Source: an uncultured Marvinbryantia sp.
Lineage (GTDB): Bacteria; Bacillota; Clostridia; Lachnospirales; Lachnospiraceae
NCBI GenBank assembly: GCA_934394985.1
Contig: CAKRRF010000008.1
Coordinates: 10,728-74,727, forward strand
Length of the DNA: 64,000 nucleotides
Reading direction: 5' to 3'
A program made the translations under genes and the position numbers. The notes beneath the pieces were generated by a model that saw nothing but the letters and a program-made list of their open reading frames with translations, did not search any database and was not told the origin of the DNA. This document shows, piece by piece, positions 1 through 64,000 of this stretch; position 1 is the stretch's first letter, and every line of letters begins with the position of its first letter.

Positions 1-358
1 CGAAGATCTGGGACATCAGGTACAGGACAATACAAAGTATTCTCTGGAGCTGCAGGTAGATCCGTGTGATGATAAGGTATTGGCAGAGATCAGCAGACAG
101 CCTGGGGTATCCAGTATTCAGAAAGAAGGAAATATGTTCGTAGTAGAGTCAAAGTACGATATCCGAGCTCAGCTGACGACATTCCTTGGCAGTCATGAAT
201 ATACGATTCAACATCTTCATCAGAGAGGTGGAGATCTGGATGCGATCTATCGGATGTATTTTGAGAAGGCGGAAGCAGAGGCAGAGAGACTTGCCATGAA
301 AGCCACCCAGAAAGGAAAATTACATAATAAATTATTTGGGGGAGGTGGCACAAAATGA
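1..358 (+). CDS. ABC exporter ATP-binding protein, C-terminal part (5' end outside window)
   Basis: The reading frame is open from base 2, so the gene begins upstream of the window; a TTG at 80 is internal. Only the accessory C-terminal region is visible (about 118 residues), with no Walker or signature motifs left. It has the mixed alpha/beta then Glu/Ala-rich helical ending seen after the nucleotide-binding domain of ABC-2 (CcmA-type) exporter ATPases. Its stop codon overlaps the ATG of the next gene (ATGA at 355-358), and that gene is an ABC-2 permease, so the assignment rests mainly on this translational coupling. Substrate unknown. Confidence 0.75.
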   Translation, partial: EDLGHQVQDNTKYSLELQVDPCDDKVLAEISRQPGVSSIQKEGNMFVVESKYDIRAQLTTFLGSHEYTIQHLHQRGGDLDAIYRMYFEKAEAEAERLAMKATQKGKLHNKLFGGGGTK

Positions 359-1356
359 CCGCAACCGTATTAAAGAAGGCGAAAGCTGTGCAGAACACAA
401 AAAAGAAAACAGGCAGCCATACCGGTTTGATGGCGTTGTATCACAAAGAACTGGCGGATCATCTCTGCAGCAGGCGATTTCTGATTATTTTATTACTGAT
501 ACTGGGAACCAGTATTGCCAGTCTGTATGGAGCATTGAATGGTCTGTCAGATGCCATAGCGCAGGACAGCAACTTTGTATTTCTGAAGATTTACACCACC
601 AGTGGCAATTCGATTCCATCCTTTATGAGTATCATTGCGCTGATGGGACCGTTTGTGGGGCTAACGCTTGGATTTGATGCCATCAACAGTGAGCGAAATA
701 ACGGTACCCTGAATCGTCTGGTCGCACAGCCGATTTATCGAGATGCGATTATTATCGGAAAATTTCTGGCAGGAAATGCTGTGATCATGATTATGGTATT
801 TACCATGGGTATTTTTGTGGGAGCGGTAGGTGTGATGTCTACCGGACTGATTCCGCAGACAGAAGAAGTGCTGCGTGTACTGGCATTTTTGATTTTTACC
901 GTAGTATATATGGATTTCTGGCTGGGATTGTCGATTCTGTTTTCTGTAGTATGCAGACATTCTGCCACATCTGCCATGGCAGTAATTGCCCTGTGGATTT
1001 TCTTTACGATTTTTATGAGCATGATAGCCAATATCATTGCCAATGCAGTTTACCCGATTACGACGCAGTATCAGGCAATGCTGAATACGATGAATAACTA
1101 CACACTGAACCTTGGCCTGAATCGGATTTCACCATATTATCTGTACAGTGAAGCAGTATCTACGATCATGAACCCAACCGTGCGTTCTGTAAATGTAGTC
1201 ACTATGCAGCAGCTGGAGGGAGCAATTTCCGGATATCTGTCCTTTGGACAGAGTATGTTGCTGGTATGGCCGCATCTGACCGGTTTGGTTGCATTGATGA
1301 TGGTAGCTTTTGGGGGTTCTTATATCGGATTTATGAGGCAGGAGATCCGAAATTAA
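355..1356 (+). CDS. ABC-2 type transporter permease
   Basis: 333-residue membrane protein of the ABC2_membrane_2 class. A cytoplasmic N-terminus with a KELADHL-type amphipathic start is followed by a first membrane helix (about residues 42-62), an extracytoplasmic loop, a cluster of helices (about 85-240) and a last helix near the C-terminus. The loop-helix containing GFDAINSERNNGTLNRLVAQP matches the conserved coupling region of this family (ERxxGTLxxLL). It is coupled to the upstream ATPase and forms an exporter with it. Substrate (drug, peptide or lipid) cannot be told from sequence. Confidence 0.85.
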   Translation: MTATVLKKAKAVQNTKKKTGSHTGLMALYHKELADHLCSRRFLIILLLILGTSIASLYGALNGLSDAIAQDSNFVFLKIYTTSGNSIPSFMSIIALMGPFVGLTLGFDAINSERNNGTLNRLVAQPIYRDAIIIGKFLAGNAVIMIMVFTMGIFVGAVGVMSTGLIPQTEEVLRVLAFLIFTVVYMDFWLGLSILFSVVCRHSATSAMAVIALWIFFTIFMSMIANIIANAVYPITTQYQAMLNTMNNYTLNLGLNRISPYYLYSEAVSTIMNPTVRSVNVVTMQQLEGAISGYLSFGQSMLLVWPHLTGLVALMMVAFGGSYIGFMRQEIRN

Positions 1357-1387
1357 ATCTCATATTTTTTAGAAATAAAAAAAATTC

Positions 1388-1416
1388 TTGACAGTTGAGA
1401 GAAAAAAGAATAATGT
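1388..1416 (+). promoter_or_regulatory. Putative sigma-A promoter of the MATE gene
   Basis: A consensus -35 TTGACA (1388-1393) is followed after 17 bases by a weak -10 TAATGT (1411-1416). It lies in the gap between the ABC-2 permease and the MATE gene. The -10 assignment is tentative. Confidence 0.45.
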
Positions 1417-1503
1417 GAGTTAGAAAAAAGTTCTGATTTGCTTTTGGCAGGTCAGAACTTTTTGCCGGAAGCAAAAAGGTATAACAGAATGAGGAAAACA
1501 GTT

Positions 1504-2847
1504 ATGGAAAAAAATATGGTGACAGGCAGTCCGGGAAAGAATATTTTATTTTTTGCACTGCCGGTATTTGCAGGGAATCTGTTTCAGCAGATTTATAATG
1601 TGGTAGATACGGTAATAGTAGGAAAATTTGTCAGTACAGAGGCACTGGCAGCAGTGGGATCCACAGGAACCATCAATTTTATGATCCTGGGTTTTATGAC
1701 CGGTCTAATGGCAGGAATTACGGTGCTGACCAGTCAGAGATTTGGTGCAGAGGATATGCGGGGAATGCGCAGAAGTGTGGCCTCTGCAGGAATGATCGCC
1801 ATTGCGGCAACGATTTTGCTGACGGTGATCAGTCTTCTGGGAATGCATCGTCTGCTGGTTCTGATGAATACACCGGATGATATTTTTGATGATGCATATC
1901 GGTATATTATGATTATTTGTGCCGGTATTCTGGTGCAGGCGTTATATAATCTGTTTGCATGCATTTTAAGGGCATTGGGAAACAGCAAAGTGCCATTGTA
2001 TTTTCTGCTGTTTTCTGCATCTGTGAATATCATACTGGATCTGGTATCGATTATTATATTGAAAATGGGAGTGGCGGGAGCCGCCTGGGCAACGGTGATT
2101 TCACAGGGAATCTCTGCGATACTCTGCCTGATCTACATGATTCGAAAGATGCCGATTCTGCATCTGACCAGAGAAGACTTTCAGCCGGACGGAACCCTGA
2201 TTAAGAATCAGCTGGCAGTGGGATTGCCAATGGCATTTCAGTATTCCATTACCGCTATTGGAACCACGATGGTACAGATGGCATTAAATACGCTTGGTTC
2301 TACTTACGTGGCGGCATTTACCGCAGCCTCCAAGTGTGAGCAGATGGCTGGTCAGGCATACATAGCGCTCGGCTCTGCTATGGCGACCTTTGCAGCACAG
2401 AATGTAGGTGCAGGAAGATATGATCGTGTACGGAAAGGCTTTGCCAGAGCCACCATGTTTGGCTTTATCTTTTCGGTTGTAATTGGTCTGGTGATGTATT
2501 TCTTCGGATATATCGTGACGGGACTGTTTGTTACAGGCGATGCGTCGCAGATCGAAGGTATGGTAGATACTTATATGAAATACACAGCATTGTTCCTGAT
2601 ACCGCTTACTGTGGTGAATGTCTACCGAAATGGTATCCAGGGTATGGGATATGGCTTGCTGCCAATGACTGCCGGAATTGCAGAGCTAGTGGGACGTGGA
2701 AGTGTGGCACTGCTCGCGATTCATTACCACAGCTATGCCGGTGTGTGTCTCGCCAGTCCGATGGCATGGATCCTGGCATCTGCATTGCTGCTGACCATGT
2801 ATTTTGCCATTATGAAAAAGCATCCGATGCCAAAGAAAAACTACTAA
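1504..2847 (+). CDS. MATE family multidrug/Na+ efflux protein
   Basis: Multidrug and toxin extrusion antiporter, about 447 residues with twelve predicted membrane helices in two six-helix halves (MatE domains). The N-terminal half opens with the family-typical TGSPGKNILFFALPVFAGNL and QQIYNVVDTVIVG region. Two in-frame starts are possible: 1489 (weak AAAGGT upstream) and 1504 (GAGG at 1491-1494, spacing 9); I prefer 1504 because family members start MEKNM-TGSPGK. The frame also extends upstream to a TTG at 1438, which is unlikely. It likely exports cationic drugs or metabolites; the substrate is not predictable. It stands alone as a transcription unit. Confidence 0.9.
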   Translation: MEKNMVTGSPGKNILFFALPVFAGNLFQQIYNVVDTVIVGKFVSTEALAAVGSTGTINFMILGFMTGLMAGITVLTSQRFGAEDMRGMRRSVASAGMIAIAATILLTVISLLGMHRLLVLMNTPDDIFDDAYRYIMIICAGILVQALYNLFACILRALGNSKVPLYFLLFSASVNIILDLVSIIILKMGVAGAAWATVISQGISAILCLIYMIRKMPILHLTREDFQPDGTLIKNQLAVGLPMAFQYSITAIGTTMVQMALNTLGSTYVAAFTAASKCEQMAGQAYIALGSAMATFAAQNVGAGRYDRVRKGFARATMFGFIFSVVIGLVMYFFGYIVTGLFVTGDASQIEGMVDTYMKYTALFLIPLTVVNVYRNGIQGMGYGLLPMTAGIAELVGRGSVALLAIHYHSYAGVCLASPMAWILASALLLTMYFAIMKKHPMPKKNY

Positions 2848-2881
2848 TATTAGTATAGGAATGATCCTCTTTTCCCGATAT

Positions 2882-2893
2882 AGTATATATACT
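2882..2893. repeat. 12-bp perfect palindrome AGTATATATACT
   Basis: Perfect inverted repeat in the 82-bp gap upstream of the secreted-protein gene. It could be an operator or simply part of an AT-rich promoter. Confidence 0.3.
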
Positions 2894-2929
2894 CTAGAAA
2901 GTATGTGAATCAGGAAAGGGGGATTTTTT

Positions 2930-4648
2930 ATGAACAGGAAAAAAGCAATTGAAAGAAATTGTAGATTATGGATGATCCTGGCAATGCTGGTTACTTTGCT
3001 GATGGCAGTGGCAGTTCCGAAGCATATTGTGCAGGCAGAGAGTGTTAAATATGTAACCTGTAGTAACAAAGATATACCAATGGACGCGACATTTGACGAG
3101 AACCTTAAGGGTAAAATCTGTACGGTAGTTTTTAGAAATGAAACGTCGCACAGATTGAGAATGGATATCGAAATGTTTGTTCAGCGTACGAGAGTAATAG
3201 AGGCGGATCCAAAACTGAAGCAGTTTTTATGGAACGATGCAATGGTAAGTAAAAGAATGGATGGCTATATTATCATGGATTCGAATACAACTGCGTACCT
3301 GAAATTTGAGTTTCGAGGCGATTATAACGGAAATACCTATATTACGGTAAAGCCTTCCCTGGCGACGGTGAGTGAAAACGGTGGCAGCTCCTTCCAGGCT
3401 GCGCAGTCAGTAGGGGTGAGTGCAGAAGAGACAGGAATTATCTGTTCTGATAATAATATATTCCAGAATGGAAGATATTTTACATTTTATACTCCAAACC
3501 GCAGACTGCAGAATCTGATGCTGACTGCTGAAAATGGAAAAAAGGTCATGGCGTATCTGTATAGCGGAAATGACAGTGGTATGAAGAATGCATTGCTGAC
3601 AGTGGAATCTGGCGGACAGGAGAGATCCGGATCAGTCTGGCTGGAACCGGGTACTTATGTGCTGGCTATTGGTGCGAAAGGAAATGGACAGTATGCAAGC
3701 TATCACTATCGAATGACAGGAAGAGATTATATCCCAGCGACAGGCGTATCTCTGACCTGTGCAGAAAGTGATCTGACGATTGATGAAGGAACCCGTTACA
3801 CACCAAGAACTTTTACATTTGTTGCATCTACGATACCTGCAAACAGTGACGATAAGCTTAATCAGATAGAGAGCAGTGGAAAGATCTCCTGTCAGACAGA
3901 AGGAAGCGTTTACGGAGAAAATACGAAAAGCTTTACAGTGACCTTTGATGCTTCTGGCTATAGGGGATATCAGTCAGGTTCTGCTACGATTAAGGTAACA
4001 TCCACCAATGGGCTGACTTCTGCCGGATTATCTGTTTTTGCAAAAGCCGGTACGCCGTCTGTTCCTTACTACAAAGTTTATCCGACTCAGGTGGTATTTT
4101 CTGTTCTGGCAAATGGAAGCCATGGATCCAGTGATGTAGCTGTTTATCAGAAATCAGGTTCGAGCTGGAAACGTCTTGGCAAGAATCAGAAGGGTGATAC
4201 GGTTGCGAACAAACTGAAAGCAAATACCAATTATCAGTTTAAATTTGTGGAATCTGCGCAAAAAGCAGATGGAACATGGGTAGAAGGAACCCCTCTTTAC
4301 AAAACAATACGGACACAGCGGAAAGAAAAACCTGCAATTCGTTCCGTAAAAGTATCAAAGGTTAAAGTGGGATATAAATGGAAATATCTGACGTATGTGG
4401 GCTGGAGAAAATGGTGGTATACTGACTTCAGAGTAACGGTTACATTGAAGAAAAAACTGCCGGCCGGACAGAAGCTGTACATCAACGGAAGACAGGCCAG
4501 CGGAAAAGGTAAAAAATATAGTATGTATTTTTCACTGAATGGTAAAAAGAAAGGAAAATCTTATACACTGACCATTCAGCCATATGGACGAAAAGGTGAT
4601 GCAGAGATGTTCGGAACATCTATGAAGAAAAAAATACGTATCAGATAA
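2930..4648 (+). CDS. Secreted protein of unknown function with Fn3-like C-terminal region
   Basis: 572 residues. A basic N-terminus followed by a hydrophobic stretch (about residues 13-30) and QAES gives a clear Sec signal peptide, cleaved around residue 36. A Cys pair (about 44 and 63) follows. The middle region resembles secreted Ig/beta-sandwich segments with a lipocalin-like or PPC-like stretch (pattern LEPGTYVLAIGAKG, about 240-255). The region from about 385 to 460 resembles a fibronectin type III module (KLKANTNYQFKFVESAQ). The last 110 residues are very rich in Lys, Trp and Tyr, compatible with binding to the anionic wall or to glycans. No catalytic motif is seen. An excellent RBS (GGAAAGGGGG) precedes the ATG. 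It stands alone, followed by a long hairpin. Confidence 0.7.
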   Translation: MNRKKAIERNCRLWMILAMLVTLLMAVAVPKHIVQAESVKYVTCSNKDIPMDATFDENLKGKICTVVFRNETSHRLRMDIEMFVQRTRVIEADPKLKQFLWNDAMVSKRMDGYIIMDSNTTAYLKFEFRGDYNGNTYITVKPSLATVSENGGSSFQAAQSVGVSAEETGIICSDNNIFQNGRYFTFYTPNRRLQNLMLTAENGKKVMAYLYSGNDSGMKNALLTVESGGQERSGSVWLEPGTYVLAIGAKGNGQYASYHYRMTGRDYIPATGVSLTCAESDLTIDEGTRYTPRTFTFVASTIPANSDDKLNQIESSGKISCQTEGSVYGENTKSFTVTFDASGYRGYQSGSATIKVTSTNGLTSAGLSVFAKAGTPSVPYYKVYPTQVVFSVLANGSHGSSDVAVYQKSGSSWKRLGKNQKGDTVANKLKANTNYQFKFVESAQKADGTWVEGTPLYKTIRTQRKEKPAIRSVKVSKVKVGYKWKYLTYVGWRKWWYTDFRVTVTLKKKLPAGQKLYINGRQASGKGKKYSMYFSLNGKKKGKSYTLTIQPYGRKGDAEMFGTSMKKKIRIR

Positions 4649-4665
4649 AGCAGCGAAAACCTGAC

Positions 4666-4710
4666 GGGGACGGAATTTTCTGGCTTTTAAAGCCAGAAAA
4701 TTCCGTCCCC
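4666..4710. terminator. Long perfect hairpin between convergent genes
   Basis: The arms 4666-4687 and 4689-4710 are perfect reverse complements (22 bp), starting GGGGACGG and ending CCGTCCCC, around a single central T. It lies between two convergent genes. No T-run follows, so it may be a bidirectional barrier or a dispersed palindromic repeat rather than a classical terminator. Confidence 0.7.
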
Positions 4711-4716
4711 AATAGT

Positions 4717-5220
4717 TTATATACCCAATGCTTCTATGATAGAAGAAACTGTCTGAGAAATATTCAGACCGCGTTCTTTTATGCTCAGCTGAGCATATTT
4801 TTGATAATATGGCAGGCGTTCTTCGTAAATATCACGGAAAGAATTACCATGGCGAAGAACAACGCCACGACGCTCAAAGTTGCCAACACGTTTTTTCAGA
4901 ACCGGATAATCTACATCCAGATAAACAACCGTACCGATTTCCTGAAAATGTTTCATGGCGTTTTCTCCAAAGACAGCACTGCCGCCCGGGGCAATGACGC
5001 TTTTGGATACATTCACCTGGCTGTTAATCTGATCTTCAATACGGATGAATTCTTCCACACCTTTTTCCTCGATGATCTGCCATAAAAGCTTTCCTTCTTT
5101 TTGCTGTATGATCAGATCGGTATCTACAAACTGATAGCCAAGTACCTTGGCAAGTACCACGCCGACAGTGCTTTTTCCAGCGCCAGGCATACCGATTAAA
5201 ATGATATTATCTTTATTCAT
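4717..5220 (-). CDS. Shikimate kinase-like P-loop kinase
   Basis: 167 residues, the normal size for AroK-type kinases that phosphorylate the 3-OH of shikimate with ATP. Walker A GMPGAGKS is at about residues 9-16. FVDTDLII carries the substrate-binding Asp (about 34), FIRIEDQ the Arg (about 59), and a LID segment with RRG is followed by EERLPYYQKYA, whose Arg matches the C-terminal catalytic Arg. The usual GGG motif is present only as APGGSAVF, so substrate specificity is less certain. It is not beside other aromatic pathway genes, which is common for stand-alone copies in Clostridia. The ATG start is preceded by AAAGG in the reverse strand. Confidence 0.75.
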   Translation of the reverse strand: MNKDNIILIGMPGAGKSTVGVVLAKVLGYQFVDTDLIIQQKEGKLLWQIIEEKGVEEFIRIEDQINSQVNVSKSVIAPGGSAVFGENAMKHFQEIGTVVYLDVDYPVLKKRVGNFERRGVVLRHGNSFRDIYEERLPYYQKYAQLSIKERGLNISQTVSSIIEALGI

Positions 5221-5314
5221 ATGTAAAACCTTTCTATAGATGATATTGCGGTTGAATAATAACCTTTCATAACTATAACCTAGCTTTCCCAGAATTGCAA
5301 TAAAAAATCTTTGT

Positions 5315-5344
5315 TATGCGTACATATATCTGCGATATGCGTAC
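5315..5344. promoter_or_regulatory. Two 9-bp direct repeats TATGCGTAC spaced 21 bp centre to centre
   Basis: Identical TATGCGTAC at 5315-5323 and 5336-5344 with a 12-bp spacer, upstream of the ABC exporter operon. The -10-like TATGAT at 5389-5394 has a poor -35, so activation through these repeats is plausible. The 9-12-9 geometry is that of LytTR-type response regulator sites, although the sequence does not match their usual consensus well. Confidence 0.45.
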
Positions 5345-5432
5345 ACTATTTTATAGAAATTTAAGTGAAGATGTACGGTGAAATATGCTATGATAAAGGT
5401 AACTATGTAAAAAAGAAAGGCAGAAGCACAGT

Positions 5433-6137
5433 ATGGAAAAATTTGTTTCGCTGAGAAATGTATCGAAAATTTATCAAATGGGTGAAGTGGAGATCCGTGC
5501 GGTGGATGGCATTGATTTTGATATTGAAAAAGGAGAATTTGTGGTGATTGTAGGTCCCAGTGGAGCCGGAAAGACTACCGTGCTGAATATTCTGGGAGGT
5601 ATGGATACAGCGACTACAGGTCAGGTACTGGTAGATGGCAGAGATATTGCAAAATATAATCAGAAGCAGCTGACCGGATACCGGAGAGATGATATTGGCT
5701 TCGTTTTTCAGTTTTATAATCTGATTCCGAATCTGACTGCTCTGGAAAATGTAGAATTGGCGTTGCAGATCTGCAAGCATCCGCTGGATGCGGGACAGGT
5801 AATGGAAGAAGTGGGGCTGGGGCATCGTATGAAAAACTTTCCGGCGCAGCTGTCCGGCGGAGAGCAGCAAAGGGTATCGATTGCCCGTGCACTGGCCAAA
5901 AATCCCAAACTGCTGTTGTGTGATGAGCCGACCGGAGCACTGGATTATCAGACAGGAAAAGCAATTTTGAAGCTGCTGCAGGATATGTGCAGGGAAAAAG
6001 GGATGACGGTGATTGTCATTACTCATAATTCAGCTATTGCACCGATGGCTGACCGGGTGATTAAGATCAAGAACGGAAAAGTAGCAGACATGAGAGAGAA
6101 TGAGTCTCCGATGTCTGTAGCAGATATTGAATGGTAA
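5433..6137 (+). CDS. MacB/LolD-type ABC transporter ATP-binding protein
   Basis: 234 residues with all parts of an ABC ATPase: Walker [10 protein letters not shown] (about 38-46), Q-loop FVFQFYNL (about 89-96), signature LSGGEQQR (about 140-147), Walker B LLLCDEP (about 159-165) and switch His in VITHN (about 193). The sequence [29 protein letters not shown] is typical of the MacB/LolD/SalX branch, which works with FtsX-family permeases. The permease gene follows 22 bases after the stop. It energises a mechanotransmission-type exporter or remodeller rather than a solute channel. The start at 5433 has GAAAGG 12 bases upstream. Confidence 0.93.
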
Positions 6138-6159
6138 GTGGAGTATAAAGGAACTGGCT

Positions 6160-9100
6160 ATGAAGAAAAAGGCACTGAGAAAAGATTTTTATATGGAAGT
6201 AAAAAAGAGTCTGAATCGATTTATTTCCATTTTTCTGATTGTGGCGCTGGGTGTGGCATTTTATTCCGGCATTCAGTCCGCAGCTCCGGATATGCGGTAT
6301 TCCGGAGATGCTTATTTTGATCAGCATCAGTTGATGGATCTGAAGGTAATCAGTACCATGGGACTGACGGAAAAGGATGTAGAGGCCATCAGCCAGACGG
6401 ATGGTGTGGAACTGGCCGAAGCCGGTTATATGACAGATGTGTTATGTGAGAAAGGAACAGACCGGTATGCGCTGCGGGTAGAGTCTGCCACTCCGACATT
6501 GAATCAGTTGACAGCCAAAGAGGGGCGGCTGCCCCAAACATCCGGAGAATGTTTTGTAGATATTGAGTTTCTGAATAAAACAGATTACAGAATCGGAGAT
6601 ACTATTACCTTTTTTCTGGAGGACGAGGATGATTATAAGCTGAAGAAAAAGGAGTTTACCATCGTCGGAGCAGGAAGCAGTCCACTGTATATTTCTTTTA
6701 ACCGGGGAAATACCACGCTGGGAACCGGGGAATTGGCAGGAGCGGCCTATATACTGCCGGAAGACTTTGATTATGAGGTCTATACGAATGTGTATATTAA
6801 AGTTAAAGAAGCAGATACGCTGACGGCTTACACGGATGCCTATGATATGCTGATAGCAGAAGTACAGCAGAGACTGGAAGATATTTCCGGAGAGCGCTGT
6901 GAGATTCGTTATCAGGAAATACAGGATGAGGCGAATGAAAAGCTGGAGGATGCCAGAAAAGAGCTGGCAGATGGCGAAGCGGAGGCCGAGAGCGAACTGT
7001 CCGAAGCCTGGGATGAGATCTATGATGGAGATAATGAGATCTATGATGCAAAGCTGAAGCTGGCGAGGGCGAAGCGGGATCTGGAAGACGGGGAGAAAAA
7101 GATTCGGGATGGAGAGAAGGAGCTGGCAGACGGCAGAACACAGATTGCAGAGAATGAGCAGAAGCTGGCAGATGGACGTGCGCAGTTAAATGATGGATGG
7201 AATAAACTGAATCAGGGAAAAAAGACACTGAAAAGTAAACAAAAAAAATTCGATACCACTTATAAGGAGACTACCGAGAAGCTGGATAGTGCGCAGGAGC
7301 AGCTGGATCAGAAAAAAGCAGAGCTGGAAGACGGACGGACGCAGTATGAAGTCGGGAAGACAGAGTATGAGGAACAGCTTGCTCAGTATCAGGCCGGAGA
7401 AACTGCTTATGCAGAAGGAAAGTCACAGTATGATGCGGCAGTGGCGGCCTGGCCGGCACAGAAGGCAGAGCTGGAAGCACAGAAGGCAGCCTGTGAACAG
7501 GGGCTGGCAACGCTGCAGAGCAATGTATCAGGTCTGACGGATGCAGTATCTCAGGCACAGGCAGCAGTAGCACAGCTTCAAGATGCGGTAAATGCGGCTT
7601 CGGCGAATCTGACAACACTGCAGAATCGAAAGGCAGAACTGGAGCAAAAGAAAGCGCAGCTGGAAGCAGAGAGACAGGCTGCACAGGATGCTCTGGGAGA
7701 GGATGAGACGCTGGATGAAAATAAATATCGATTATCGCCGGAAGAACAGGCAGAACTGGATGCACTTCCTGGGCAGATTGCCAATGCACAGGCAGAGCTG
7801 GATGCACAAAATGCAGCTCTGGTTCAGGCACAGGAGCAACAGGCGCAGGCGCAGGGAGCGTTGGACGAGGTAAACGCACAGATTCAGCAGCTGCAAGGTA
7901 ATATTGCAGAGATTGAGACGGGAATTGTCACTGCGGAAGCAGCATTTGCAGAAAATGAAGCACAGTTGACAGCTACCAGAGCACAGCTGGACGAAGGAAA
8001 GCTACAACTGGATGCAGTACCGGCACAGCTGGAAGCATCTTTGCAGCAAATCGAAGAGGGCGAGGCTGCGATTGCATCTGCACAGGCTGAGATTGATTCC
8101 GGACGGGCGCAGCTGGAGGATGGAAAAAAACAGCTGAAAGAGGCAAAAAAGAAGATCAGAAAAAATGAGCAAAAGCTGAATCATTCAGAAGCAGAATTAC
8201 AAAGCGGAGCAGCTAGGCTGGCAGATGGAAAAGCAAAGCTGGCAGACTCGGAACAAAAACTTGCAGATGCGAAAAAGAGCGTGGAAGACGGCAAAAAAGA
8301 AATCGCAGATGGTGAAAAAGAGCTGGCTGAAAATGAGGATAAGCTGGCAGATGGAAAAATCGAGTATGAAAAAGGGAAAAAAGAGGCTGAGGATAAGATC
8401 GCAGATGGGAAAAAGAAGCTGGCGGATGCAGAAAAAGAAGTCGCAGATCTGAAGATGCCGGAATGGACCGTCAGCGACCGCAGTGATTTGCCGGAAAATA
8501 TCGGATATGGAGAAAATGCAGACCGTATGAGAAATATCGGTCAGGTATTTCCGGTAATGTTTTTCCTGGTAGCAGCGCTGATCAGTCTGACCACTATGAC
8601 ACGAATGGTAGAAGAAGAACGGACACAGATCGGTACGCTGAAGGCGCTTGGATACGGAAAAGCAGCCATTGCATCCAAGTATCTTTGTTATGCTTTATTT
8701 GCTACATTGGGAGGTAGCCTGGCAGGTATCGCATTCGGAGAAAAATTCCTGCCGTTTGTCATAGTGACATCTTACCGGATTATGTACCATCACATGACCA
8801 ATATCGAACTGCCTTATAACATGAAATTTGCAATAATTGCTACCGTTGCGGCTCTGGCAAGTACCATGTTGGCTACGCTGGCTGCCTGCTATAAAGAGCT
8901 TGCCACCACACCGGCGGTATTGATGCGGCCGCCTGCACCAAAAGAAGGAAAGCGGGTATTTCTCGAGCGTGTACCGTTTATCTGGAAGCATTTAAGCTTC
9001 AGCTGGAAATCCACAGTGCGAAATCTGCTTCGTTATAAAAAGCGATTTTTCATGACAGTATTTGGTATCGGTGGCTGTATGGCACTGATGCTGGTAGGAT

Positions 9101-10140
9101 ATGGTCTAAGGGATTCGATTTCCAATATCGGACATCTGCAGTTCAGCCAGCTGCAGCTTTATGATGCTCTGATAATCTTAGATACGGATGCTTCGCTGGA
9201 AGAAAAAGAGGCATTGAAGGAGCGTGTTGACAAAAATGATACGGTAGCAAATGCTACTGAGGCATTGATGCAGAAAGAAACCGTGAGACGTGATAAGAAG
9301 TCCTGGAATGTGTACCTGATGGTACTGGAAGATATGGAACAGGTCAGCGAGTTTCTGGTATTTCGTGACCGCGAAAGTGGTGAGCATTATCAGCTGACGG
9401 ACGATGGCGCTGTGATTACAGAGAAGATTGCCGATCTGTGTGGCGTAAAAGCCGGAGATACGCTCATACTGGAGGACGAAAAACTGGGAGCTATCGAGGT
9501 GCCGATTGCAGCAGTGACAGAAAATTATCTGTCCCATTACATCTATATGACACCGGGATTATATGAAGCATGTACACAAAAAGTACCGGAATATAATGAA
9601 ATCATGTTCCGGGCAGAAAGCGGTACGGATATGGCGGCACTGGAAACGCTCGGTCAGGGCTTTTTGAATGAACCGGCGGCACTGAGTATCAGCTATACCA
9701 TATCAACAATGAGTCAGATTGACAGTATGCTGTCTACGCTGGATTCTGTAATTGTGGTATTGATTATATCTGCCGGACTGCTGGCCTTTGTGGTGTTGTA
9801 TAATCTGAGCAATATCAATATCAATGAGCGAAAGCGGGAACTGGCGACGCTGAAGGTACTGGGATTTTATGACCGGGAGGTTGATGCCTATGTGTACCGG
9901 GAAAACATACTGATTACAGCGATTGGCATACTGGCCGGCATGGGAATGGGAAAAATACTGCATTACTTTGTTATCACCACAGTGGAAGTAGATGCAACCA
10001 TGTTTGGACGGAATATTAATCCGCCAAGCTATCTGATTTCCGCAGTATTTACGGTTGTATTTTCCGTACTGGTCAATGCAGTCATGCACCAGAAGCTGAA
10101 AAAAATCGATATGGTGGAATCGCTGAAGAGTATTGAATAA
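6160..10140 (+). CDS. Giant FtsX-family ABC permease with extracellular coiled coil
   Basis: About 1326 residues, roughly three times a plain FtsX permease. Order: membrane helix (about 17-37), MacB-like extracytoplasmic domain (40-250), a very long Ala/Glu/Gln/Lys-rich coiled coil (about 257-765) built from repeats such as ELADGExKLADG, three membrane helices (about 795-910), a second helix plus extracytoplasmic domain (962-1190), and three final helices (1197-1320). The cytoplasmic segment EEERTQIGTLKALGYG is the classic FtsX coupling motif and recurs as KRELATLKVLGFY. The ATG at 6160 with AAAGGA seven bases upstream is preferred over the TTG at 6127, which overlaps the ATPase gene. It partners that ATPase. 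The coiled coil should reach deep into or through the wall; the cargo or role is unknown. Confidence 0.88.
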   Translation: MKKKALRKDFYMEVKKSLNRFISIFLIVALGVAFYSGIQSAAPDMRYSGDAYFDQHQLMDLKVISTMGLTEKDVEAISQTDGVELAEAGYMTDVLCEKGTDRYALRVESATPTLNQLTAKEGRLPQTSGECFVDIEFLNKTDYRIGDTITFFLEDEDDYKLKKKEFTIVGAGSSPLYISFNRGNTTLGTGELAGAAYILPEDFDYEVYTNVYIKVKEADTLTAYTDAYDMLIAEVQQRLEDISGERCEIRYQEIQDEANEKLEDARKELADGEAEAESELSEAWDEIYDGDNEIYDAKLKLARAKRDLEDGEKKIRDGEKELADGRTQIAENEQKLADGRAQLNDGWNKLNQGKKTLKSKQKKFDTTYKETTEKLDSAQEQLDQKKAELEDGRTQYEVGKTEYEEQLAQYQAGETAYAEGKSQYDAAVAAWPAQKAELEAQKAACEQGLATLQSNVSGLTDAVSQAQAAVAQLQDAVNAASANLTTLQNRKAELEQKKAQLEAERQAAQDALGEDETLDENKYRLSPEEQAELDALPGQIANAQAELDAQNAALVQAQEQQAQAQGALDEVNAQIQQLQGNIAEIETGIVTAEAAFAENEAQLTATRAQLDEGKLQLDAVPAQLEASLQQIEEGEAAIASAQAEIDSGRAQLEDGKKQLKEAKKKIRKNEQKLNHSEAELQSGAARLADGKAKLADSEQKLADAKKSVEDGKKEIADGEKELAENEDKLADGKIEYEKGKKEAEDKIADGKKKLADAEKEVADLKMPEWTVSDRSDLPENIGYGENADRMRNIGQVFPVMFFLVAALISLTTMTRMVEEERTQIGTLKALGYGKAAIASKYLCYALFATLGGSLAGIAFGEKFLPFVIVTSYRIMYHHMTNIELPYNMKFAIIATVAALASTMLATLAACYKELATTPAVLMRPPAPKEGKRVFLERVPFIWKHLSFSWKSTVRNLLRYKKRFFMTVFGIGGCMALMLVGYGLRDSISNIGHLQFSQLQLYDALIILDTDASLEEKEALKERVDKNDTVANATEALMQKETVRRDKKSWNVYLMVLEDMEQVSEFLVFRDRESGEHYQLTDDGAVITEKIADLCGVKAGDTLILEDEKLGAIEVPIAAVTENYLSHYIYMTPGLYEACTQKVPEYNEIMFRAESGTDMAALETLGQGFLNEPAALSISYTISTMSQIDSMLSTLDSVIVVLIISAGLLAFVVLYNLSNININERKRELATLKVLGFYDREVDAYVYRENILITAIGILAGMGMGKILHYFVITTVEVDATMFGRNINPPSYLISAVFTVVFSVLVNAVMHQKLKKIDMVESLKSIE

Positions 10141-10163
10141 TATGGTGGAAACGAGGAAAGAAA

Positions 10164-11666
10164 ATGGTATCATTACCAAGAGAATTTGAGATAAAAATGA
10201 AGAAGCTCCTGGGAGCAGAATATGAGGAGTTTCTGGCTTCTTATGACCGGCCGAGAAATTTTGGCCTGCGGGTAAATGTGGATAAGATTTCAACGGAGGA
10301 ATTTGAAAAAAAGGCACCCTTTCATCTGACAAAAATTCCTTGGACGGAGAATGGATATTATTACGAAGAGCAGGATATGCCTGCCAGACATCCGTTTTAT
10401 TATGCCGGGTTATATTATCTGCAGGAACCAAGTGCCATGACGCCGGCATCCAGACTGGTGTCTCAGCCGGGAGACCGGGTGCTGGATCTGTGCGCCGCTC
10501 CGGGCGGCAAGGCAACGGAACTGGGAGCCCGTCTTCACGGGAAAGGAGTGCTGGTGGCCAATGATATCAGTGCATCCAGGGCAAAAGCGCTGCTGAAGAA
10601 TATTGAGGTATTTGGTATTTGCAATTCCTTTATTGTAAATGAAGTCCCGGCGAAGCTGGCAGAGAACTTCCCAGAATTTTTCGACAAAATTCTGGTGGAT
10701 GCACCATGCTCTGGCGAAGGAATGTTTCGAAAGGATCCTGCTGTAGCCAAAGTATGGGATGGAAATAAACCGTTTGAATGTGCAAAACAGCAAAAAGAGA
10801 TCATTACCAGAGCTGCACAGATGCTGGCACCGGGAGGAGATTTGCTGTATTCTACCTGCACTTTCTCACCGGAAGAAAACGAACAGGTGATACAATTCCT
10901 GCTGGATAGTAGAGAAGATATGGAGATTCGGGAAATAAAGCCATTTGAAGGATTTGCACCGGGACGTCCGGATGTAGCATATGAAGGTTGGGACAGTGAA
11001 GAGTCTGAAAACAGAAAAACAGGAAGCGCTGACTTGAAAAGGTGTGTTCGTATCTGGCCACATAAGATGGCAGGAGAAGGTCATTTCCTGGCGCTGGTTC
11101 ATAAACGTACACCGGGTGAGGATGCAGGTCATCATGTTGCTGAAAATTCGGTGCAGGGAGATATTTCCGATATCAAAGGTATCGGAAAACCGGAAACAAA
11201 GGCATTGACGGAATTTTTTGCAGATGTTTCTATGGAAATAAACTGGAAACAGGTGGAAGTGCGAAAAGGTCAGGTCTATCTGGTGCCGGAAGCGCTGGGA
11301 ACCAGAAAGGGTATGGTATTTTTACGAAATGGTCTGTATCTGGGAGAAATCCGCAAGGATCGTTTTGAACCAAGCCAGTCCTTTGCCATGGCGTTAAAGA
11401 AAAAAGAGTATATGGCAGTCATCGATCTGGATTACAGTGATATGCGTGTGGAAAAATATCTCAGGGGAGAGACATTGGATGTAGATGATATCGTAGCGAA
11501 GAATCTTCAGGCAGCGTCTGAGGCAGACCTGCCGAAAGCAGTCAGAAAGCGGCTGGAAAAGGGCTGGCAGCTGGTATGTGTCAACGGATATCCACTGGGA
11601 TGGGGCAAGCTGGTGAACGGAACACTGAAAAATAAATATCATGCCGGATGGCGTATGAAATATTAA
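10164..11666 (+). CDS. rsmF: RsmF-type 16S rRNA m5C methyltransferase
   Basis: 500-residue NOL1/NOP2/Sun-family SAM-dependent RNA cytosine-5 methyltransferase. An N-terminal RNA-binding region (about 1-95) precedes the Rossmann core: SAM motif DLCAAPGGKATEL (about 110-122), motif IV DAPCSGEGMFRKDP (about 174-187) with its Cys, and motif VI YSTCTFSPEENE (about 230-241) with the catalytic Cys. The C-terminal part (about 285-500) matches the RsmF/YebU extra domains, ending in a PUA-like module. The length fits YebU/RsmF (about 480) rather than RsmB. Target position (C1407 equivalent) is inferred from the family. Start with GAGGA six bases upstream. Confidence 0.88.
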   Translation: MVSLPREFEIKMKKLLGAEYEEFLASYDRPRNFGLRVNVDKISTEEFEKKAPFHLTKIPWTENGYYYEEQDMPARHPFYYAGLYYLQEPSAMTPASRLVSQPGDRVLDLCAAPGGKATELGARLHGKGVLVANDISASRAKALLKNIEVFGICNSFIVNEVPAKLAENFPEFFDKILVDAPCSGEGMFRKDPAVAKVWDGNKPFECAKQQKEIITRAAQMLAPGGDLLYSTCTFSPEENEQVIQFLLDSREDMEIREIKPFEGFAPGRPDVAYEGWDSEESENRKTGSADLKRCVRIWPHKMAGEGHFLALVHKRTPGEDAGHHVAENSVQGDISDIKGIGKPETKALTEFFADVSMEINWKQVEVRKGQVYLVPEALGTRKGMVFLRNGLYLGEIRKDRFEPSQSFAMALKKKEYMAVIDLDYSDMRVEKYLRGETLDVDDIVAKNLQAASEADLPKAVRKRLEKGWQLVCVNGYPLGWGKLVNGTLKNKYHAGWRMKY

Positions 11667-11684
11667 GCGGGAAGCGACTGCGTT

Positions 11685-11725
11685 CATGAGCAAGTAGCGA
11701 AGCGGATTGCGAATGTCCGCTTTAC
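11685..11725. repeat. Dispersed intergenic repeat (copy 1)
   Basis: Contains CATGAGCAA (11685-11693), GAAGCGG (11699-11705) and TTGCGAATG (11707-11715), blocks that recur in the same order at 54988-55029. The right part also forms a small hairpin (AGCGGA at 11701-11706 with TCCGCT at 11716-11721). Confidence 0.5.
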
Positions 11726-11742
11726 TGGAAAGAGGTGGGCAG

Positions 11743-12321
11743 ATGCCGGAAGATACAGAAATAAAAAAAGGGGAAAAAAGCAGGTACCGGCTGGCAAGGT
11801 CTATGAAGGAATGTATGAAGCATGCATCTGTGGAATCCATTACGGTAAAGCAGATCACAGAGAACTGTGGACTGACCAGGCAGACCTTTTATCGGAATTT
11901 TCTGGATAAATACGATCTGATTAACTGGTATTTTGATAAACTGTTGATGAAATCCTTTGAACATATGGGACAGGGAAAAACGATATATGATGCACTGGTA
12001 AAGAAATTTACTTACATAAAGGAAGAGCAGAATTTTTTTGCGGCGGCCTTTCGCTATGACAGTCAGAATTCCCTGCGTGAGCATGATTTTGAACTGATTC
12101 TGGCGTTTTATGAGAATCTGATCAAAGAAAAAACAGGAAGAATGCCGGAAGAACAAGTGCATTTTCTGCTGGAAATGTATTGTCAGAGTTCGATCTATAT
12201 GACAGTACAGTGGGTACTTGGGGAAGTGAAAACCACACCGGAAAAACTGGCACGTATTGTGGTAGATGCTATGCCGGGGAAGTTGATGAAATTATTTTTG
12301 GAATTTGAGATGTTGAAGTAA
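11743..12321 (+). CDS. TetR/AcrR family transcriptional regulator
   Basis: 192 residues. The N-terminal helix-turn-helix (about residues 12-58) contains SITVKQITENCGLTRQTFYRNFLDKYDL, the signature TetR recognition region. The C-terminal ligand domain resembles the group found with DhaS-like regulators (FFAAAFRYDSQNSLREHDF). The start at 11743 is chosen because a strong AGAGGTG (11731-11737) precedes it; the frame continues upstream to a TTG at 11707 without an RBS. It lies after rsmF and before the AT-rich sugar locus, and its target is not obvious. Confidence 0.85.
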   Translation: MPEDTEIKKGEKSRYRLARSMKECMKHASVESITVKQITENCGLTRQTFYRNFLDKYDLINWYFDKLLMKSFEHMGQGKTIYDALVKKFTYIKEEQNFFAAAFRYDSQNSLREHDFELILAFYENLIKEKTGRMPEEQVHFLLEMYCQSSIYMTVQWVLGEVKTTPEKLARIVVDAMPGKLMKLFLEFEMLK

Positions 12322-12350
12322 TACAATATAAGGTATGGCATTAAATTATA

Positions 12351-12395
12351 AAAAGTGGGTGAAAGGTAGTAATAGTTGGCCTTTATCCACTTTTT
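12351..12395 (+). terminator. Intrinsic terminator after the TetR gene
   Basis: AAAAGTGG...AAAGG on the left pairs with CCTTT...CCACTTTT on the right (12380-12394), followed by a T-rich tail. Confidence 0.8.
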
Positions 12396-12445
12396 ATTTT
12401 ATTGATATTACTATGTTTACACAATAGGACTATTAATATTTGAAA

Positions 12446-12513
12446 GATGCAAAATGGTAAAAATGCATCAATTTTATTGCTACATTATCATATTTATGGT
12501 AAAAAAGTATAAT
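12446..12513 (+). promoter_or_regulatory. Promoter region of the 6-deoxyhexose operon with repeats
   Basis: A -10 TATAAT (12508-12513) has a moderate -35 TTATCA (12485-12490, 17-bp spacer). Upstream is an inverted repeat GATGCA (12446-12451) / TGCATC (12464-12469), and ATGGTAAAAA occurs twice (12454 and 12496), 42 bp apart, about four helical turns. These are candidate binding sites for the AraC-type response regulator encoded downstream. Confidence 0.5.
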
Positions 12514-12603
12514 CTGAAAATAAAATAGTTTAGTTACAATGAATGAAAAGCACTATATAATAAAAGCACATAAAAACATATTGAACAAAAGGAGGATAAA
12601 CAA

Positions 12604-13554
12604 GTGAAAAAAAGGACAAGTATTTTGGTGGCATTAATGGTAACTGCAATGTGCGCATGCCCAGTTATGGCAGAAGATAACAATCTCAAAGTTGGGTTCT
12701 CTGAACTTGATATTGATGGAGCATGGCGTATTTGCCAGACGGATTCTATGCAGCAAGAAGCAGATAGTCGCGGATATGATTATGTAATGACAAATGCAGA
12801 ATATGACACAGAAAAACAGGTTGCAGACGTAGAAGACCTGATTTCACAAGGATGCAACTTCCTGTTTATTGCTCCGATTGATATGGATGCTATTGTTCCA
12901 GCATTAGATGCGGCAAAAACAGCGGAAATCCCAGTAATACTATTGGATAGAGAAGCTACTGGTACATGGGGCGAAGATTGGCTTACAACCATTATTGCAG
13001 ATTATGTTCAGCAGGGAGAAATGTGTGGAGAATGGATTGTAGATAACAATAACATGGATGAACCATTAAAGATTGTAGAAATTACTGGAGTAGAAGGCGG
13101 TTCAGATGTTAGAGATAGAGCTCAAGGGTTAAGAAACATTACAGATGAACATGACAATATCGAAATTGTTGCTTCTCAGTCAGGTGAATGGTCGCGAACT
13201 ACTGCACAGGAAGTAACAGCTAATATTATTCAGTCTACTGGTGGTGAATTTGATGTTGTTTATTGCCATAATGATGAAATGGCACTTGGTGTTGTTTTAG
13301 CATTAAAAGCAGCAGGCATGAAACCAGGAGAAGATGTTCAGATTGTTGCAATAGACGGACAGAAAGAAGCTATTGAAGGAATCATTGCTGGAGAAATAAA
13401 TTGTATTGCAACTTGCAGTCCAAGATTTGGAAAGGCAGCTTTTGATGCAATGGAAACATATCTTTCAGGCGAAGAATTACCAGAAAAGATTATTAATGAA
13501 GAAACCCTTATTACCGCTGATAATGCGGAAGAACAGCTTGAATTTGGATTCTAA
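12604..13554 (+). CDS. Sugar ABC transporter substrate-binding protein (RbsB/RhaS-like, PBP1 fold)
   Basis: 316 residues. Signal peptide MKKRTSILVALMVTAMCACPVMA, cleaved before EDNN; the Cys residues do not form a clear lipobox. The mature part is a type I periplasmic-binding fold: two Rossmann lobes with NLKVGFSELD at the start, LISQGCNFLFIAP and IPVILLDREATG in lobe 1, and VYCHNDEMALGVVLALKAAG with IVAIDGQKEAIEGI in lobe 2, as in ribose and rhamnose binding proteins. Translation starts at GTG with GGAGG (12591-12595) eight bases upstream. It heads the locus, so the ligand is probably the 6-deoxyhexose processed by the downstream kinase and aldolase. Confidence 0.88.
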   Translation: MKKRTSILVALMVTAMCACPVMAEDNNLKVGFSELDIDGAWRICQTDSMQQEADSRGYDYVMTNAEYDTEKQVADVEDLISQGCNFLFIAPIDMDAIVPALDAAKTAEIPVILLDREATGTWGEDWLTTIIADYVQQGEMCGEWIVDNNNMDEPLKIVEITGVEGGSDVRDRAQGLRNITDEHDNIEIVASQSGEWSRTTAQEVTANIIQSTGGEFDVVYCHNDEMALGVVLALKAAGMKPGEDVQIVAIDGQKEAIEGIIAGEINCIATCSPRFGKAAFDAMETYLSGEELPEKIINEETLITADNAEEQLEFGF

Positions 13555-13584
13555 TGCTTCTGATTCAATAATTAGTTAAGCAGT

Positions 13585-13620
13585 AAAGCCCGGTCATTCT
13601 AATCGGAATAACCGGGCTTT
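13585..13620 (+). terminator. Hairpin between binding-protein and ATPase genes
   Basis: AAAGCCCGGT (13585-13594) pairs perfectly with ACCGGGCTTT (13611-13620). It is followed by A-rich sequence, not a long T-run, so it is more likely a partial terminator or a 3'-end stabiliser that raises binding-protein mRNA over the transporter mRNA. Confidence 0.7.
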
Positions 13621-13648
13621 AAAAACAAAGGGGTGGGGTACAATTATT

Positions 13649-15142
13649 ATGAAAGATATTCTTGAGATGAAAAACATTCAAAAGTCTTTTCCTGGAGTTC
13701 GTGCTCTTAAAGGGGTAGATTTTAAGGTAAAAGCTGGTGAAATCCATTCCTTAATGGGAGAAAACGGAGCAGGAAAATCAACATTAATAAAAATATTAAC
13801 AGGTGTTTATCAAAAGGATGAGGGAACTATTTTTTTTGATGGAAAAGAAGTTACCATAAAAAATACAATTGATGCACAAAATATGGGGATTAGTACAGTA
13901 TATCAGGAACTTAATATGATTCCATATTTAACTGTTGCGGAAAATATTTTTCTTGGTCGGTATCCAAGAAAAAATAATGTAATTGATTGGAAAAAAATGA
14001 ATCAAAATGCACAAGATCTTTTAGATGAAATGAAATTAAACATAAGGGCTGATATTGAATTGAACAGATATGGTACAGCAGCGCAACAGATGGTATCCAT
14101 TGTGAGAGCAATCAGCCTGAATTGCAAATTAATTGTGTTAGATGAGCCAACATCATCCTTAGATACTGATGAAGTAAGAATGCTTTTTCGTGTAATCCGT
14201 GATTTGCAGAAAAAAAATATTGCAATTATTTTTATCTCCCATCGTTTAGATGAGGTTTATGAAATTAGTGATCGAATTACTATATTGAAAGACGGCGCAT
14301 ACGAAGGAACATATCTGGTATCTGAACTGGGACAGGCGGAACTTATTACCAAAATGGTAGGACGCGAAGTTGAAAAGAAAGAACGAATTGAAAGACTGCA
14401 TAGTAATAGTAGTGATGATTATGTGATAGAACTCAAAGATATTCTTTCAAAACCGAAGCTGAGGAATATTTCATTGCATGTAAAAAAAGGCGAAATTGTA
14501 GGATTAGCGGGGCTTTTGGGAGCTGGAAGAACAGAAACTGCTCAGGTTATTTTTGGATATAGGATGGCTGATTCAGGAACTATTAAAATGCATTCGGTTG
14601 ATTTGTCTTTGAAAAGTCCGAGAGATGGTGTGAAACATAAAATGGCATTTTGTACAGAAAACAGACGAGAAGAAGGCATAATTCCCAATATGAGTGTTCG
14701 TGACAATATTTTGTTATCCAGTTTACGGAATATTAGTTCTCATGGATTTTTAAATCAGAAAAAAGGGGATGAAATTGTAAAACAATATCTGGAGCGTTTT
14801 CGTATTAAAACACCGAGTCCATATCAGAAAATAAAGAATCTCTCTGGAGGGAACCAGCAGAAAGTAATTTTAGCAAGATGGCTCGCAACACAACCAGATT
14901 TTATAATATTTGACGAACCAACAAGAGGAATTGATGTGGGAGCAAAAAGAGATGTGGAGAATTTGATAGCAGAAGTGGCTGATATGGGACTGGCTGTGCT
15001 ATTTATTTCATCAGAAATGTCAGAAATTGCAAGAAATTGTGATAGAGTGTACGTTCTTAGAGATGGACAAGTTGTTGGGGAGTTATCAAATCAAGAAATT
15101 AAACAAGAGATAATTACAAATGCAATTGCAGAAGGAGAATAA
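13649..15142 (+). CDS. Sugar ABC transporter ATP-binding protein, duplicated NBD (RbsA/MglA type)
   Basis: 497 residues with two nucleotide-binding domains in tandem. Domain 1 has Walker A GENGAGKST (about 37-45), Walker B LIVLDEPTSSLD (about 159-170) and switch His in FISHR (about 194). Domain 2 has the degenerate Walker A GLLGAGRTE (about 289-297) typical of the RbsA/XylG family, signature LSGGNQQK (about 395-402) and FIIFDEPTRGIDVGAK. It energises uptake of a monosaccharide with the two permeases encoded next. It starts 94 bases after the binding-protein gene, beyond the hairpin. Confidence 0.93.
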   Translation: MKDILEMKNIQKSFPGVRALKGVDFKVKAGEIHSLMGENGAGKSTLIKILTGVYQKDEGTIFFDGKEVTIKNTIDAQNMGISTVYQELNMIPYLTVAENIFLGRYPRKNNVIDWKKMNQNAQDLLDEMKLNIRADIELNRYGTAAQQMVSIVRAISLNCKLIVLDEPTSSLDTDEVRMLFRVIRDLQKKNIAIIFISHRLDEVYEISDRITILKDGAYEGTYLVSELGQAELITKMVGREVEKKERIERLHSNSSDDYVIELKDILSKPKLRNISLHVKKGEIVGLAGLLGAGRTETAQVIFGYRMADSGTIKMHSVDLSLKSPRDGVKHKMAFCTENRREEGIIPNMSVRDNILLSSLRNISSHGFLNQKKGDEIVKQYLERFRIKTPSPYQKIKNLSGGNQQKVILARWLATQPDFIIFDEPTRGIDVGAKRDVENLIAEVADMGLAVLFISSEMSEIARNCDRVYVLRDGQVVGELSNQEIKQEIITNAIAEGE

Positions 15143-15165
15143 CGGACACAGATGGAGGAAATAGC

Positions 15166-16107
15166 ATGAAACTAAAAAATAGAATACAGGAGAATATCGG
15201 AAATTGCGGTGTTTTTCTTGCCTTTATTCTTCTGTTTGCAGGAAATTCACTGTTGACCAGAAATTTTTTTAGTATTGTTACTGTGCAGAATATTATTTCG
15301 CAGTGCACAACGACAGTATTGCTTGGGGTTGGAATGACTATAGTAATTGCAACAGGCGGAATCAATATTTCTGTCGGTTCTGTGATGGCTATGTGTGCTA
15401 TGGTTGCTGCAAAAATGATTAGTCAAGGATATATGCTTCAAGGAGTGTTAGCTGGGATGTTGCTGGCTATTTTCTGCGGAGCGATTACTGGATATATTAT
15501 TATAAAATTTGATATTCAACCAATGATAGCTTCGCTCTCAATGATGTTTATGCTTCGGGGAATAGCAAAATTACTGAATGATGGAAAAAACATGAATCCA
15601 GGAAGCAGAGAATTAAATAGTTTTTTATATGAATTTGTAGGAAAAGTTCCAGTTCGAACAATTATTTGGTTTGTATGTATCGTAATCGTATTTATTATTG
15701 TAAGCAAAACGCGTTTTGGCATTTGTATTGAAAGTTATGGAGATAACAGCAAGGCATCACAAATAGCAGGTATAAATATTATGTTGTTAATACCAGTTTG
15801 TTATATTATCTGTAATATCTTAGCATGCATTGCTGGTTTTGTGGAGATGGGATATTCATCGATAGTTGATCCGGGAAATATGGGGTTGACAAAAGAAATG
15901 GATGCAATAGCAGCAACTGTGTTAGGTGGAACATCCATTGATGGTGGAAAACCGCATATATGGGGAACTGTATGTGGAGCAATGGTTCTACAATTAATTA
16001 CAATTATGGTTAATATGAATAATGTCCCATCGTCTTATGCGAAAATTATCAAGGCAATTATCATTATTTTGGCGGTGTATGTCCAGAATATTAGGAACAA
16101 AAACTAA
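15166..16107 (+). CDS. Sugar ABC transporter permease 1 (RbsC-like)
   Basis: 313 residues, eight to ten predicted membrane helices, BPD_transp_2 family. VGMTIVIATGGINISVGSVMAM near residue 65 is the hallmark ISVG/DLSVG motif of monosaccharide permeases, and LGGTSIDGGKPHIWGTVCGAM near 250-270 the conserved GG..GTxxGA region. AUG start with GGAGGA seven bases upstream. A second, different permease follows, so the transporter is probably a heterodimer, as in rhamnose (RhaP/RhaQ) systems. Confidence 0.9.
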   Translation: MKLKNRIQENIGNCGVFLAFILLFAGNSLLTRNFFSIVTVQNIISQCTTTVLLGVGMTIVIATGGINISVGSVMAMCAMVAAKMISQGYMLQGVLAGMLLAIFCGAITGYIIIKFDIQPMIASLSMMFMLRGIAKLLNDGKNMNPGSRELNSFLYEFVGKVPVRTIIWFVCIVIVFIIVSKTRFGICIESYGDNSKASQIAGINIMLLIPVCYIICNILACIAGFVEMGYSSIVDPGNMGLTKEMDAIAATVLGGTSIDGGKPHIWGTVCGAMVLQLITIMVNMNNVPSSYAKIIKAIIIILAVYVQNIRNKN

Positions 16108-16125
16108 GAGAAGGAGGAAGCTGAT

Positions 16126-17097
16126 ATGAAAAAGATAAGGCATTTCTTGGGAAACAATGCTTCTATAATTGGTTTAGCATTTATGCTTTTAGTTGGGACC
16201 TTGATTAATTCAAACTTTCTTACACCCGGAAACCTTTCCAATATTTTGAGACAAAATAGTACGATTTCCATAGTTACACTAGGCATGGCAGTAGTAATTA
16301 TTAGTGGCTCGATTGATTTGTGTGTTGGCTCATTGTTTTGCTTGTGCGCATATGTTAGTAGTTTCTTGAGTCAATACAATACTCTAATAGCAGTTCTGGG
16401 AACGATATTATTTGGTATTCTAATTGGATTTTTAAATGGTTTTCTGGTAACTAAAATGCGTATTCATCCATGGATCGCAACGCTGTCTATGATGCTTGGC
16501 CTTCGAGGACTTGTACTAGTTTTAACAGGCGAAAATACTTATAAGCCAGCGTTCGATAATATTTTATTTGAAAAGATTGCGAGGGGTGGAATAGGACCTT
16601 ATTTAAACTTTCCACTATTGATTACTATTATTTTGGTAATACTATTTGCGATAATGATGAAATATTCACAGATGGGGCGAAATTTTTATATTTGTGGTGG
16701 AAATCGAGAAGCTGCACGAATGATGGGAATTCCTGTAGAAAGAACAATTATGATTTCGTTTATCATCAGTGGGATGATGTGTTCCATTTCGGGAATCATT
16801 CTGGCGGCGCGGTTGGGTTCAGTATCGCCACTTGCAGGGGATGGAAATGAAATGTATGCGATCGCATCCTGCGTAGTAGGAGGCATTTATCTAACAGGAG
16901 GAAGAGGCAAAATTCACGGGGCTTTCATAGGTTCTATTATTGTAGGGCTTTTGACTAACATATTCAATATGCAGTCTATATTAAGTACATTTTGGGAAAG
17001 CGTAATTACCGGATCGTTGGTTTTGATAGTGGTTCTTTTGCAGCAGATTTCTGCTAAAAGGGCAGAGCATAATCGAACAATCAATGAAATTCTTTAG
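16126..17097 (+). CDS. Sugar ABC transporter permease 2 (RbsC-like)
   Basis: 323 residues, BPD_transp_2 family with about ten membrane helices. IISGSIDLCVGSLFCLCAY matches the DLSVGS motif with Cys in place of Ser, and GGIYLTGGRGKIHGAFIGSIIVG is the C-terminal GG motif. It starts 18 bases after the first permease with AAGGAGG upstream. It forms the membrane channel with the preceding permease. Confidence 0.9.
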   Translation: MKKIRHFLGNNASIIGLAFMLLVGTLINSNFLTPGNLSNILRQNSTISIVTLGMAVVIISGSIDLCVGSLFCLCAYVSSFLSQYNTLIAVLGTILFGILIGFLNGFLVTKMRIHPWIATLSMMLGLRGLVLVLTGENTYKPAFDNILFEKIARGGIGPYLNFPLLITIILVILFAIMMKYSQMGRNFYICGGNREAARMMGIPVERTIMISFIISGMMCSISGIILAARLGSVSPLAGDGNEMYAIASCVVGGIYLTGGRGKIHGAFIGSIIVGLLTNIFNMQSILSTFWESVITGSLVLIVVLLQQISAKRAEHNRTINEIL

Positions 17098-17117
17098 AAA
17101 TAAGGAGAACGAATGAA

Positions 17118-17927
17118 ATGAGAAATTATCCATCAGAACAAGAAGCAAAAGAATTAATTTGTGCGATTGGGGAAAAAATGTATGATCATCAGTTTGTATC
17201 AGCAAATGATGGGAATATTACAATTCGTGTGGGAGAAAATGAAATTATTGCTACACCTACAGGAGTTTCTAAAGGGGATTTACGGCCGGATATGTTATTA
17301 AAAACAGATTTGAATGGAAATATTTTAGAAGGAACATGGAAACCAACATCTGAGTTGCCAATGCATTTAAGAATCTATAAAGAAAATGATGAAGTTATGT
17401 CAACAGCGCATGCACATCCGTGTTTCCTTAATGTATTTGCTAACATGGGATTAGAACTAGATCTTTCTATTACACCAGCAACGGCGGCGATATCTGGAAG
17501 AATTCCGGTTGCACCATATAGAAATCCAGGTTCTTCAGAATTAGCTGATTCGGTTGCACCGTATGTAAAAGATTATAATGTTGTGCTTTTGGCTAATCAT
17601 GGTCCGATTGCATGGGGAAAAACACCTATTGAAGCATGGTTTACGTTAGAAGACGCTGAGGCTTATGCAAAGATGGCTTTGATACATAAATTTATTGTTG
17701 GGGGATATCGACCGATAACTCGGGGACAGATAGAATGCCTTGCGCAAACACATGACCTAGTTATTAATCCTAAAAGATTAGTGAATGCACCAGAAGAAAG
17801 TTCGAATGGGAATCCAGCAGAATCTCTTGATGCTTATGACGGAATTTCAATACGACTTTCGGATGATACTATTGACAAACTTGTAGATAAAATTACTGAG
17901 AAACTTTGCCGAGACAGTATGAGGTGA
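17118..17927 (+). CDS. Class II aldolase (fuculose/rhamnulose-1-phosphate aldolase family)
   Basis: 269-residue zinc-dependent aldolase of the AraD/FucA family. Conserved elements: SANDGNITIRVG (glycine-rich phosphate site, about 25-36), IIATPTGVSKGDL, catalytic Glu in PTSELPMHLRIY (about 78), zinc ligands in TAHAHP (about 97-99) and the third His in LLANHGPIAWG (about 160). Expected reaction: cleavage of a 6-deoxyketose 1-phosphate to DHAP and lactaldehyde. It is closer in pattern to FucA, but longer (215 versus 269) and paired with a RhaB-like kinase. Lactaldehyde would then be reduced by the FucO encoded 5 kb downstream. RBS AAGGAG precedes the ATG at 17118. Confidence 0.88.
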   Translation: MRNYPSEQEAKELICAIGEKMYDHQFVSANDGNITIRVGENEIIATPTGVSKGDLRPDMLLKTDLNGNILEGTWKPTSELPMHLRIYKENDEVMSTAHAHPCFLNVFANMGLELDLSITPATAAISGRIPVAPYRNPGSSELADSVAPYVKDYNVVLLANHGPIAWGKTPIEAWFTLEDAEAYAKMALIHKFIVGGYRPITRGQIECLAQTHDLVINPKRLVNAPEESSNGNPAESLDAYDGISIRLSDDTIDKLVDKITEKLCRDSMR

Positions 17928-17932
17928 AATTG

Positions 17933-19420
17933 ATGGGAAAACATCTTGCAGTGGATATAGGTTCTGAAAGTGGACGTATTTCAGTTGGATATTTAAAAAA
18001 TGGAAAACTTATAATAGAAGAACTTCATCGATTTAAAACACAATTTATGCAAGCGCATAGAAAAAGTGTTCGAAATATTTATAGATATCATGAAGAGATT
18101 ATAATCGGATTAAAAAAATATGTAGAAAAATATGGAGACACTTTAGACAGTATCGGCGTAGATAGCTGGGGCGGTGACTTCGTTTTACTTGATCGAAAAG
18201 GGAATATATGCAAATTACCGGAGTCTTATAGAGCAACTTCTGCGGCATCGGATGTTTCGGAAATTATCGAAAAAGAATATGGATTAAAAAAAATTTATGA
18301 GCATACAGGAAATCAGGCCATGCCAACGGATACTTTGAGTCAGATGCTTCGTATGATTAGGGATAACGATCCATCAATGGATGATCCACATGCAATTCTC
18401 TTTATGGGCGATGTATATCATTACCTTTTGGGGGCAGAGATTTGCTGTGAACATTCACTTGCAGGGTATTCCAGATTTTATAATAATAATATAGATTGTT
18501 GGGATGAGTCCATTATGAAAGGATTACAAATTCCACTTTCTATTTGCACTAAAGTTGTGTGTGCCGGAGATACAATCGGTCAAATTGATCCAGTAATTCA
18601 AAAAAATGTAGGATTAAAAAAAAGCGTGAACATCATTACACCATGCACACATGATACATCCTGTGCAGCTCTTGCGATACCCGATATGGGAACTGATTGG
18701 ATGTTTATAAGTAGTGGAACCTGGTCTTTAATGGGAATGGAAACAGATTATCCGATTATAAATGAAATATCTTATAAATATAATTTCTCTAATTCATCAA
18801 TGCCATTAAAAACAAATATGTTTAAGAAAAACATTCAGGGTATGTGGATTATACAACAATGCCGTGAAGCCTGGGGAAATCAAATTTCATATGAAGAAAT
18901 AGTATCTGAGGCGGCTAAAGTGGAAGAAAATCATTTATACATAGATGTTGATAGAGAAGAATTTTATGCTCCTGGAAATATGCCAATGGCAATTGTTAAT
19001 GCTGTAAAAAGAGATTTTCATGAGGAAATTGATTGGAAAAATGTTGGTGTCATTGCAAGAATTTGCTTTGAAAGCCTCGCATTGAAATATCGGTATTTTT
19101 ATGATAAACTAATACAAGCAGCAGATAAAAAAATATCAAAAATTTATATCATTGGTGGGGGGAGTAACAATCAACTTGTAAACCAGTATACTGCTAATGT
19201 AATAGGACTTCAGGTATATACTGGAGTTACAGAGGGGAGTAATGTAGGAAATCTATTACTTCAGTTATATGGTTCTGGAGAACTTAGCAGTAAGCAAGAA
19301 ATGCGTCAATGTGTGTGTGATACCTTCTCAAAGTATAATTATAGCCCTCAGAATGTACAGATGTGGAATGAAAAATATCGTTTTTTCGAGAATGAAATTT
19401 CTCATGAAGCACAATGGTAA
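17933..19420 (+). CDS. rhaB: Rhamnulokinase-like FGGY sugar kinase
   Basis: 495 residues, the FGGY family size. It begins HLAVDIGSESGRISVGYL, where RhaB has VDLGASSGR. SIGVDSWGGDFVLLDRKGN (about 73-91) carries the catalytic Asp region, and SSGTWSLMGMETDYP (about 261-275) and NIQGMWIIQQCREAWG (about 298-313) are diagnostic for rhamnulokinases, with the ATP-site glycine run IIGGGSNN (about 405-412). Role: ATP-dependent phosphorylation of L-rhamnulose or a related ketose at O-1. Start at 17933 is preferred (GAGGTG six bases upstream); an upstream TTG at 17906 overlaps the aldolase gene. No sugar isomerase is encoded nearby. Confidence 0.83.
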   Translation: MGKHLAVDIGSESGRISVGYLKNGKLIIEELHRFKTQFMQAHRKSVRNIYRYHEEIIIGLKKYVEKYGDTLDSIGVDSWGGDFVLLDRKGNICKLPESYRATSAASDVSEIIEKEYGLKKIYEHTGNQAMPTDTLSQMLRMIRDNDPSMDDPHAILFMGDVYHYLLGAEICCEHSLAGYSRFYNNNIDCWDESIMKGLQIPLSICTKVVCAGDTIGQIDPVIQKNVGLKKSVNIITPCTHDTSCAALAIPDMGTDWMFISSGTWSLMGMETDYPIINEISYKYNFSNSSMPLKTNMFKKNIQGMWIIQQCREAWGNQISYEEIVSEAAKVEENHLYIDVDREEFYAPGNMPMAIVNAVKRDFHEEIDWKNVGVIARICFESLALKYRYFYDKLIQAADKKISKIYIIGGGSNNQLVNQYTANVIGLQVYTGVTEGSNVGNLLLQLYGSGELSSKQEMRQCVCDTFSKYNYSPQNVQMWNEKYRFFENEISHEAQW

Positions 19421-19425
19421 AATAG

Positions 19426-19463
19426 ACCCCTGTTAGTTGACCTCTCAGCTGACGGGGGTTTTT
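19426..19463 (+). terminator. Intrinsic terminator of the 6-deoxyhexose operon
   Basis: The arms 19426-19440 and 19445-19459 pair along 15 positions including G-U pairs, with a CCTC loop and a T-run. It separates the metabolic genes from the regulator pair. Confidence 0.85.
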
Positions 19464-19500
19464 GTCATAAAAACAGAATAAAAGAAATGTGGGTGTGGAA

Positions 19501-21057
19501 ATGAAATTATTGATTGCAGATGATGAAGAATTCAGTAGAACCTGTATATCGGAAATGTTGGACTGGAATTCATATGGAATTACAGTGGTTGCGACGGCAG
19601 AGAATGGTTTGGATGCGTGGGAAAAGGTGAAAAAGTATAAGCCAGATATTGTCATTACAGACATTAAAATGCCTCAAATAAGTGGTTTGGATCTTTTGAC
19701 CAAAATCCAGGAAAATCATCTTGAAATAGATACAATCATGATAAGTGGATTTGATGAATTTGCTTTTGCACAAAAGGCATTAAATTTAGGGGCAAAAAAT
19801 TATTTATTGAAGCCTGTTAACCCGGCTGAATTGCTCAATTCAGTAATAACACTTCAGGATCAGAAGAATCAAGAAAGAAGAAACAAATTCGATGGAGATA
19901 AAGAAGGAAATCTCCGAAATATGATTTATTTATTTTATACACCTGAAGAATTGGATGAAATTCATGATCAGATGTTAGAATGTTGGGATTATTTTCAAGC
20001 TGTTCTTTTACTTCAAATGGACAATATAAGTGATGCTTTATATATTGGGGAAACCAATATTTATAAAATATTACTACAAGAAATTGATCTTTTTTGTCAT
20101 GATACAGGAAGCTATCTATTAGAAAAGAGCCCTCATAATATGCTTTTTTATGTTCTGGCTAAAAGTACTGAGGAAATAGAAGAAAAAATTTCATTTTTAT
20201 TGGATACAATTCAAACAGTATTACAAAATGTTACATATGATGATTATACAGTTGGTGTAAGCAAAATAAATCATGGGATTGAAGAATCAGCAAAATCTTA
20301 TTTGGAAGCAAGACGAGCTGCTAATATGAAATACGTGTGTGGAAATGGCAATATTTATTATGCAGCAGAGGAGAAAACAGACTCCAGAATAGAAGAATCT
20401 GATTGTATAGATTTGATAAGAGAAATTGTTGAAAATACAGTATATTTTAAAGAGGAAGAAGTTGATCTATTATTAGATCGGCTTATGAGCCAAAAACGAT
20501 TCTCTGGTATAGAGGAATTAAGACAAAATGTATATATGATAGTTACGGGGATTATTCGTAGCGAAGCGTTGGTTAATATTGATATTAACTCTCTTTATCC
20601 GGACACAAGTCTCATTATTATCTCAATTTGTAATTGTGGTGATCCATTTGAAATGCATCGAAAAATGAAGGCGTTTTTACACACGATAGGGAGAAAACTA
20701 AATGAAATAAAAATAAAAAAGCCAAATCAAATTATTGAACGAATAAAAAGATACATTGAAGAAAATTATCAAATTCCGGAGATGCGGTTATCTTTAATTG
20801 CTGAAAAATTCAATTTTAGTCCTGCGTATCTTTCTGCGTTATTCAAAAACAGCTGTAATCAGAATATTACAGATTATATAAATGCTGTTAGAATTGAAGT
20901 GGCTTGTAGATATTTGATACAAAATGAGTATAAAATTTCTCATATTTCAGAACTTGTTGGTTATGCGAATGTGACATATTTTTACAAAGTGTTTAAGAAC
21001 TTGAAAGGTTGTTCACCAAGAGATTATTTAGGTAAATACTGGGAAGGTGAAACATGA
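19501..21057 (+). CDS. YesN-type response regulator with AraC DNA-binding domain
   Basis: 518 residues. The N-terminal receiver domain (about 1-120) has the acidic pair in LLIADDEEFSR, phospho-acceptor Asp in PDIVITDIKMP (about 55) and Lys in NYLLKPV (about 105). A middle linker is followed by two AraC-type helix-turn-helix motifs (about 415-515), with MRLSLIAEKFNFSPAYLSALFKN and KISHISELVGYANVTYFYKVFKNLKGCSPRDY. ATG 19501 is preferred to GTG 19489. Its stop overlaps the start of the sensor kinase gene (ATGA). It probably activates the upstream sugar operon. Confidence 0.92.
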   Translation: MKLLIADDEEFSRTCISEMLDWNSYGITVVATAENGLDAWEKVKKYKPDIVITDIKMPQISGLDLLTKIQENHLEIDTIMISGFDEFAFAQKALNLGAKNYLLKPVNPAELLNSVITLQDQKNQERRNKFDGDKEGNLRNMIYLFYTPEELDEIHDQMLECWDYFQAVLLLQMDNISDALYIGETNIYKILLQEIDLFCHDTGSYLLEKSPHNMLFYVLAKSTEEIEEKISFLLDTIQTVLQNVTYDDYTVGVSKINHGIEESAKSYLEARRAANMKYVCGNGNIYYAAEEKTDSRIEESDCIDLIREIVENTVYFKEEEVDLLLDRLMSQKRFSGIEELRQNVYMIVTGIIRSEALVNIDINSLYPDTSLIIISICNCGDPFEMHRKMKAFLHTIGRKLNEIKIKKPNQIIERIKRYIEENYQIPEMRLSLIAEKFNFSPAYLSALFKNSCNQNITDYINAVRIEVACRYLIQNEYKISHISELVGYANVTYFYKVFKNLKGCSPRDYLGKYWEGET

Positions 21058-22766
21058 AAAAGTTATATGAAATAATCTTTAAAAAATTTGCCATGATTTC
21101 TATATTATTAGTGCTTTTAACAGATAGTATTTTTCTTTGCTATTTTATAAGTAGTACTATTCGAAATGCACAAACCACATTAGATGCAGCTGTAAACTAT
21201 AGTAGAAATGTTTTGGAAAGGGTATTAGATGAAACGGAACAGCTGAATACCCTTGTGCAAAAGAGTTCTAATGTGCAGATTGCTATACGAGAAATTCCAA
21301 GCAGCAAAAATGCAATCTACTCTCAGAAATTGGAAATAAACGGGTATTTATATACACTCCAGGAGAATAATACGGTATATGTAGAGGCTTTTTATATTCT
21401 TCTTGATGATGGGAGACAATTCAAATCTACGAATTTCCCGTTGCGTTATGGTAGTGCTAGAGATATTCCAGAATATGATATGCTTCGATCATTTACAACA
21501 GAAACGTGGTTATCAACATATTCTCAATCGATGTTAGCTAATAATTATCGTGAAGGATATGTTGCTGCTATTTATCCATTATATAATGTTAAGACTGGAA
21601 AATCGTCAGGTGTAATTGTAGAAGAGATTAGAACAGAAAAGATTGCTGGTGAACTTTTAGCGGCGTGCTATTTGGAAGACGTTGATGTAATGCTTACAGA
21701 TAAAAATGGTGAAATACTTCTTTCTGTTGGAGAAAGTAATAAAAATAAATCTTGGTTAGTTAAAAATAGTATGCAATTGGAAAATGGATGGACATTGACA
21801 TTTTCGTGTGAAGTTTGGAATTTAGTTGGAAATATTTTGCTTACAGCCATTTTTATGGGGCTGATTTTATCAATTGTTATTATTGTTTTTTCATTAATGC
21901 TTAGTAGAAGAATCGCATCAGACATTTCGAAACCTATTAATCGATTGTTATATATTATGGAATGTCAAGATCCTCTAAATGTAAATGGAAAAAATGACTT
22001 AATAGTTCAAACAGATATCTATGAAGTGGATAGGCTGTTTAGGAAATTTAGTCAGATGATGGATAATTTAAAAGAGTTGTTTACAGAATTGGAAAAAAAA
22101 CAGCAGGCTGTAAGAAAATCCGAGTATGCTGCATTGCAAGCACAGATTAATCCGCATTTTCTTTATAATACATTAGATAATATTACGTGGCGCATTTATG
22201 CGGGAGATAAGCAAGAAGCCATTGATGAAGTAATGAGTTTGAGTCGTTTCTTCCGTATTTCATTAAGTCGTGGAGCCGATATGATTTCTATAAAAGATGA
22301 ATTGGAACATGTGCAATTATATTTGAAAATTCAAAAGAAACGATATGGAAAAAGATTTGATTTTGAAATAAAATCTTTCATGAGAAGTTCGGATATGGAA
22401 CGTTTTTTTGTACCTAAATTAATACTGCAACCTTTGGCTGAAAATTGTATATATCATGGATTTGAAAAATTTAACGAAGGCGGTAAAATATACGTCACTG
22501 TTGATTGGAAGGAAAATATAATATTTTCTGTAATAGACAATGGATCAGGTATTGACAGAGACAGACTTATGGAAATTAATAATCAACTAGAGAAGCCAGA
22601 GATGACGGAGAAACAAGAGTCGAAAAAGGGATATGGTATTTTTAATATAAATTCTAGAATAAAAAATGTATTTGATGCCAGATATGGATTACATTTGGAA
22701 AGTGATAATTTAGCTCATTACACATTGGCTGAAATCATTCTTCCACCTACAACACATGAGGCGTAA
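21054..22766 (+). CDS. YesM-type sensor histidine kinase
   Basis: 570 residues: membrane helix (about 12-32), extracytoplasmic sensor domain (about 35-255), second helix (about 258-282), HAMP linker, then the His_kinase/HATPase module. LQAQINPHFLYNTLDNI (about 361-377) holds the phospho-acceptor His, PKLILQPLAENCIYHG the N box, and VIDNGSGID plus GYGIFNINSRIKNVF the ATP lid motifs. It is translationally coupled to the response regulator. It probably senses an extracellular sugar or a binding protein loaded with it. Confidence 0.92.
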   Translation: MKKLYEIIFKKFAMISILLVLLTDSIFLCYFISSTIRNAQTTLDAAVNYSRNVLERVLDETEQLNTLVQKSSNVQIAIREIPSSKNAIYSQKLEINGYLYTLQENNTVYVEAFYILLDDGRQFKSTNFPLRYGSARDIPEYDMLRSFTTETWLSTYSQSMLANNYREGYVAAIYPLYNVKTGKSSGVIVEEIRTEKIAGELLAACYLEDVDVMLTDKNGEILLSVGESNKNKSWLVKNSMQLENGWTLTFSCEVWNLVGNILLTAIFMGLILSIVIIVFSLMLSRRIASDISKPINRLLYIMECQDPLNVNGKNDLIVQTDIYEVDRLFRKFSQMMDNLKELFTELEKKQQAVRKSEYAALQAQINPHFLYNTLDNITWRIYAGDKQEAIDEVMSLSRFFRISLSRGADMISIKDELEHVQLYLKIQKKRYGKRFDFEIKSFMRSSDMERFFVPKLILQPLAENCIYHGFEKFNEGGKIYVTVDWKENIIFSVIDNGSGIDRDRLMEINNQLEKPEMTEKQESKKGYGIFNINSRIKNVFDARYGLHLESDNLAHYTLAEIILPPTTHEA

Positions 22767-22841
22767 GAGTTATGTAGTATTTAGGAAAAGAGTGACACTT
22801 TGTTATTTTTGTAACTTTCTTTTTTATCACTATTTTGTTAA

Positions 22842-22847
22842 TATAAT
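22842..22847 (+). promoter_or_regulatory. Putative -10 box of fucO
   Basis: TATAAT in the AT-rich gap before fucO. No good -35 is visible at the expected distance, which suggests a dependent promoter or read-through. Confidence 0.35.
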
Positions 22848-22891
22848 AACAAATAAAAGACATGAATATACGGAAAGGATGAGAAACGATT

Positions 22892-24037
22892 ATGGCAAAC
22901 AGAATCAATTTGAATGGAACATCTTATCATGGAGCGGGAGCAATCGCAGAAATCGCAAATGAAGCAAAGGCACGTGGATATAAAAAAGCATTTGTATGCT
23001 CTGATCCAGATCTGATCAAATTTCAGGTAACCAGCAAAGTAACCGATATCCTGGAACAGAATGGACTGGCATATGAGATTTACTCAGATATTAAAGCAAA
23101 CCCGACTATTCAGAATGTACAGAATGGTGTAGCAGCATTTAAAAAGTCCGAAGCAGATTATATCATTGCAATCGGCGGTGGATCTTCCATGGATACTGCA
23201 AAGGCAATCGGTATCATCATCGCCAATCCGGAGTTTGAAGATGTGAGAAGTCTGGAAGGAACCGCTGCAACGAAAAACCCTTGTGTTCCAATTATTGCAG
23301 TACCGACCACAGCCGGAACAGCCGCTGAGGTAACAATCAACTATGTTATTACAGATGTAGAAAGAAAACGTAAATTCGTATGTGTAGACCCACATGATAT
23401 GCCGATTATTGCCGTAGTAGATCCGGAAATGATGTCTTCTATGCCAAAGGGACTGACAGCTTCTACCGGTATGGATGCTCTGACACATGCCATTGAGGGA
23501 TATACCACAAAAGCAGCATGGGAAATGACAGATATGTTCCATCTGAAAGCAATCGAGCTGATCTCAAAATCTCTTCGTGGTGCGGTGGATAATACAAAAG
23601 AAGGCCGTGAAGGAATGGCACTTGGCCAGTACATTGCCGGTATGGGATTCTCCAATGTAGGTCTTGGAATTGCACATTCCATGGCTCATACACTGGGGGC
23701 TGTATACGATACACCACATGGCGTTGCCTGCGCTATGATGCTTCCGATCGTAATGGAATACAATCAGGAATGCACCGGTGAAAAATATCGTGAAATCGCA
23801 AGAGCGATGGGTGTTAAAGATGTAGATTCCATGACACAGGAAGCATACAGAAAAGCAGCTATTGACGCAGTAAAGAAATTGTCAGAAGATGTAGGAATTC
23901 CTACCAAACTGGAAGCCATCAAAGAAGAAGATCTGCAGTTCCTGGCAGAATCAGCATATGCAGATGCCTGTGCACCAGGCAATCCAAAAGATGCCAGTGT
24001 TGAAGATCTGAAAGAACTGTTCAGAAAGATTATGTAA
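22892..24037 (+). CDS. fucO: Lactaldehyde:1,2-propanediol oxidoreductase
   Basis: 381-residue iron-dependent group III alcohol dehydrogenase that closely follows the E. coli FucO pattern along its length. It has NAD site AIGGGSSMDTAKAIG (about 90-104), NPEFEDVRSLEG, TTAGTAAEVTINYVITD (about 137-153) and KFVCVDPHDMP. Metal ligands are in MDALTHAIEGYTT (Asp about 193, His 197) and the His pair around AHSMAHTLGAVYDTPHG (about 260-276). It reduces lactaldehyde made by the aldolase to propane-1,2-diol with NADH. Good RBS GAAAGGATG. Base composition returns here to the window average, unlike the AT-rich genes just upstream. Confidence 0.92.
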   Translation: MANRINLNGTSYHGAGAIAEIANEAKARGYKKAFVCSDPDLIKFQVTSKVTDILEQNGLAYEIYSDIKANPTIQNVQNGVAAFKKSEADYIIAIGGGSSMDTAKAIGIIIANPEFEDVRSLEGTAATKNPCVPIIAVPTTAGTAAEVTINYVITDVERKRKFVCVDPHDMPIIAVVDPEMMSSMPKGLTASTGMDALTHAIEGYTTKAAWEMTDMFHLKAIELISKSLRGAVDNTKEGREGMALGQYIAGMGFSNVGLGIAHSMAHTLGAVYDTPHGVACAMMLPIVMEYNQECTGEKYREIARAMGVKDVDSMTQEAYRKAAIDAVKKLSEDVGIPTKLEAIKEEDLQFLAESAYADACAPGNPKDASVEDLKELFRKIM

Positions 24038-24051
24038 ATAAATGATGTTAT

Positions 24052-24089
24052 AAAAATCCGTTGGTACTTTAAAGTGCCAGCGGATTTTT
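24052..24089. terminator. Terminator between fucO and the convergent GH28 gene
   Basis: AAAAATCCG..GGTACTTT (24052-24070) pairs with AAAGTGCC..CGGATTTTT (24071-24089). A-rich 5' and T-rich 3' sides make it able to work in both directions. Confidence 0.85.
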
Positions 24090-24100
24090 GCTTAAGAAGT

Positions 24101-25420
24101 TTATTCATTGACAACTGCATTTTCAAAGCAGATATCGCGATCAACCCATTCTTGCATTTCTTCCTGTACGGTAACTTTTATATTTCGAACAGTTACATCT
24201 TTGGCATTTTTTACATAGATTCCGTGAATCTTACCTTCCTGGAAAGAAGGACCGCTGCATGGACGGAAATCGTAGCCTTTGATAGGATATTTTGAATTTT
24301 TTTCCAGTGTCAGACGAATGTTGTCCAGAGTAAGATCCTCGATCGGAGAGGAATCTTTTCCGGCAATATAAATACTGCCTTCTCCGGTGCAGCGTAAATT
24401 GGTAAGAGAGAGCCCGCGGATTTTACCAGATGGAATATCGTCTCTTCGGTTGATGGTGGTAATATTAACAGGCTCGGCACATCCCCACCAGCATTCTGAC
24501 GAATTCCTGGTCTGGATCATACAATTCGAAATAAGAACATTTTCGATATTGCCCTGATCTCTCAGCTGGAAAGAAATTCCGCGATTGGTGTCATAAATAC
24601 TGCATCCTGTGACTACAATATTACGAAAATCGTTGACACTTTCTGTTCCGATTTTGATGGCAGCACTGGTAGAAGCAAGTGTACAGTTGCTGATCAGAAT
24701 ATCTTCACAGTCACCATACTGGCTGTTTGCTTCCGTTGTTTTCAACACGATACAGTCATCAGCAGCTTCAATATGGCAGTTTGTAATACGAACATGTTTG
24801 CAGTGGTCAGGGTCAATTCCATCACAGTTTGCCATCATGCGATTGTTCAGAATACGAACACCATGGATGTCTACTTCTTCACAGCCCACCAGATGAGTTG
24901 TCCAGAAACCGCTTTTCCGGATCGTTACATTCTGGATGGTCAGATGGGTACAATGTTCCATCAGAATCAAAGGAATACGAGGATAGAATGCACCATCGAT
25001 CTGATCTTCACGGATTTCGCCGTAATAGATTTCTTCTGAGCCGTCGATGATACCGCCACCGCTGATACGCACATCGTCACTGTCTTTGGAATAGATAAAG
25101 TATTGGCGCGGTTTTCCATCATATTCGCAATTGATAAAAGTCGGAACTTCTAGCATATGATTATGACCTTGTTTGGCGAGATCACTGATATAGTCATAAT
25201 CCTGTAAATTTTCGCTTGCTTTTAAAATTGCACCGGTTTCTACGACCAGTTCTACATGGCTTTTTAAAACAATTGAGCCAGACAGATAAGTATGACCGCC
25301 GTCAAGTACGACCAGTCCCCCACCCTGTTCATGACACAGGTCAATTGCTTTTTGGATGATATGGGCATCGTTTGTTTTTCCGTCTCCGGCTGCACCCATT
25401 TCAATAATATGATAACTCAT
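24101..25420 (-). CDS. Glycoside hydrolase family 28-like (polygalacturonase fold) enzyme
   Basis: 439 residues, right-handed parallel beta-helix of the pectin-lyase superfamily. It starts YHIIEMGAAGDGKTNDAHIIQKAI, the standard opening of GH28 proteins. The active-site strip contains NCDGIDPDHC (Asn/Asp pair) and AADDCIVLKT (Asp pair), matching the catalytic Asp cluster, but the GHG motif is replaced around SAAIKIGTES. No signal peptide is present, so the enzyme would act in the cytoplasm on imported oligosaccharides, for example unsaturated or rhamnosyl galacturonides. A good RBS (GGAGGT) precedes the start. Its neighbours, a rhamnose-type locus and an oligosaccharide importer, support a pectin role. 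Confidence 0.82.
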   Translation of the reverse strand: MSYHIIEMGAAGDGKTNDAHIIQKAIDLCHEQGGGLVVLDGGHTYLSGSIVLKSHVELVVETGAILKASENLQDYDYISDLAKQGHNHMLEVPTFINCEYDGKPRQYFIYSKDSDDVRISGGGIIDGSEEIYYGEIREDQIDGAFYPRIPLILMEHCTHLTIQNVTIRKSGFWTTHLVGCEEVDIHGVRILNNRMMANCDGIDPDHCKHVRITNCHIEAADDCIVLKTTEANSQYGDCEDILISNCTLASTSAAIKIGTESVNDFRNIVVTGCSIYDTNRGISFQLRDQGNIENVLISNCMIQTRNSSECWWGCAEPVNITTINRRDDIPSGKIRGLSLTNLRCTGEGSIYIAGKDSSPIEDLTLDNIRLTLEKNSKYPIKGYDFRPCSGPSFQEGKIHGIYVKNAKDVTVRNIKVTVQEEMQEWVDRDICFENAVVNE

Positions 25421-25553
25421 ATCGGTAACCTCCCTTGTTTTTATAAAAATAAAAGATATCTTTATTTTCTATTTTAGGAGGCTTTTCGTCAATGTGAAAA
25501 ACCGAGCAGATATGTCACTTTTCCGAGTATTCCAATATGTTGTTGAATAATCG

Positions 25554-27059
25554 TTAATGTCCGAGAGAACTGATGTAATCGGTTGGTGTAATACCGGTCT
25601 GTTTTTTGAACAGCTGCGAGAAGTATTGTGGATTGTTGCCACATCCCACCTGTTCGGCAATGTTCTTTACAGATTCTTCCGGATTTTGTGCAATAAGCTG
25701 TTTCGCTCTGGCAATACGCATGGCAGTAAGATACTGCGAAAATTTTTGCCCGGTTTCTTTATAAAATTTTTTACTTACATAATCTACATTCATGAACAGA
25801 TGGGTTTCAGCAATCTGTTTTAGTGTTAAAGAAGAATCCTCCAGATGGCTGTCTACATAAGAATAAATCTGAGAAATCATCGGAGAGATGCTTGCTTCCG
25901 TTTCCTGAATGCTGGCAAGTTCTGTAAATTTACTTACCACCATCTCTTTTAAATTGTCCAGATCCTCTTCTTTTTCCATTTCGGTAAGCCATTCTGCCAG
26001 ACCGACAGGAGAGAGCATTTGCGAATTAGAAGACATCTTAAGAAACAGACTGCTGGCTAGCTGTTTTAAAAAGTCAGTACTGTCTGTTCCTCGCAGAATT
26101 TCTGTGATCTGATCCGTGTGTTCGCTTTTCCCATCTCGGAGCTGCAGATATAATTGCTGAATCTGGTAAATAACACGGTCGTAGTTACATATAGTGGTAA
26201 CGTGAAAATGGTTGATATAATAAATCATGGAAAAACGCATGATACGTTCGGTATTATCCTCCAGAAGACTTTTCAGGGACGGATAATTGACATCCTGCGT
26301 TTCCAGAGTAATATCCTGCCCGTTTAAACGGACAGTTTTGAGAAAATACTGTAAGCTGTCACAAAAACCGGAATGATTCTGAAGAAACAGCAGAAATGTA
26401 TTTTTTACATAAATTCCGTAAAAGATGACCTGCGGCATTTCTTTTTCTACATAAATTTTCAGACGCTGCAGAAATTCCGGCAGACTTTCAAATTCCAGAT
26501 AATATACAAAAAACAGATGATATCCGGTGGTATGAAAATCAACATATTGTTCATAACGGAGGATAATTTCATCCAGAGACTGTTTTTCATTAAGACAGTC
26601 ATTGAGGACACTGGCAAAAACATTGTGTAGCATACCGTCATACAGGCTGAATTGTTTTTGCAGCATGGTACGTTCCCGCATCATTTGGTCATGATCTTTT
26701 TTACATTCCAGTACACATTCAAGAATCTGTGTTTCATTGCAGGGCTTCAGAAGGTATTGTTTTACTCCGTAATGCATCGCTTCTTTTGCATATTCAAATT
26801 CTCCATAACCGGACAGTATAATAAACTGGATTGGGGTATCGGTCTGATGAACCTTACGGATCAGATCCAGCCCGCTCATGCCTGGCATACGAATATCAGT
26901 AAGGACAATATCCGGAGACTCATCCAGTATCATGTCATATGCTTCGATACCATTTTTGCATAGTCCAATCACTTCAATGTCATATTTTTTCCAGTCAATA
27001 ATAGTGGAGATGGTTTCTCTGATAATTCGTTCATCGTCAGCAATCAGTAGTTTTAACAT
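25554..27059 (-). CDS. YesN-type response regulator with AraC DNA-binding domain
   Basis: 501 residues. Receiver domain with LLIADDERIIRET, acceptor Asp in PDIVLTDIRMPGMSG (about 55) and Lys in YLLKPCNE (about 106). The C-terminal 100 residues hold the double helix-turn-helix: LTLKQIAETHLFMNVDYVSKKFYKETG and KNIAEQVGCGNNPQYFSQLFKKQTGITPTDY. It overlaps the sensor gene upstream by 23 bases. It likely controls the divergent oligosaccharide importer and perhaps the GH28 gene that follows it on the same strand. Confidence 0.92.
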   Translation of the reverse strand: MLKLLIADDERIIRETISTIIDWKKYDIEVIGLCKNGIEAYDMILDESPDIVLTDIRMPGMSGLDLIRKVHQTDTPIQFIILSGYGEFEYAKEAMHYGVKQYLLKPCNETQILECVLECKKDHDQMMRERTMLQKQFSLYDGMLHNVFASVLNDCLNEKQSLDEIILRYEQYVDFHTTGYHLFFVYYLEFESLPEFLQRLKIYVEKEMPQVIFYGIYVKNTFLLFLQNHSGFCDSLQYFLKTVRLNGQDITLETQDVNYPSLKSLLEDNTERIMRFSMIYYINHFHVTTICNYDRVIYQIQQLYLQLRDGKSEHTDQITEILRGTDSTDFLKQLASSLFLKMSSNSQMLSPVGLAEWLTEMEKEEDLDNLKEMVVSKFTELASIQETEASISPMISQIYSYVDSHLEDSSLTLKQIAETHLFMNVDYVSKKFYKETGQKFSQYLTAMRIARAKQLIAQNPEESVKNIAEQVGCGNNPQYFSQLFKKQTGITPTDYISSLGH

Positions 27060-28806
27060 GTTGTTCGTCTTCTTTCTTTCGATAAGGCAGGGTTATGGTT
27101 GCAACAGCAAAATTATTTTCATTAGATAAAGTCAGACCATAGGCTTCACCAAACAGGAGTTTGATTCGTTGATCAATATTCAAAAGTCCGATGCCAAATC
27201 CGTGAGGACTGCGGCTTTTATTTTTCAGTTTTTCCAAAAGATCTTTTTCAAAATGCGATCCTTCATTGCGAACCTGGATCATCATGATGCCATCTGTTAC
27301 CTGAATTTGCAGATAAATATGGCAGACCTCCGTCATTTCCTCCATGCCATAGTGTATGGCATTTTCTACCAGAGGCTGAATAGTCAGAGGAGGAATCATG
27401 CCGTCACTTACGGACTCTTCTGTAATGACCTGAAAAGCAAGACGTTCTTCAAAACGGATTTTCTGGATAGTGACATAGGAGTTTACCAGCTCCAGTTCAT
27501 AGGCAAGTGTTACCAGTGTGTCCTGATCAGACAGAGAAACACGCAGAAGGTTTCCCAGTGATTCGACCATCTGGGATATGACTTCATTTCCCATAGCTTT
27601 TGCCCGCCAGTTAATGGTTTCCAGAGTATTGTAGAGAAAATGCGGACTGATCTGTGAGCGTAAAGCTTTTAACTGAGCGTCTCTGGTCAGAATTTCATTT
27701 ACATAATTCACTTTTACCAGATTTTGAATACGGGTTGCCATAAGTCGAAATTGCCTGTGGAGTGTTCCTACTTCAGCAGAATAGGAAATAAGGCTGTTTT
27801 CTTCCGGAAGTTCCAGTTCATTTTGTGTAAAGAGTTCCATGTTCCGGATCAAAGCATCAAATTCATGGATGATGGTATGAATCAGTCGGTTTGACATATA
27901 AAAAACCAGTAACATTCCAATGATGAGAAAAAGACTGATCAGGCGCATGGAATTTCCCAGTGCATTGGCAACGGAATCATAGGGTGCCAGTGTAACATAA
28001 TAATAATCGTAATGTGGCAAAGTGCCTGCTACAGAAAAATATTTATGACCGCCATAAGAAACAATTTTATAAGAGTCCGAAAAATCCTGAATCAGTTCTC
28101 TGGCATCTGCATCAGAAAGATGGTCGGAGGCATAAAGCAGGCTGCCGGAAGTACTTGCGATGATAAATTGCTGATCTCTGTATTGAGAGATAAACTGTGT
28201 CGCATCAGATACTATACGTTCAAGATCGACACCGATCACCAGATTGCCGAGAGAGCGCAGAGACAGATTTTGAATTTCACGAACATTTCTGCCAAGCAGA
28301 ATATAAGGCTGACGCTCTGCATAGGTCCAGGTGACAGCACCTTTGGCCTGGAATGCGTTTTCCAGAGCAGTATTTAATAAAAAGCCGGGAGTCTTATTTA
28401 AGGCTGCCCAGTTGCTGCTGTTGATATAGGTGTCACTGTAAAGAGCGGCATAGGAAATACCGTTGGTTCGAAACAGTGTAGAGTATTCGGTAAGGAGATT
28501 GTTAACCGTACGATTGTATTCAGCCACAGCAAGCGGGTCATCTCCGGAAGGCGGGTTGGCCAGCTTTTCCTGCACAACAGAAGAGGAGAGAATCAGAGAA
28601 GAGATGTACTCTGCATTTTCCAGCTTCTGTGAGATCTGTTTGGAGGTGGCAGACAGGCTGCCGGCCATAGATTCAAAAAGCAGTTTATTATAGGCTTTTG
28701 TATAGAGATGATACCCCAGAGCTGCGCACAGGAGAATCGTAATGCTGTTGAACATGGCAATGGCAAATATTTTGTATTTTAATGACCAGGATGTGAATTT
28801 TTTCAT
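27037..28806 (-). CDS. YesM-type sensor histidine kinase
   Basis: 589 residues: N-terminal membrane helix (about 12-32), large extracytoplasmic sensor domain (about 35-285) with a dCache-like layout, second helix (about 292-312), HAMP segment, then ALRSQISPHFLYNTLETINWRAKAMG (phospho-acceptor His about 402), N box PPLTIQPLVENAIHYGM and G box GFGIGLLNIDQRI. It is divergent from the importer operon by 196 bases. The cue is probably an oligosaccharide. Confidence 0.92.
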   Translation of the reverse strand: MKKFTSWSLKYKIFAIAMFNSITILLCAALGYHLYTKAYNKLLFESMAGSLSATSKQISQKLENAEYISSLILSSSVVQEKLANPPSGDDPLAVAEYNRTVNNLLTEYSTLFRTNGISYAALYSDTYINSSNWAALNKTPGFLLNTALENAFQAKGAVTWTYAERQPYILLGRNVREIQNLSLRSLGNLVIGVDLERIVSDATQFISQYRDQQFIIASTSGSLLYASDHLSDADARELIQDFSDSYKIVSYGGHKYFSVAGTLPHYDYYYVTLAPYDSVANALGNSMRLISLFLIIGMLLVFYMSNRLIHTIIHEFDALIRNMELFTQNELELPEENSLISYSAEVGTLHRQFRLMATRIQNLVKVNYVNEILTRDAQLKALRSQISPHFLYNTLETINWRAKAMGNEVISQMVESLGNLLRVSLSDQDTLVTLAYELELVNSYVTIQKIRFEERLAFQVITEESVSDGMIPPLTIQPLVENAIHYGMEEMTEVCHIYLQIQVTDGIMMIQVRNEGSHFEKDLLEKLKNKSRSPHGFGIGLLNIDQRIKLLFGEAYGLTLSNENNFAVATITLPYRKKEDEQHVKTTDC

Positions 28807-28927
28807 AATAACTTCCTTAATTTATGTCTGAAAATGCTGTTAAGCATATTATACCGATTTACAAAAAGAATGCAATTCTGATGGAAAAGGATGTCGGTTT
28901 TTTAAACACAAATATCCGTTTTCACTA

Positions 28928-28956
28928 TTAATCTGATCAGAAAGGCGCGCTATAAT
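28928..28956 (+). promoter_or_regulatory. Promoter of the oligosaccharide importer
   Basis: Perfect -10 TATAAT (28951-28956) with a poor -35 TTAATC (28928-28933) at 17 bp. A strong -10 with a weak -35 fits activation by the divergently encoded response regulator. Confidence 0.5.
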
Positions 28957-29002
28957 AACAACATCTACAAAGAGCGATGATAAATTTCAGGAGGATATGA
29001 GT

Positions 29003-30370
29003 ATGAACAAGAAATTAGCAGTTGCCTGTGCAACAGCAATGGCAGTGATGTCACTTACTGCATGCGGCAATCAGTCCGATAACACAGCGGGAACAGATTC
29101 CACTGAGAGCAGTACCTCTCAGGCAGTTCAGTCAAATGGAGGAAGCAGTGATTCTTCCAGTCTGGTAATGGCCTGGTGGGGAAATCAGACCAGAAATGAG
29201 CGTACACAAAGTATTCTGGATATGTACGCAGAAGAAAACTCCGGTGTAAGCATTGATGGACAGTTTTCTGAATTTAACGATTACTGGAATAAACTGGCAA
29301 CGGCAGCAGCAGGACATTCCATGCCGGATATTGTTCAGATGGATTACAAATATTTGCAGCAGTATGTAAATAACGATCTGCTGGTAGATCTGACACCATA
29401 TATTGAAGATGGAACCATTGATGTCAGCAACTGTAATCAGGATGTACTGAATTCTGCACAGGTAGATGGCGGATTATATGCACTGTGTAATGGTATTAAT
29501 GCTCCGGCACTGCTTTATAACAAGACGCTTCTGGATGAGAATGGATTTACAGTAAAAGATAATATGACGATGGATGAGTTCATTGCATTGTCAAAAGAGA
29601 TCCAGGAAAAAACAGGTTATAAGACAAATCTCTGCTATAACCAGAATGAACAGTTTATGGAATATGTTGTTCGTGCAGATGACGTTGTTCTGTATGAAGA
29701 CGGAAAACTGGGAGGCGATTCGGCAGATCCATATATAGGATTTTTCAAGCTGTATGAGGATGGTATCAAAGATGGATGGGTAGTAGATCCGTCCGTATTT
29801 GCAGAACGTACCATCGGTTCTGTAGAACAGGATCCACTTGTATACGGATCAAGCCCTGAGACAATGTCATGGTGTTCGTTCTCTTATTCTAATCAGCTGA
29901 CTGCAATCAAAAATGCAGCGCCGGAAGGAACAGAAATCGGTATTACTACCTGGCCATCCAGTGATCCGAAAAAATCAGATTACTTAAAGCCAAGTCAGTT
30001 CTTTGCAATTTCCACAGATTCTAAGAACCCGGAAGAGGCTGCAAAGATTTTGAATTATATTACAAATTCTGTGGAATGCAATAATGTACTTCTGGCCGAA
30101 AGAGGTATTCCTCTGTCAAGCGATGTGGCAGAAGCAATTTCTCCAAATCTGGATGAGAATACACAGGAAGTGATTGATTTTATCTATAATGTAGTGGAAC
30201 CAAACTCATCTCAGGTAAATCCACCTAGTGCAGACGGCTCCAGTGAAGTAAACGATCTGATCAATAAACTGGAAGAACAGGTATGCTACGGTCAGATGAC
30301 AGCAGAAGACGCAGGAAAACAGTTGTTTGAACAGGGCAACGAAATAATGGCATCTAAAGTTTCAGAGTAA
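29003..30370 (+). CDS. Extracellular solute-binding lipoprotein, family 1 (oligosaccharide)
   Basis: 455 residues. Lipoprotein signal peptide with lipobox SLTAC (Cys about 22), followed by a Ser/Thr/Gln-rich linker. The mature domain has the family 1 pattern: LVMAWWGNQTRNERTQSILDMYAEENSG, DIVQMDYKYLQQYVNNDLLVDLTPYI, and YALCNGINAPALLYNKTLLDENGF. The ATG at 29003 is chosen because AGGAGGA (28989-28995) is seven bases from it but only one from the ATG at 28997. It captures an oligosaccharide, probably pectic, and delivers it to the two permeases encoded next. Confidence 0.9.
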   Translation: MNKKLAVACATAMAVMSLTACGNQSDNTAGTDSTESSTSQAVQSNGGSSDSSSLVMAWWGNQTRNERTQSILDMYAEENSGVSIDGQFSEFNDYWNKLATAAAGHSMPDIVQMDYKYLQQYVNNDLLVDLTPYIEDGTIDVSNCNQDVLNSAQVDGGLYALCNGINAPALLYNKTLLDENGFTVKDNMTMDEFIALSKEIQEKTGYKTNLCYNQNEQFMEYVVRADDVVLYEDGKLGGDSADPYIGFFKLYEDGIKDGWVVDPSVFAERTIGSVEQDPLVYGSSPETMSWCSFSYSNQLTAIKNAAPEGTEIGITTWPSSDPKKSDYLKPSQFFAISTDSKNPEEAAKILNYITNSVECNNVLLAERGIPLSSDVAEAISPNLDENTQEVIDFIYNVVEPNSSQVNPPSADGSSEVNDLINKLEEQVCYGQMTAEDAGKQLFEQGNEIMASKVSE

Positions 30371-30389
30371 GCAGAACAGGAGATTTTAT

Positions 30390-31283
30390 ATGAAAACCAT
30401 TCGCAGATTGTTTAACAGGGAAGATACGGCAGGTATTATGTTTACACTTCCTTTTACAGTGGGATTCCTCTTTTTTATGCTGGTTCCCATGGCGATTTCA
30501 TTATATTACTCATTTTGTAAATATGATATTTTGTCTGCACCTAAATTTACAGGACTTCAAAATTATATCAACATGTTCAGCGATCCGACTTTCTGGCAGA
30601 CGATAAAAGTTACATTTTTCTTTGCCTTTGTATCGGTTCCGCTGAAACTGGTATTCGCATTACTGGTAGCGATGCTGTTGTTAAAAAATACCAAAATGTC
30701 TGGTTTTTACAGAGCAGTGTATTATTTACCTTCCATTATCGGAGGTTCTGTAGCAGTAGCAATTCTCTGGAAACGTATGTTTGCCATTGATGGTGTAATT
30801 AATAAGCTGCTGGCAGGTGTTGGGATTAACTGCAGTATTTCCTGGCTGGGTGATACCAAGACAGCCATCTGGGTATTGATTTTACTGGCTGTCTGGCAGT
30901 TTGGTTCTTCTATGCTGATTTTCCTGTCATCCTTAAAACAGATTCCGACAGCGCTGTATGAATCTGCGATGGTGGATGGTGCGAATGGTGTATATCGTTT
31001 TTTCAAGATTACGCTGCCACTGTTAACACCGACCATTTTCTTTAATCTGGTTATGCAGATGATTAATGGATTTCTGGCATTTACACAGTGTTATATCATT
31101 ACACAGGGAAAACCGATGAATTCCACACTGCTTTATACGGTTTATATGTATCAGCAGTCTTTTGAGTTCTACAATACAGGCTATGGTGCAGCGCTGGCAT
31201 GGGTAATGCTTCTGCTGATAGGATTGATTACACTGTTCCTGTTTGCAACGAAGAAGTTTTGGGTATATGAAGGAGGAGTATAG
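30390..31283 (+). CDS. Oligosaccharide ABC transporter permease, UgpA/LplB type
   Basis: 297 residues with six membrane helices. PFTVGFLFFMLVPMAISLYYSFCKYDI is the usual family start. The EAA loop YESAMVDGANGVYRFFKITLPLLTP (about 190-214) is the contact for the ATPase. It is next to the matching UgpE-type partner, and together they form the membrane channel of the importer. Confidence 0.92.
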   Translation: MKTIRRLFNREDTAGIMFTLPFTVGFLFFMLVPMAISLYYSFCKYDILSAPKFTGLQNYINMFSDPTFWQTIKVTFFFAFVSVPLKLVFALLVAMLLLKNTKMSGFYRAVYYLPSIIGGSVAVAILWKRMFAIDGVINKLLAGVGINCSISWLGDTKTAIWVLILLAVWQFGSSMLIFLSSLKQIPTALYESAMVDGANGVYRFFKITLPLLTPTIFFNLVMQMINGFLAFTQCYIITQGKPMNSTLLYTVYMYQQSFEFYNTGYGAALAWVMLLLIGLITLFLFATKKFWVYEGGV

Positions 31284-31285
31284 AC

Positions 31286-32146
31286 GTGAAAATGGGAAAC
31301 ACAAAGAGAAAACATATAGTGGGAACCACACTCTATCATGCGTTGATCCTTCTGATCGGTCTGATGATGGTATATCCGCTCATATGGATGGTCATGAGTT
31401 CTTTTAAAGAAACAAATACGATTTTTACCACGGCAGGATCTCTGATACCAAAACAATTTACATTGGAAAACTACATCAATGGATGGAAAGGATTTGCAAA
31501 GATTACCTTTGTTACCTTTTTCAAAAATTCTCTCCTGATATCTATACTGGCAACTTTTGGAACGATCATTTCCTCGGCTGTAGTGGCCTACGGATTTGCC
31601 AGATTTAAGTTTCGCGGAAGAGGGCTTCTGTTTGCAGCAATGCTTTTGTCTATGATGCTTCCGGCACAGGTATTAATGATTCCGCAGTATCTGTGGTATC
31701 AGAAGCTGGGATGGGTTGGCTCTTATCTTCCATTGATCGTACCGTATTTCTTTGCTACACAGGGATTTTTCGTATATCTGATGTCAAATTTTATCAGTGG
31801 TATTCCGGTAGAACTGGATGAAGCCGCGAAAATAGATGGCTGCTCTTACTGGGGAATTTTTATAAAAGTAATAGCACCGTTGATAAAACCGGCGGTAGTA
31901 ACAGGATGTATTTTTTCCTTTATGTGGAGATGGGATGATTTCCTTTCTGCATTGCTCTATATTAATAAAACATCTATGTATCCGGTGAGTCTCGCATTGA
32001 AACTCTTCTGTGATCCTGGATCTTCATCTGATTATGGTGCAATGTTTGCAATGGCAACTCTGTCAATTCTCCCATCTGTATTGATTTTTATTTTCTTCCA
32101 GAAATATCTGGTAGAAGGAATCAGTACATCAGGTTTAAAAGGATAG
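31286..32146 (+). CDS. Oligosaccharide ABC transporter permease, UgpE/YcjP type
   Basis: 286 residues, six membrane helices. The EAA loop is LDEAAKIDGCSYWGIFIKVIAPLIKP, and the C-terminus QKYLVEGISTSGLKG is the hallmark of carbohydrate permeases of this type. The GTG start at 31286 has AAGGAGG nine bases upstream; an ATG at 31292 is also possible. No ATPase gene follows, so a shared MsmK/UgpC-type ATPase encoded elsewhere is needed. Confidence 0.92.
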   Translation: MKMGNTKRKHIVGTTLYHALILLIGLMMVYPLIWMVMSSFKETNTIFTTAGSLIPKQFTLENYINGWKGFAKITFVTFFKNSLLISILATFGTIISSAVVAYGFARFKFRGRGLLFAAMLLSMMLPAQVLMIPQYLWYQKLGWVGSYLPLIVPYFFATQGFFVYLMSNFISGIPVELDEAAKIDGCSYWGIFIKVIAPLIKPAVVTGCIFSFMWRWDDFLSALLYINKTSMYPVSLALKLFCDPGSSSDYGAMFAMATLSILPSVLIFIFFQKYLVEGISTSGLKG

Positions 32147-32190
32147 AAAAAGGCAGTGATTTCATGTAATCATGGAATCGCTGCTTTTTT
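32147..32190 (+). terminator. Intrinsic terminator of the importer operon
   Basis: AAAAAGGCAGTGATTTCATG pairs with CATGGAATCGCTGCTTTTTT around TAAT, followed by T-rich sequence. Confidence 0.9.
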
Positions 32191-32324
32191 CTTATAGTGA
32201 CATCCAGGTTCCATTTTTCGCAAAAATGTACACACAATACTTTTTTGATCGTAAAGTGATTGACTCAGATAAAAGCAAAGAATACAATATGTATTACCAC
32301 ACGAAACAGGAAAGAGGAACTCAA

Positions 32325-33209
32325 ATGGAATTACGACAGCTCCAATGCATGGTGATCTGTGCACAGACAAAATCATTCAGTAAAGCAGCATCGCTGATGT
32401 TTACCTCTCAGTCCAATATCAGCAAAATGATTGCCTCGCTGGAAAAAGAACTGGGAAGAAAAGTATTTGAACGAAAACAACATGGAATTGAACTGACGGA
32501 TAAGGGAAAACAGATTTATCAGTATGCATTGAGTATGTTAGAATGCAGTGCAAAGATTCTGGATTGTGCCGAGGAAGATGCTACAGAAGAACTGCGGATA
32601 TCCTTTCAGCCGAGTTCTTGGTTTGCAGACGCATTTTGCGAGTATTATTTGCAGCAGGCGGCAGGAGAAAAGTACAATATCATCAGTGCGCCGGCAGAAG
32701 AAATCATCAGAAGAATTATAGCCAGTCAGGATCAGCTTGGTTTTGCATATTTTGAAGAGTCACAGCTGGAAAAAGTAAAAAAGATGTTTCCGGAAAATCA
32801 TATCGGTTATTATATTCTGAAAACAACGAAGACGGTATTGTACTGTAGAAATAAGGCAGAGCATGAGAACCAAAATGAGATCTTACTGATTCAGGGTGTG
32901 GAAGACTACTATTCCGGTATCTCTTTATGGAAAAATCAGACAGAAGGAGAAGAGGAAAAAAGAAAACTTCAGGTAAAAGTGACCACAAACAGCGACTATA
33001 TTATGCAGACAATGCTGCAGAAAACAGAACTGGGTAATATCAGTCCCAATTGTCTGAGTCATACTGAGCATACCATATCGCACGATACGATGCAGCTGGA
33101 AAATCAGGAACAGTCTGTTCAGTTTGTCTGCCTTTTCCGCAATGACCAGAAAATGGAAAATTTGCCGAAAAGGTTTTTATCATTTATAAAAAAATATATG
33201 GAAGAATAA
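32325..33209 (+). CDS. LysR family transcriptional regulator
   Basis: 294 residues. Winged helix-turn-helix at the N-terminus (ELRQLQCMVICAQTKSFSKAASLMFTSQSNISKMIASLEKELGRKVFER, in pieces typical of LysR). The effector domain (about 90-290) is divergent from well-known members and its ligand cannot be inferred. The ATG at 32325 with AAAGAGGA seven bases upstream is the real start; the frame extends to 32172 inside the preceding terminator. It is a candidate regulator of the FmdE-like gene or of the TRAP operon downstream, whose promoter has a T-N11-A palindrome. Confidence 0.87.
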   Translation: MELRQLQCMVICAQTKSFSKAASLMFTSQSNISKMIASLEKELGRKVFERKQHGIELTDKGKQIYQYALSMLECSAKILDCAEEDATEELRISFQPSSWFADAFCEYYLQQAAGEKYNIISAPAEEIIRRIIASQDQLGFAYFEESQLEKVKKMFPENHIGYYILKTTKTVLYCRNKAEHENQNEILLIQGVEDYYSGISLWKNQTEGEEEKRKLQVKVTTNSDYIMQTMLQKTELGNISPNCLSHTEHTISHDTMQLENQEQSVQFVCLFRNDQKMENLPKRFLSFIKKYMEE

Positions 33210-33325
33210 AATCCGGCGGTTCTGGTTCATATATCTAAAACAGATGAAGGTATTCCATTTATTCATAACAAAAACCAAAATATATCCCCCCGGGAGGCTT
33301 GTTACGACATAGAAAATGAGGTATA

Positions 33326-33443
33326 TTAACAGCAGGTTAACTTAAATGTTTCCGATATAATACTCCAGCAAATACACATATTGGAAATAATGTCATTAGC
33401 ATCCTTATCTAAAAGGGCAGTTTTGGTAGGACTGCTCTTTTTT
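33326..33443 (+). promoter_or_regulatory. Leader region of the FmdE-like gene: dyads, -10 box and terminator-like hairpin
   Basis: This 314-base gap holds an inverted repeat TTAAC-AGCAG-GTTAA (33326-33340) and a -10 TATAAT (33356-33361). TTTCCGATAT (33349-33358) can pair with ATATTGGAAA (33378-33387). A hairpin at 33411-33443 has AAAAGGGCAGT pairing with ACTGCTCTTTT and then T residues. The order promoter, then hairpin, then gene suggests attenuation, but a terminator for LysR read-through is equally possible. Confidence 0.45.
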
Positions 33444-33523
33444 GATGTATCAGATATTCTGTAATGGAATGCGAAACGGGAAGGAAATAAAATAGTAATA
33501 GTAAAATAATGGAGGAATTACAG

Positions 33524-34045
33524 ATGACAAAGTGGGAAAAATGTGTTGCATTTCACGGACATGAGTGTGGAGGTCTTACAATAGGATATAAAGCTGCAAT
33601 TTATGCAGAAAAACTGTTAAACATTACCTTCTCGGAAGATGAAGATGTGGTTTGCATTTCAGAAAATGATGCCTGTGGTGTAGATGCCATTCAGGTGCTT
33701 CTCGGATGCAGCGTTGGGAAAGGTAACTTGTTGTTTCATATGAGAGGAAAACAGGCGTTTTCATTTTATAACAGAAAAACAGGAAAATCGGTAAGACTTG
33801 TTCTGAAAGAAAAACCAGAAGGAATGTCGAGAGAAGAATCTTTTGCATATTATCAGAATACAGAACCGAAAGACATGTTTGAAGTGAAAGAGACTACTAT
33901 CAAATTGCCGGAAGAAGCAAGAATCTTTGATTCTTATAAATGTGAATGCTGTGGAGAAATGACAGGAGCAAACTGGATCCGAATAGCCGGCGGAAAAAAG
34001 ATCTGTCTGGACTGCTATAAAACCTATGATCGTTTTCAGGTGTAA
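33524..34045 (+). CDS. FmdE-like protein with C-terminal zinc finger
   Basis: 173 residues. The N-terminal FmdE domain (formylmethanofuran dehydrogenase subunit E-like, PF02663) has the FHGHECGG motif (about 10-17), a family metal site, and ENDACGVDAIQVLLGCSVGKGNL (about 48-70) with further Cys. The C-terminus has a C4 ribbon, CECCGEM...CLDCY (about 143-167), as in DksA/TraR fingers. In methanogens FmdE accompanies Mo/W formylmethanofuran dehydrogenase, absent here. Bacterial versions are of unknown function and often lie near molybdopterin or formate genes. ATG 33524 is chosen because GGAGGA lies eight bases upstream; the ATG at 33509 overlaps that RBS. Confidence 0.82.
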   Translation: MTKWEKCVAFHGHECGGLTIGYKAAIYAEKLLNITFSEDEDVVCISENDACGVDAIQVLLGCSVGKGNLLFHMRGKQAFSFYNRKTGKSVRLVLKEKPEGMSREESFAYYQNTEPKDMFEVKETTIKLPEEARIFDSYKCECCGEMTGANWIRIAGGKKICLDCYKTYDRFQV

Positions 34046-34065
34046 AATGCTTTTTGCACTTTAAC

Positions 34066-34136
34066 AGAGAACACCTTTCTTTGTTGGTATTAGCCTGGTC
34101 GCTAAATACGATATCATAAAGAGGTGTTCTTTTTTT
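34066..34136 (+). terminator. Intrinsic terminator after the FmdE-like gene
   Basis: AGAACACCTTT on the left pairs with AAAGAGGTGTTCT on the right (one mismatch), followed by seven T. Confidence 0.75.
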
Positions 34137-34184
34137 GCGTCCGGCTGCATAAAACGTTACTCTGGAACCTGAGAGTGTTAGAGG

Positions 34185-34273
34185 TATAGTTTGAAACTAT
34201 AATTGAGTATAAATTTTCCATAGATGGAAATAGCAGGTTTTTGATTGACGTTTTTTGCCATAAATAGTAAATT
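34185..34273 (+). promoter_or_regulatory. Operator dyads and promoter of the TRAP operon
   Basis: A perfect 17-bp palindrome TATAGTTTGAAACTATA (34185-34201) contains a T-N11-A LysR-type box. A second dyad TTTCCA-TAGA-TGGAAA follows (34215-34230). The promoter has TTGACG (34245-34250) and TAAATT (34268-34273) 17 bp apart. Confidence 0.5.
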
Positions 34274-34337
34274 AGATACAACATACTATGCTAGTAGGAA
34301 AATAGAGAATACGATTAGAGAAAAAGAGGAGACAATT

Positions 34338-35351
34338 ATGAACAAGAACTGGAAGAAGTATATAACAGGATTAGCGACCGCATCACTGGCGACAGGATTT
34401 TTTTCTGTGGGAGTAATGGCAGATGACAGTATTGACCTGAAGCTGAGCCTGACACCGTCTGAGAGCAGTGTATGGATGGTAGCTGTGGATTATTTTAAGG
34501 AACAGGTAGAAGAGAAGACAGATGGCAGATATACCATTTCTGTTTATCCAAGTGAACAGCTGGCAGGTGGAGATCTGGTAAAAGGTGTGGAGATGCTTCT
34601 CACAGGATCTACCGATATTGCACTGAATTCCGTTATGAATACTTCCAGCTTTGATCCGAGATTGACTGTAACCAGTATGCCATGGATTTTTGAAAACGGT
34701 TATGACAGCGTAGACGAATATGTATTTCATGGGGAAGGGGCAGATGCCATTAAAGATATCTTCACAGAATTGGGTGCAGTACCGCTGGCGCTGGGAGATA
34801 ATGGATTCCGTCAGATTACCAACAATACCAGACCAATTACCACCCCGGAAGATCTGGACGGGCTGAAGATTCGTACTCCGGCCAACAGTATGTACATTGA
34901 TCTGTTCACCTTATTTGGAGCAGACCCGACATCCATGAATTTTTCAGAAGTATATACGTCTCTTCAGAACGGAACCATTGACGGACAGGAAAATCCATAC
35001 GATACCATCCGCAGCGCACAGATCCAGGAAGTATCTAAGTATCTGACAGAATGGAATTATTCTTATGATATATTTGTGCTCAGTCTGAGCCAGAAGCTGT
35101 GGGACAGCTTAAGTGATGAAGACAAAGAGATCTTCCAGACAGCAGCAGAAGAGGCGTGCCAGAAAGAGATCGAAACTTACCGTGAGAATGAGGCTTCTAT
35201 TGCAGATGAATTTGAAGCAGCTGGTGTGGAAATTACCAAACTGACAGATGAGCAGATACAGACATTTAAAGACGCGGCTGCGCCGATTTATGAATCATAT
35301 AAAGATCAGATTGGCGAAGATCTGTTCGCAAAATTTGGATATACATTTTAA
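34338..35351 (+). CDS. dctP: TRAP transporter solute-binding protein (DctP family)
   Basis: 337 residues. Signal peptide MNKNWKKYITGLATASLATGFFSVGVMA, cleaved before DDS. The mature protein has the DctP pattern: AVDYFKEQVEEKTDGRYTISVYPSEQLAGG, then DNGFRQITNNTRPITTPEDLDGLKIRTP with the conserved Arg that binds a carboxylate, and FSEVYTSLQNGTIDGQENPYDTI. The ligand is therefore likely an organic acid. The frame reads upstream to 34245, but ATG 34338 with AAGAGGA fits. It heads an operon in which two E1 enzyme genes separate it from its membrane partners. Confidence 0.93.
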   Translation: MNKNWKKYITGLATASLATGFFSVGVMADDSIDLKLSLTPSESSVWMVAVDYFKEQVEEKTDGRYTISVYPSEQLAGGDLVKGVEMLLTGSTDIALNSVMNTSSFDPRLTVTSMPWIFENGYDSVDEYVFHGEGADAIKDIFTELGAVPLALGDNGFRQITNNTRPITTPEDLDGLKIRTPANSMYIDLFTLFGADPTSMNFSEVYTSLQNGTIDGQENPYDTIRSAQIQEVSKYLTEWNYSYDIFVLSLSQKLWDSLSDEDKEIFQTAAEEACQKEIETYRENEASIADEFEAAGVEITKLTDEQIQTFKDAAAPIYESYKDQIGEDLFAKFGYTF

Positions 35352-35398
35352 GAAACGACAGAAAATGACAACATAGACAGTGATAAGTGAGGAACGAT

Positions 35399-36385
35399 AT
35401 GAGCATTACAAAAGAAAAAGCGTTACAGCTTTATGAAAAAATGTGTACCATACGGGAATTTGAAGAATTAGTAAAGAAAGAATACCTGGCAGGCAACCTG
35501 CCAGGATTCGTTCATTTATACATAGGAGAAGAAGCTGTGGCTTCCGGAATCTGTGGTGCCTTAGAAGCAAGTGATTATATAGAAAGCACTCATCGAGGAC
35601 ATGGTCACTGTATTGCAAAAGGCGCAGATCTGAATCGTATGATGGCAGAGATCTATGGCAGAAAAACCGGTCTTTGCAAAGGCAAAGGTGGTTCCATGCA
35701 TATCGCAGACTTTGAAGTGGGTATGCTAGGAGCGAACGGAGTCGTTGGGGGTGGTTATAACCTGGCAGCAGGTGCAGCTCTTGCCAACAGCAAAATTTTG
35801 CATAATCAGAAAGTATCGGTCGTATTTTTTGGAGATGGGGCATCCAACAGAGGAACGTTCCATGAAGCTGCCAATGTATCCAGCGCATGGAAGCTTCCGA
35901 TTATCTTTGTAAATGAAAATAACGGGTGGGCATCCACTACCCCATATCAGACCACTACCGCAGTGGAAAATATATCGGATTATGCAGCAGCTTATCATAT
36001 GCCTGCCAGAATCGTATCCGGGAAAAATGTATTCGAAGTGTACAAGGCAGCCGTAGAAGCTGTGGAGCGGGCAAGAAAAGGCGAAGGTCCGACATTCATT
36101 GAAGCAAAAACATTTCGTGTGGAAGGACATTTTGTAAAGGATGCCGAAAAATACAGAACCAGAGAATATGTGGCAGAAGAGCAGAAGAAGAATGATCCTT
36201 TTGCAGAATTTGAACGGATCGTGTTACAGCCAAATGAGGAAGTAGAGAGTGTGATTACGAAAGAGGAACTGGATGCAATCCGACAGAAAAGTCATGAAAG
36301 AGTACTGGAAGCGCAAAAGTTTGCACTGGAAAGCTCTGTGCCGGATCCAGAAGAATATCTGGATGATGTATATGATGCGAGATAA
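35399..36385 (+). CDS. TPP-dependent E1 component, alpha subunit (acetoin/2-oxoacid dehydrogenase type)
   Basis: 328 residues. THRGHGHCIAKG, GRKTGLCKGKGGSMHIAD and GMLGANGVVGGGY are typical of the acetoin dehydrogenase/bacterial PDH E1-alpha group. The TPP-Mg motif is GDGASNRGTFHEAANVSSAWKLP...NENN (about 145-175). With the beta subunit it should bind TPP and decarboxylate a 2-oxoacid or cleave an acyloin. No E2 or E3 gene is in the window, so the electron or acyl acceptor is unknown. ATG 35399 is preferred to GTG 35387. It lies between dctP and dctQ, linking its substrate to the imported compound. Confidence 0.9.
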   Translation: MSITKEKALQLYEKMCTIREFEELVKKEYLAGNLPGFVHLYIGEEAVASGICGALEASDYIESTHRGHGHCIAKGADLNRMMAEIYGRKTGLCKGKGGSMHIADFEVGMLGANGVVGGGYNLAAGAALANSKILHNQKVSVVFFGDGASNRGTFHEAANVSSAWKLPIIFVNENNGWASTTPYQTTTAVENISDYAAAYHMPARIVSGKNVFEVYKAAVEAVERARKGEGPTFIEAKTFRVEGHFVKDAEKYRTREYVAEEQKKNDPFAEFERIVLQPNEEVESVITKEELDAIRQKSHERVLEAQKFALESSVPDPEEYLDDVYDAR

Positions 36386-36444
36386 TACCTGTTTTGCATT
36401 GGACGGTATTTCCGGACATTAAGATAAAATTTGAGGAGAACGAT

Positions 36445-37425
36445 ATGAGAACGATAACATTTGGACAGGCGACTCTGGAAGCGATGAGTGAAGAAATGAA
36501 AAAAGATCCTACCGTGTTTGTCATGGGAGAGGATCTGGCTCGTCAGGGAGGAATCTTCGGACAGTTCACGGGACTGGCAGATGAATTTCCGGGAAGAGTC
36601 ATAGATACGCCAATATCCGAGACATTTCTGGCAGGCGGAGGCGTAGGCGCGGCACTGGCAGGAGCAAGACCGGTTGTAGATCTTCATTATGCAGATTTTT
36701 GCAGTGTGTGTATGGATGAAATTTTCAATCAGATGGCAAAGGCAAGATATATGTCTGGCGGGCAGGCAAAGATTCCGCTGGTACTTCGTGCACCGGATGG
36801 GCTGATTACGCAGGGAGCAGCACAGCATTCTCAGTCTGTAGAATCCTGGTTTGTACATATTCCGGGACTGAAGGTGGTGGCACCATCCAATGCGGCAGAT
36901 GCCAAGGCAGTATTAAAAGCAGCAATCGAAGATGACAATCCGGTCATTTATTTTGAGCATAAAAATCTGTTTAAGATGTCTTTTGAAGTACCGGAAATCG
37001 AAGAGGAAGAACCATATCAGATCGGAAAGGCAAAGATTCGTAAAAAAGGAAAGGATATCACGCTGGTGTCTTATTCCAAAACGATGTTGACGGTATTAGA
37101 AGCAGCAAAGCAACTGGAAGAAGCCGGAATATCAGCAGAAGTCATTGATCTGATTACGTTATCTCCGTGGGATAAAGAAACAGTTCTGGAATCTGTGAAG
37201 AAAACGGGACACCTGTGTATCTGTCATGAGGCGGTAAAACAGGGAGGATTTGGAGCAGAGATTGCGGCGACAGCAGCGGAAGAAGCCTTTGCAGACTTAA
37301 AAGGACCGGTATTGCGTCTGGCAGCACCATTTACCCCGGTGCCATTTGCACCATCTATGGAGGATAAAGTACGTGTTCATGTGGAAGATATCGTGAATGC
37401 AGTAAAAAATACACTGAGAGGATAA
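36445..37425 (+). CDS. TPP-dependent E1 component, beta subunit
   Basis: 326 residues, transketolase pyrimidine-binding plus C-terminal domain. TFGQATLEAMSEEMKKDPTVFVMGEDLARQGG is the family start with the catalytic Glu region. DTPISETFLAGGGVGAALAGARPVVDLHYADF and TQGAAQHSQSVESWFVHIPGLKVVAPSNAADAKAVLKAAI are conserved in AcoB/PdhB. AUG start 36445 with GAGGAG upstream. Forms the heterotetramer with the alpha subunit. Confidence 0.9.
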   Translation: MRTITFGQATLEAMSEEMKKDPTVFVMGEDLARQGGIFGQFTGLADEFPGRVIDTPISETFLAGGGVGAALAGARPVVDLHYADFCSVCMDEIFNQMAKARYMSGGQAKIPLVLRAPDGLITQGAAQHSQSVESWFVHIPGLKVVAPSNAADAKAVLKAAIEDDNPVIYFEHKNLFKMSFEVPEIEEEEPYQIGKAKIRKKGKDITLVSYSKTMLTVLEAAKQLEEAGISAEVIDLITLSPWDKETVLESVKKTGHLCICHEAVKQGGFGAEIAATAAEEAFADLKGPVLRLAAPFTPVPFAPSMEDKVRVHVEDIVNAVKNTLRG

Positions 37426-37429
37426 GAAG

Positions 37430-37921
37430 ATGAAACAGATAGGAAAAATACTGGAAAAAATCATTGATTATCTGGAGGAAGGTCTGATTGTTGCAGGCCT
37501 TCTCTTTATGACAGTAATGAATTTTGCCAATGTTATCAGCAGATATTTTCTGCACAAATCCATTTCTTATACGGAAGAGGTGGTAGTGATTGTATTTGTG
37601 TGGGTAACTATGCTGGGAATATCAGCAGGATATAAAAGAAATGCACATCTGGGAATGAGTTTTATTACAGATAAGTTATCAGAAAAAGGAAAGAAAGCGG
37701 CACTGCTTATATCAGCCATCTGTTCTCTGATATTGATTTATTTTATGCTGAGATATGGAATTGAGATGGTTCAGAACCAGATCCGTTTTCACAGCAAAAC
37801 AACAGCTCTTCGCTGGCCGACTTACATCCAGGGACTGGCATTGCCGGTGGGAGCAGTATTTATGGGAATCCGGACTCTGCAGGCTACTTATCAGCAGTTA
37901 AAGGGGGATAAACAGAAATGA
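37430..37921 (+). CDS. dctQ: TRAP transporter small membrane subunit (DctQ)
   Basis: 163 residues, four membrane helices. FANVISRYFLHKSISYTEEVVVIVFVWVTMLGISAGYKRNAHLGM matches the DctQ signature (N..RY......W.EE......W....G). It starts four bases after the E1-beta stop codon, and its own stop overlaps the start of dctM (ATGA). It mediates contact between the large subunit and DctP. Confidence 0.92.
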   Translation: MKQIGKILEKIIDYLEEGLIVAGLLFMTVMNFANVISRYFLHKSISYTEEVVVIVFVWVTMLGISAGYKRNAHLGMSFITDKLSEKGKKAALLISAICSLILIYFMLRYGIEMVQNQIRFHSKTTALRWPTYIQGLALPVGAVFMGIRTLQATYQQLKGDKQK

Positions 37922-39192
37922 TGGCAGTTGTATTATTTGGATTATTTTTTCTGATGGTATTTTTCAATATTCCGGTGGCAGTCGCTCTGGGAGTATCCAG
38001 TCTGGCAGGGCTTTCCATGGGAGGCTTTACGCTTACTACACTGACAGATACCATGTATTCTGCAATCGGAAAATTTACCCTGCTTGCCATTCCGTTTTTC
38101 ATTCTGGCAGGTGTGATTATGGAATATGCAGGTATTTCCAGAAGACTGGTGCAGTTTGCAAAAGTGTGCGTTGGACATCGTAAAGGCGGACTGATCTCCG
38201 TAGTGGTAATTGTTTCCTGCTTCTTTGCAGCCATTTCCGGTTCTGGTCCGGCAACTGTGGCAGCACTTGGATCCATTTTGATTCCGGCTATGGTAGAATC
38301 TGGATATGATGTGGGAATGTCTACTGCATTAATGAGTGCGTCCGGAGCCATCGGAATTGTGATTCCTCCAAGTATTGCATTTGTAATCTATGCATCCATC
38401 TCAGGAAGCTCGGTGGGAAAGCTGTTTGCAGGTGGTATTATTCCGGGTATTCTGATGGGAGTATCTTACGTAATAGCAGCTATGATCTGCTCCAGAAAAA
38501 GTGATATTAAGCCACAGCCAAAAGCCTCAAAGGCAGAAATATGGGCGGCGTTTAAGGATGCGGTCTGGGGACTGCTTACACCAGTCATCATTCTGGGCGG
38601 AATCTATGGAGGGATCTTTACTGCGACAGAATCAGCAGGTGTAGCGATTGTGTATGGACTATTTGTGGGGATTGTGATATACAGAGAAATCAAGATCCGA
38701 GATCTGTGGAGACTGTTTGTCGATGCAGCGGTTTCCTCTGGTACAGTATTGTATATCGTGGCCTGCGCCAGTGTTTTTGCATGGATTCTGACTACCAGCC
38801 ATATTGCAACGGATATGTCTTCTGCGCTGATGGAGGTAAGTAACAATAAATATGTTTTACTTTTGATTATCAACCTGATTTTCCTGATAGCAGGATGTTT
38901 TTTAGATGCCAGCTCTGCATTTTACATTCTGGTACCGATTGTACTTCCAATTGCCAATGCCTTAAATGTAGATCCGATTCATCTGGGTGTGATGCTTACG
39001 ACCAATATGGCGATTGGTCTGGTTACCCCACCTGTTGGTATCAATCTATACGTGGGATGCAGTATTTCGAAAATACCAGTGGCAGAAATCTGTAAAAAGA
39101 TCATACCATTTGTAGTAGCGGGTATTGTAACCTTGTTGCTTATCGTATTTGTGGAACCAATCAGTATGTTTTTGCCGAACCTGATGCATTAA
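37918..39192 (+). CDS. dctM: TRAP transporter large membrane subunit (DctM)
   Basis: 424 residues, about twelve membrane helices. Conserved blocks include FFNIPVAVALGVSSLAGL, FTLLAIPFFILAGVIMEYAGISRRLV, AAISGSGPATVAALGSILIPAM and SGAIGIVIPPSIAFVIYASISGSS. The C-terminal half has TNMAIGLVTPPVGINLYVG. It drives substrate uptake with a sodium or proton gradient. Confidence 0.94.
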   Translation: MMAVVLFGLFFLMVFFNIPVAVALGVSSLAGLSMGGFTLTTLTDTMYSAIGKFTLLAIPFFILAGVIMEYAGISRRLVQFAKVCVGHRKGGLISVVVIVSCFFAAISGSGPATVAALGSILIPAMVESGYDVGMSTALMSASGAIGIVIPPSIAFVIYASISGSSVGKLFAGGIIPGILMGVSYVIAAMICSRKSDIKPQPKASKAEIWAAFKDAVWGLLTPVIILGGIYGGIFTATESAGVAIVYGLFVGIVIYREIKIRDLWRLFVDAAVSSGTVLYIVACASVFAWILTTSHIATDMSSALMEVSNNKYVLLLIINLIFLIAGCFLDASSAFYILVPIVLPIANALNVDPIHLGVMLTTNMAIGLVTPPVGINLYVGCSISKIPVAEICKKIIPFVVAGIVTLLLIVFVEPISMFLPNLMH

Positions 39193-39205
39193 GGAGAAAA
39201 GAAAC

Positions 39206-40246
39206 ATGACAAGAAAAGAACTTTTGATCAAGGCGATAAATTTTGAAGAAGTACCGAGAGTTCCGGTAAGTACTTTATCAGGAGCTACCTGGGCAGTGAA
39301 GCAGGAAGGAATTTCACCGGAAGCGCTCCTTCGCCTGCCAGATGCAGGGGCGCAGATGATTTTGGATACCTGTGAAAAACTGAATGTAGATATTGTATAC
39401 GGAGGAAGAGCCATTCCTCATATTATTCTTCGCGCCATGGGCGGTGAGATCAACAATTCCAGAGTGGGACTTCCTGGGGAAGTGATCAGACAGCCACTGC
39501 AGAAACTGGAAGACATTCATAACTGGACAGTAGAGCAGGTCATGGAAAATCTTCGTAAAGATGAAGAATATCAGCTTTTATTGAAACAGACCAGAATGAT
39601 TGCAGAAAAGACAAAGGGAGAACGGTTTGTAGGAGTGGGAAGCTTTGGACCGTTTACTACAGCGGCCCAGCTGGCAGGCGTGAATGAATTCATGATGTAT
39701 CTGGGAGATGAGGATGAAGAGAAACTGGTGAAAGAGGTCCTGGAATTCTCTGAAGAAGTGGTGTATCAGCTGACTGTGGATTTTCTGGAAGCAGGAGGAG
39801 ATCTGGTCTATATTGCGGAACCGGTATCTTCCGGAGACCTGATCAGCGAAGAGAATTTTGAAACTTATGCGCTGCCTTATCTGAAAAAGTTAAATGACCG
39901 GTTGTCTGAAAAGTGTCCATATATGCTTCTGCATATATGTGGAAAAACGATGGAGCGCATTGATGCTTTAAAGGATAGTGGAATTGCCATTTTTTCAGTG
40001 GACAGTCTGGATCTGGAAGAAGCACTGAAGCGTGCGGAAGGGAAAATTACAATTATGGGTATGTTAAGTCCGGTGAGAGTACTGGAAAAGGAAAGTGCCG
40101 GGGAGATTTATCAGAAAGCATTGGATCTGGTCAGGACTGCAGGTTTGTCAGGAGGATTTATTCTTGCACCGGGATGTGATCTTACACCAGATACCCCATA
40201 TGAACATATAGAAGCCATGGTACGAGCCGTATCAGGAAAGGAATAA
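39206..40246 (+). CDS. MtaA/UroD-family zinc methyltransferase
   Basis: 346 residues of the uroporphyrinogen decarboxylase/MtaA/CmuA fold, not a haem enzyme by context. Zinc-type ligands are present as His243 and Cys245 (LLHICGKT) and Cys324 (LAPGCDL), the H-x-C...C arrangement of corrinoid-dependent methyltransferases such as MtaA. UroD's substrate Arg pair near the N-terminus is not evident. Expected role: transfer of a methyl group between a corrinoid protein or methylated substrate and a thiol or tetrahydrofolate. No corrinoid protein is encoded in this operon. It is 14 bases after dctM with AAGGAG upstream, and followed by an aminotransferase gene five bases later. Confidence 0.82.
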   Translation: MTRKELLIKAINFEEVPRVPVSTLSGATWAVKQEGISPEALLRLPDAGAQMILDTCEKLNVDIVYGGRAIPHIILRAMGGEINNSRVGLPGEVIRQPLQKLEDIHNWTVEQVMENLRKDEEYQLLLKQTRMIAEKTKGERFVGVGSFGPFTTAAQLAGVNEFMMYLGDEDEEKLVKEVLEFSEEVVYQLTVDFLEAGGDLVYIAEPVSSGDLISEENFETYALPYLKKLNDRLSEKCPYMLLHICGKTMERIDALKDSGIAIFSVDSLDLEEALKRAEGKITIMGMLSPVRVLEKESAGEIYQKALDLVRTAGLSGGFILAPGCDLTPDTPYEHIEAMVRAVSGKE

Positions 40247-40250
40247 ACAT

Positions 40251-41426
40251 ATGCCGTCACTCAGTACAAGAACCGAACAGTTTACGGATTCTGTCATTCG
40301 TCGAATGACCAGAATCTCAGCAAAATATGGAGCAATTAATCTGTCTCAGGGATTTCCGGATTTTGATCCGCCAAAGGAACTCCTGGATCGACTGGCACAG
40401 GTCGCTTATGAAGGGCCTCATCAATATGCACTGACCTGGGGAGCGCAGAATTTCCGTGAAGCACTTGCCAGAAAACAGGAGCATTTTTCCGGCAGAGCAG
40501 TCGATCCTAATAAAGAAATTGTGGTGACCTGCGGAAGCACAGAGGCCATGATGGCAGCAGTAATGTCTGTGGTGAATCCGGGAGAGAAAGTGATTGTCTT
40601 TTCTCCTTTTTATGAGAATTATGGAGCAGATGCCATTCTTTCCGGAGCAGTGCCAATTTATGTGCCATTAAATCCACCTGCATTTGACTTTGACCCGGAA
40701 GTGCTGGAAGATGCATTCCGACAGGGCGCAAAGGCACTGATACTTTGTAATCCGTCCAATCCATGCGGAAAAGTATTTACTTATGAAGAAATGAAACAGA
40801 TCGCAGATCTGGCAATCAAATATGATACATTTGTCATTACCGATGAGGTGTATGAACACATTTTGTACAAGCCCAATAAACATATTTATATGAATACCCT
40901 GCCTGGAATGTGGGAAAGAACGATTACCTGTAATTCTCTTTCCAAGACCTACTCCATTACCGGATGGCGTCTGGGCTATGTGATTGCTCCGGAAGAGGTG
41001 ACCGAACGGGTAAAAAAGGTACATGATTTCCTGACGGTAGGAGCTGCAGCACCGCTGATGGAAGCGGCAGTAGTTGGTTTGACTATGCCTGATTCATATT
41101 ATGAGGATCTGCAGAAGCATTATCAGCATATGAAAGATCTCTTTATCGGAGGCTTAAAAGATCTGGGCTTTACCTTTACTGATCCGCAGGGTGCATATTA
41201 CGTCATGATGGATATCAGCAAGTGGAAAAAGAAAGAAGAAACAGATGTGGAGTTTTGCGAATGGCTGGCAGCAGAAGTCGGCGTAGGAGCAGTGCCGGGA
41301 TCCAGCTTTTTCCGGGAAGATGTGAATCACCTGATCCGGTTCCATTTTGCGAAGCAGGATGAGACATTGAAGGGTGCACTGGACAGACTGGCAAAGCTGG
41401 AAGCAAAGGCGGCCGGAAGAAGATAA
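40251..41426 (+). CDS. PLP-dependent class I aminotransferase (methionine/kynurenine/aspartate type)
   Basis: 391 residues, fold type I. INLSQGFPDFDPP is the motif of the YbdL/KAT subgroup, which accepts methionine and aromatic 2-oxoacids. PLP-binding features are NPSNPCGKVF, ITDEVYEHILY (Asp and Tyr) and the Schiff-base Lys in NSLSKTYSITGWRLGY (about 236). LIRFHFA carries the C-terminal Arg for the substrate carboxylate. Role: interconversion of an amino acid and a 2-oxoacid, plausibly feeding the E1 enzyme in the same operon. A bidirectional terminator follows. Confidence 0.88.
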   Translation: MPSLSTRTEQFTDSVIRRMTRISAKYGAINLSQGFPDFDPPKELLDRLAQVAYEGPHQYALTWGAQNFREALARKQEHFSGRAVDPNKEIVVTCGSTEAMMAAVMSVVNPGEKVIVFSPFYENYGADAILSGAVPIYVPLNPPAFDFDPEVLEDAFRQGAKALILCNPSNPCGKVFTYEEMKQIADLAIKYDTFVITDEVYEHILYKPNKHIYMNTLPGMWERTITCNSLSKTYSITGWRLGYVIAPEEVTERVKKVHDFLTVGAAAPLMEAAVVGLTMPDSYYEDLQKHYQHMKDLFIGGLKDLGFTFTDPQGAYYVMMDISKWKKKEETDVEFCEWLAAEVGVGAVPGSSFFREDVNHLIRFHFAKQDETLKGALDRLAKLEAKAAGRR

Positions 41427-41436
41427 ATACAAAATA

Positions 41437-41486
41437 AGGCATGGACTGTCGCACGGATTATTTCGTGTGACAGCTCATGCCTTTTA
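41437..41486. terminator. Bidirectional terminator after the TRAP operon
   Basis: AAGGCATG..CTGTCGCACG (41437-41456) pairs with CGTGTGACAG..CATGCCTTT (41465-41485), lying between convergent genes. Confidence 0.85.
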
Positions 41487-41525
41487 AATTGTTCCGTAAG
41501 AGCGCGGGAAATCGATTGTAACAGC

Positions 41526-41930
41526 CTAAATAGCGGAGAATCCTTTGGATAAGATACAGGATTCTGCCTCTTCCATATCTTCGGTATGGAGTACCAGAAC
41601 CGGTTTGCCGGTGTCTCGGTTAAAGGATAGATATACATAGTCCACGTTGATATTGGAATCAAGAAATGCAGTCAGAAGCGCATTTAAATTTCCCACTTTA
41701 TCTTCTACTTCCACACCAATTACATTGGTCATCCGGCAAAGATAAGCTGCTTCCTCCAGTGCTTTTAAAGCTTTATCCGGATCGGATACGATCATACGAA
41801 TCATACCGAATTCGGAGCTTTCGTTGGTAACAGACCCCCAGATGTTGATATCATGACAGGCAAGAATACCGGTGATATCCTTCATGGTTCCTTTTTTATT
41901 TTCTGCGTAAACAGTAATCTGCTGTAACAT
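41526..41930 (-). CDS. Tandem ACT domain protein
   Basis: 134 residues made of two ACT domains and nothing else: LQQITVYAENKKGTMKDITGILACHDINI (about 2-30) and GVEVEDKVGNLNALLTAFLDSNINVDYVY (about 72-100), each with the Gly at the ligand-binding loop. Such stand-alone proteins bind amino acids and act as allosteric or regulatory partners. It is similar to proteins annotated as amino-acid-binding in Clostridia. Divergent from the hydrogenase operon by 279 bases. The TRAP/aminotransferase operon ends convergently 99 bases away. Confidence 0.85.
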   Translation of the reverse strand: MLQQITVYAENKKGTMKDITGILACHDINIWGSVTNESSEFGMIRMIVSDPDKALKALEEAAYLCRMTNVIGVEVEDKVGNLNALLTAFLDSNINVDYVYLSFNRDTGKPVLVLHTEDMEEAESCILSKGFSAI

Positions 41931-42209
41931 TGCTATGTGCCTCCTTATATTTCATGCGCTTTAACGCTTTCAATCACAAAAGAATTGTCGCACATAATTG
42001 GAAATAAGTCAAACATATTAATCGGGGGAATGATGCTAAAATTTGTACTAATTTAGAAGCAATTTTATTTTGATATTTCATAGATAAATTCAGTTGCTTT
42101 TGTTAAAATTATTTCGTATCAGATTTTGTAAAGAATGTCTGATATATATGCGGATGATAAGAAATAATAAGGTATCGGGAGAGTCTATAGAAGCACAGGA
42201 GGAAAAAAA
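41931..42209. other. Divergent intergenic region ACT protein / hydrogenase
   Basis: 279 bases without a gene. It is AT-rich and contains GCGCTTTAACGCTTTCA (41956-41972), a partial resemblance to a catabolite-response element but with two mismatches. I see no convincing -35/-10 pair or riboswitch here. Confidence 0.4.
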
Positions 42210-43733
42210 GTGCGAGGAGTAGAAACAAGAATACAGGAGATTCGTCATGCTATTTTTACGGAAGTGGCAAAAATGGCGTATGACACAAAGAGTCCTGCGG
42301 TAAAGACTGTGGAAGAGATACCCTATCACATTATACCGGGAGAGGTCGGCAGTTTTCGAAGCGATGTTTTTCTGGAACGGGCTATCGTAGGAGAACGGGT
42401 GCGGCTGGCCATGGGACTGCCCTGCAGAGATGCAACAGAGCATGCACCGATATCAGATAATATTGAACTGGCAGATAAGCCAGAGACGTATTATACGCCA
42501 CCATTGATCAATGTGATCAAATTTGCCTGCAATGGCTGTCAGGAAAAAAGAGTACTGGTAACAGATGGATGTCAGGGCTGTCTGGCACATCCATGTGTGG
42601 AGATTTGTCCGAAAGGGGCGATTACTCTAGACCGGACAAACGGCCGCTCAGTGATCGATCAGAAAAAGTGCGTGAAATGTGGCAGATGTGCAGATGTGTG
42701 TTCGTATCATGCCATTATTGTGCAGGAACGACCATGTGCAGCAGCCTGTGGAATGGACGCAATCCGTTCTGATAAGAACGGAAAAGCAGAGATTGATTAT
42801 GAAAAATGTGTATCCTGTGGACAGTGTCTGGTGAATTGTCCATTTGGAGCGATTTCGGATAAATCCCAGATTTTCCAGGTTATCCGTGCCATCCAGTCAG
42901 GTGAGCAGGTATATGCGGCACTGGCACCGGCATTTGTGGGACAGTTTGGGGCAAAGGTAACGCCAGGAAAACTTCGGGCAGCCATGAAAGAGCTTGGATT
43001 TGCTGATGTATTTGAAGTGGCAGTCGGAGCAGATCTCTGCGCCGAACAGGAAGCGGAAGATTTTATAAAAGAGGTTCCGGAAAAACTGCCATTTATGGCG
43101 ACATCATGTTGTCCGGCATGGTCTGTTATGGCAAAAAAGCTGTTCCCGGATTATGCAAACTGTATTTCTATGGCGCTGACACCAATGACTTTGACAGCGC
43201 GACTGATTAAAAAGCATAATAAAAATGCGAAAGTTGTTTTTATTGGTCCATGTGCAGCAAAAAAGTTGGAAGCTATGCGTAAATCAGTAAAGAGTGAAGT
43301 GGACTTTGTGCTGACATTTGAAGAAATGACGGGAATCTTTGCAGCAAAAAATATAAAAGTGGAATTACTGGAAGAAGATCCGGAAGGTGTCAGTGATGCA
43401 TCCGCTGATGGACGAAATTTTGCGGTATCTGGTGGTGTGGCAAAGGCAGTGGAAAATGTCATACATGAGAAATACCCGGATATGGAAGTGAAGATTGCCA
43501 ATGCAGAAGGTCTGAAGGAATGCAGAAAGCTCCTGACTGTGGCAAAAGCAGGAAAGTATAACGGATATCTTTTGGAAGGGATGGCCTGTCCGGGAGGATG
43601 CGTAGCAGGAGCAGGAACGATGCAGTCTATAAAAAAATCGCAGGTTGCAGTGAATAAATATGCGTCTACAGCAACTCATAAGGTCGCCAGTGAAACGGAA
43701 TATGTCAAAGAACTGGAAAAACTGGTGGATTAG
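42210..43733 (+). CDS. [FeFe] hydrogenase, group B-like, monomeric
   Basis: 507 residues. Ferredoxin-like Cys motifs run from about 107 to 212 (CNGCQ, CQGCLAHPCVEICP, CVKCGRCADVC, CVSCGQCLVNCP), giving several [4Fe-4S] clusters. The H-cluster domain follows with L1 TSCCPAW (298-304), L2 GPCAAKKLEA (346-355) and L3 EGMACPGGCVAGAG (456-469). The GPC form of L2 and the PGGCVAGAG form of L3, instead of MPC and GGGQP, point to group B. It would exchange electrons between reduced ferredoxin and protons during fermentation, in the cytoplasm. Start is GTG with AGGAGGA upstream. Thirteen bases separate it from the binding-protein gene. Confidence 0.92.
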   Translation: MRGVETRIQEIRHAIFTEVAKMAYDTKSPAVKTVEEIPYHIIPGEVGSFRSDVFLERAIVGERVRLAMGLPCRDATEHAPISDNIELADKPETYYTPPLINVIKFACNGCQEKRVLVTDGCQGCLAHPCVEICPKGAITLDRTNGRSVIDQKKCVKCGRCADVCSYHAIIVQERPCAAACGMDAIRSDKNGKAEIDYEKCVSCGQCLVNCPFGAISDKSQIFQVIRAIQSGEQVYAALAPAFVGQFGAKVTPGKLRAAMKELGFADVFEVAVGADLCAEQEAEDFIKEVPEKLPFMATSCCPAWSVMAKKLFPDYANCISMALTPMTLTARLIKKHNKNAKVVFIGPCAAKKLEAMRKSVKSEVDFVLTFEEMTGIFAAKNIKVELLEEDPEGVSDASADGRNFAVSGGVAKAVENVIHEKYPDMEVKIANAEGLKECRKLLTVAKAGKYNGYLLEGMACPGGCVAGAGTMQSIKKSQVAVNKYASTATHKVASETEYVKELEKLVD

Positions 43734-43746
43734 AGGAGACGGCAAA

Positions 43747-44748
43747 ATGAACAGAAAAAAGAGCATTGGAAGAGATGGGCTGCTGACAGCTGTGGCAGTG
43801 AGCAGTATGATAATCTGGAATGGGATGAGTGCCATGGCGGAAGATGCTGTGACGATCATGGCATTAAAAGGTCCGACTGCAATGGGGATGGTTTCATTTA
43901 TGAAGCAGTCAGATCAGGGAGAGATCACCGATGAGGAGTACAAGTTTCAGATAGCGGCTTCTCCGGATGAGGTAACACCGGCAATTGTACAGGGAACAGC
44001 AGATATTGCAGCAGTTCCGGCAAATCTTGCCAGTGTGCTCTATCAGAAAACAGATGGTGGAGTACAGGTGCTTACGATCAATACGCTGGGTGTATTATAT
44101 CTGGTGGAAAACGGAACGCAAATTCAGGATATTTCTGACCTGAAAGGAAAAACGATTTATGCCAGTGGAAAAGGCGCCACACCGGAATATGCCTTAAACT
44201 ATATTTTAAAGGAAAATGGTCTGACACCCGGAGAAGATGTACAGATTGAGTGGAAAAGTGAGCATACGGAATGCGTGGCGGCACTGACAGAGCATAAAGA
44301 TGCAATTGCTTTGCTTCCACAGCCATTTGTGACTACCGCACAGAGCAAACATGAATCTCTGCGTGTGGCGCTGGATCTGACGGAAGAATGGGACAGCATC
44401 CAGGAAAAGAATGGAGGAAACAGCAGTCTGGTGACAGGAGTGACAGTTGTGAGAACAGAGTTTGCCTTGGAATATCCGGAGATAGTGGAAGATTTTCTGG
44501 AACGCTATCAGGAGTCGGCTGATTATGTAAATGCCCATACCGAAGAAGCAGCAGAACTGATCGGTGATTACGACATTGTCCCGGAAGCAATTGCGAAAAA
44601 AGCACTTCCGGCATGTAATATCGTATATATAGACGGAAGTGAGATGAAAGAAAAGCTTTCCGGTTATCTGGAAGTTCTGGAGCAGGAAAATCCGCAGTCT
44701 GTAGGCGGAGCACTTCCGGAAGATGATTTCTATTATGATGCAGAATAA
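43747..44748 (+). CDS. ABC transporter substrate-binding protein, SsuA/ThiY/PhnD-like
   Basis: 333 residues, exported. A signal peptide (about 1-33, ending SAMA before EDAV) is followed by a type II periplasmic-binding fold: VTIMALKGPTAMGMVSFM at the start, IVQGTADIAAVPANLASVLYQK (about 80-101), ISDLKGKTIYASGKGATPEYALNYILKENGL (about 130-160). This resembles the NMT1/SsuA and PhnD groups that bind sulfonates, thiamine precursors or phosphonates; the ligand cannot be told. The ATG at 43747 has GAGGAG upstream; the longer frame from 43660 lies inside the hydrogenase gene. The next gene is its permease-ATPase. Confidence 0.85.
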   Translation: MNRKKSIGRDGLLTAVAVSSMIIWNGMSAMAEDAVTIMALKGPTAMGMVSFMKQSDQGEITDEEYKFQIAASPDEVTPAIVQGTADIAAVPANLASVLYQKTDGGVQVLTINTLGVLYLVENGTQIQDISDLKGKTIYASGKGATPEYALNYILKENGLTPGEDVQIEWKSEHTECVAALTEHKDAIALLPQPFVTTAQSKHESLRVALDLTEEWDSIQEKNGGNSSLVTGVTVVRTEFALEYPEIVEDFLERYQESADYVNAHTEEAAELIGDYDIVPEAIAKKALPACNIVYIDGSEMKEKLSGYLEVLEQENPQSVGGALPEDDFYYDAE

Positions 44749-46141
44749 AAGAAAAAAACCAGGTAAAATGTGCTGGTGGGCAGTTGTGTTCTGGCTGCTG
44801 GCATGGCAGATATTGAGTATGTGGATTGGACAGGAGATACTGATGGTATCTCCTGTTACTACAGGAAAAAGACTGATCTGGCTGATTTGTGATGTCCGGT
44901 TCTGGAAAATTGTCCTACATTCAACGATACGAATCATGGGAGGATTTTTACTGGGAATTTTTGCCGGAAGTGGCGTAGCAGTGCTGGCGTTTCAATATAA
45001 AAGGATAGAAGAACTGTGTTATCCTATGATATGTGTGATGAAAACAACTCCGGTAGCATCTGTGATTATTTTGTTATTAATGTGGATATCTTCAGGAAAT
45101 CTGTCTGTATGCATTGTGTTTCTGATGACATTTCCGATATTATACACGAATGTATTGGAAGGACTGCAGCATCTGAGCCCAAAATTGAATGAAATGGCGG
45201 AGGTGTTTGAGCTTCCTGTCTGGGTAAGGCTGAGATGGATCGAAATTCCTCAGCTGATGCCTTATATAAAAGCCGGCTGTGTGCTTGGAATCGGACTGGC
45301 GTGGAAGGCAGGAACGGCGGCAGAAGTAATCGGGATTGCAGATGGGACGATTGGGGAAATGCTGTATCAGGCTAAGATTTATCTGGAAACAGCAGATTTG
45401 CTGGCATGGACGGTTATGATTCTTGTGCTGAGTTACGTGTTTGAGAAAGTGTTTCTTGGAATGCTGGATCTGGCAGGAGAAAGAATGAAAAGAATGCAGA
45501 TATCAGAATCCAGAAGAGCGAATAAGAGAAAAAACATATCGGAAGAAGAACAGGTAGCACAGCAGGATATTGTGTTGGATCACCTGCGTAAAAGCTATGG
45601 GGATCATCACGTAATTCAGGATCTGTCACAGATATTTCCGTGTGGACAGATAACCTGTATCATGGCTCCGTCCGGCTCTGGAAAGACCACATTGCTTCGA
45701 CTGCTTATGGGACTGGAGACACCGGATAGCGGAAGCATAGGAGGTATGGATGGGCGAAAGAAAAGTGCTGTTTTTCAGGAACAGATTTTTGGTGAGGATC
45801 TGAGTGTCTATGCCAATATTCGGATTGTGCGAAAAAGAAAACTCTTTGAGCCGGAAAAGCAGGAATACGAAAAAATCAAAGAAGAATTGGAAAAAGTCGG
45901 TTTGTCTGAATGCATAGATCAGAAGATAAAAGAACTATCTTTTGGGATGCGGCAGAGAGTGGCACTGGTGAGAGCGTTCTATGCAGACTGGGATGTGCTC
46001 TTTCTGGATGAGCCATTTCACGGTCTGGATAAAAGTACCAGAGAACTGGTAATGGAATATACCAAAAGAAAGTGCAGTGGGAAACAAGTGCTGTTTGTCA
46101 CACATGATGCAGAAGAAAAGAAACTGGTCATCGGAAAATGA
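44723..46141 (+). CDS. Fused ABC importer: TauC/SsuC permease joined to SsuB-type ATPase
   Basis: 472 residues. Residues about 15-255 form a six-helix BPD_transp_1 permease, with LHSTIRIMGGFLLGIFAGSG and the EAA loop EMAEVFELPVWVRLRWIEIPQL (about 157-178). After a charged linker (about 255-280) comes a complete ATPase: Walker A APSGSGKTT (315-323), Q-loop FQEQ, signature LSFGMRQR (405-412, with Phe at the usual first Gly), Walker B VLFLDEP, and switch His in VTHD. In most nitrate/sulfonate/thiamine-type importers these are separate genes. It overlaps the binding-protein gene by 26 bases; starts at 44735 or 44738 are also possible. The stop codon lies in a terminator hairpin. Confidence 0.88.
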   Translation: MISIMMQNKRKKPGKMCWWAVVFWLLAWQILSMWIGQEILMVSPVTTGKRLIWLICDVRFWKIVLHSTIRIMGGFLLGIFAGSGVAVLAFQYKRIEELCYPMICVMKTTPVASVIILLLMWISSGNLSVCIVFLMTFPILYTNVLEGLQHLSPKLNEMAEVFELPVWVRLRWIEIPQLMPYIKAGCVLGIGLAWKAGTAAEVIGIADGTIGEMLYQAKIYLETADLLAWTVMILVLSYVFEKVFLGMLDLAGERMKRMQISESRRANKRKNISEEEQVAQQDIVLDHLRKSYGDHHVIQDLSQIFPCGQITCIMAPSGSGKTTLLRLLMGLETPDSGSIGGMDGRKKSAVFQEQIFGEDLSVYANIRIVRKRKLFEPEKQEYEKIKEELEKVGLSECIDQKIKELSFGMRQRVALVRAFYADWDVLFLDEPFHGLDKSTRELVMEYTKRKCSGKQVLFVTHDAEEKKLVIGK

Positions 46142-46155
46142 TGGCCAGTTTTTTT
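46121..46155 (+). terminator. Terminator overlapping the end of the fused ABC gene
   Basis: AAACTGGTCATC (46121-46132) pairs with GATGGCCAGTTT (46140-46151) with one G-U pair, then T residues. The TGA stop codon lies between and within the arms. Confidence 0.85.
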
Positions 46156-46341
46156 AAATCATAGATAAAGAATGTGGTGGCAGAACCGGAGGATGGTATC
46201 GAATAAAGATACGATTCTTTTTTGATGAATGATAAGTTCCGTTTTAGATAAATTCGTATCTGATTCATTCCGAAAAGGAGTAGCCAGTCATGAGAATAAT
46301 TTGTATAATTAGTATAAATATCCGGTTGGGAGATGAAAAAA

Positions 46342-47184
46342 ATGGAAAAATTGACGAATCTTCATGGGCAATTACTGGAAGGTTGTATCTGGGATGAGTG
46401 TTCCGAGAAGTTATATTTTGTAGATATTGAATGCCGAAAAATATACTGTCTCAGCCCGGATTGTGAAATCCTGAACCAGATGGAGCTGCCGGACTATGTC
46501 AGCGACCTTGTGCTGAAAAAGGATGGGACTTTAATCGCTGCATTGCCGGATGGCCTGTATCATGTGGATTTTGACAAACGGACAGCAGAAAAAGTCATGG
46601 AAAGCTGTCTGCCAGATGGCATCCGTTACAACGATGGCAAATGCGATCCGAAAGGACGCTTATGGCTTGGCAGTATGGCCATGGCGCAGGATGAATCGGC
46701 ACCTCATGCAGGCGCATTATTTTGTATCGAAAAAGATCAGATCAAGACGATTTATTCTGGATTTACCATACCGAACGGTCTGGCATGGGATACGAAAAAA
46801 GCATTGTTTTATCATGTGGATACGGCAACGGATAAGGTGGATCGTTATCGGATGACAGAGGATGGACGGATTACGGAGAAGAGGACAGCCATTGATTTGA
46901 AGAAGGAAAAAGGCTCGCCGGATGGCATGTGCATGGACAGTGAAGGACATCTGTGGATTGCCATGTGGGGCGGATATCAGGTGATCTGCGCGGATCCGAC
47001 CACCGGAGAAGTGTTAAAGAGAATTCCTGTGCCGGATGCCAATGTCAGCTGCTGCTGTTTTGGGGGAAAGAGCAAAACACAGCTCTATATTACAACTGCA
47101 AGAGATGACACTGGCAATGGCGGAGAGCTATATGTAGAAGAGATGCAGATAACAGGAGGCGAAGTGTACAGATATGGGGATTAG
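46342..47184 (+). CDS. SMP-30/gluconolactonase family lactonase
   Basis: 280 residues, six-bladed propeller of the SMP-30/regucalcin/LRE family. Metal-site elements: LEGCIWDECSEKLYFVDIECRKIY (Glu near the start), LPDGIRYNDGKCDPKGRLWLGSM (Asn and Asp), PNGLAWDTKKALFYHVDTATDKV, and GSPDGMCMDSEGHLWIAMWGG (catalytic Asp). It would hydrolyse an aldonolactone to the free acid, following the SDR encoded next. ATG 46342 has GGGAG nine bases upstream; ATG 46333 is too close to it. First gene of a four-enzyme operon. Confidence 0.88.
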   Translation: MEKLTNLHGQLLEGCIWDECSEKLYFVDIECRKIYCLSPDCEILNQMELPDYVSDLVLKKDGTLIAALPDGLYHVDFDKRTAEKVMESCLPDGIRYNDGKCDPKGRLWLGSMAMAQDESAPHAGALFCIEKDQIKTIYSGFTIPNGLAWDTKKALFYHVDTATDKVDRYRMTEDGRITEKRTAIDLKKEKGSPDGMCMDSEGHLWIAMWGGYQVICADPTTGEVLKRIPVPDANVSCCCFGGKSKTQLYITTARDDTGNGGELYVEEMQITGGEVYRYGD

Positions 47185-47941
47185 GAAGACAGCACTGGTA
47201 ACAGGCGCAGCAAAAGGGATTGGAAGGCAGATTGCTTACTGTATGGCAGAGGCAGGCTATAATGTCATTGTGAATTATCACAGCAACAAAGCAGCAGCCG
47301 AAGAACTATGCAGGGAAATGGAAAAGTTTGGTGTGCAGACCATGACAGTATATGCTGATATGGGAAAGGTTTCTGATATTGAAGAAATGTACCGACAGGT
47401 ATTTGAAGTCTTTCCGGTGGTAGATGTACTGGTGAACAATGCAGGAATCAGCAGTGAAGTGTATTTCCTGGATGCTACCGAAGAGATGTTTGATCAGATG
47501 ACCGCGATTGACTGGAAGGGCGTCTACTTCAGCAGCCAGATCGCAGCAAAGAAGATGATTGAACAGAAGGTGAAGGGGACAATTATCAATCTTTCATCAA
47601 ATCAGATCAACGGATGCTGGCCGAGAGCCACCATTTATGCACCGAATAAAGCGGCTATTTCCAAATTTACTAAGAATGCAGCTATGGAGTTATCACTGCA
47701 CGGCATTCGTATGGTAGCAATTGCACCGGGTTATACCGATGTGGGATGGGAGCCGGGAGATATCCGTTTGAAAGCGGCAGAAAGACTGCCGTTTGGCAGA
47801 TTTGCAACGACCACAGAGATTGCAAAAGGAGTCGTATATCTGGCATCGGAAGAAGCGGCCTATATTACAGGAACCACACTGGTGATGGATGGCGGCGCTA
47901 CCCTTCCGGTAGTTGCAGCCAATGATTTCGTGGAGGATTAA
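47174..47941 (+). CDS. Short-chain dehydrogenase/reductase, probable sugar 1-dehydrogenase
   Basis: 255 residues, classical SDR. Cofactor motif TGAAKGIG (10-17), NNAG (88-91), catalytic Ser about 141 (INLSS) and YAPNK (Tyr155, Lys159), C-terminal GTTLVMDGGATLP. It overlaps the lactonase gene by 11 bases. Linked to a lactonase and an IlvD/Edd dehydratase, it most likely oxidises an aldose at C1 to the lactone. Confidence 0.88.
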   Translation: MGIRKTALVTGAAKGIGRQIAYCMAEAGYNVIVNYHSNKAAAEELCREMEKFGVQTMTVYADMGKVSDIEEMYRQVFEVFPVVDVLVNNAGISSEVYFLDATEEMFDQMTAIDWKGVYFSSQIAAKKMIEQKVKGTIINLSSNQINGCWPRATIYAPNKAAISKFTKNAAMELSLHGIRMVAIAPGYTDVGWEPGDIRLKAAERLPFGRFATTTEIAKGVVYLASEEAAYITGTTLVMDGGATLPVVAANDFVED

Positions 47942-47944
47942 GCA

Positions 47945-49615
47945 ATGAGCGAATATTATAACAGTTTGCTGCAGGGAGATAAAGGCGCATTAAAAAGAGC
48001 ACTGTACAAGGCGATGGGGTTTACGGATGAAGCTCTTGGCAAACCGTTGATCGCGATCGTGAATACCTACACCAATGCCACACCGGGACATTACAACATC
48101 AATGAACTGTGTGAGCAGGCTAAGAAAGGCATCGAGGCAGCGGGAGGAACGGCCATGACATTTGGAGATATTGCTCCATGTGATGGAATCGCAGAAGGAC
48201 ATGAGGGTATGCGTTACATTCTGCCATCCAGAGATCTGATTGCTTCAACCGTAGAATGTATGGTTCGTGCGCACCGTTTTGACGGACTTGTTTTGCTGGG
48301 ATCCTGTGACAAAATTGTACCGGGACTTCTGATGGCAGCAGCCAGACTGGATATTCCGGCGGTATTTTGTAACAGTGGTCCGATGATGCCGGCCTGTTAT
48401 AAAGGAAAACATTACGATGGAAATATTGTGACAGAAGCCGTTGGCTGGAAGCAGCGCGGCGAGATAGATGAAGAGGAATTCCGTAAGATTGAGAATCTGG
48501 CAGAGCCGTGTGCAGGCTCCTGTGCCATGCTTGGAACCGCAAACACTATGGGATGTCTGGCAGAGGCAATGGGCATGAGCCTTCCGGGAAGTGCGGTGAT
48601 TCCTGCTGTTTATGCAAAACGACTTCAGATGGCATATGAGACAGGACGGGCAGTCATGGGACTGGTGAAAAAAGGCATTACAGCCAGACAGGTGATGACA
48701 AAAGAAGCAATTGAAAATGCGATTATGGTGCTGATGGCCATGGGTGGTTCTACCAATGGGATCATGCATCTGCAGGCAATTCATAAAGAAGTAGGTCTGG
48801 GCCATCTTCCACTGGAAGTCTTTGACCGTTTCAGCAAGCGGATTCCACAGATTGCTTCCGTTTATCCGGCATCTCCATATGATATGGTGGACTTTTATGA
48901 AGCAGGTGGAGTACCTGGGGTGATGAAAGAACTGGAACCGCTTCTTCACGGAGACTGTATCACAGCCAGTGGAAAGACGGTAAAAGAGAATCTTCAGCAT
49001 ACAGAGTATTCCACATTCCGGGAGGTAATCCGCACTGTGGCAGAACCATTCCATTCGGATGGAGGTGTAGCGATTCTGACCGGTAATCTGGCACCACTTG
49101 GAGCCGTGGTAAAGCCGGCAGCGATCCCGGAACATCTGATGACTGTGACTGGGAAAGCCAAAGTATATCAAAGCGAGCAGGAAGCCTGTGAGGCAATTCT
49201 GGCCGGAGAGGTACAGCCAAATACCATGGTAGTTCTTCGTTATGAAGGACCAAAGGGAGGACCGGGGATGCCGGAGATGTATCGTCCGATGAAGTGTCTG
49301 GAAGGAATGAATCTGTCGGACAGCTGTACGATTGTCACAGATGGAAGATTCTCCGGATCCAACCGGGGATGCTTTGTGGGACATATCTCACCGGAAGCAT
49401 ACGAAGGCGGCAATCTGGCACTGGTAGAAGATGGAGATGAAATCACCATTGATGTGCCGAATCGCAAGATCACCCTCCACGTAAGCGATGAGGAACTGGA
49501 AAAAAGAAGAACGTTATGGAAGCCGGTGGAAAAGCAACTTCCGGATGGTTACCTTAATATATATCGAAAAATCACAAAATCTGCGGCAGAAGGCGCCGTG
49601 ATGGAAATGGAGTAA
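47945..49615 (+). CDS. IlvD/Edd family sugar-acid dehydratase
   Basis: 556 residues, the size of dihydroxyacid and aldonate dehydratases. Iron-sulfur and metal-site residues are visible: Cys79 in IAPCDGIAEGHEGMRY, Cys121 and Lys123 in GSCDKIVPG (the Lys usually carbamylated), and Cys193 in EPCAGSCAMLGTANTMG. The C-terminal part has the VTDGRFSGSNRG motif with the catalytic Ser. Four bases separate it from the SDR gene. In this setting it probably removes water from an aldonate to give a 2-keto-3-deoxy acid, rather than serving branched-chain amino acid synthesis. Confidence 0.9.
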   Translation: MSEYYNSLLQGDKGALKRALYKAMGFTDEALGKPLIAIVNTYTNATPGHYNINELCEQAKKGIEAAGGTAMTFGDIAPCDGIAEGHEGMRYILPSRDLIASTVECMVRAHRFDGLVLLGSCDKIVPGLLMAAARLDIPAVFCNSGPMMPACYKGKHYDGNIVTEAVGWKQRGEIDEEEFRKIENLAEPCAGSCAMLGTANTMGCLAEAMGMSLPGSAVIPAVYAKRLQMAYETGRAVMGLVKKGITARQVMTKEAIENAIMVLMAMGGSTNGIMHLQAIHKEVGLGHLPLEVFDRFSKRIPQIASVYPASPYDMVDFYEAGGVPGVMKELEPLLHGDCITASGKTVKENLQHTEYSTFREVIRTVAEPFHSDGGVAILTGNLAPLGAVVKPAAIPEHLMTVTGKAKVYQSEQEACEAILAGEVQPNTMVVLRYEGPKGGPGMPEMYRPMKCLEGMNLSDSCTIVTDGRFSGSNRGCFVGHISPEAYEGGNLALVEDGDEITIDVPNRKITLHVSDEELEKRRTLWKPVEKQLPDGYLNIYRKITKSAAEGAVMEME

Positions 49616-49618
49616 AAC

Positions 49619-50308
49619 ATGATTACATGGAAAGATGACAACGAATTATTTGCGATGATGAAAAAAGAATTATATTCTGCAGTCATTGGCGATATCCTGG
49701 ATAAGATGAATTATCGTCATCAATTTCTTCCACAGCGGATTCAGCCAATGCGTGAAGAGATGATAGTGGCCGGAAGAGCCATGCCGGTACTGGAAGCAGA
49801 TGCATTTGAAGAATTGTCTGATGGACAGAATCCGATCATGAAAAAGAACTTTGGCCTGATGCTGGAAGCACTGGATGATCTGAAGGAAAATGAAGTCTAT
49901 ATCTGTAGTGGTTCTTCACCGAGCTATGCGCTGGTAGGAGAACTGATGTGCACCAGAATGAAGATCTTAAAAGCAGCAGGTGCAGTGGTAAATGGCTTCC
50001 ACAGAGATACCAGAGGCATTCTGGAACTGAACTTCCCATGCTTCTCCTATGGAAGATACGCACAAGATCAGGGACCAAGAGGAAAAGTCATTGATTATCG
50101 TGTGCCGATCGAGATGGATGGTGTCAGAATCAATCCTGGTGATATCATTTTCGGAGATCTGGATGGTGTTCTGGTGATTCCAAAAGAAGTGGAGACTGAA
50201 GTCATTCAGAAAGCTTACGAGAAAGCGACCGGAGAAAAGATGGTGGCGGAAGCGATCCGCGGTGGAATGAGTACGGTAGAGTCTTTTGCAAAACATGGAA
50301 TCATGTAA
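49619..50308 (+). CDS. RraA-like / HMG-aldolase family protein
   Basis: 229 residues of the RraA/4-hydroxy-4-methyl-2-oxoglutarate aldolase fold. GAVVNGFHRDTRGI (about 121-134) holds the Arg-Asp pair that binds pyruvate and metal in the aldolases. INPGDIIFGDLDGVLVIP (about 166-183) is the GD...D.DGVxxIP motif. A catalytic role is favoured over RNase E inhibition, because it ends an operon of sugar-acid enzymes. Proposed reaction: cleavage of a 2-keto-3-deoxy acid to pyruvate and an aldehyde. Confidence 0.85.
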   Translation: MITWKDDNELFAMMKKELYSAVIGDILDKMNYRHQFLPQRIQPMREEMIVAGRAMPVLEADAFEELSDGQNPIMKKNFGLMLEALDDLKENEVYICSGSSPSYALVGELMCTRMKILKAAGAVVNGFHRDTRGILELNFPCFSYGRYAQDQGPRGKVIDYRVPIEMDGVRINPGDIIFGDLDGVLVIPKEVETEVIQKAYEKATGEKMVAEAIRGGMSTVESFAKHGIM

Positions 50309-50326
50309 GGGAAATGCGAAACAGAT

Positions 50327-51184
50327 ATGAATGAAATCATAAAAGATGTGCAACAGCTGCTAGAGATGCAGGAGAGCCGGATCGAGGTTCGCAAGTCCGG
50401 GACCTATCGCTTTTTGCCAAGTTACCGGTATGAATCTCACAGCCATATTGAATATGAGATCAATTATGTGCTTCATGGAAAATGTATGATGGTATTTGAT
50501 AGGGAATATGTGCCGTTAAAGGCCGGAGAATGCATCTTGATCACTCCGTTTCAAAAACATGGATTTCTGGTGGATGCAAAAAGTGGATGCAAGATTCAGC
50601 AGACAGAGATGAGCATTCAAATCCCTCAGGAAATGGAGAATGTGTTTACTTTTTGCAAGCGTGACTGCAGTTATCAGGTATTAAGTGACTGCGAAGATCT
50701 GGTGCCGGTTATGGAACAGATCGCTCGATTCTATCGTGCAGACAGGGAAGAATATGGTCAAACGCTGCTGCATCTGGCAGTACTGCAACTGGTAGTGGCA
50801 CTTGGGTATCACGGAAAGGAAACGGATACTTCTGCATCTGGTATTCGAAATGAAAAGATTCGGGAGATTCTGAAATTTATTCAGGAGCATTACCAGGAGC
50901 CATTGCAGATCGAGGATCTGGCTGCCAGACAGGGCATCAGTTCCCGTTTCCTGCGCCGGTATTTCACACAGGAAATCGGGATGTCCTGCCTGGACTACAT
51001 ACAGGCCCTTCGCCTGAACAAGGCAAAAGAATTGCTGTGGGAGACTTCTAAAAGCGTCACAGAGATCGCACTTGAGACAGGATATGGAACGCCACAGTAT
51101 TTCAGCCGGATTTTCCGGCAGGAGATCGGAATGACACCATCAGAGTATCGTAGCAGCTGGAAAGAAAAAGTCAGTGGATCGTAA
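50327..51184 (+). CDS. AraC family regulator (cupin sensor)
   Basis: 285 residues. An N-terminal cupin (SHIEYEINYVLHGKCMMVFDREYVPLKAGECILITPFQKHGF, about 40-82) should bind a sugar or sugar acid. The C-terminal double helix-turn-helix (about 180-280) has LQIEDLAARQGISSRFLRRYFTQEIG and VTEIALETGYGTPQYFSRIFRQEIGMTPSEY. It follows the RraA-like gene by 18 bases and ends convergently overlapping the mutarotase gene by 14 bases. It probably regulates the oxidation operon and/or the importer. Confidence 0.9.
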   Translation: MNEIIKDVQQLLEMQESRIEVRKSGTYRFLPSYRYESHSHIEYEINYVLHGKCMMVFDREYVPLKAGECILITPFQKHGFLVDAKSGCKIQQTEMSIQIPQEMENVFTFCKRDCSYQVLSDCEDLVPVMEQIARFYRADREEYGQTLLHLAVLQLVVALGYHGKETDTSASGIRNEKIREILKFIQEHYQEPLQIEDLAARQGISSRFLRRYFTQEIGMSCLDYIQALRLNKAKELLWETSKSVTEIALETGYGTPQYFSRIFRQEIGMTPSEYRSSWKEKVSGS

Positions 51185-52241
51185 ACTGATAGCGGATCTG
51201 ACGTTTCCATGGAGTATTGGCTTTGGTGATATGGTATGGGAATCCATGGTCACCAGGAGCATCCGGATAATCCTGAAATTCAAAAGCCAGGGCACAGGAC
51301 GGGACAGTAGGCTGCCCATTGATCAGCTGCTGACTGTCATCGATATAGCCACCGGAATACAGCACCATGCATGGCGCATCGGAAGCAACAGCCATCTGTA
51401 CGGAACCATCCGGCAGGGTGCAGAGCAGATCCGGAGAGTCAGGCGTGTGATTCAGAAGGAAGCCATGATTGTATCCCTGATTGCGCCTGATCTGAATGTC
51501 TCCCGGATATTTCTGAAGCTGTGCAGACAGAGAGATCGGATGGCGGAAGTCAAATGGTGTATCGATTACATCAGAGATACTTTCCGGGATAAAGTCTGGA
51601 GCGTTGCAGATATAACGATCAGCGTTGATCTGAAGAAGATGATCAGTGGCCGGCCGTGAAAAATCTCCGGACAAATTAAAGTAACTGTGGTTGGAAATAT
51701 TGAAATACGTATCCTGGTCGGAGATGGCGTCGTAATCCATGGTAAGCTGATGGGCTTCTGTCAGAGTATAAGTAACGGTGATACGACGATTGCCAGGAAA
51801 GCCATCCAGTCCATCGGGAAGCTCACAGGTAAAACTTACCTGTGCATCACCAGAAGGAGTGATGAATGCAGAATGTAATTCCCAGATGCGAAAAGAAGCG
51901 TTTTCAAAACCACCATGAAGGGAATGAACGCCATTCTCATTTCGGGAGAGCTTATATAGATGATTACCTATCGGGAGTGAGCCATGAGAGATACGGCCGG
52001 CGGTTGGCGCCAGTGTGGCTCCGGCGTACAAAGGGTTGGAAAAATAAGTGTTTTCCTGTGAAAAGGAAAGAGCAAGATTTTGCAAATTCATCTGTCTGGA
52101 TGGAAAACCAATCTGCCGAACCGATGCACCGATACCGAGAAGGGATACAAAAAAGCCGTCTTCGCATATCAGACGCAACATATAGTTTTTGGGATGATTA
52201 GAAAAATGAGTGTCAGTCAAAACTGATTTAGAAATCTTCAT
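51171..52241 (-). CDS. galM: Aldose 1-epimerase (galactose mutarotase)
   Basis: 356 residues, GalM-like beta-sandwich. LAPTAGRISHGSLPIG replaces the usual GRxANRI element, the catalytic His is in NISNHSYFNLSG, and the catalytic Glu lies in ALAFEFQDYPDAPG near the C-terminus. Start at 52241 (MKISKSVLTD) is chosen because homology begins there; the upstream extension of this frame is hydrophobic non-coding sequence. It interconverts anomers of the imported aldose, which helps if the SDR uses one anomer only. It is divergent from the importer operon. Confidence 0.88.
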   Translation of the reverse strand: MKISKSVLTDTHFSNHPKNYMLRLICEDGFFVSLLGIGASVRQIGFPSRQMNLQNLALSFSQENTYFSNPLYAGATLAPTAGRISHGSLPIGNHLYKLSRNENGVHSLHGGFENASFRIWELHSAFITPSGDAQVSFTCELPDGLDGFPGNRRITVTYTLTEAHQLTMDYDAISDQDTYFNISNHSYFNLSGDFSRPATDHLLQINADRYICNAPDFIPESISDVIDTPFDFRHPISLSAQLQKYPGDIQIRRNQGYNHGFLLNHTPDSPDLLCTLPDGSVQMAVASDAPCMVLYSGGYIDDSQQLINGQPTVPSCALAFEFQDYPDAPGDHGFPYHITKANTPWKRQIRYQFTIH

Positions 52242-52374
52242 AATAATAACCTGCTTCCATTTTAATTTGTTGCTATTTACTGTAACGCAGAATGGAAAAC
52301 TATGCAAGAAGTATATAAAAATAACTAAAAAACGAACAAAAACAAAAGGAAGTGTATGCAGAACAGACAAAAAT

Positions 52375-52438
52375 AGCAATTTTTTTAAACTCCATAGCAA
52401 TTTCAAGTAATGAAATAAGCAGGAGACGCGAATATAAT
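52375..52438 (+). promoter_or_regulatory. Operator (copy 1) and promoter of the AraFGH-like importer
   Basis: AGCAATTTTTTTAAACTC starts at 52375, a second AGCAA starts at 52396 (21 bp later), followed by TCAA and TAATGA. The same arrangement stands at 57065, with 33 of 39 positions identical by eye. A -10 TATAAT lies at 52433-52438. Confidence 0.7.
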
Positions 52439-52469
52439 AACAAGTAGATAACATAAGGAGGGAAAGAAT

Positions 52470-53978
52470 ATGGGCAGTGTACTTGAGTTTAAGAATATCT
52501 CAAAGTATTTCCCTGGTGTAAAAGCACTGGATAATATATGCTTTAAAGCTTATGGTGGAGAAGTCCTGGCATTCCTTGGCGAGAATGGCGCCGGAAAGTC
52601 TACGTTGCTGAAGGTACTCAACGGAGACTATCAGCCAACCAGCGGCGAATATCTGCTGGACGGTGTACAGAAGCACTTTAACTCTCCACATGAAGCAATT
52701 CAGGAGGGAATCAGTATTATTTATCAGGAACGACAGATTCTGTTGGAACTGAGTGTAGCTGAGAACATATATCTTGGAAGAATGCCGGTTAATAAGTTTG
52801 GCATCATTGATATAGCGAAAGCCAATAGGATGGCGAAAGAGATTATCGATGATTTTGGACTTCCGATTTCACCATCTACGAAGGTAAAGGATCTGAGTAT
52901 TGCTTATCAGCAGATGGTTGAGATCATGAAGGCCTACAGCCGTGAGAATCTGAAGGTCATCTGTTTTGATGAACCGACAGCCAGCTTAAGTGATGCAGAG
53001 ATCGACAGTTTGTTCGAGATTATTGCCAAGCTGAAGGCACAGGGCAAGATCATCATTTATGTATCCCATCGTATGGCAGAGATCCAGGAGATCGCAGATA
53101 AGGTAGCCATTTTTAAAGATGGCCATTATGTAGATACGGTTGTTACAAAAGAAGTGCCGGAGCAGCAGCTGATCAAGATGATGGTTGGCCGTGATCTGGG
53201 TGACATCTTTAACAGCCTGGACAGAAATGATAAGATCGGAGAGGTCCTTCTGGAAGTAAAAGGTGTTTCTTCCGATTACGTAAAAGAGAATTCTTTCGTA
53301 TTACATAAAGGAGAGGTACTTGGATTCTCCGGACTGGTCGGAGCAGGAAGAACTGAACTGATGCGTGCCATCATTGGCGCAGACAAGATGAAGAGCGGTG
53401 AGGTGATCCTGGAAGGCAAGAAGATTGTGAACCGTTCCCCGAAGGAAGCTATGGATAATGGTATCGTGCTGGTACCGGAAGATCGCAAGCTTCAGGGTAT
53501 TTTGAGCAACTTAAGTGTAGCGGGAAATATCAACATTGCACTGATGGATAAGAATTCCAATAAGCTTGGTATCATAGATACAAAGAAGGAAGCGGAAGAG
53601 GCCGATAAAGGTATTCGGGAATTTAAAGTAAAGACACCATCCCCGGAAAAGAAGATCGTAGAACTCTCCGGAGGAAACCAGCAGAAGTGTATCGTAGCCC
53701 GTGGTATAGCAACGAATCCAAAGGTACTGATTCTGGACGAGCCGACCAAAGGTATTGATGTTGGAGCCAAGTCTGAATTCTACAACATGATCTGCCAGTT
53801 CGCAAAACAGGGACTGGGAGTCATCCTGATTTCATCTGAGATGCCGGAAGTTATGGGACTTTCTGACAGAATTCTGGTTATGAAGTCTCTGAAGATTGTA
53901 GGAGAAGTCAGCAGAGAAGAGGCAACAGAAGACAGATTGCTGAGTCTGGGAATGATGGGGGAAGAATCACATGAGTAA
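52470..53978 (+). CDS. Sugar ABC transporter ATP-binding protein, duplicated NBD (AraG/MglA-like)
   Basis: 502 residues, two ATPase domains. Domain 1 has Walker A GENGAGKST (about 35-43), Walker B VICFDEPTASLSD and YVSHR. Domain 2 has GLVGAGRTE (about 288-296), signature LSGGNQQK (about 393-400) and LILDEPTKGIDVGAK. Good RBS AAGGAGGG. It overlaps the permease gene by eight bases. With the permease and the downstream binding protein it forms a monosaccharide importer similar to AraFGH. Confidence 0.93.
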   Translation: MGSVLEFKNISKYFPGVKALDNICFKAYGGEVLAFLGENGAGKSTLLKVLNGDYQPTSGEYLLDGVQKHFNSPHEAIQEGISIIYQERQILLELSVAENIYLGRMPVNKFGIIDIAKANRMAKEIIDDFGLPISPSTKVKDLSIAYQQMVEIMKAYSRENLKVICFDEPTASLSDAEIDSLFEIIAKLKAQGKIIIYVSHRMAEIQEIADKVAIFKDGHYVDTVVTKEVPEQQLIKMMVGRDLGDIFNSLDRNDKIGEVLLEVKGVSSDYVKENSFVLHKGEVLGFSGLVGAGRTELMRAIIGADKMKSGEVILEGKKIVNRSPKEAMDNGIVLVPEDRKLQGILSNLSVAGNINIALMDKNSNKLGIIDTKKEAEEADKGIREFKVKTPSPEKKIVELSGGNQQKCIVARGIATNPKVLILDEPTKGIDVGAKSEFYNMICQFAKQGLGVILISSEMPEVMGLSDRILVMKSLKIVGEVSREEATEDRLLSLGMMGEESHE

Positions 53979-54978
53979 TATAGAGACAAAAAAAGAAAAA
54001 AATGGAATTTTAAGTAAGATCGGCGGTGACAAGCTCATCCTGATCGGTGCAATTATCGTAGTATTCGCATTATTTACCGCATTAAACAAGAACTTCCTGA
54101 CATGGACTAACATGATCAACCTGATGGTTGCAGCCTCACTGGTAGGTCTGGTAGCCGTTGGACATACTTACCTGATCATTGCAGGGCAGAACGACCTGTC
54201 ACCTGGTTCACTGGCAGCTTTCTGTGGAACACTGGCAGCATTACTGCTTTCCAAAGATATGCCGATGATTGTGGCAATCATCGTTGTTTTACTGGCAGGT
54301 GTTCTGGTTGGACTTTTCAATGCATGGATGGTAAATAAGATCAAACTGGAAGCATTCATTGCCACACTGGTTACACAGAATATCATTCGTGGTTTTGCTT
54401 ATATCATCTGCGATGGTAAACCGGTATCGATCAGCAACAAAGCATACCTGACTATTGGAAAAGCAAGATTTTTAACCATTCCGGTATCTGTATGGCTGAT
54501 GATTCTTGCATTCGTAATCTTCGGATTTGTTCTTGCAAAGACAAAATTTGGCCGTAGCGTATATGCAATTGGTGGAAGTCAGGAAGCAGCCAGACTGGCT
54601 GGTCTGAATCCACAGCAGATTGTAACAAAATGTTTTGTTATCATTGGTGTACTGACAGCCCTTGGCGGAATCGTATTCTCATCTCGTATGAACTCCGGAC
54701 AGCCGGCAGCAAACGTCAACCTGGAATTTGATGCCATCACAGCCGTTATCCTTGGTGGTGTATCTTTCGCAGGTGGTGTGGGTGATATGTTTGGTACTGT
54801 ACTTGGTGTAATACTGATCCAGGCATTCAACACAGGTCTGATCATGGTAAATGTGTCCACATTCTGGCAGTATGTAGCCCGTGGTGCACTGCTTCTCTTC
54901 GCACTGACATCTGACTTCATCCGTAAGCAGAGACGTGAGAAAGAACTTCTCGAAGCAAGCATGAGAAACGTGAAGTAA
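53971..54978 (+). CDS. Sugar ABC transporter permease (AraH-like)
   Basis: 335 residues, BPD_transp_2 family, eight to ten helices. IIAGQNDLSPGSLAAFCG is the DLSVGS region, GSQEAARLAGLN and SSRMNSGQPAANVNLEFD resemble E. coli AraH, and ILGGVSFAGGVGDMFGTVLGV is the C-terminal GG motif. A single permease gene suggests a homodimeric channel, unlike the two-permease system at 15-17 kb. Confidence 0.92.
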   Translation: MSNIETKKEKNGILSKIGGDKLILIGAIIVVFALFTALNKNFLTWTNMINLMVAASLVGLVAVGHTYLIIAGQNDLSPGSLAAFCGTLAALLLSKDMPMIVAIIVVLLAGVLVGLFNAWMVNKIKLEAFIATLVTQNIIRGFAYIICDGKPVSISNKAYLTIGKARFLTIPVSVWLMILAFVIFGFVLAKTKFGRSVYAIGGSQEAARLAGLNPQQIVTKCFVIIGVLTALGGIVFSSRMNSGQPAANVNLEFDAITAVILGGVSFAGGVGDMFGTVLGVILIQAFNTGLIMVNVSTFWQYVARGALLLFALTSDFIRKQRREKELLEASMRNVK

Positions 54979-54987
54979 AACGCCATA

Positions 54988-55079
54988 CATGAGCAAAAGA
55001 AAAGCTTCGGAGAAGCGGTTTTGCGAATGGGCTCTGACGGGTAGATAAATGAAATCGAGCTTCACACACGCAAGTGTGC
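54988..55079. repeat. Dispersed intergenic repeat (copy 2) and small hairpin
   Basis: CATGAGCAA (54988-54996), GAAGCGG (55012-55018) and TTGCGAATG (55021-55029) match the order at 11685-11715. A hairpin CACAC/GTGTG (55063-55078) follows. It lies between permease and binding-protein genes and may set their expression ratio. Confidence 0.5.
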
Positions 55080-55111
55080 AAAATTATATCATTTTAAGGA
55101 GGATTTAAAAA

Positions 55112-56110
55112 ATGAACAAGAAAGTGATGAGTGCGGTATTAGCAGCAGCAACAGTAGCGGGACTGGCAGCAGGATGCATGACAGCAAGCGCAGAAGATGA
55201 TAAACTGGTAGTATATGGCATTTACAAAGCTGGTGACCAGACATGGTTCATTGATGAAGGTGCAGCAGCTCAGGAAGCAGTAGAAGCAGCAGGTGGAGAA
55301 TTCATCTACGTTGATGCTAAGATGAACCCGGAAGAATACTTAAAGGCAATCGATAACGCAGTGGCAAACCATGCAAGCGGTATTGTAACCTGTATCCCAG
55401 ACCAGACACTGTCTCAGGCAGCTATTGACAAAGCCGAAGAAGCTGGTATTCCAATCGTTGCAGCTGATGATGCTCTGCAGGATGATGACGGCAACAAGCT
55501 GGCTCCATGGGTAGGTATCAACGCATACGTAATCGGTGAAGCAAACGGCGAATGGCTTGCTAACTACGCAAAAGACAATGATCTGGTTGGAAAAGAGGAT
55601 GTAGGACTTCTGATCATGACAATGGATACCGTATCCAGCTGTGTACCTCGTGCAGAGGGTGAATATGACAAGTTCACAGAACTTTGCCCTGACTTCAGTG
55701 AAGACAACATTTTCAAAGCTGACTATGATGGAACAACAGATAAAGGTAATACCGCCGCAGCAGCAGTTATCACAGCGAATCCACAGATCAAGACATGGCT
55801 GGTAACAGGTGCGAACGAAGAAGGTACTATCGGTGCATGCCGTGCCCTTGAAACAGCTGGTCTGGATGCTGACGCTTGTGTAGTAGGTCTTGGCGCTTAC
55901 ATGGCAAAAGACGAATGGAATGACAAAGGTGCTGATGGTACATGTATGAAAGCAGCAGCATACTTCTCATCTGACTCTGTTGGTAAAGGTTCTATTGATG
56001 TTCTTCTGAAACTGATCGATGGCGAAGACGTTGAAATGGAAACAGCAGTGGACGCAGTTGTAGTTACTCCAGAAACATACAAAGATGAAATGGGTAAAGC
56101 AGCAGAATAA
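55112..56110 (+). CDS. Sugar ABC transporter substrate-binding protein (AraF-like)
   Basis: 332 residues. Export signal MNKKVMSAVLAAATVAGLAAGCMTASA; both an SPI site after ASA and a lipobox-like LAAGC are present. The mature domain follows AraF closely in layout: VYGIYKAGDQTWFIDEGAAAQEA, AKMNPEEYLKAIDNAVANHASGIVTCIPDQ, NPQIKTWLVTGANEEGTIGACRALETAG, and a C-terminal VVVTPETYKDEM. AraF binds L-arabinose, D-galactose and D-fucose, so a sugar of that stereochemistry is the best guess. RBS GGAGG. Confidence 0.9.
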   Translation: MNKKVMSAVLAAATVAGLAAGCMTASAEDDKLVVYGIYKAGDQTWFIDEGAAAQEAVEAAGGEFIYVDAKMNPEEYLKAIDNAVANHASGIVTCIPDQTLSQAAIDKAEEAGIPIVAADDALQDDDGNKLAPWVGINAYVIGEANGEWLANYAKDNDLVGKEDVGLLIMTMDTVSSCVPRAEGEYDKFTELCPDFSEDNIFKADYDGTTDKGNTAAAAVITANPQIKTWLVTGANEEGTIGACRALETAGLDADACVVGLGAYMAKDEWNDKGADGTCMKAAAYFSSDSVGKGSIDVLLKLIDGEDVEMETAVDAVVVTPETYKDEMGKAAE

Positions 56111-56140
56111 GTAAAAGAGCGAACAATAACATCTGTATAT

Positions 56141-56175
56141 GATAACAGGGAGCTGCAATGCAGCTCCCTGTTATC
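56141..56175. terminator. Perfect 17-bp hairpin between convergent genes
   Basis: GATAACAGGGAGCTGCA (56141-56157) and its exact complement (56159-56175) around one A. It terminates the importer operon and overlaps the stop codon of the convergent AraC gene. Confidence 0.85.
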
Positions 56176-57034
56176 GTATTTGCTCCGGAAACGTCAGATT
56201 CCGGTATTCTCCCGGAGTCATATGCTCCCATTTTTTAAAGGTAGAACAAAAACTGCTTTCACTGTTGAAACCAGAGCTGAAGGCAATCTCTTTGATCGGA
56301 ATGCCGGGCGTACGAAGCAGAAACTTGGCAGAATTGAGACGGGTGGCAATCAGATACTGATGTGGTGTAAAGCCGGTCTCGGCAGTAAATACTCTGGTAA
56401 AATGAAACGGGCTCATATTGGAGTTCTTTGCAAGAGCATCCAGAGAAAGCGGTTCACTAAAGTGTTCATTGATGTAGGCAAGAGAGTTCTCCACAATCTG
56501 AGAATGGGAAAAATTGCTGCCGGTGTCAGAACGAATATTCAGCAAACTTGTGAGCATTTGTGTAATATAAGAAGACACACGGGCTTCTTTGATAGGCTCC
56601 GAGTTACGGAACATACTTAAAATCTTATTCATATCATGGATGACCGGATAAAGATTGCCAGAGGAAAAGATATTTCCCTGAGAAGCTGTGATCAGGTCAT
56701 AATAGTTGCGCGCCAGTGGACCGTCAAAATGCATCCAGCAGACCATGGAATCCTCGGAAAAACCGTATTCGTGAGGAGAATAACAATCCAACAGAACGAG
56801 CTGATCCTGTAAAACGGTGCCGATCTGATCCGGATGGTAAACCTGACAGCTTCCTTTTTCGATATACATCAGCAGAAAACTGTTATAACTGGATCGCTTC
56901 AGACGATAACCGGACTGGTAATGAAAGCGGCCAAGAGCAACGGGACAGAGATAGACCTTAGAAGCAATCGTGCTTGGCTGGTAGGGAAAGTAATCGGAAT
57001 CATCTGGTAAAATACCATATTCAATCGGACGCAT
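56171..57034 (-). CDS. AraC family regulator
   Basis: 287 residues. N-terminal AraC-binding cupin (about 20-140), with KGSCQVYHPDQIGTVLQDQLVLLDCYSPHEYGF. C-terminal double helix-turn-helix (about 190-285): LSLDALAKNSNMSPFHFTRVFTAETGFTPHQYL and IKEIAFSSGFNSESSFCSTFKKWEHMTPGEYR. Divergent from the DUF5107 gene, with the copy-2 operator in the gap. It is the best candidate to bind both operator copies. Confidence 0.9.
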   Translation of the reverse strand: MRPIEYGILPDDSDYFPYQPSTIASKVYLCPVALGRFHYQSGYRLKRSSYNSFLLMYIEKGSCQVYHPDQIGTVLQDQLVLLDCYSPHEYGFSEDSMVCWMHFDGPLARNYYDLITASQGNIFSSGNLYPVIHDMNKILSMFRNSEPIKEARVSSYITQMLTSLLNIRSDTGSNFSHSQIVENSLAYINEHFSEPLSLDALAKNSNMSPFHFTRVFTAETGFTPHQYLIATRLNSAKFLLRTPGIPIKEIAFSSGFNSESSFCSTFKKWEHMTPGEYRNLTFPEQIR

Positions 57035-57064
57035 AAATAAGTTCCTTTCTATTAATATAAGTAG

Positions 57065-57115
57065 AGCAATTTTTTTAAACTCACAAGCAAAATCAAATAA
57101 TGACTTTTATATAAT
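57065..57115 (+). promoter_or_regulatory. Operator (copy 2) and promoter of the DUF5107 gene
   Basis: AGCAATTTTTTTAAACTC at 57065, second AGCAA at 57086 (21 bp later), TCAA and TAATGA, as at 52375. A -10 TATAAT follows at 57110-57115. The divergent AraC gene begins 31 bases to the left. Confidence 0.7.
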
Positions 57116-57270
57116 ACGTGAGATATAATCAAAACAGAACGTAAGACATATCGTGATAAAATCAATTCTGAAGGATCTAATCAAAGATTTTGAATTTGAT
57201 TTTAACTATTCTGATATGACAGTAACATAAAAAGAAATGAAAAGCAATAAAAAGATATAAGGAGGTTCCT

Positions 57271-60200
57271 ATGGAAGAAGTAAAAATCTGGGAAGAAGAC
57301 GTGGTCATCCCTACCTATGAGATCGGAGCAGCAGAGAAAAATCCAATTTTTTCAGAGAAACGTGTATACCAGGGAAGTTCAGGAAGGGTATATCCATATC
57401 CGGTCATTGAAAAAATCGAAGATACAAAGCATGATAAAGTATGGAAAGCTCTGTATCTGGAAAATCAGTATCTGAAAGTTATGGTTCTGCCACAGCTGGG
57501 TGGAAGAATTCAGAGAGCTTATGATAAGACCAACGATTATGATTTTGTATACTATAATCATGTGATTAAACCGGCGCTGGTTGGCCTGACAGGTCCATGG
57601 ATCTCTGGCGGTATTGAATTCAACTGGCCACAGCATCACCGTCCGACTACCTATCAGCCGGTGGATTATACCATAACCGAACATGAAGACGGCAGCAAGA
57701 CCGTGATGGTCAATGATGTAGACCAGATGTATGGCACCAAGGGTATCGCTTCCTTTACCTTATATCCGGATAAGGCTTACATTGAGATCCGAGGACAGCT
57801 GTATAACCGTACTCCGATGGCACAGACATTCCTGTGGTGGGCAAACCCTGCAGTCGCAGTGAATGATAATACCCAGTCTGTATTCCCGCCAGATGTTCAT
57901 GCGGTAATGGATCATGGTAAACGCGACGTATCCAAGTTCCCGATTGCGACAGGGGTATATTATAAACATGATTACAGTGCAGGTGTGGATATTTCCCGTT
58001 ACAAAAATATTCCGGTACCGACCTCTTACATGGCTGAAAAGTCCGACTTTGATTTTGTGGGCGGATATGATTACGGAAAAGAAGCTGGTATCCTTCATGT
58101 CGCTGACCATCATATCTCTCCTGGTAAGAAGCAGTGGACCTGGGGCTGCGGTGATTTTGGAAAAGCATGGGACCGCAATCTGACAGACGAAGATGGTCCA
58201 TATATTGAGTTGATGACTGGTGTATACACGGACAACCAGCCAGACTTTACCTGGTTAAAACCGTTTGAAGAGAAGACTTTCAAGCAGTACTTTATGCCAT
58301 ATAAGAAAGTGGGTTATGTAAAGAATGCTACCATTGATGCCATGGTCAACATGGAGATTCAGGATGGAAAAGCAGATCTGTGCGTATATACTACAGGCGA
58401 AGAAAAGAATGCGAAGATTGTACTGGAACAGAATGGAAATGTGGTATGGGAGACAACGGAAGACCTGTCTCCGGTAAAAGTATATGAGACAGAAGTGCCG
58501 ATTCAGGCAGAGGATAAGACAAAAGTGACAATTCGTGTGCTGAATGCAGATGGAAGAGAACTGGTATCCTTCACACCTTTAAAAGAAGAAATTCCGAAGA
58601 TTCCGGAACCGGCACAGGCGGCTAAGGATCCGAAGGAGATCCAGACCTGCGAGGAATTGTATCTGACTGGTTTACATATCGAACAGTATCGTCATGCTAC
58701 CTATTTGCCAGATGATTATTATCTGGAGGGATTGAAGAGAGATGAGGGCGATATCCGCCTGAATACTGCATATGGTATGTTGCTTTTACGTCGAGGCCTT
58801 CTGACAGAGAGTGAGAAGTATTTCCGTAAAGCACTGGAGCGTATGACCTGGAAGAATCCAAATCCATACAACAGTGAAGCATATTATGATCTGGGTCTTA
58901 CCCTGTTTTATCAGGGACGTTACGAGGAAGCATATGATGCGTTCTTCAAAGCAACCTGGTCCAATGAACAGCAGGAGATGTCCTTCTATTTCCTGGCAGC
59001 CATTGCAGCACGCAAAGGTGCTCTTCCAATGGCACTGGAACTGATAGAGAAAGGTCTGGTAAAGAACAGCCACAATATCAAAGCACGGGGACTGAAGGCA
59101 GCGATTTTAAGAAAGCTTGGAAAGAGAGAAGAGGCAAAGCAGTGGATTGCAGAGAACTTAAACGTCGATCCATTTGATTATGTATCAGGCTACGAAGCAG
59201 TTCTTTTGGCGGAAGTCACCGAAAAAATTGCAAAAGAGCAGGCCTTAAAGGCTCAGATGCGTAACTTTCCGCAGAACTTTATTCAGGCAGCAATCGATTA
59301 TTGTGAGAGCGGATGCTTCGAAGAAGCACTTGGACTCCTGAATCTGTGTGATGCACAGTGGCCGATGCTTGATTACTATAGAGCTGCATGCCTGCATGAT
59401 CTTGGAAGAGAAGAGGAAGCCAAAGCAGCTGTGAAGATTGCAGATGCGGTCGATCCATATTGCTGTTTCCCGAACCGTCTGGAAGATATCACCGTACTGC
59501 AGCTGGCAGCAAAACTGCAGCCTGAACTGCCGAAGGCATATTATTACATTGGTAACCTCTGGTATGACAAACGCCAGTATGAAAAGGCACAGGAAGCATG
59601 GGAGACTTCTGCGAAGCTGGATGATACCTATCCGACTGTACTGCGTAACCTGTCTCTGGTATATTACAATCAGAGTGATATGCCGGAAAAGGCAAAGGAA
59701 GTACTGGAAAAAGCATTTGCCCTGGATACTGCGGATGCCCGTATTTTCCTGGAACTGGATCAGTTATATAAGAAGCTTGGCTATTCCGTAGAAGAACGAA
59801 TTGCATTTTATGAAAAGTATCCGGAGACTTTTGCAAAGCGTGATGATGTGTTTATTGAATATATTACCATGCAGAACTTTGTTGGAAACCATGAAAAAGC
59901 ATATGAGCTTCTCATGAGCCGTAAGTTCCATCCATGGGAAGGCGGAGAAGGAAAGGCAACGACCCAGTACACTACTTCTCTGGTGGAGCAGGCAAAGAAA
60001 GCGATCGCTAAAGAAGATTTCACCGGTGCAAAAGAATTACTGGAAAAGGCACTGGTTTATCCGGAAAACCTGGGAGAAGGCAAACTGGAAGGAACCAAGG
60101 ACAATCATATTCATTATTATCTTGGACTGGTGGAAAAAGCACTGGGTAATGAAGACAGAGCGAAAGAATTGTTTGCAACAGCCAGCACTGGTACAGACGA

Positions 60201-60570
60201 ACCAGCCGGCATGATGTTCTACAATGACCAGCCAGCAGATATGATCATGTTCCAGGGTATGGCACTTCGGGAACTGGGAGCACTGGTAGCATCCAATTCC
60301 AGATTCTACAAGCTGATCAGCTACGGGGAAGCACATATTTACGATAAAGTAAAGATGGATTACTTTGCAGTATCCTACCCGGATCTGCTGATTTTCAAAG
60401 AAGACTTTACCAGAAAGAACCGTGCACATTGCTGCTTCCTGATGGGACTGGGTAACATGGGACTTGGTAATAACGAAAAAGCAATAGAATATCTGAAAGA
60501 AACACTGGAACTGGATCCGCATCACCTGATGGCAAGATTGTATTTGAGAAGTGTGGAGGAAACAAAATAA
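57271..60570 (+). CDS. DUF5107 and tetratricopeptide repeat protein
   Basis: 1099 residues, no signal peptide, so cytoplasmic. Residues about 10-370 match the DUF5107 domain, a mutarotase-like beta-sandwich: YLKVMVLPQLGGRIQRAYDKTN (about 68-90), GPWISGGIEFNWPQHH (about 109-124), TFLWWANPAVAVND. A beta-rich linker follows to about 450. The rest contains at least ten TPR-like helical pairs, for example YDLGLTLFYQGRYEEAYDAFFKA and YYIGNLWYDKRQYEKAQEAWETSAKLDD, ending in LMGLGNMGLGNNEKAIEYLKETLELDPHH. No reaction is established for this family. Its shared operator with the AraFGH-like importer ties it to use of the same sugar, perhaps as a glycoside-processing or sugar-sensing enzyme. RBS GGAGG. 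Confidence 0.85.
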   Translation: MEEVKIWEEDVVIPTYEIGAAEKNPIFSEKRVYQGSSGRVYPYPVIEKIEDTKHDKVWKALYLENQYLKVMVLPQLGGRIQRAYDKTNDYDFVYYNHVIKPALVGLTGPWISGGIEFNWPQHHRPTTYQPVDYTITEHEDGSKTVMVNDVDQMYGTKGIASFTLYPDKAYIEIRGQLYNRTPMAQTFLWWANPAVAVNDNTQSVFPPDVHAVMDHGKRDVSKFPIATGVYYKHDYSAGVDISRYKNIPVPTSYMAEKSDFDFVGGYDYGKEAGILHVADHHISPGKKQWTWGCGDFGKAWDRNLTDEDGPYIELMTGVYTDNQPDFTWLKPFEEKTFKQYFMPYKKVGYVKNATIDAMVNMEIQDGKADLCVYTTGEEKNAKIVLEQNGNVVWETTEDLSPVKVYETEVPIQAEDKTKVTIRVLNADGRELVSFTPLKEEIPKIPEPAQAAKDPKEIQTCEELYLTGLHIEQYRHATYLPDDYYLEGLKRDEGDIRLNTAYGMLLLRRGLLTESEKYFRKALERMTWKNPNPYNSEAYYDLGLTLFYQGRYEEAYDAFFKATWSNEQQEMSFYFLAAIAARKGALPMALELIEKGLVKNSHNIKARGLKAAILRKLGKREEAKQWIAENLNVDPFDYVSGYEAVLLAEVTEKIAKEQALKAQMRNFPQNFIQAAIDYCESGCFEEALGLLNLCDAQWPMLDYYRAACLHDLGREEEAKAAVKIADAVDPYCCFPNRLEDITVLQLAAKLQPELPKAYYYIGNLWYDKRQYEKAQEAWETSAKLDDTYPTVLRNLSLVYYNQSDMPEKAKEVLEKAFALDTADARIFLELDQLYKKLGYSVEERIAFYEKYPETFAKRDDVFIEYITMQNFVGNHEKAYELLMSRKFHPWEGGEGKATTQYTTSLVEQAKKAIAKEDFTGAKELLEKALVYPENLGEGKLEGTKDNHIHYYLGLVEKALGNEDRAKELFATASTGTDEPAGMMFYNDQPADMIMFQGMALRELGALVASNSRFYKLISYGEAHIYDKVKMDYFAVSYPDLLIFKEDFTRKNRAHCCFLMGLGNMGLGNNEKAIEYLKETLELDPHHLMARLYLRSVEETK

Positions 60571-60619
60571 TAGAGTCGCTGGATGTATTGTGATGTGCAA
60601 TACATTGGGCAATGTATAA

Positions 60620-60658
60620 AGAGATCCCCGAAGCATTTTAAATGCTTCGGGGATCTCT
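60620..60658. terminator. Perfect 19-bp hairpin between convergent genes
   Basis: AGAGATCCCCGAAGCATTT (60620-60638) and its exact complement (60640-60658) around one T. It serves both converging genes. Confidence 0.85.
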
Positions 60659-60707
60659 GGTATGATGAGCGCTGTAGCTGATAATTCTGAAGCAGATGTC
60701 TGAATTT

Positions 60708-61709
60708 CTACATATGTAAGACTTCATCCCAGATTTCTTCCACAACAGGGATTCCAAGTTCTTTATTTTCTTTGATGCTGCGTAAGGCCAATTCTCCAGG
60801 ATAGTATACTGCCCCTCCTTCTTTGACTGGCTCTGAAGATTTTACATCAGCAAGGATGGCATCTATGATCGCATCAGTTTCTTCTGCTGTGTTAAATCTG
60901 GAAGGATCAATGGCAATCATGATCTGCGTCAGGCCTACTTCGTCATCAAAAGTTCCGATTTTTGCGACGGAGTTCCCGTTGGAGAGCACAGTGGCAATCA
61001 GGTCAAGGACAATAGACAGACCGCTTCCTTTCCAGTAACCCATTGGTAGAACGCGCCAGGTTTTTTCGATTTCAGCCGGATCAGTAGAAAGATTTCCTTC
61101 AGAATCGTATCCGCCCGGTACCGGAAGCTGGGTGCCCTGAAGTTTACATTGTTCGATTTTTCCATAAGAGAACTGAGATACCGCACAGTCCAGTACCACA
61201 TGTTCTCCATTGGATCTTGGGACAGACATGACCAGAGGATTATTGCCGATTTTCCGATCTTTGCCGCCCCAGGCTGGCATATTTGGCATAGTGTTAGACC
61301 AGCAGATGCCGATGCATCCGTGATCTGCGGCCAGCCATCCATAGGTACCACCGCGCATCCAGTGATTGTTATTACCAAGGGCTACGATGCCGGCGCCGTT
61401 TGCCTTGGCCAGTTCACAGGCACGATCCATGGCACGTTTGGCATTTAACGGTCCGAATCCCAGATGTCCGTCCCAGCGTTCCATAATCCCCATGCTCATT
61501 TCACAGGTTGCTTTTGCCAGTGGGTCAATGCTTCCTTTCTCCAGATAGCTGATGAATCGCGGAAAACGATTCAGACCGTGAGAATAGACGCCCGCCAGGC
61601 TGTTCTGAGCAAAGATCAATGCGGCATCCGCAGCGTCCTGTGGAGGAAATCCTTTCTTTTCAAGGACTCTGGTAAATTCTTTTATCATATCTTCATATCT
61701 GACTCTCAT
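60708..61709 (-). CDS. dlgD: 2,3-diketo-L-gulonate reductase-like (YiaK/DlgD, Ldh_2 family)
   Basis: 333 residues, matching the length and pattern of E. coli YiaK/DlgD (332). SGVYSHG appears as AGVYSHGLNRFPRFISYLEKG with the catalytic His (about 44-45), then NNNHWMRGGTYGW (about 117-129), GICWSNTMPNMPAWGGKDRKIGNNPL and RVLPMGYWKGSGLSIVLDLIATVLSNG. It is an NAD(P)H-dependent reductase of a 2-oxo acid. Given the neighbouring uxuA, a uronate-derived keto acid is possible. The start at 61709 with GGAGGTG upstream is preferred over 61796, which would extend into the operator. Confidence 0.88.
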   Translation of the reverse strand: MRVRYEDMIKEFTRVLEKKGFPPQDAADAALIFAQNSLAGVYSHGLNRFPRFISYLEKGSIDPLAKATCEMSMGIMERWDGHLGFGPLNAKRAMDRACELAKANGAGIVALGNNNHWMRGGTYGWLAADHGCIGICWSNTMPNMPAWGGKDRKIGNNPLVMSVPRSNGEHVVLDCAVSQFSYGKIEQCKLQGTQLPVPGGYDSEGNLSTDPAEIEKTWRVLPMGYWKGSGLSIVLDLIATVLSNGNSVAKIGTFDDEVGLTQIMIAIDPSRFNTAEETDAIIDAILADVKSSEPVKEGGAVYYPGELALRSIKENKELGIPVVEEIWDEVLHM

Positions 61710-61781
61710 AATAGGTACACCTCCTGATAATTTGACTGAATCAAGTAAGTTCTTTGCTTCAAGAGTAAAGAATTGCCTGAT

Positions 61782-61795
61782 TGAAAGCGTTTTCA
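61782..61795. promoter_or_regulatory. LacI/CcpA-type operator 1
   Basis: TGAAAGCGTTTTCA, matching the cre consensus TGWAANCGNTNWCA at every position. It sits just downstream of the -10 box of the dlgD promoter, where bound repressor would block initiation. Confidence 0.8.
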
Positions 61796-61804
61796 ATATT
61801 TTTC

Positions 61805-61832
61805 ATTATATTACGAATTTCAGATATGTCAA
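61805..61832 (-). promoter_or_regulatory. Consensus sigma-A promoter of dlgD
   Basis: On the minus strand, TTGACA (61832-61827) and TATAAT (61810-61805) are both perfect, with a 16-bp spacer. Confidence 0.85.
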
Positions 61833-61903
61833 TTGTTTTTGAGAAGAAAATAAAATACTGTAAAAATACATAAAAATGTAAAATAATATTAGGAAGAATA
61901 GTA

Positions 61904-61917
61904 TGAAAGCGTTTTCA
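61904..61917. promoter_or_regulatory. LacI/CcpA-type operator 2
   Basis: An exact second copy of TGAAAGCGTTTTCA, 122 bp from the first and 10 bp upstream of the -35 box of the lacI-family gene. Confidence 0.8.
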
Positions 61918-61926
61918 ATAAAAATC

Positions 61927-61955
61927 TTGAAACATGGAAGAAAATGTGATACACT
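61927..61955 (+). promoter_or_regulatory. Promoter of the LacI-family gene
   Basis: TTGAAA (61927-61932), 17-bp spacer, TACACT (61950-61955), with an extended TGA just before the -10. Confidence 0.55.
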
Positions 61956-62082
61956 GCAAGAACAAAGCAAAGTGTTGGAGGGAGCGGAGCGTATCCTGCC
62001 CCGGAATGGAAGAAAGTAAGTGGATGCGTGGTAAAACATATTTGGGTATGGAGTATAGCCAGGTATGGCGGAAAGGAATTGC

Positions 62083-63084
62083 ATGAATATATATGATATT
62101 GCGAAAGAAGCGGGTGTTTCGATTACTACAGTTTCTCGTGTGATAAATCACAGAGAACAGGTGAATGCCGCAACAAGAGAACGTGTGGAAAAAGTGTTGA
62201 AAGCACATCATTACAAGCCTAATGCGACGGCGAGGAATCTGGTGACGAAGTCCTCCAGAACAGTAGCTGTGCTGACGATTGATATTCGCGAACCGCATTA
62301 TGCGCGAACCGCATATACGATTGAGCGGGAACTGAGTCATCGTGGTTATGAAGCCATCATATGCAATACCGGAGGAGAATTGAAAGAGACGGAACGATAT
62401 TTGCAGTCTTTGATGGAAAAGGATGTGGATGGAATTATTCTGGTGGGATCTGTATTTAATGAAATTGGAAAAGATGCCAGAATCCGGGATATGCTGAAGA
62501 CGTTTCCGGTGGTATTGGCAAACGGAAGGCTGGATCTGGAGCGCTCGTATTCGGTATTGGTAGATGATCAGTATGGCATAGGACTATCAGTGGATCATCT
62601 GGTAGAAAATGGACACAAAGAAATCTGTTACTTTATGGATCTGGATACCGGAAGTGCCAGAGAGAAGAAAACGGGATTTATTCAGAGTATGAAAAAGCAT
62701 GGCCTGGAATGTGGGCAGAAACAAGTGATCAAGGTGGCGCACTCTGTGGAAGGTGGACGGGGTGGCGTCCAGCAACTAATAGAAGAGAATCGACAGGTGA
62801 CAGCCATTGTATGCGGCAATGATGAGATTGCGGTTGGGGCAGTAAAGGAGTTGACCAGTCGGGGAATCAAGGTGCCGGAACAGATTTCGGTGACAGGATA
62901 TAATCATTCCGAATATGCCCGTATCTGCCAGCCAGAGCTGACCACCATCGACAACAAGCCAGAGCTGGTAGCCATGCTGTGTGTGCAGTTGATTATCAGC
63001 CTGATTGAAAAGACAGACAGCTATTCTTCCGGGGTGATTCGACCGGAACTGGTGCCGGGGAAAAGTGTTGCGCAGTTACAATAG
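62083..63084 (+). CDS. LacI family transcriptional regulator
   Basis: 333 residues. The N-terminal helix-turn-helix and hinge are typical: MNIYDIAKEAGVSITTVSRVINHREQVNAATRERVEKVL, in pieces, then YKPNATARNLVTKSSRTVAVL. The effector domain is a type I periplasmic-binding fold (VDGIILVGSVFNE, TAIVCGNDEIAVGAVKELTSRGIKVPEQISVTGYNHSEYARICQPELTTI). ATG 62083 with AAAGGA upstream is preferred to 62065. Twin operators lie between it and dlgD, so it probably represses dlgD, itself and uxuA, with a uronate-pathway intermediate as inducer. Confidence 0.92.
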   Translation: MNIYDIAKEAGVSITTVSRVINHREQVNAATRERVEKVLKAHHYKPNATARNLVTKSSRTVAVLTIDIREPHYARTAYTIERELSHRGYEAIICNTGGELKETERYLQSLMEKDVDGIILVGSVFNEIGKDARIRDMLKTFPVVLANGRLDLERSYSVLVDDQYGIGLSVDHLVENGHKEICYFMDLDTGSAREKKTGFIQSMKKHGLECGQKQVIKVAHSVEGGRGGVQQLIEENRQVTAIVCGNDEIAVGAVKELTSRGIKVPEQISVTGYNHSEYARICQPELTTIDNKPELVAMLCVQLIISLIEKTDSYSSGVIRPELVPGKSVAQLQ

Positions 63085-63125
63085 ATAGAAAAATACATTG
63101 GAATATAAACAGGAGGAAACTTTTT

Positions 63126-64000
63126 ATGCAGATGACATTTCGCTGGTATGGAGAAGGAAATGATAACATTACTCAGGATATGATCCGCCAGATCCCGGGG
63201 GTGACGGGACTGGTATGGGCGCTTCATAACAAGCAGCCAGGCGAGGTCTGGGAAGTGGACGAGATTGAAGCGGTGAGAAAACAGATTGAAGGCCACGGAT
63301 TCCATATGGATGTGGTAGAAAGTGTAAATGTACATGATGATATCAAAGTGGGACTTCCGACCCGAGACAAATATATTGAAAATTATAAGACAACACTGAG
63401 AAATCTGGCAAAGTTTGGCGTAAAGGTAGTGACCTATAATTTTATGCCGATTTTCGACTGGACCAGAACGGATCTGTTTCATCCTTTGCCGGATGGATCC
63501 AATGCCTTATATTATGAAAAAGACAAAATTCAGGATGATTATAAAGAAATGGCACAGTACATTCTGAAAAATCTTCATGGAATGACATTCCCCGGATGGG
63601 AACCGGAACGTATGGCGAAGCTGGATGAATTGTTTGCATTGTATCGTCCGGTGACGAAAGAAAAACTCTGGGAGAACCTGAAATATTTTCTGGAGCAACT
63701 GATGCCGGTGTGTCATGAGACAGGCATCAAGCTGGCAATTCATCAGGATGACCCGCCATGGGACATCTTTGGCATTCCGCGTCTCCTGGTAGATAAAGAA
63801 TCCATAGGGCGTTTTTTGTCCATGGTAGACGATGAGTACAACTGTCTCTGCCTCTGCTCTGGTTCCCTGGGAGCCAATCCGAACAACGATGTTCCGGATA
63901 TCATCCGCACCTATTGTGACCGAATTGCATTTGCGCATATCCGAAATGTGAAACATTATGACAATGGAGATTTTTCAGAAGTATCCCACAGAGACTGCGA
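63126..64000 (+). CDS. uxuA: D-mannonate dehydratase, 5' part (runs off the window)
   Basis: 291 residues are visible and the frame is open to the last base. The N-terminus MQMTFRWYGEGND, then GVTGLVWALHNKQPGEVW, YNFMPIFDWTRTDL and the metal-site region AIHQDDPPWDIFGIPRLL match UxuA. LCLCSGSLGANPNNDVPDII and FAHIRNVKHYDNGDF are also family blocks. Reaction: D-mannonate to 2-keto-3-deoxy-D-gluconate in hexuronate breakdown. AGGAGG precedes the ATG. It is 41 bases after the LacI gene, probably in one operon with it. Confidence 0.93.
   Translation, partial: MQMTFRWYGEGNDNITQDMIRQIPGVTGLVWALHNKQPGEVWEVDEIEAVRKQIEGHGFHMDVVESVNVHDDIKVGLPTRDKYIENYKTTLRNLAKFGVKVVTYNFMPIFDWTRTDLFHPLPDGSNALYYEKDKIQDDYKEMAQYILKNLHGMTFPGWEPERMAKLDELFALYRPVTKEKLWENLKYFLEQLMPVCHETGIKLAIHQDDPPWDIFGIPRLLVDKESIGRFLSMVDDEYNCLCLCSGSLGANPNNDVPDIIRTYCDRIAFAHIRNVKHYDNGDFSEVSHRDC

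Follow-up and report, generated by a model that had tools for sequence, protein, structure and literature searches.

A TRAP-linked dehydrogenase E1 operon without E2 and E3 in an uncultured Marvinbryantia sp., apparently remodelled from a conserved module

In an uncultured Marvinbryantia sp., the genes of a TRAP importer share an operon with an E1 pair of the acetoin/pyruvate-dehydrogenase type, and the E2 and E3 genes that would complete a 2-oxoacid or acetoin dehydrogenase complex are absent from it. The operon lies in a stretch of 64,000 nucleotides, all of which was analysed and is called the window here. We put at about 0.5 the probability that dctP, the E1 pair and dctQM descend from a module of TRAP genes with E1-alpha, E1-beta, E2 and E3, that E2 and E3 were lost, and that E1 acts on the imported acid, with an aminotransferase and an MtaA-like protein added. 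The architecture and the descent rest on good evidence, and the operon looks like a remodelled conserved module, not a wholly new pathway; the chemistry is a more tentative matter. What is new is the form without E2/E3 and with the MtaA-like protein and a YbdL-type aminotransferase, while the TRAP-linked E1-E2-E3 module itself is conserved. An earlier note, made from the sequence alone, knew of no described pathway with this gene set. That claim stands uncontradicted by a literature search, mostly without subscription journals, which turned up nothing on a dehydrogenase E1 linked to TRAP genes or on TRAP with acetoin dehydrogenase; since most subscription papers lay outside the search, this is weak evidence of novelty.

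The seven genes are confirmed by Pfam, all on the + strand, and run from the ATG of dctP at 34338 to the stop codon of the aminotransferase gene at 41426. The solute-binding protein gene dctP (34338..35351; DctP, 1e-78) is followed by E1-alpha (35399..36385; E1_dh, 5e-78), E1-beta (36445..37425; Transket_pyr and Transketolase_C), the small permease gene dctQ (37430..37921; DctQ), the large permease gene dctM (37918..39192; DctM), a UroD-family gene (39206..40246; URO-D) and a class I aminotransferase gene (40251..41426; Aminotran_1_2). All three subunits of the DctPQM transporter are thus present at full length. The intergenic gaps are, in order, 47, 59, 4, -4, 13 and 4 nt, and by eye a purine-rich, Shine-Dalgarno-like stretch precedes the ATG of each gene. 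E1-alpha starts at the ATG at 35399; for E1-beta, the ATG at 36445 is most likely the start, rather than the longer GTG or TTG starts in the ORF list. A real and strong terminator hairpin on the + strand (41436..41483) ends the operon. A fold of the RNA segment 41425-41495 has an energy of -34 kcal/mol (z -8.0), and the U run holds only four U (41482-41485); the hairpin was found by RNA folding and was missing from the output of a simple terminator scan. A terminator-like hairpin on the same strand (34065..34132; fold of 34055-34140 at -24.9 kcal/mol, z -3.3) closes the upstream FmdE-type gene. With hairpins at both ends, the operon would begin downstream of 34065..34132, and the seven genes probably form one transcript. 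Pfam, gap sizes and RNA fold therefore agree with the earlier description of seven tightly spaced genes on one strand ended by a terminator. An Rfam scan of the window returned no family at gathering score.

Import and E1 action probably belong to one task, as had been proposed from the E1 genes splitting the TRAP genes. In all eight genomes with an E1-alpha of at least 61% identity (G481, G514, G590, G730, G406, G909, G948 and G986), the E1 pair, dctP, dctQ, dctM, E2 and E3 occur in one run. G481, G514 and G590 share a family, G406 belongs to that of G001, and G909, G948 and G986 to that of G839; G730 is not in the family of G514, and the eight are therefore counted as at least three families. 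The E1-alpha searches hit 5 of 397 genomes sampled from the family of G001 (E <= 1e-90), 4 of 391 sampled across the class (E <= 1e-100) and 3 of 200 from the family of G839; in the family of G514, 3 of 6 genomes matched, each of them known from the other searches. In G481, G514 and G590 the order is regulator, E1-alpha, E1-beta, PCC gene, dctP, dctQ, dctM, E2 and E3; Pfam identifies the sigma-54 activator in locus L094 and the PCC (DUF296) domain in L094 and L095, the rest being judged by eye. G730 carries a chemotaxis-receptor-like gene between dctM and E2. In G406 the order is SDR, dctP, dctQ, dctM, E1-alpha, E1-beta, E2, E3, zinc alcohol dehydrogenase and lipoate ligase, and its dctP and dctM are remote from those of the window (32 and 36% identity). 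The window dctM is 57-58% identical to the dctM of four E1-E2-E3 operons.

Searching with DctP leads to the same genomes. With no more than five candidates scored per genome, a DctP profile reached E <= 1e-90 in 7 of the 391 genomes, and the four top matches (404-430 bits) are exactly the four E1-alpha genomes of that sample. The next match scores 313 bits. At or below that score, G795, G588 and G634 have SDR genes as neighbours, with transketolase-like genes in G795 and G588, and no E1-alpha, E2 or E3 match in the stretches around dctP; they are therefore not counted as the same module. The TRAP-E1 pairing is generally the front of an ordinary-looking 2-oxoacid or acetoin dehydrogenase complex, because in the closest placeable E1 relatives the TRAP genes have E2 and E3 as neighbours. 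This is half of what the earlier note had said would speak against it, namely E2/E3 genes co-regulated elsewhere together with a plain acetoin or pyruvate dehydrogenase activity. Several Clostridia lineages thus show one TRAP family tied to E1-E2-E3 complexes, so that fewer kinds of substrate come into question for an orphan importer. At 48-52% E1-alpha identity, four loci (two in G197, one each in G200 and G229; 12-16 kb each) hold no TRAP gene. A fifth such locus, in G231, sits at a contig end with just 2.4 kb visible. Among viral contigs, 65 pattern matches for E1-alpha included no relative.

The E1 trees place the window among genomes with the full complex. E1-alpha falls within a 21-row clade (100/100) with four genomes that have E2/E3 in their loci (G406, G948, G986 and G909), and E1-beta falls in a nine-row group of E2/E3-bearing genomes (100/99), where it is sister to the same four. 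This nesting well supports the reading of the window operon as a derivative of a TRAP-linked complex of the acetoin/pyruvate-dehydrogenase type, and on the simplest reading E2 and E3 would have been lost on the window's line.

The absence of E2 and E3 from the operon, as first described, extends to the scanned part of the window. In a Pfam scan of 50 window ORFs, namely 49 of the 62 ORFs of at least 150 aa and one of 134 aa, E2, lipoyl, E3 and corrinoid-binding domains are all absent. The remaining 13 ORFs of at least 150 aa overlap scanned genes (63021-63482 only slightly), and shorter ORFs and those crossing the window ends stood outside the scan. Among 397 genomes, nine of the ten nearest by RsmF give no match to PF00198 (E2), nor does the Blautia MAG G001; the same search is positive in 10 of 14 control genomes. 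For the genome of the window this is suggestive only, because the nearest is 75% identical in RsmF and genome completeness is not given. These counts bear on a rival account, in which the operon is merely rearranged and encodes part of a plain acetoin or 2-oxoacid dehydrogenase whose E2/E3 genes lie elsewhere in the chromosome. The eight close placed relatives with E2/E3, the intact E1 motifs and G197, one of the ten nearest genomes, with three E2 matches, are all consistent with it, but it would not lead one to expect nine of ten near genomes and G001 without an E2 match, nor the altered E1 loop described below. We regard it as a serious contender that is nonetheless unlikely.

The window E1 looks active but altered. 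E1-alpha keeps its GDG...NN motif and loop His, and E1-beta its Glu and His motifs, residues whose roles we take to be those of their counterparts in human and Bacillus E1. The E1 pair thus has the thiamine-diphosphate and catalytic residues of acetoin/2-oxoacid dehydrogenase E1-alpha/beta. The loop sequence GHFVGD, in turn, is GHFVKD in the window, and the members of its clade have GHFVKD or GHFVRD. Among 118 readable sequences of 120 listed homologues, the changed position, beside the loop His, is Gly in 106, Lys in 7 and Arg in 5. The twelve with Lys or Arg are P0001-P0011 and P0030 (P0010 and P0030 partial); six of them are in the tree, where they and the window form a seven-row clade, and one stands for a cluster of 260 member sequences. 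This loop of E1 enzymes meets the lipoyl domain, so that the change to Lys or Arg would fit a loosened tie to E2. In the boldest reading, the idea extends to the whole clade: a Lachnospiraceae-like group may have an E1 freed of E2, with the Gly to Lys/Arg loop, working as a lone decarboxylase or carboligase on an acid from its own TRAP importer, its action being linked with transamination and, in trans, with a methyl transfer that depends on a corrinoid. We consider this possible, on balance leaning against it. The operon may offer a natural case of an E1 working without E2, with E2-bearing relatives to set beside it and one loop residue of special interest.

Whether the E1 is of the acetoin or the pyruvate type is not decided by the NCBIfam models. 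They call both subunits pyruvate dehydrogenase, with E1-beta above a subfamily cut-off (340 vs 321) and E1-alpha under an equivalog cut-off (324 vs 394), and the E1s of 2,3-butanediol dehydrogenase operons score alike with the same models (335-344 and 338-346). E1-alpha matched 296 plasmid records, and two of five loci examined carry 2,3-butanediol dehydrogenase and a sigma-54 regulator, their E1s forming distant long branches in the tree; in the other three, one E2 is named acetoin dehydrogenase, one gene is named pdhA, and one locus has no telling name. The acetoin reading of the window E1 is accordingly a lead. The window shares homology and motifs with the E1-alpha/beta of AcoABCL acetoin dehydrogenase and of pyruvate dehydrogenase, and its nearest placed relatives have E2 and E3 as those systems do; in three of these relatives E1 is also preceded by a sigma-54-type activator, identified by Pfam in one and by eye in two. 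Unlike AcoABCL and pyruvate dehydrogenase, the window operon has no E2/E3, TRAP genes flank its E1 pair, the MtaA-like and aminotransferase genes are added, and the loop has Lys.

For the imported acid, the solute-binding protein provides a clue. An alignment-based model of DctP reaches pLDDT 91 and was used in place of a single-sequence model (pLDDT 38.8). By phmmer, profile and Foldseek, the top PDB match is 4p8b (H16_A1328), at just 32-33% identity; with VIA-align, 4p8b ties with 4pf8. Two tryptophans, W46 and W239, are common to DctP and 4p8b and absent from the other four aligned PDB chains. W46 is invariant in alignment A3 and W239 nearly so, and both are kept in seven of eight relatives, the exception being G406. 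We take 4p8b to have been solved with acetolactate. PMC5812351 names 2-acetolactate as one of the new TRAP ligands. An acetolactate-like acid is therefore a weak lead for the DctP substrate. A firmer claim is opposed by three Rhodobacterales plasmids, examined out of 593 plasmid records matched by DctP, in which DctP kin at 38-39% identity neighbour thiolase, acyl-CoA synthetase and SDR genes, with a gene named DUF296 in one of the three; by analogy, these neighbours would fit a hydroxybutyrate-like acid.

In the preferred reading, that of a derived E1 acting on an imported acid, DctP would bind a small acid of the hydroxy or oxo kind, for which acetolactate or something closely similar is the best lead, and DctQM would import it. 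E1 would then cleave or decarboxylate it on thiamine diphosphate; by acyloin chemistry, acetolactate would give pyruvate and a hydroxyethyl unit. Without E2 as acyl acceptor, the E1-bound unit might leave as an aldehyde or be ligated to an acceptor molecule, and any 2-oxo acid released (e.g. pyruvate) might become an amino acid through the YbdL-type aminotransferase. The MtaA-like protein would most likely catalyse methyl transfer to or from a thiol, together with a corrinoid protein whose gene lies elsewhere.

The URO-D protein was first named an MtaA-type methyltransferase. Its UroD family membership and HxC...C zinc ligands are those of MtaA-like proteins, and its nearest NCBIfam models are MtaA/CmuA, so the name holds at the level of kinship, with a score under the curated cut-off (172 vs 235 bits); PDB 4ay7 is matched as well. 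HemE (uroporphyrinogen decarboxylase) is ruled out by score (53 vs 303 bits). Of 121 rows, 117 have H243, 119 have C245 and 118 have C324, ligands that presumably play the roles that they have in MtaA. Neither Pfam (50 ORFs) nor a motif pattern finds a corrinoid protein in the window, the pattern being so strict that its misses prove nothing. The UroD alignment scan covered 84,980 species genomes, and among the best 80 of 366 relatives a corrinoid-protein motif lies near 11 of the 80 loci; in L002, L006 and L007, relatives at about 40% stand just downstream of a gene with this motif. The aminotransferase belongs to the YbdL/kynurenine aminotransferase group, with YbdL (1u08) as its top PDB match and similarity over nearly the whole length, yet with none of the NCBIfam models listed does it reach the cut-off, methionine aminotransferase being third (342 vs 420). 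YbdL is a methionine aminotransferase.

These assignments invite a methyl-sulfur module in which 4-methylthio-2-oxobutyrate would be made by the aminotransferase from methionine-like amino acids, unless an acid of this kind is imported. E1 would decarboxylate the acid, and the MtaA-like protein would deal with its S-methyl group, working with a corrinoid protein encoded in trans. The conserved zinc ligands and the kinship to YbdL agree with this, and so does PMC10418091, in which methionine aminotransferases occur beside genes for MtaA-like proteins (Mlps) and methyl-sulfur metabolism is proposed. Type 1 mlp clusters, as defined there, hold at least Mlp2 and Mlp3 with a corrinoid protein and an activase; the window shares with them the UroD family, the zinc motif and the adjoining methionine-aminotransferase-like gene, but it has just one gene of this family, and the scanned ORFs include no corrinoid protein. 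The pairing of TRAP and E1 in eight E1-E2-E3 operons, around which (10-20 kb) tblastn at 1e-6 finds neither UroD-like nor aminotransferase genes, also argues against a methyl-sulfur task for the whole operon, which we consider improbable. A methyl-transfer role for the MtaA-like protein itself is plausible: of the methyl transfer step proposed in the earlier note, the intact zinc motif and the published parallel stand, but a corrinoid partner was not found in the scanned ORFs of the window.

Co-occurrence of all seven genes, suggested earlier as a check, is seen only in part. The TRAP-E1 pair recurs in eight of eight genomes, but the MtaA-like and aminotransferase genes recur with the set in one other genome, from which dctP and E1-alpha are gone. 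This is locus L001 of the Blautia MAG G001, the only one above 50% UroD identity (65%) among the best 80 of 366 relatives; within that genus, UroD matches at E <= 1e-50 occur in 2 of 64 genomes, its own and one at 35%. L001 carries, in order, an E1-beta remnant, dctQ, dctM, UroD and aminotransferase genes at 75, 72, 80, 65 and 87% identity to the window. In the rest of the MAG, E1-alpha has no match beyond weak PF00676 hits (at most 33 bits), and the DctP profile finds nothing at 1e-90. The content of L001 suggests that the UroD and aminotransferase genes belong to the operon type and outlive E1 there. It could also be taken to mean that the operon is decaying, E2/E3 having gone first and the rest being on the way out, since L001 lacks dctP and E1-alpha and its E1-beta is truncated, a stop codon lying close to the end. 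Such decay is very unlikely for the window, where all seven genes are full length with intact motifs and the changed loop is common to the 12 listed homologues (two of them fragments), one with its cluster of 260.

The E1-beta gene of the Blautia MAG locus that carries the downstream part of the seven-gene operon (L001 7760-8177) is 5′-truncated and carries a stop close to its end, while the ORFs downstream of it remain open. This combination indicates either that the operon is decaying in this Blautia MAG or that the MAG is misassembled.

In the window, the 5′ side of the operon is adjoined by a gene for an FmdE-domain protein (33509-34045, plus strand), with a weak match to a C-terminal zinc finger. 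It is preceded by a LysR regulator whose closest model is the selenium-metabolism LysR, with a score far under the cut-off of that model. Among relatives with E1-E2-E3 operons, a PCC/DUF296 gene lies alongside the TRAP genes in the Clostridia loci L094, L095 and L140 (the last judged by eye). An Alloyangia plasmid also has one with its TRAP genes, but in divergent orientation (L117 4364-5194).

Also on the plus strand, window 42210-46141 encodes a monomeric [FeFe] hydrogenase, above its own NCBIfam cut-off; immediately after it come genes for an SsuA/NMT1-type binding protein and for a permease fused to an ATPase. Consecutive genes for a gluconolactonase-like protein, an SDR, an IlvD/EDD-type dehydratase and an RraA-like aldolase, then an AraC regulator, occupy 46333-50308 (plus strand). 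This row may constitute an oxidative, non-phosphorylating sugar-acid pathway, even though the dehydratase exceeds the cut-off for IlvD dihydroxy-acid dehydratase. A 3-dehydro-L-gulonate 2-dehydrogenase, above its own NCBIfam cut-off, is encoded at 60708-61796 on the minus strand.
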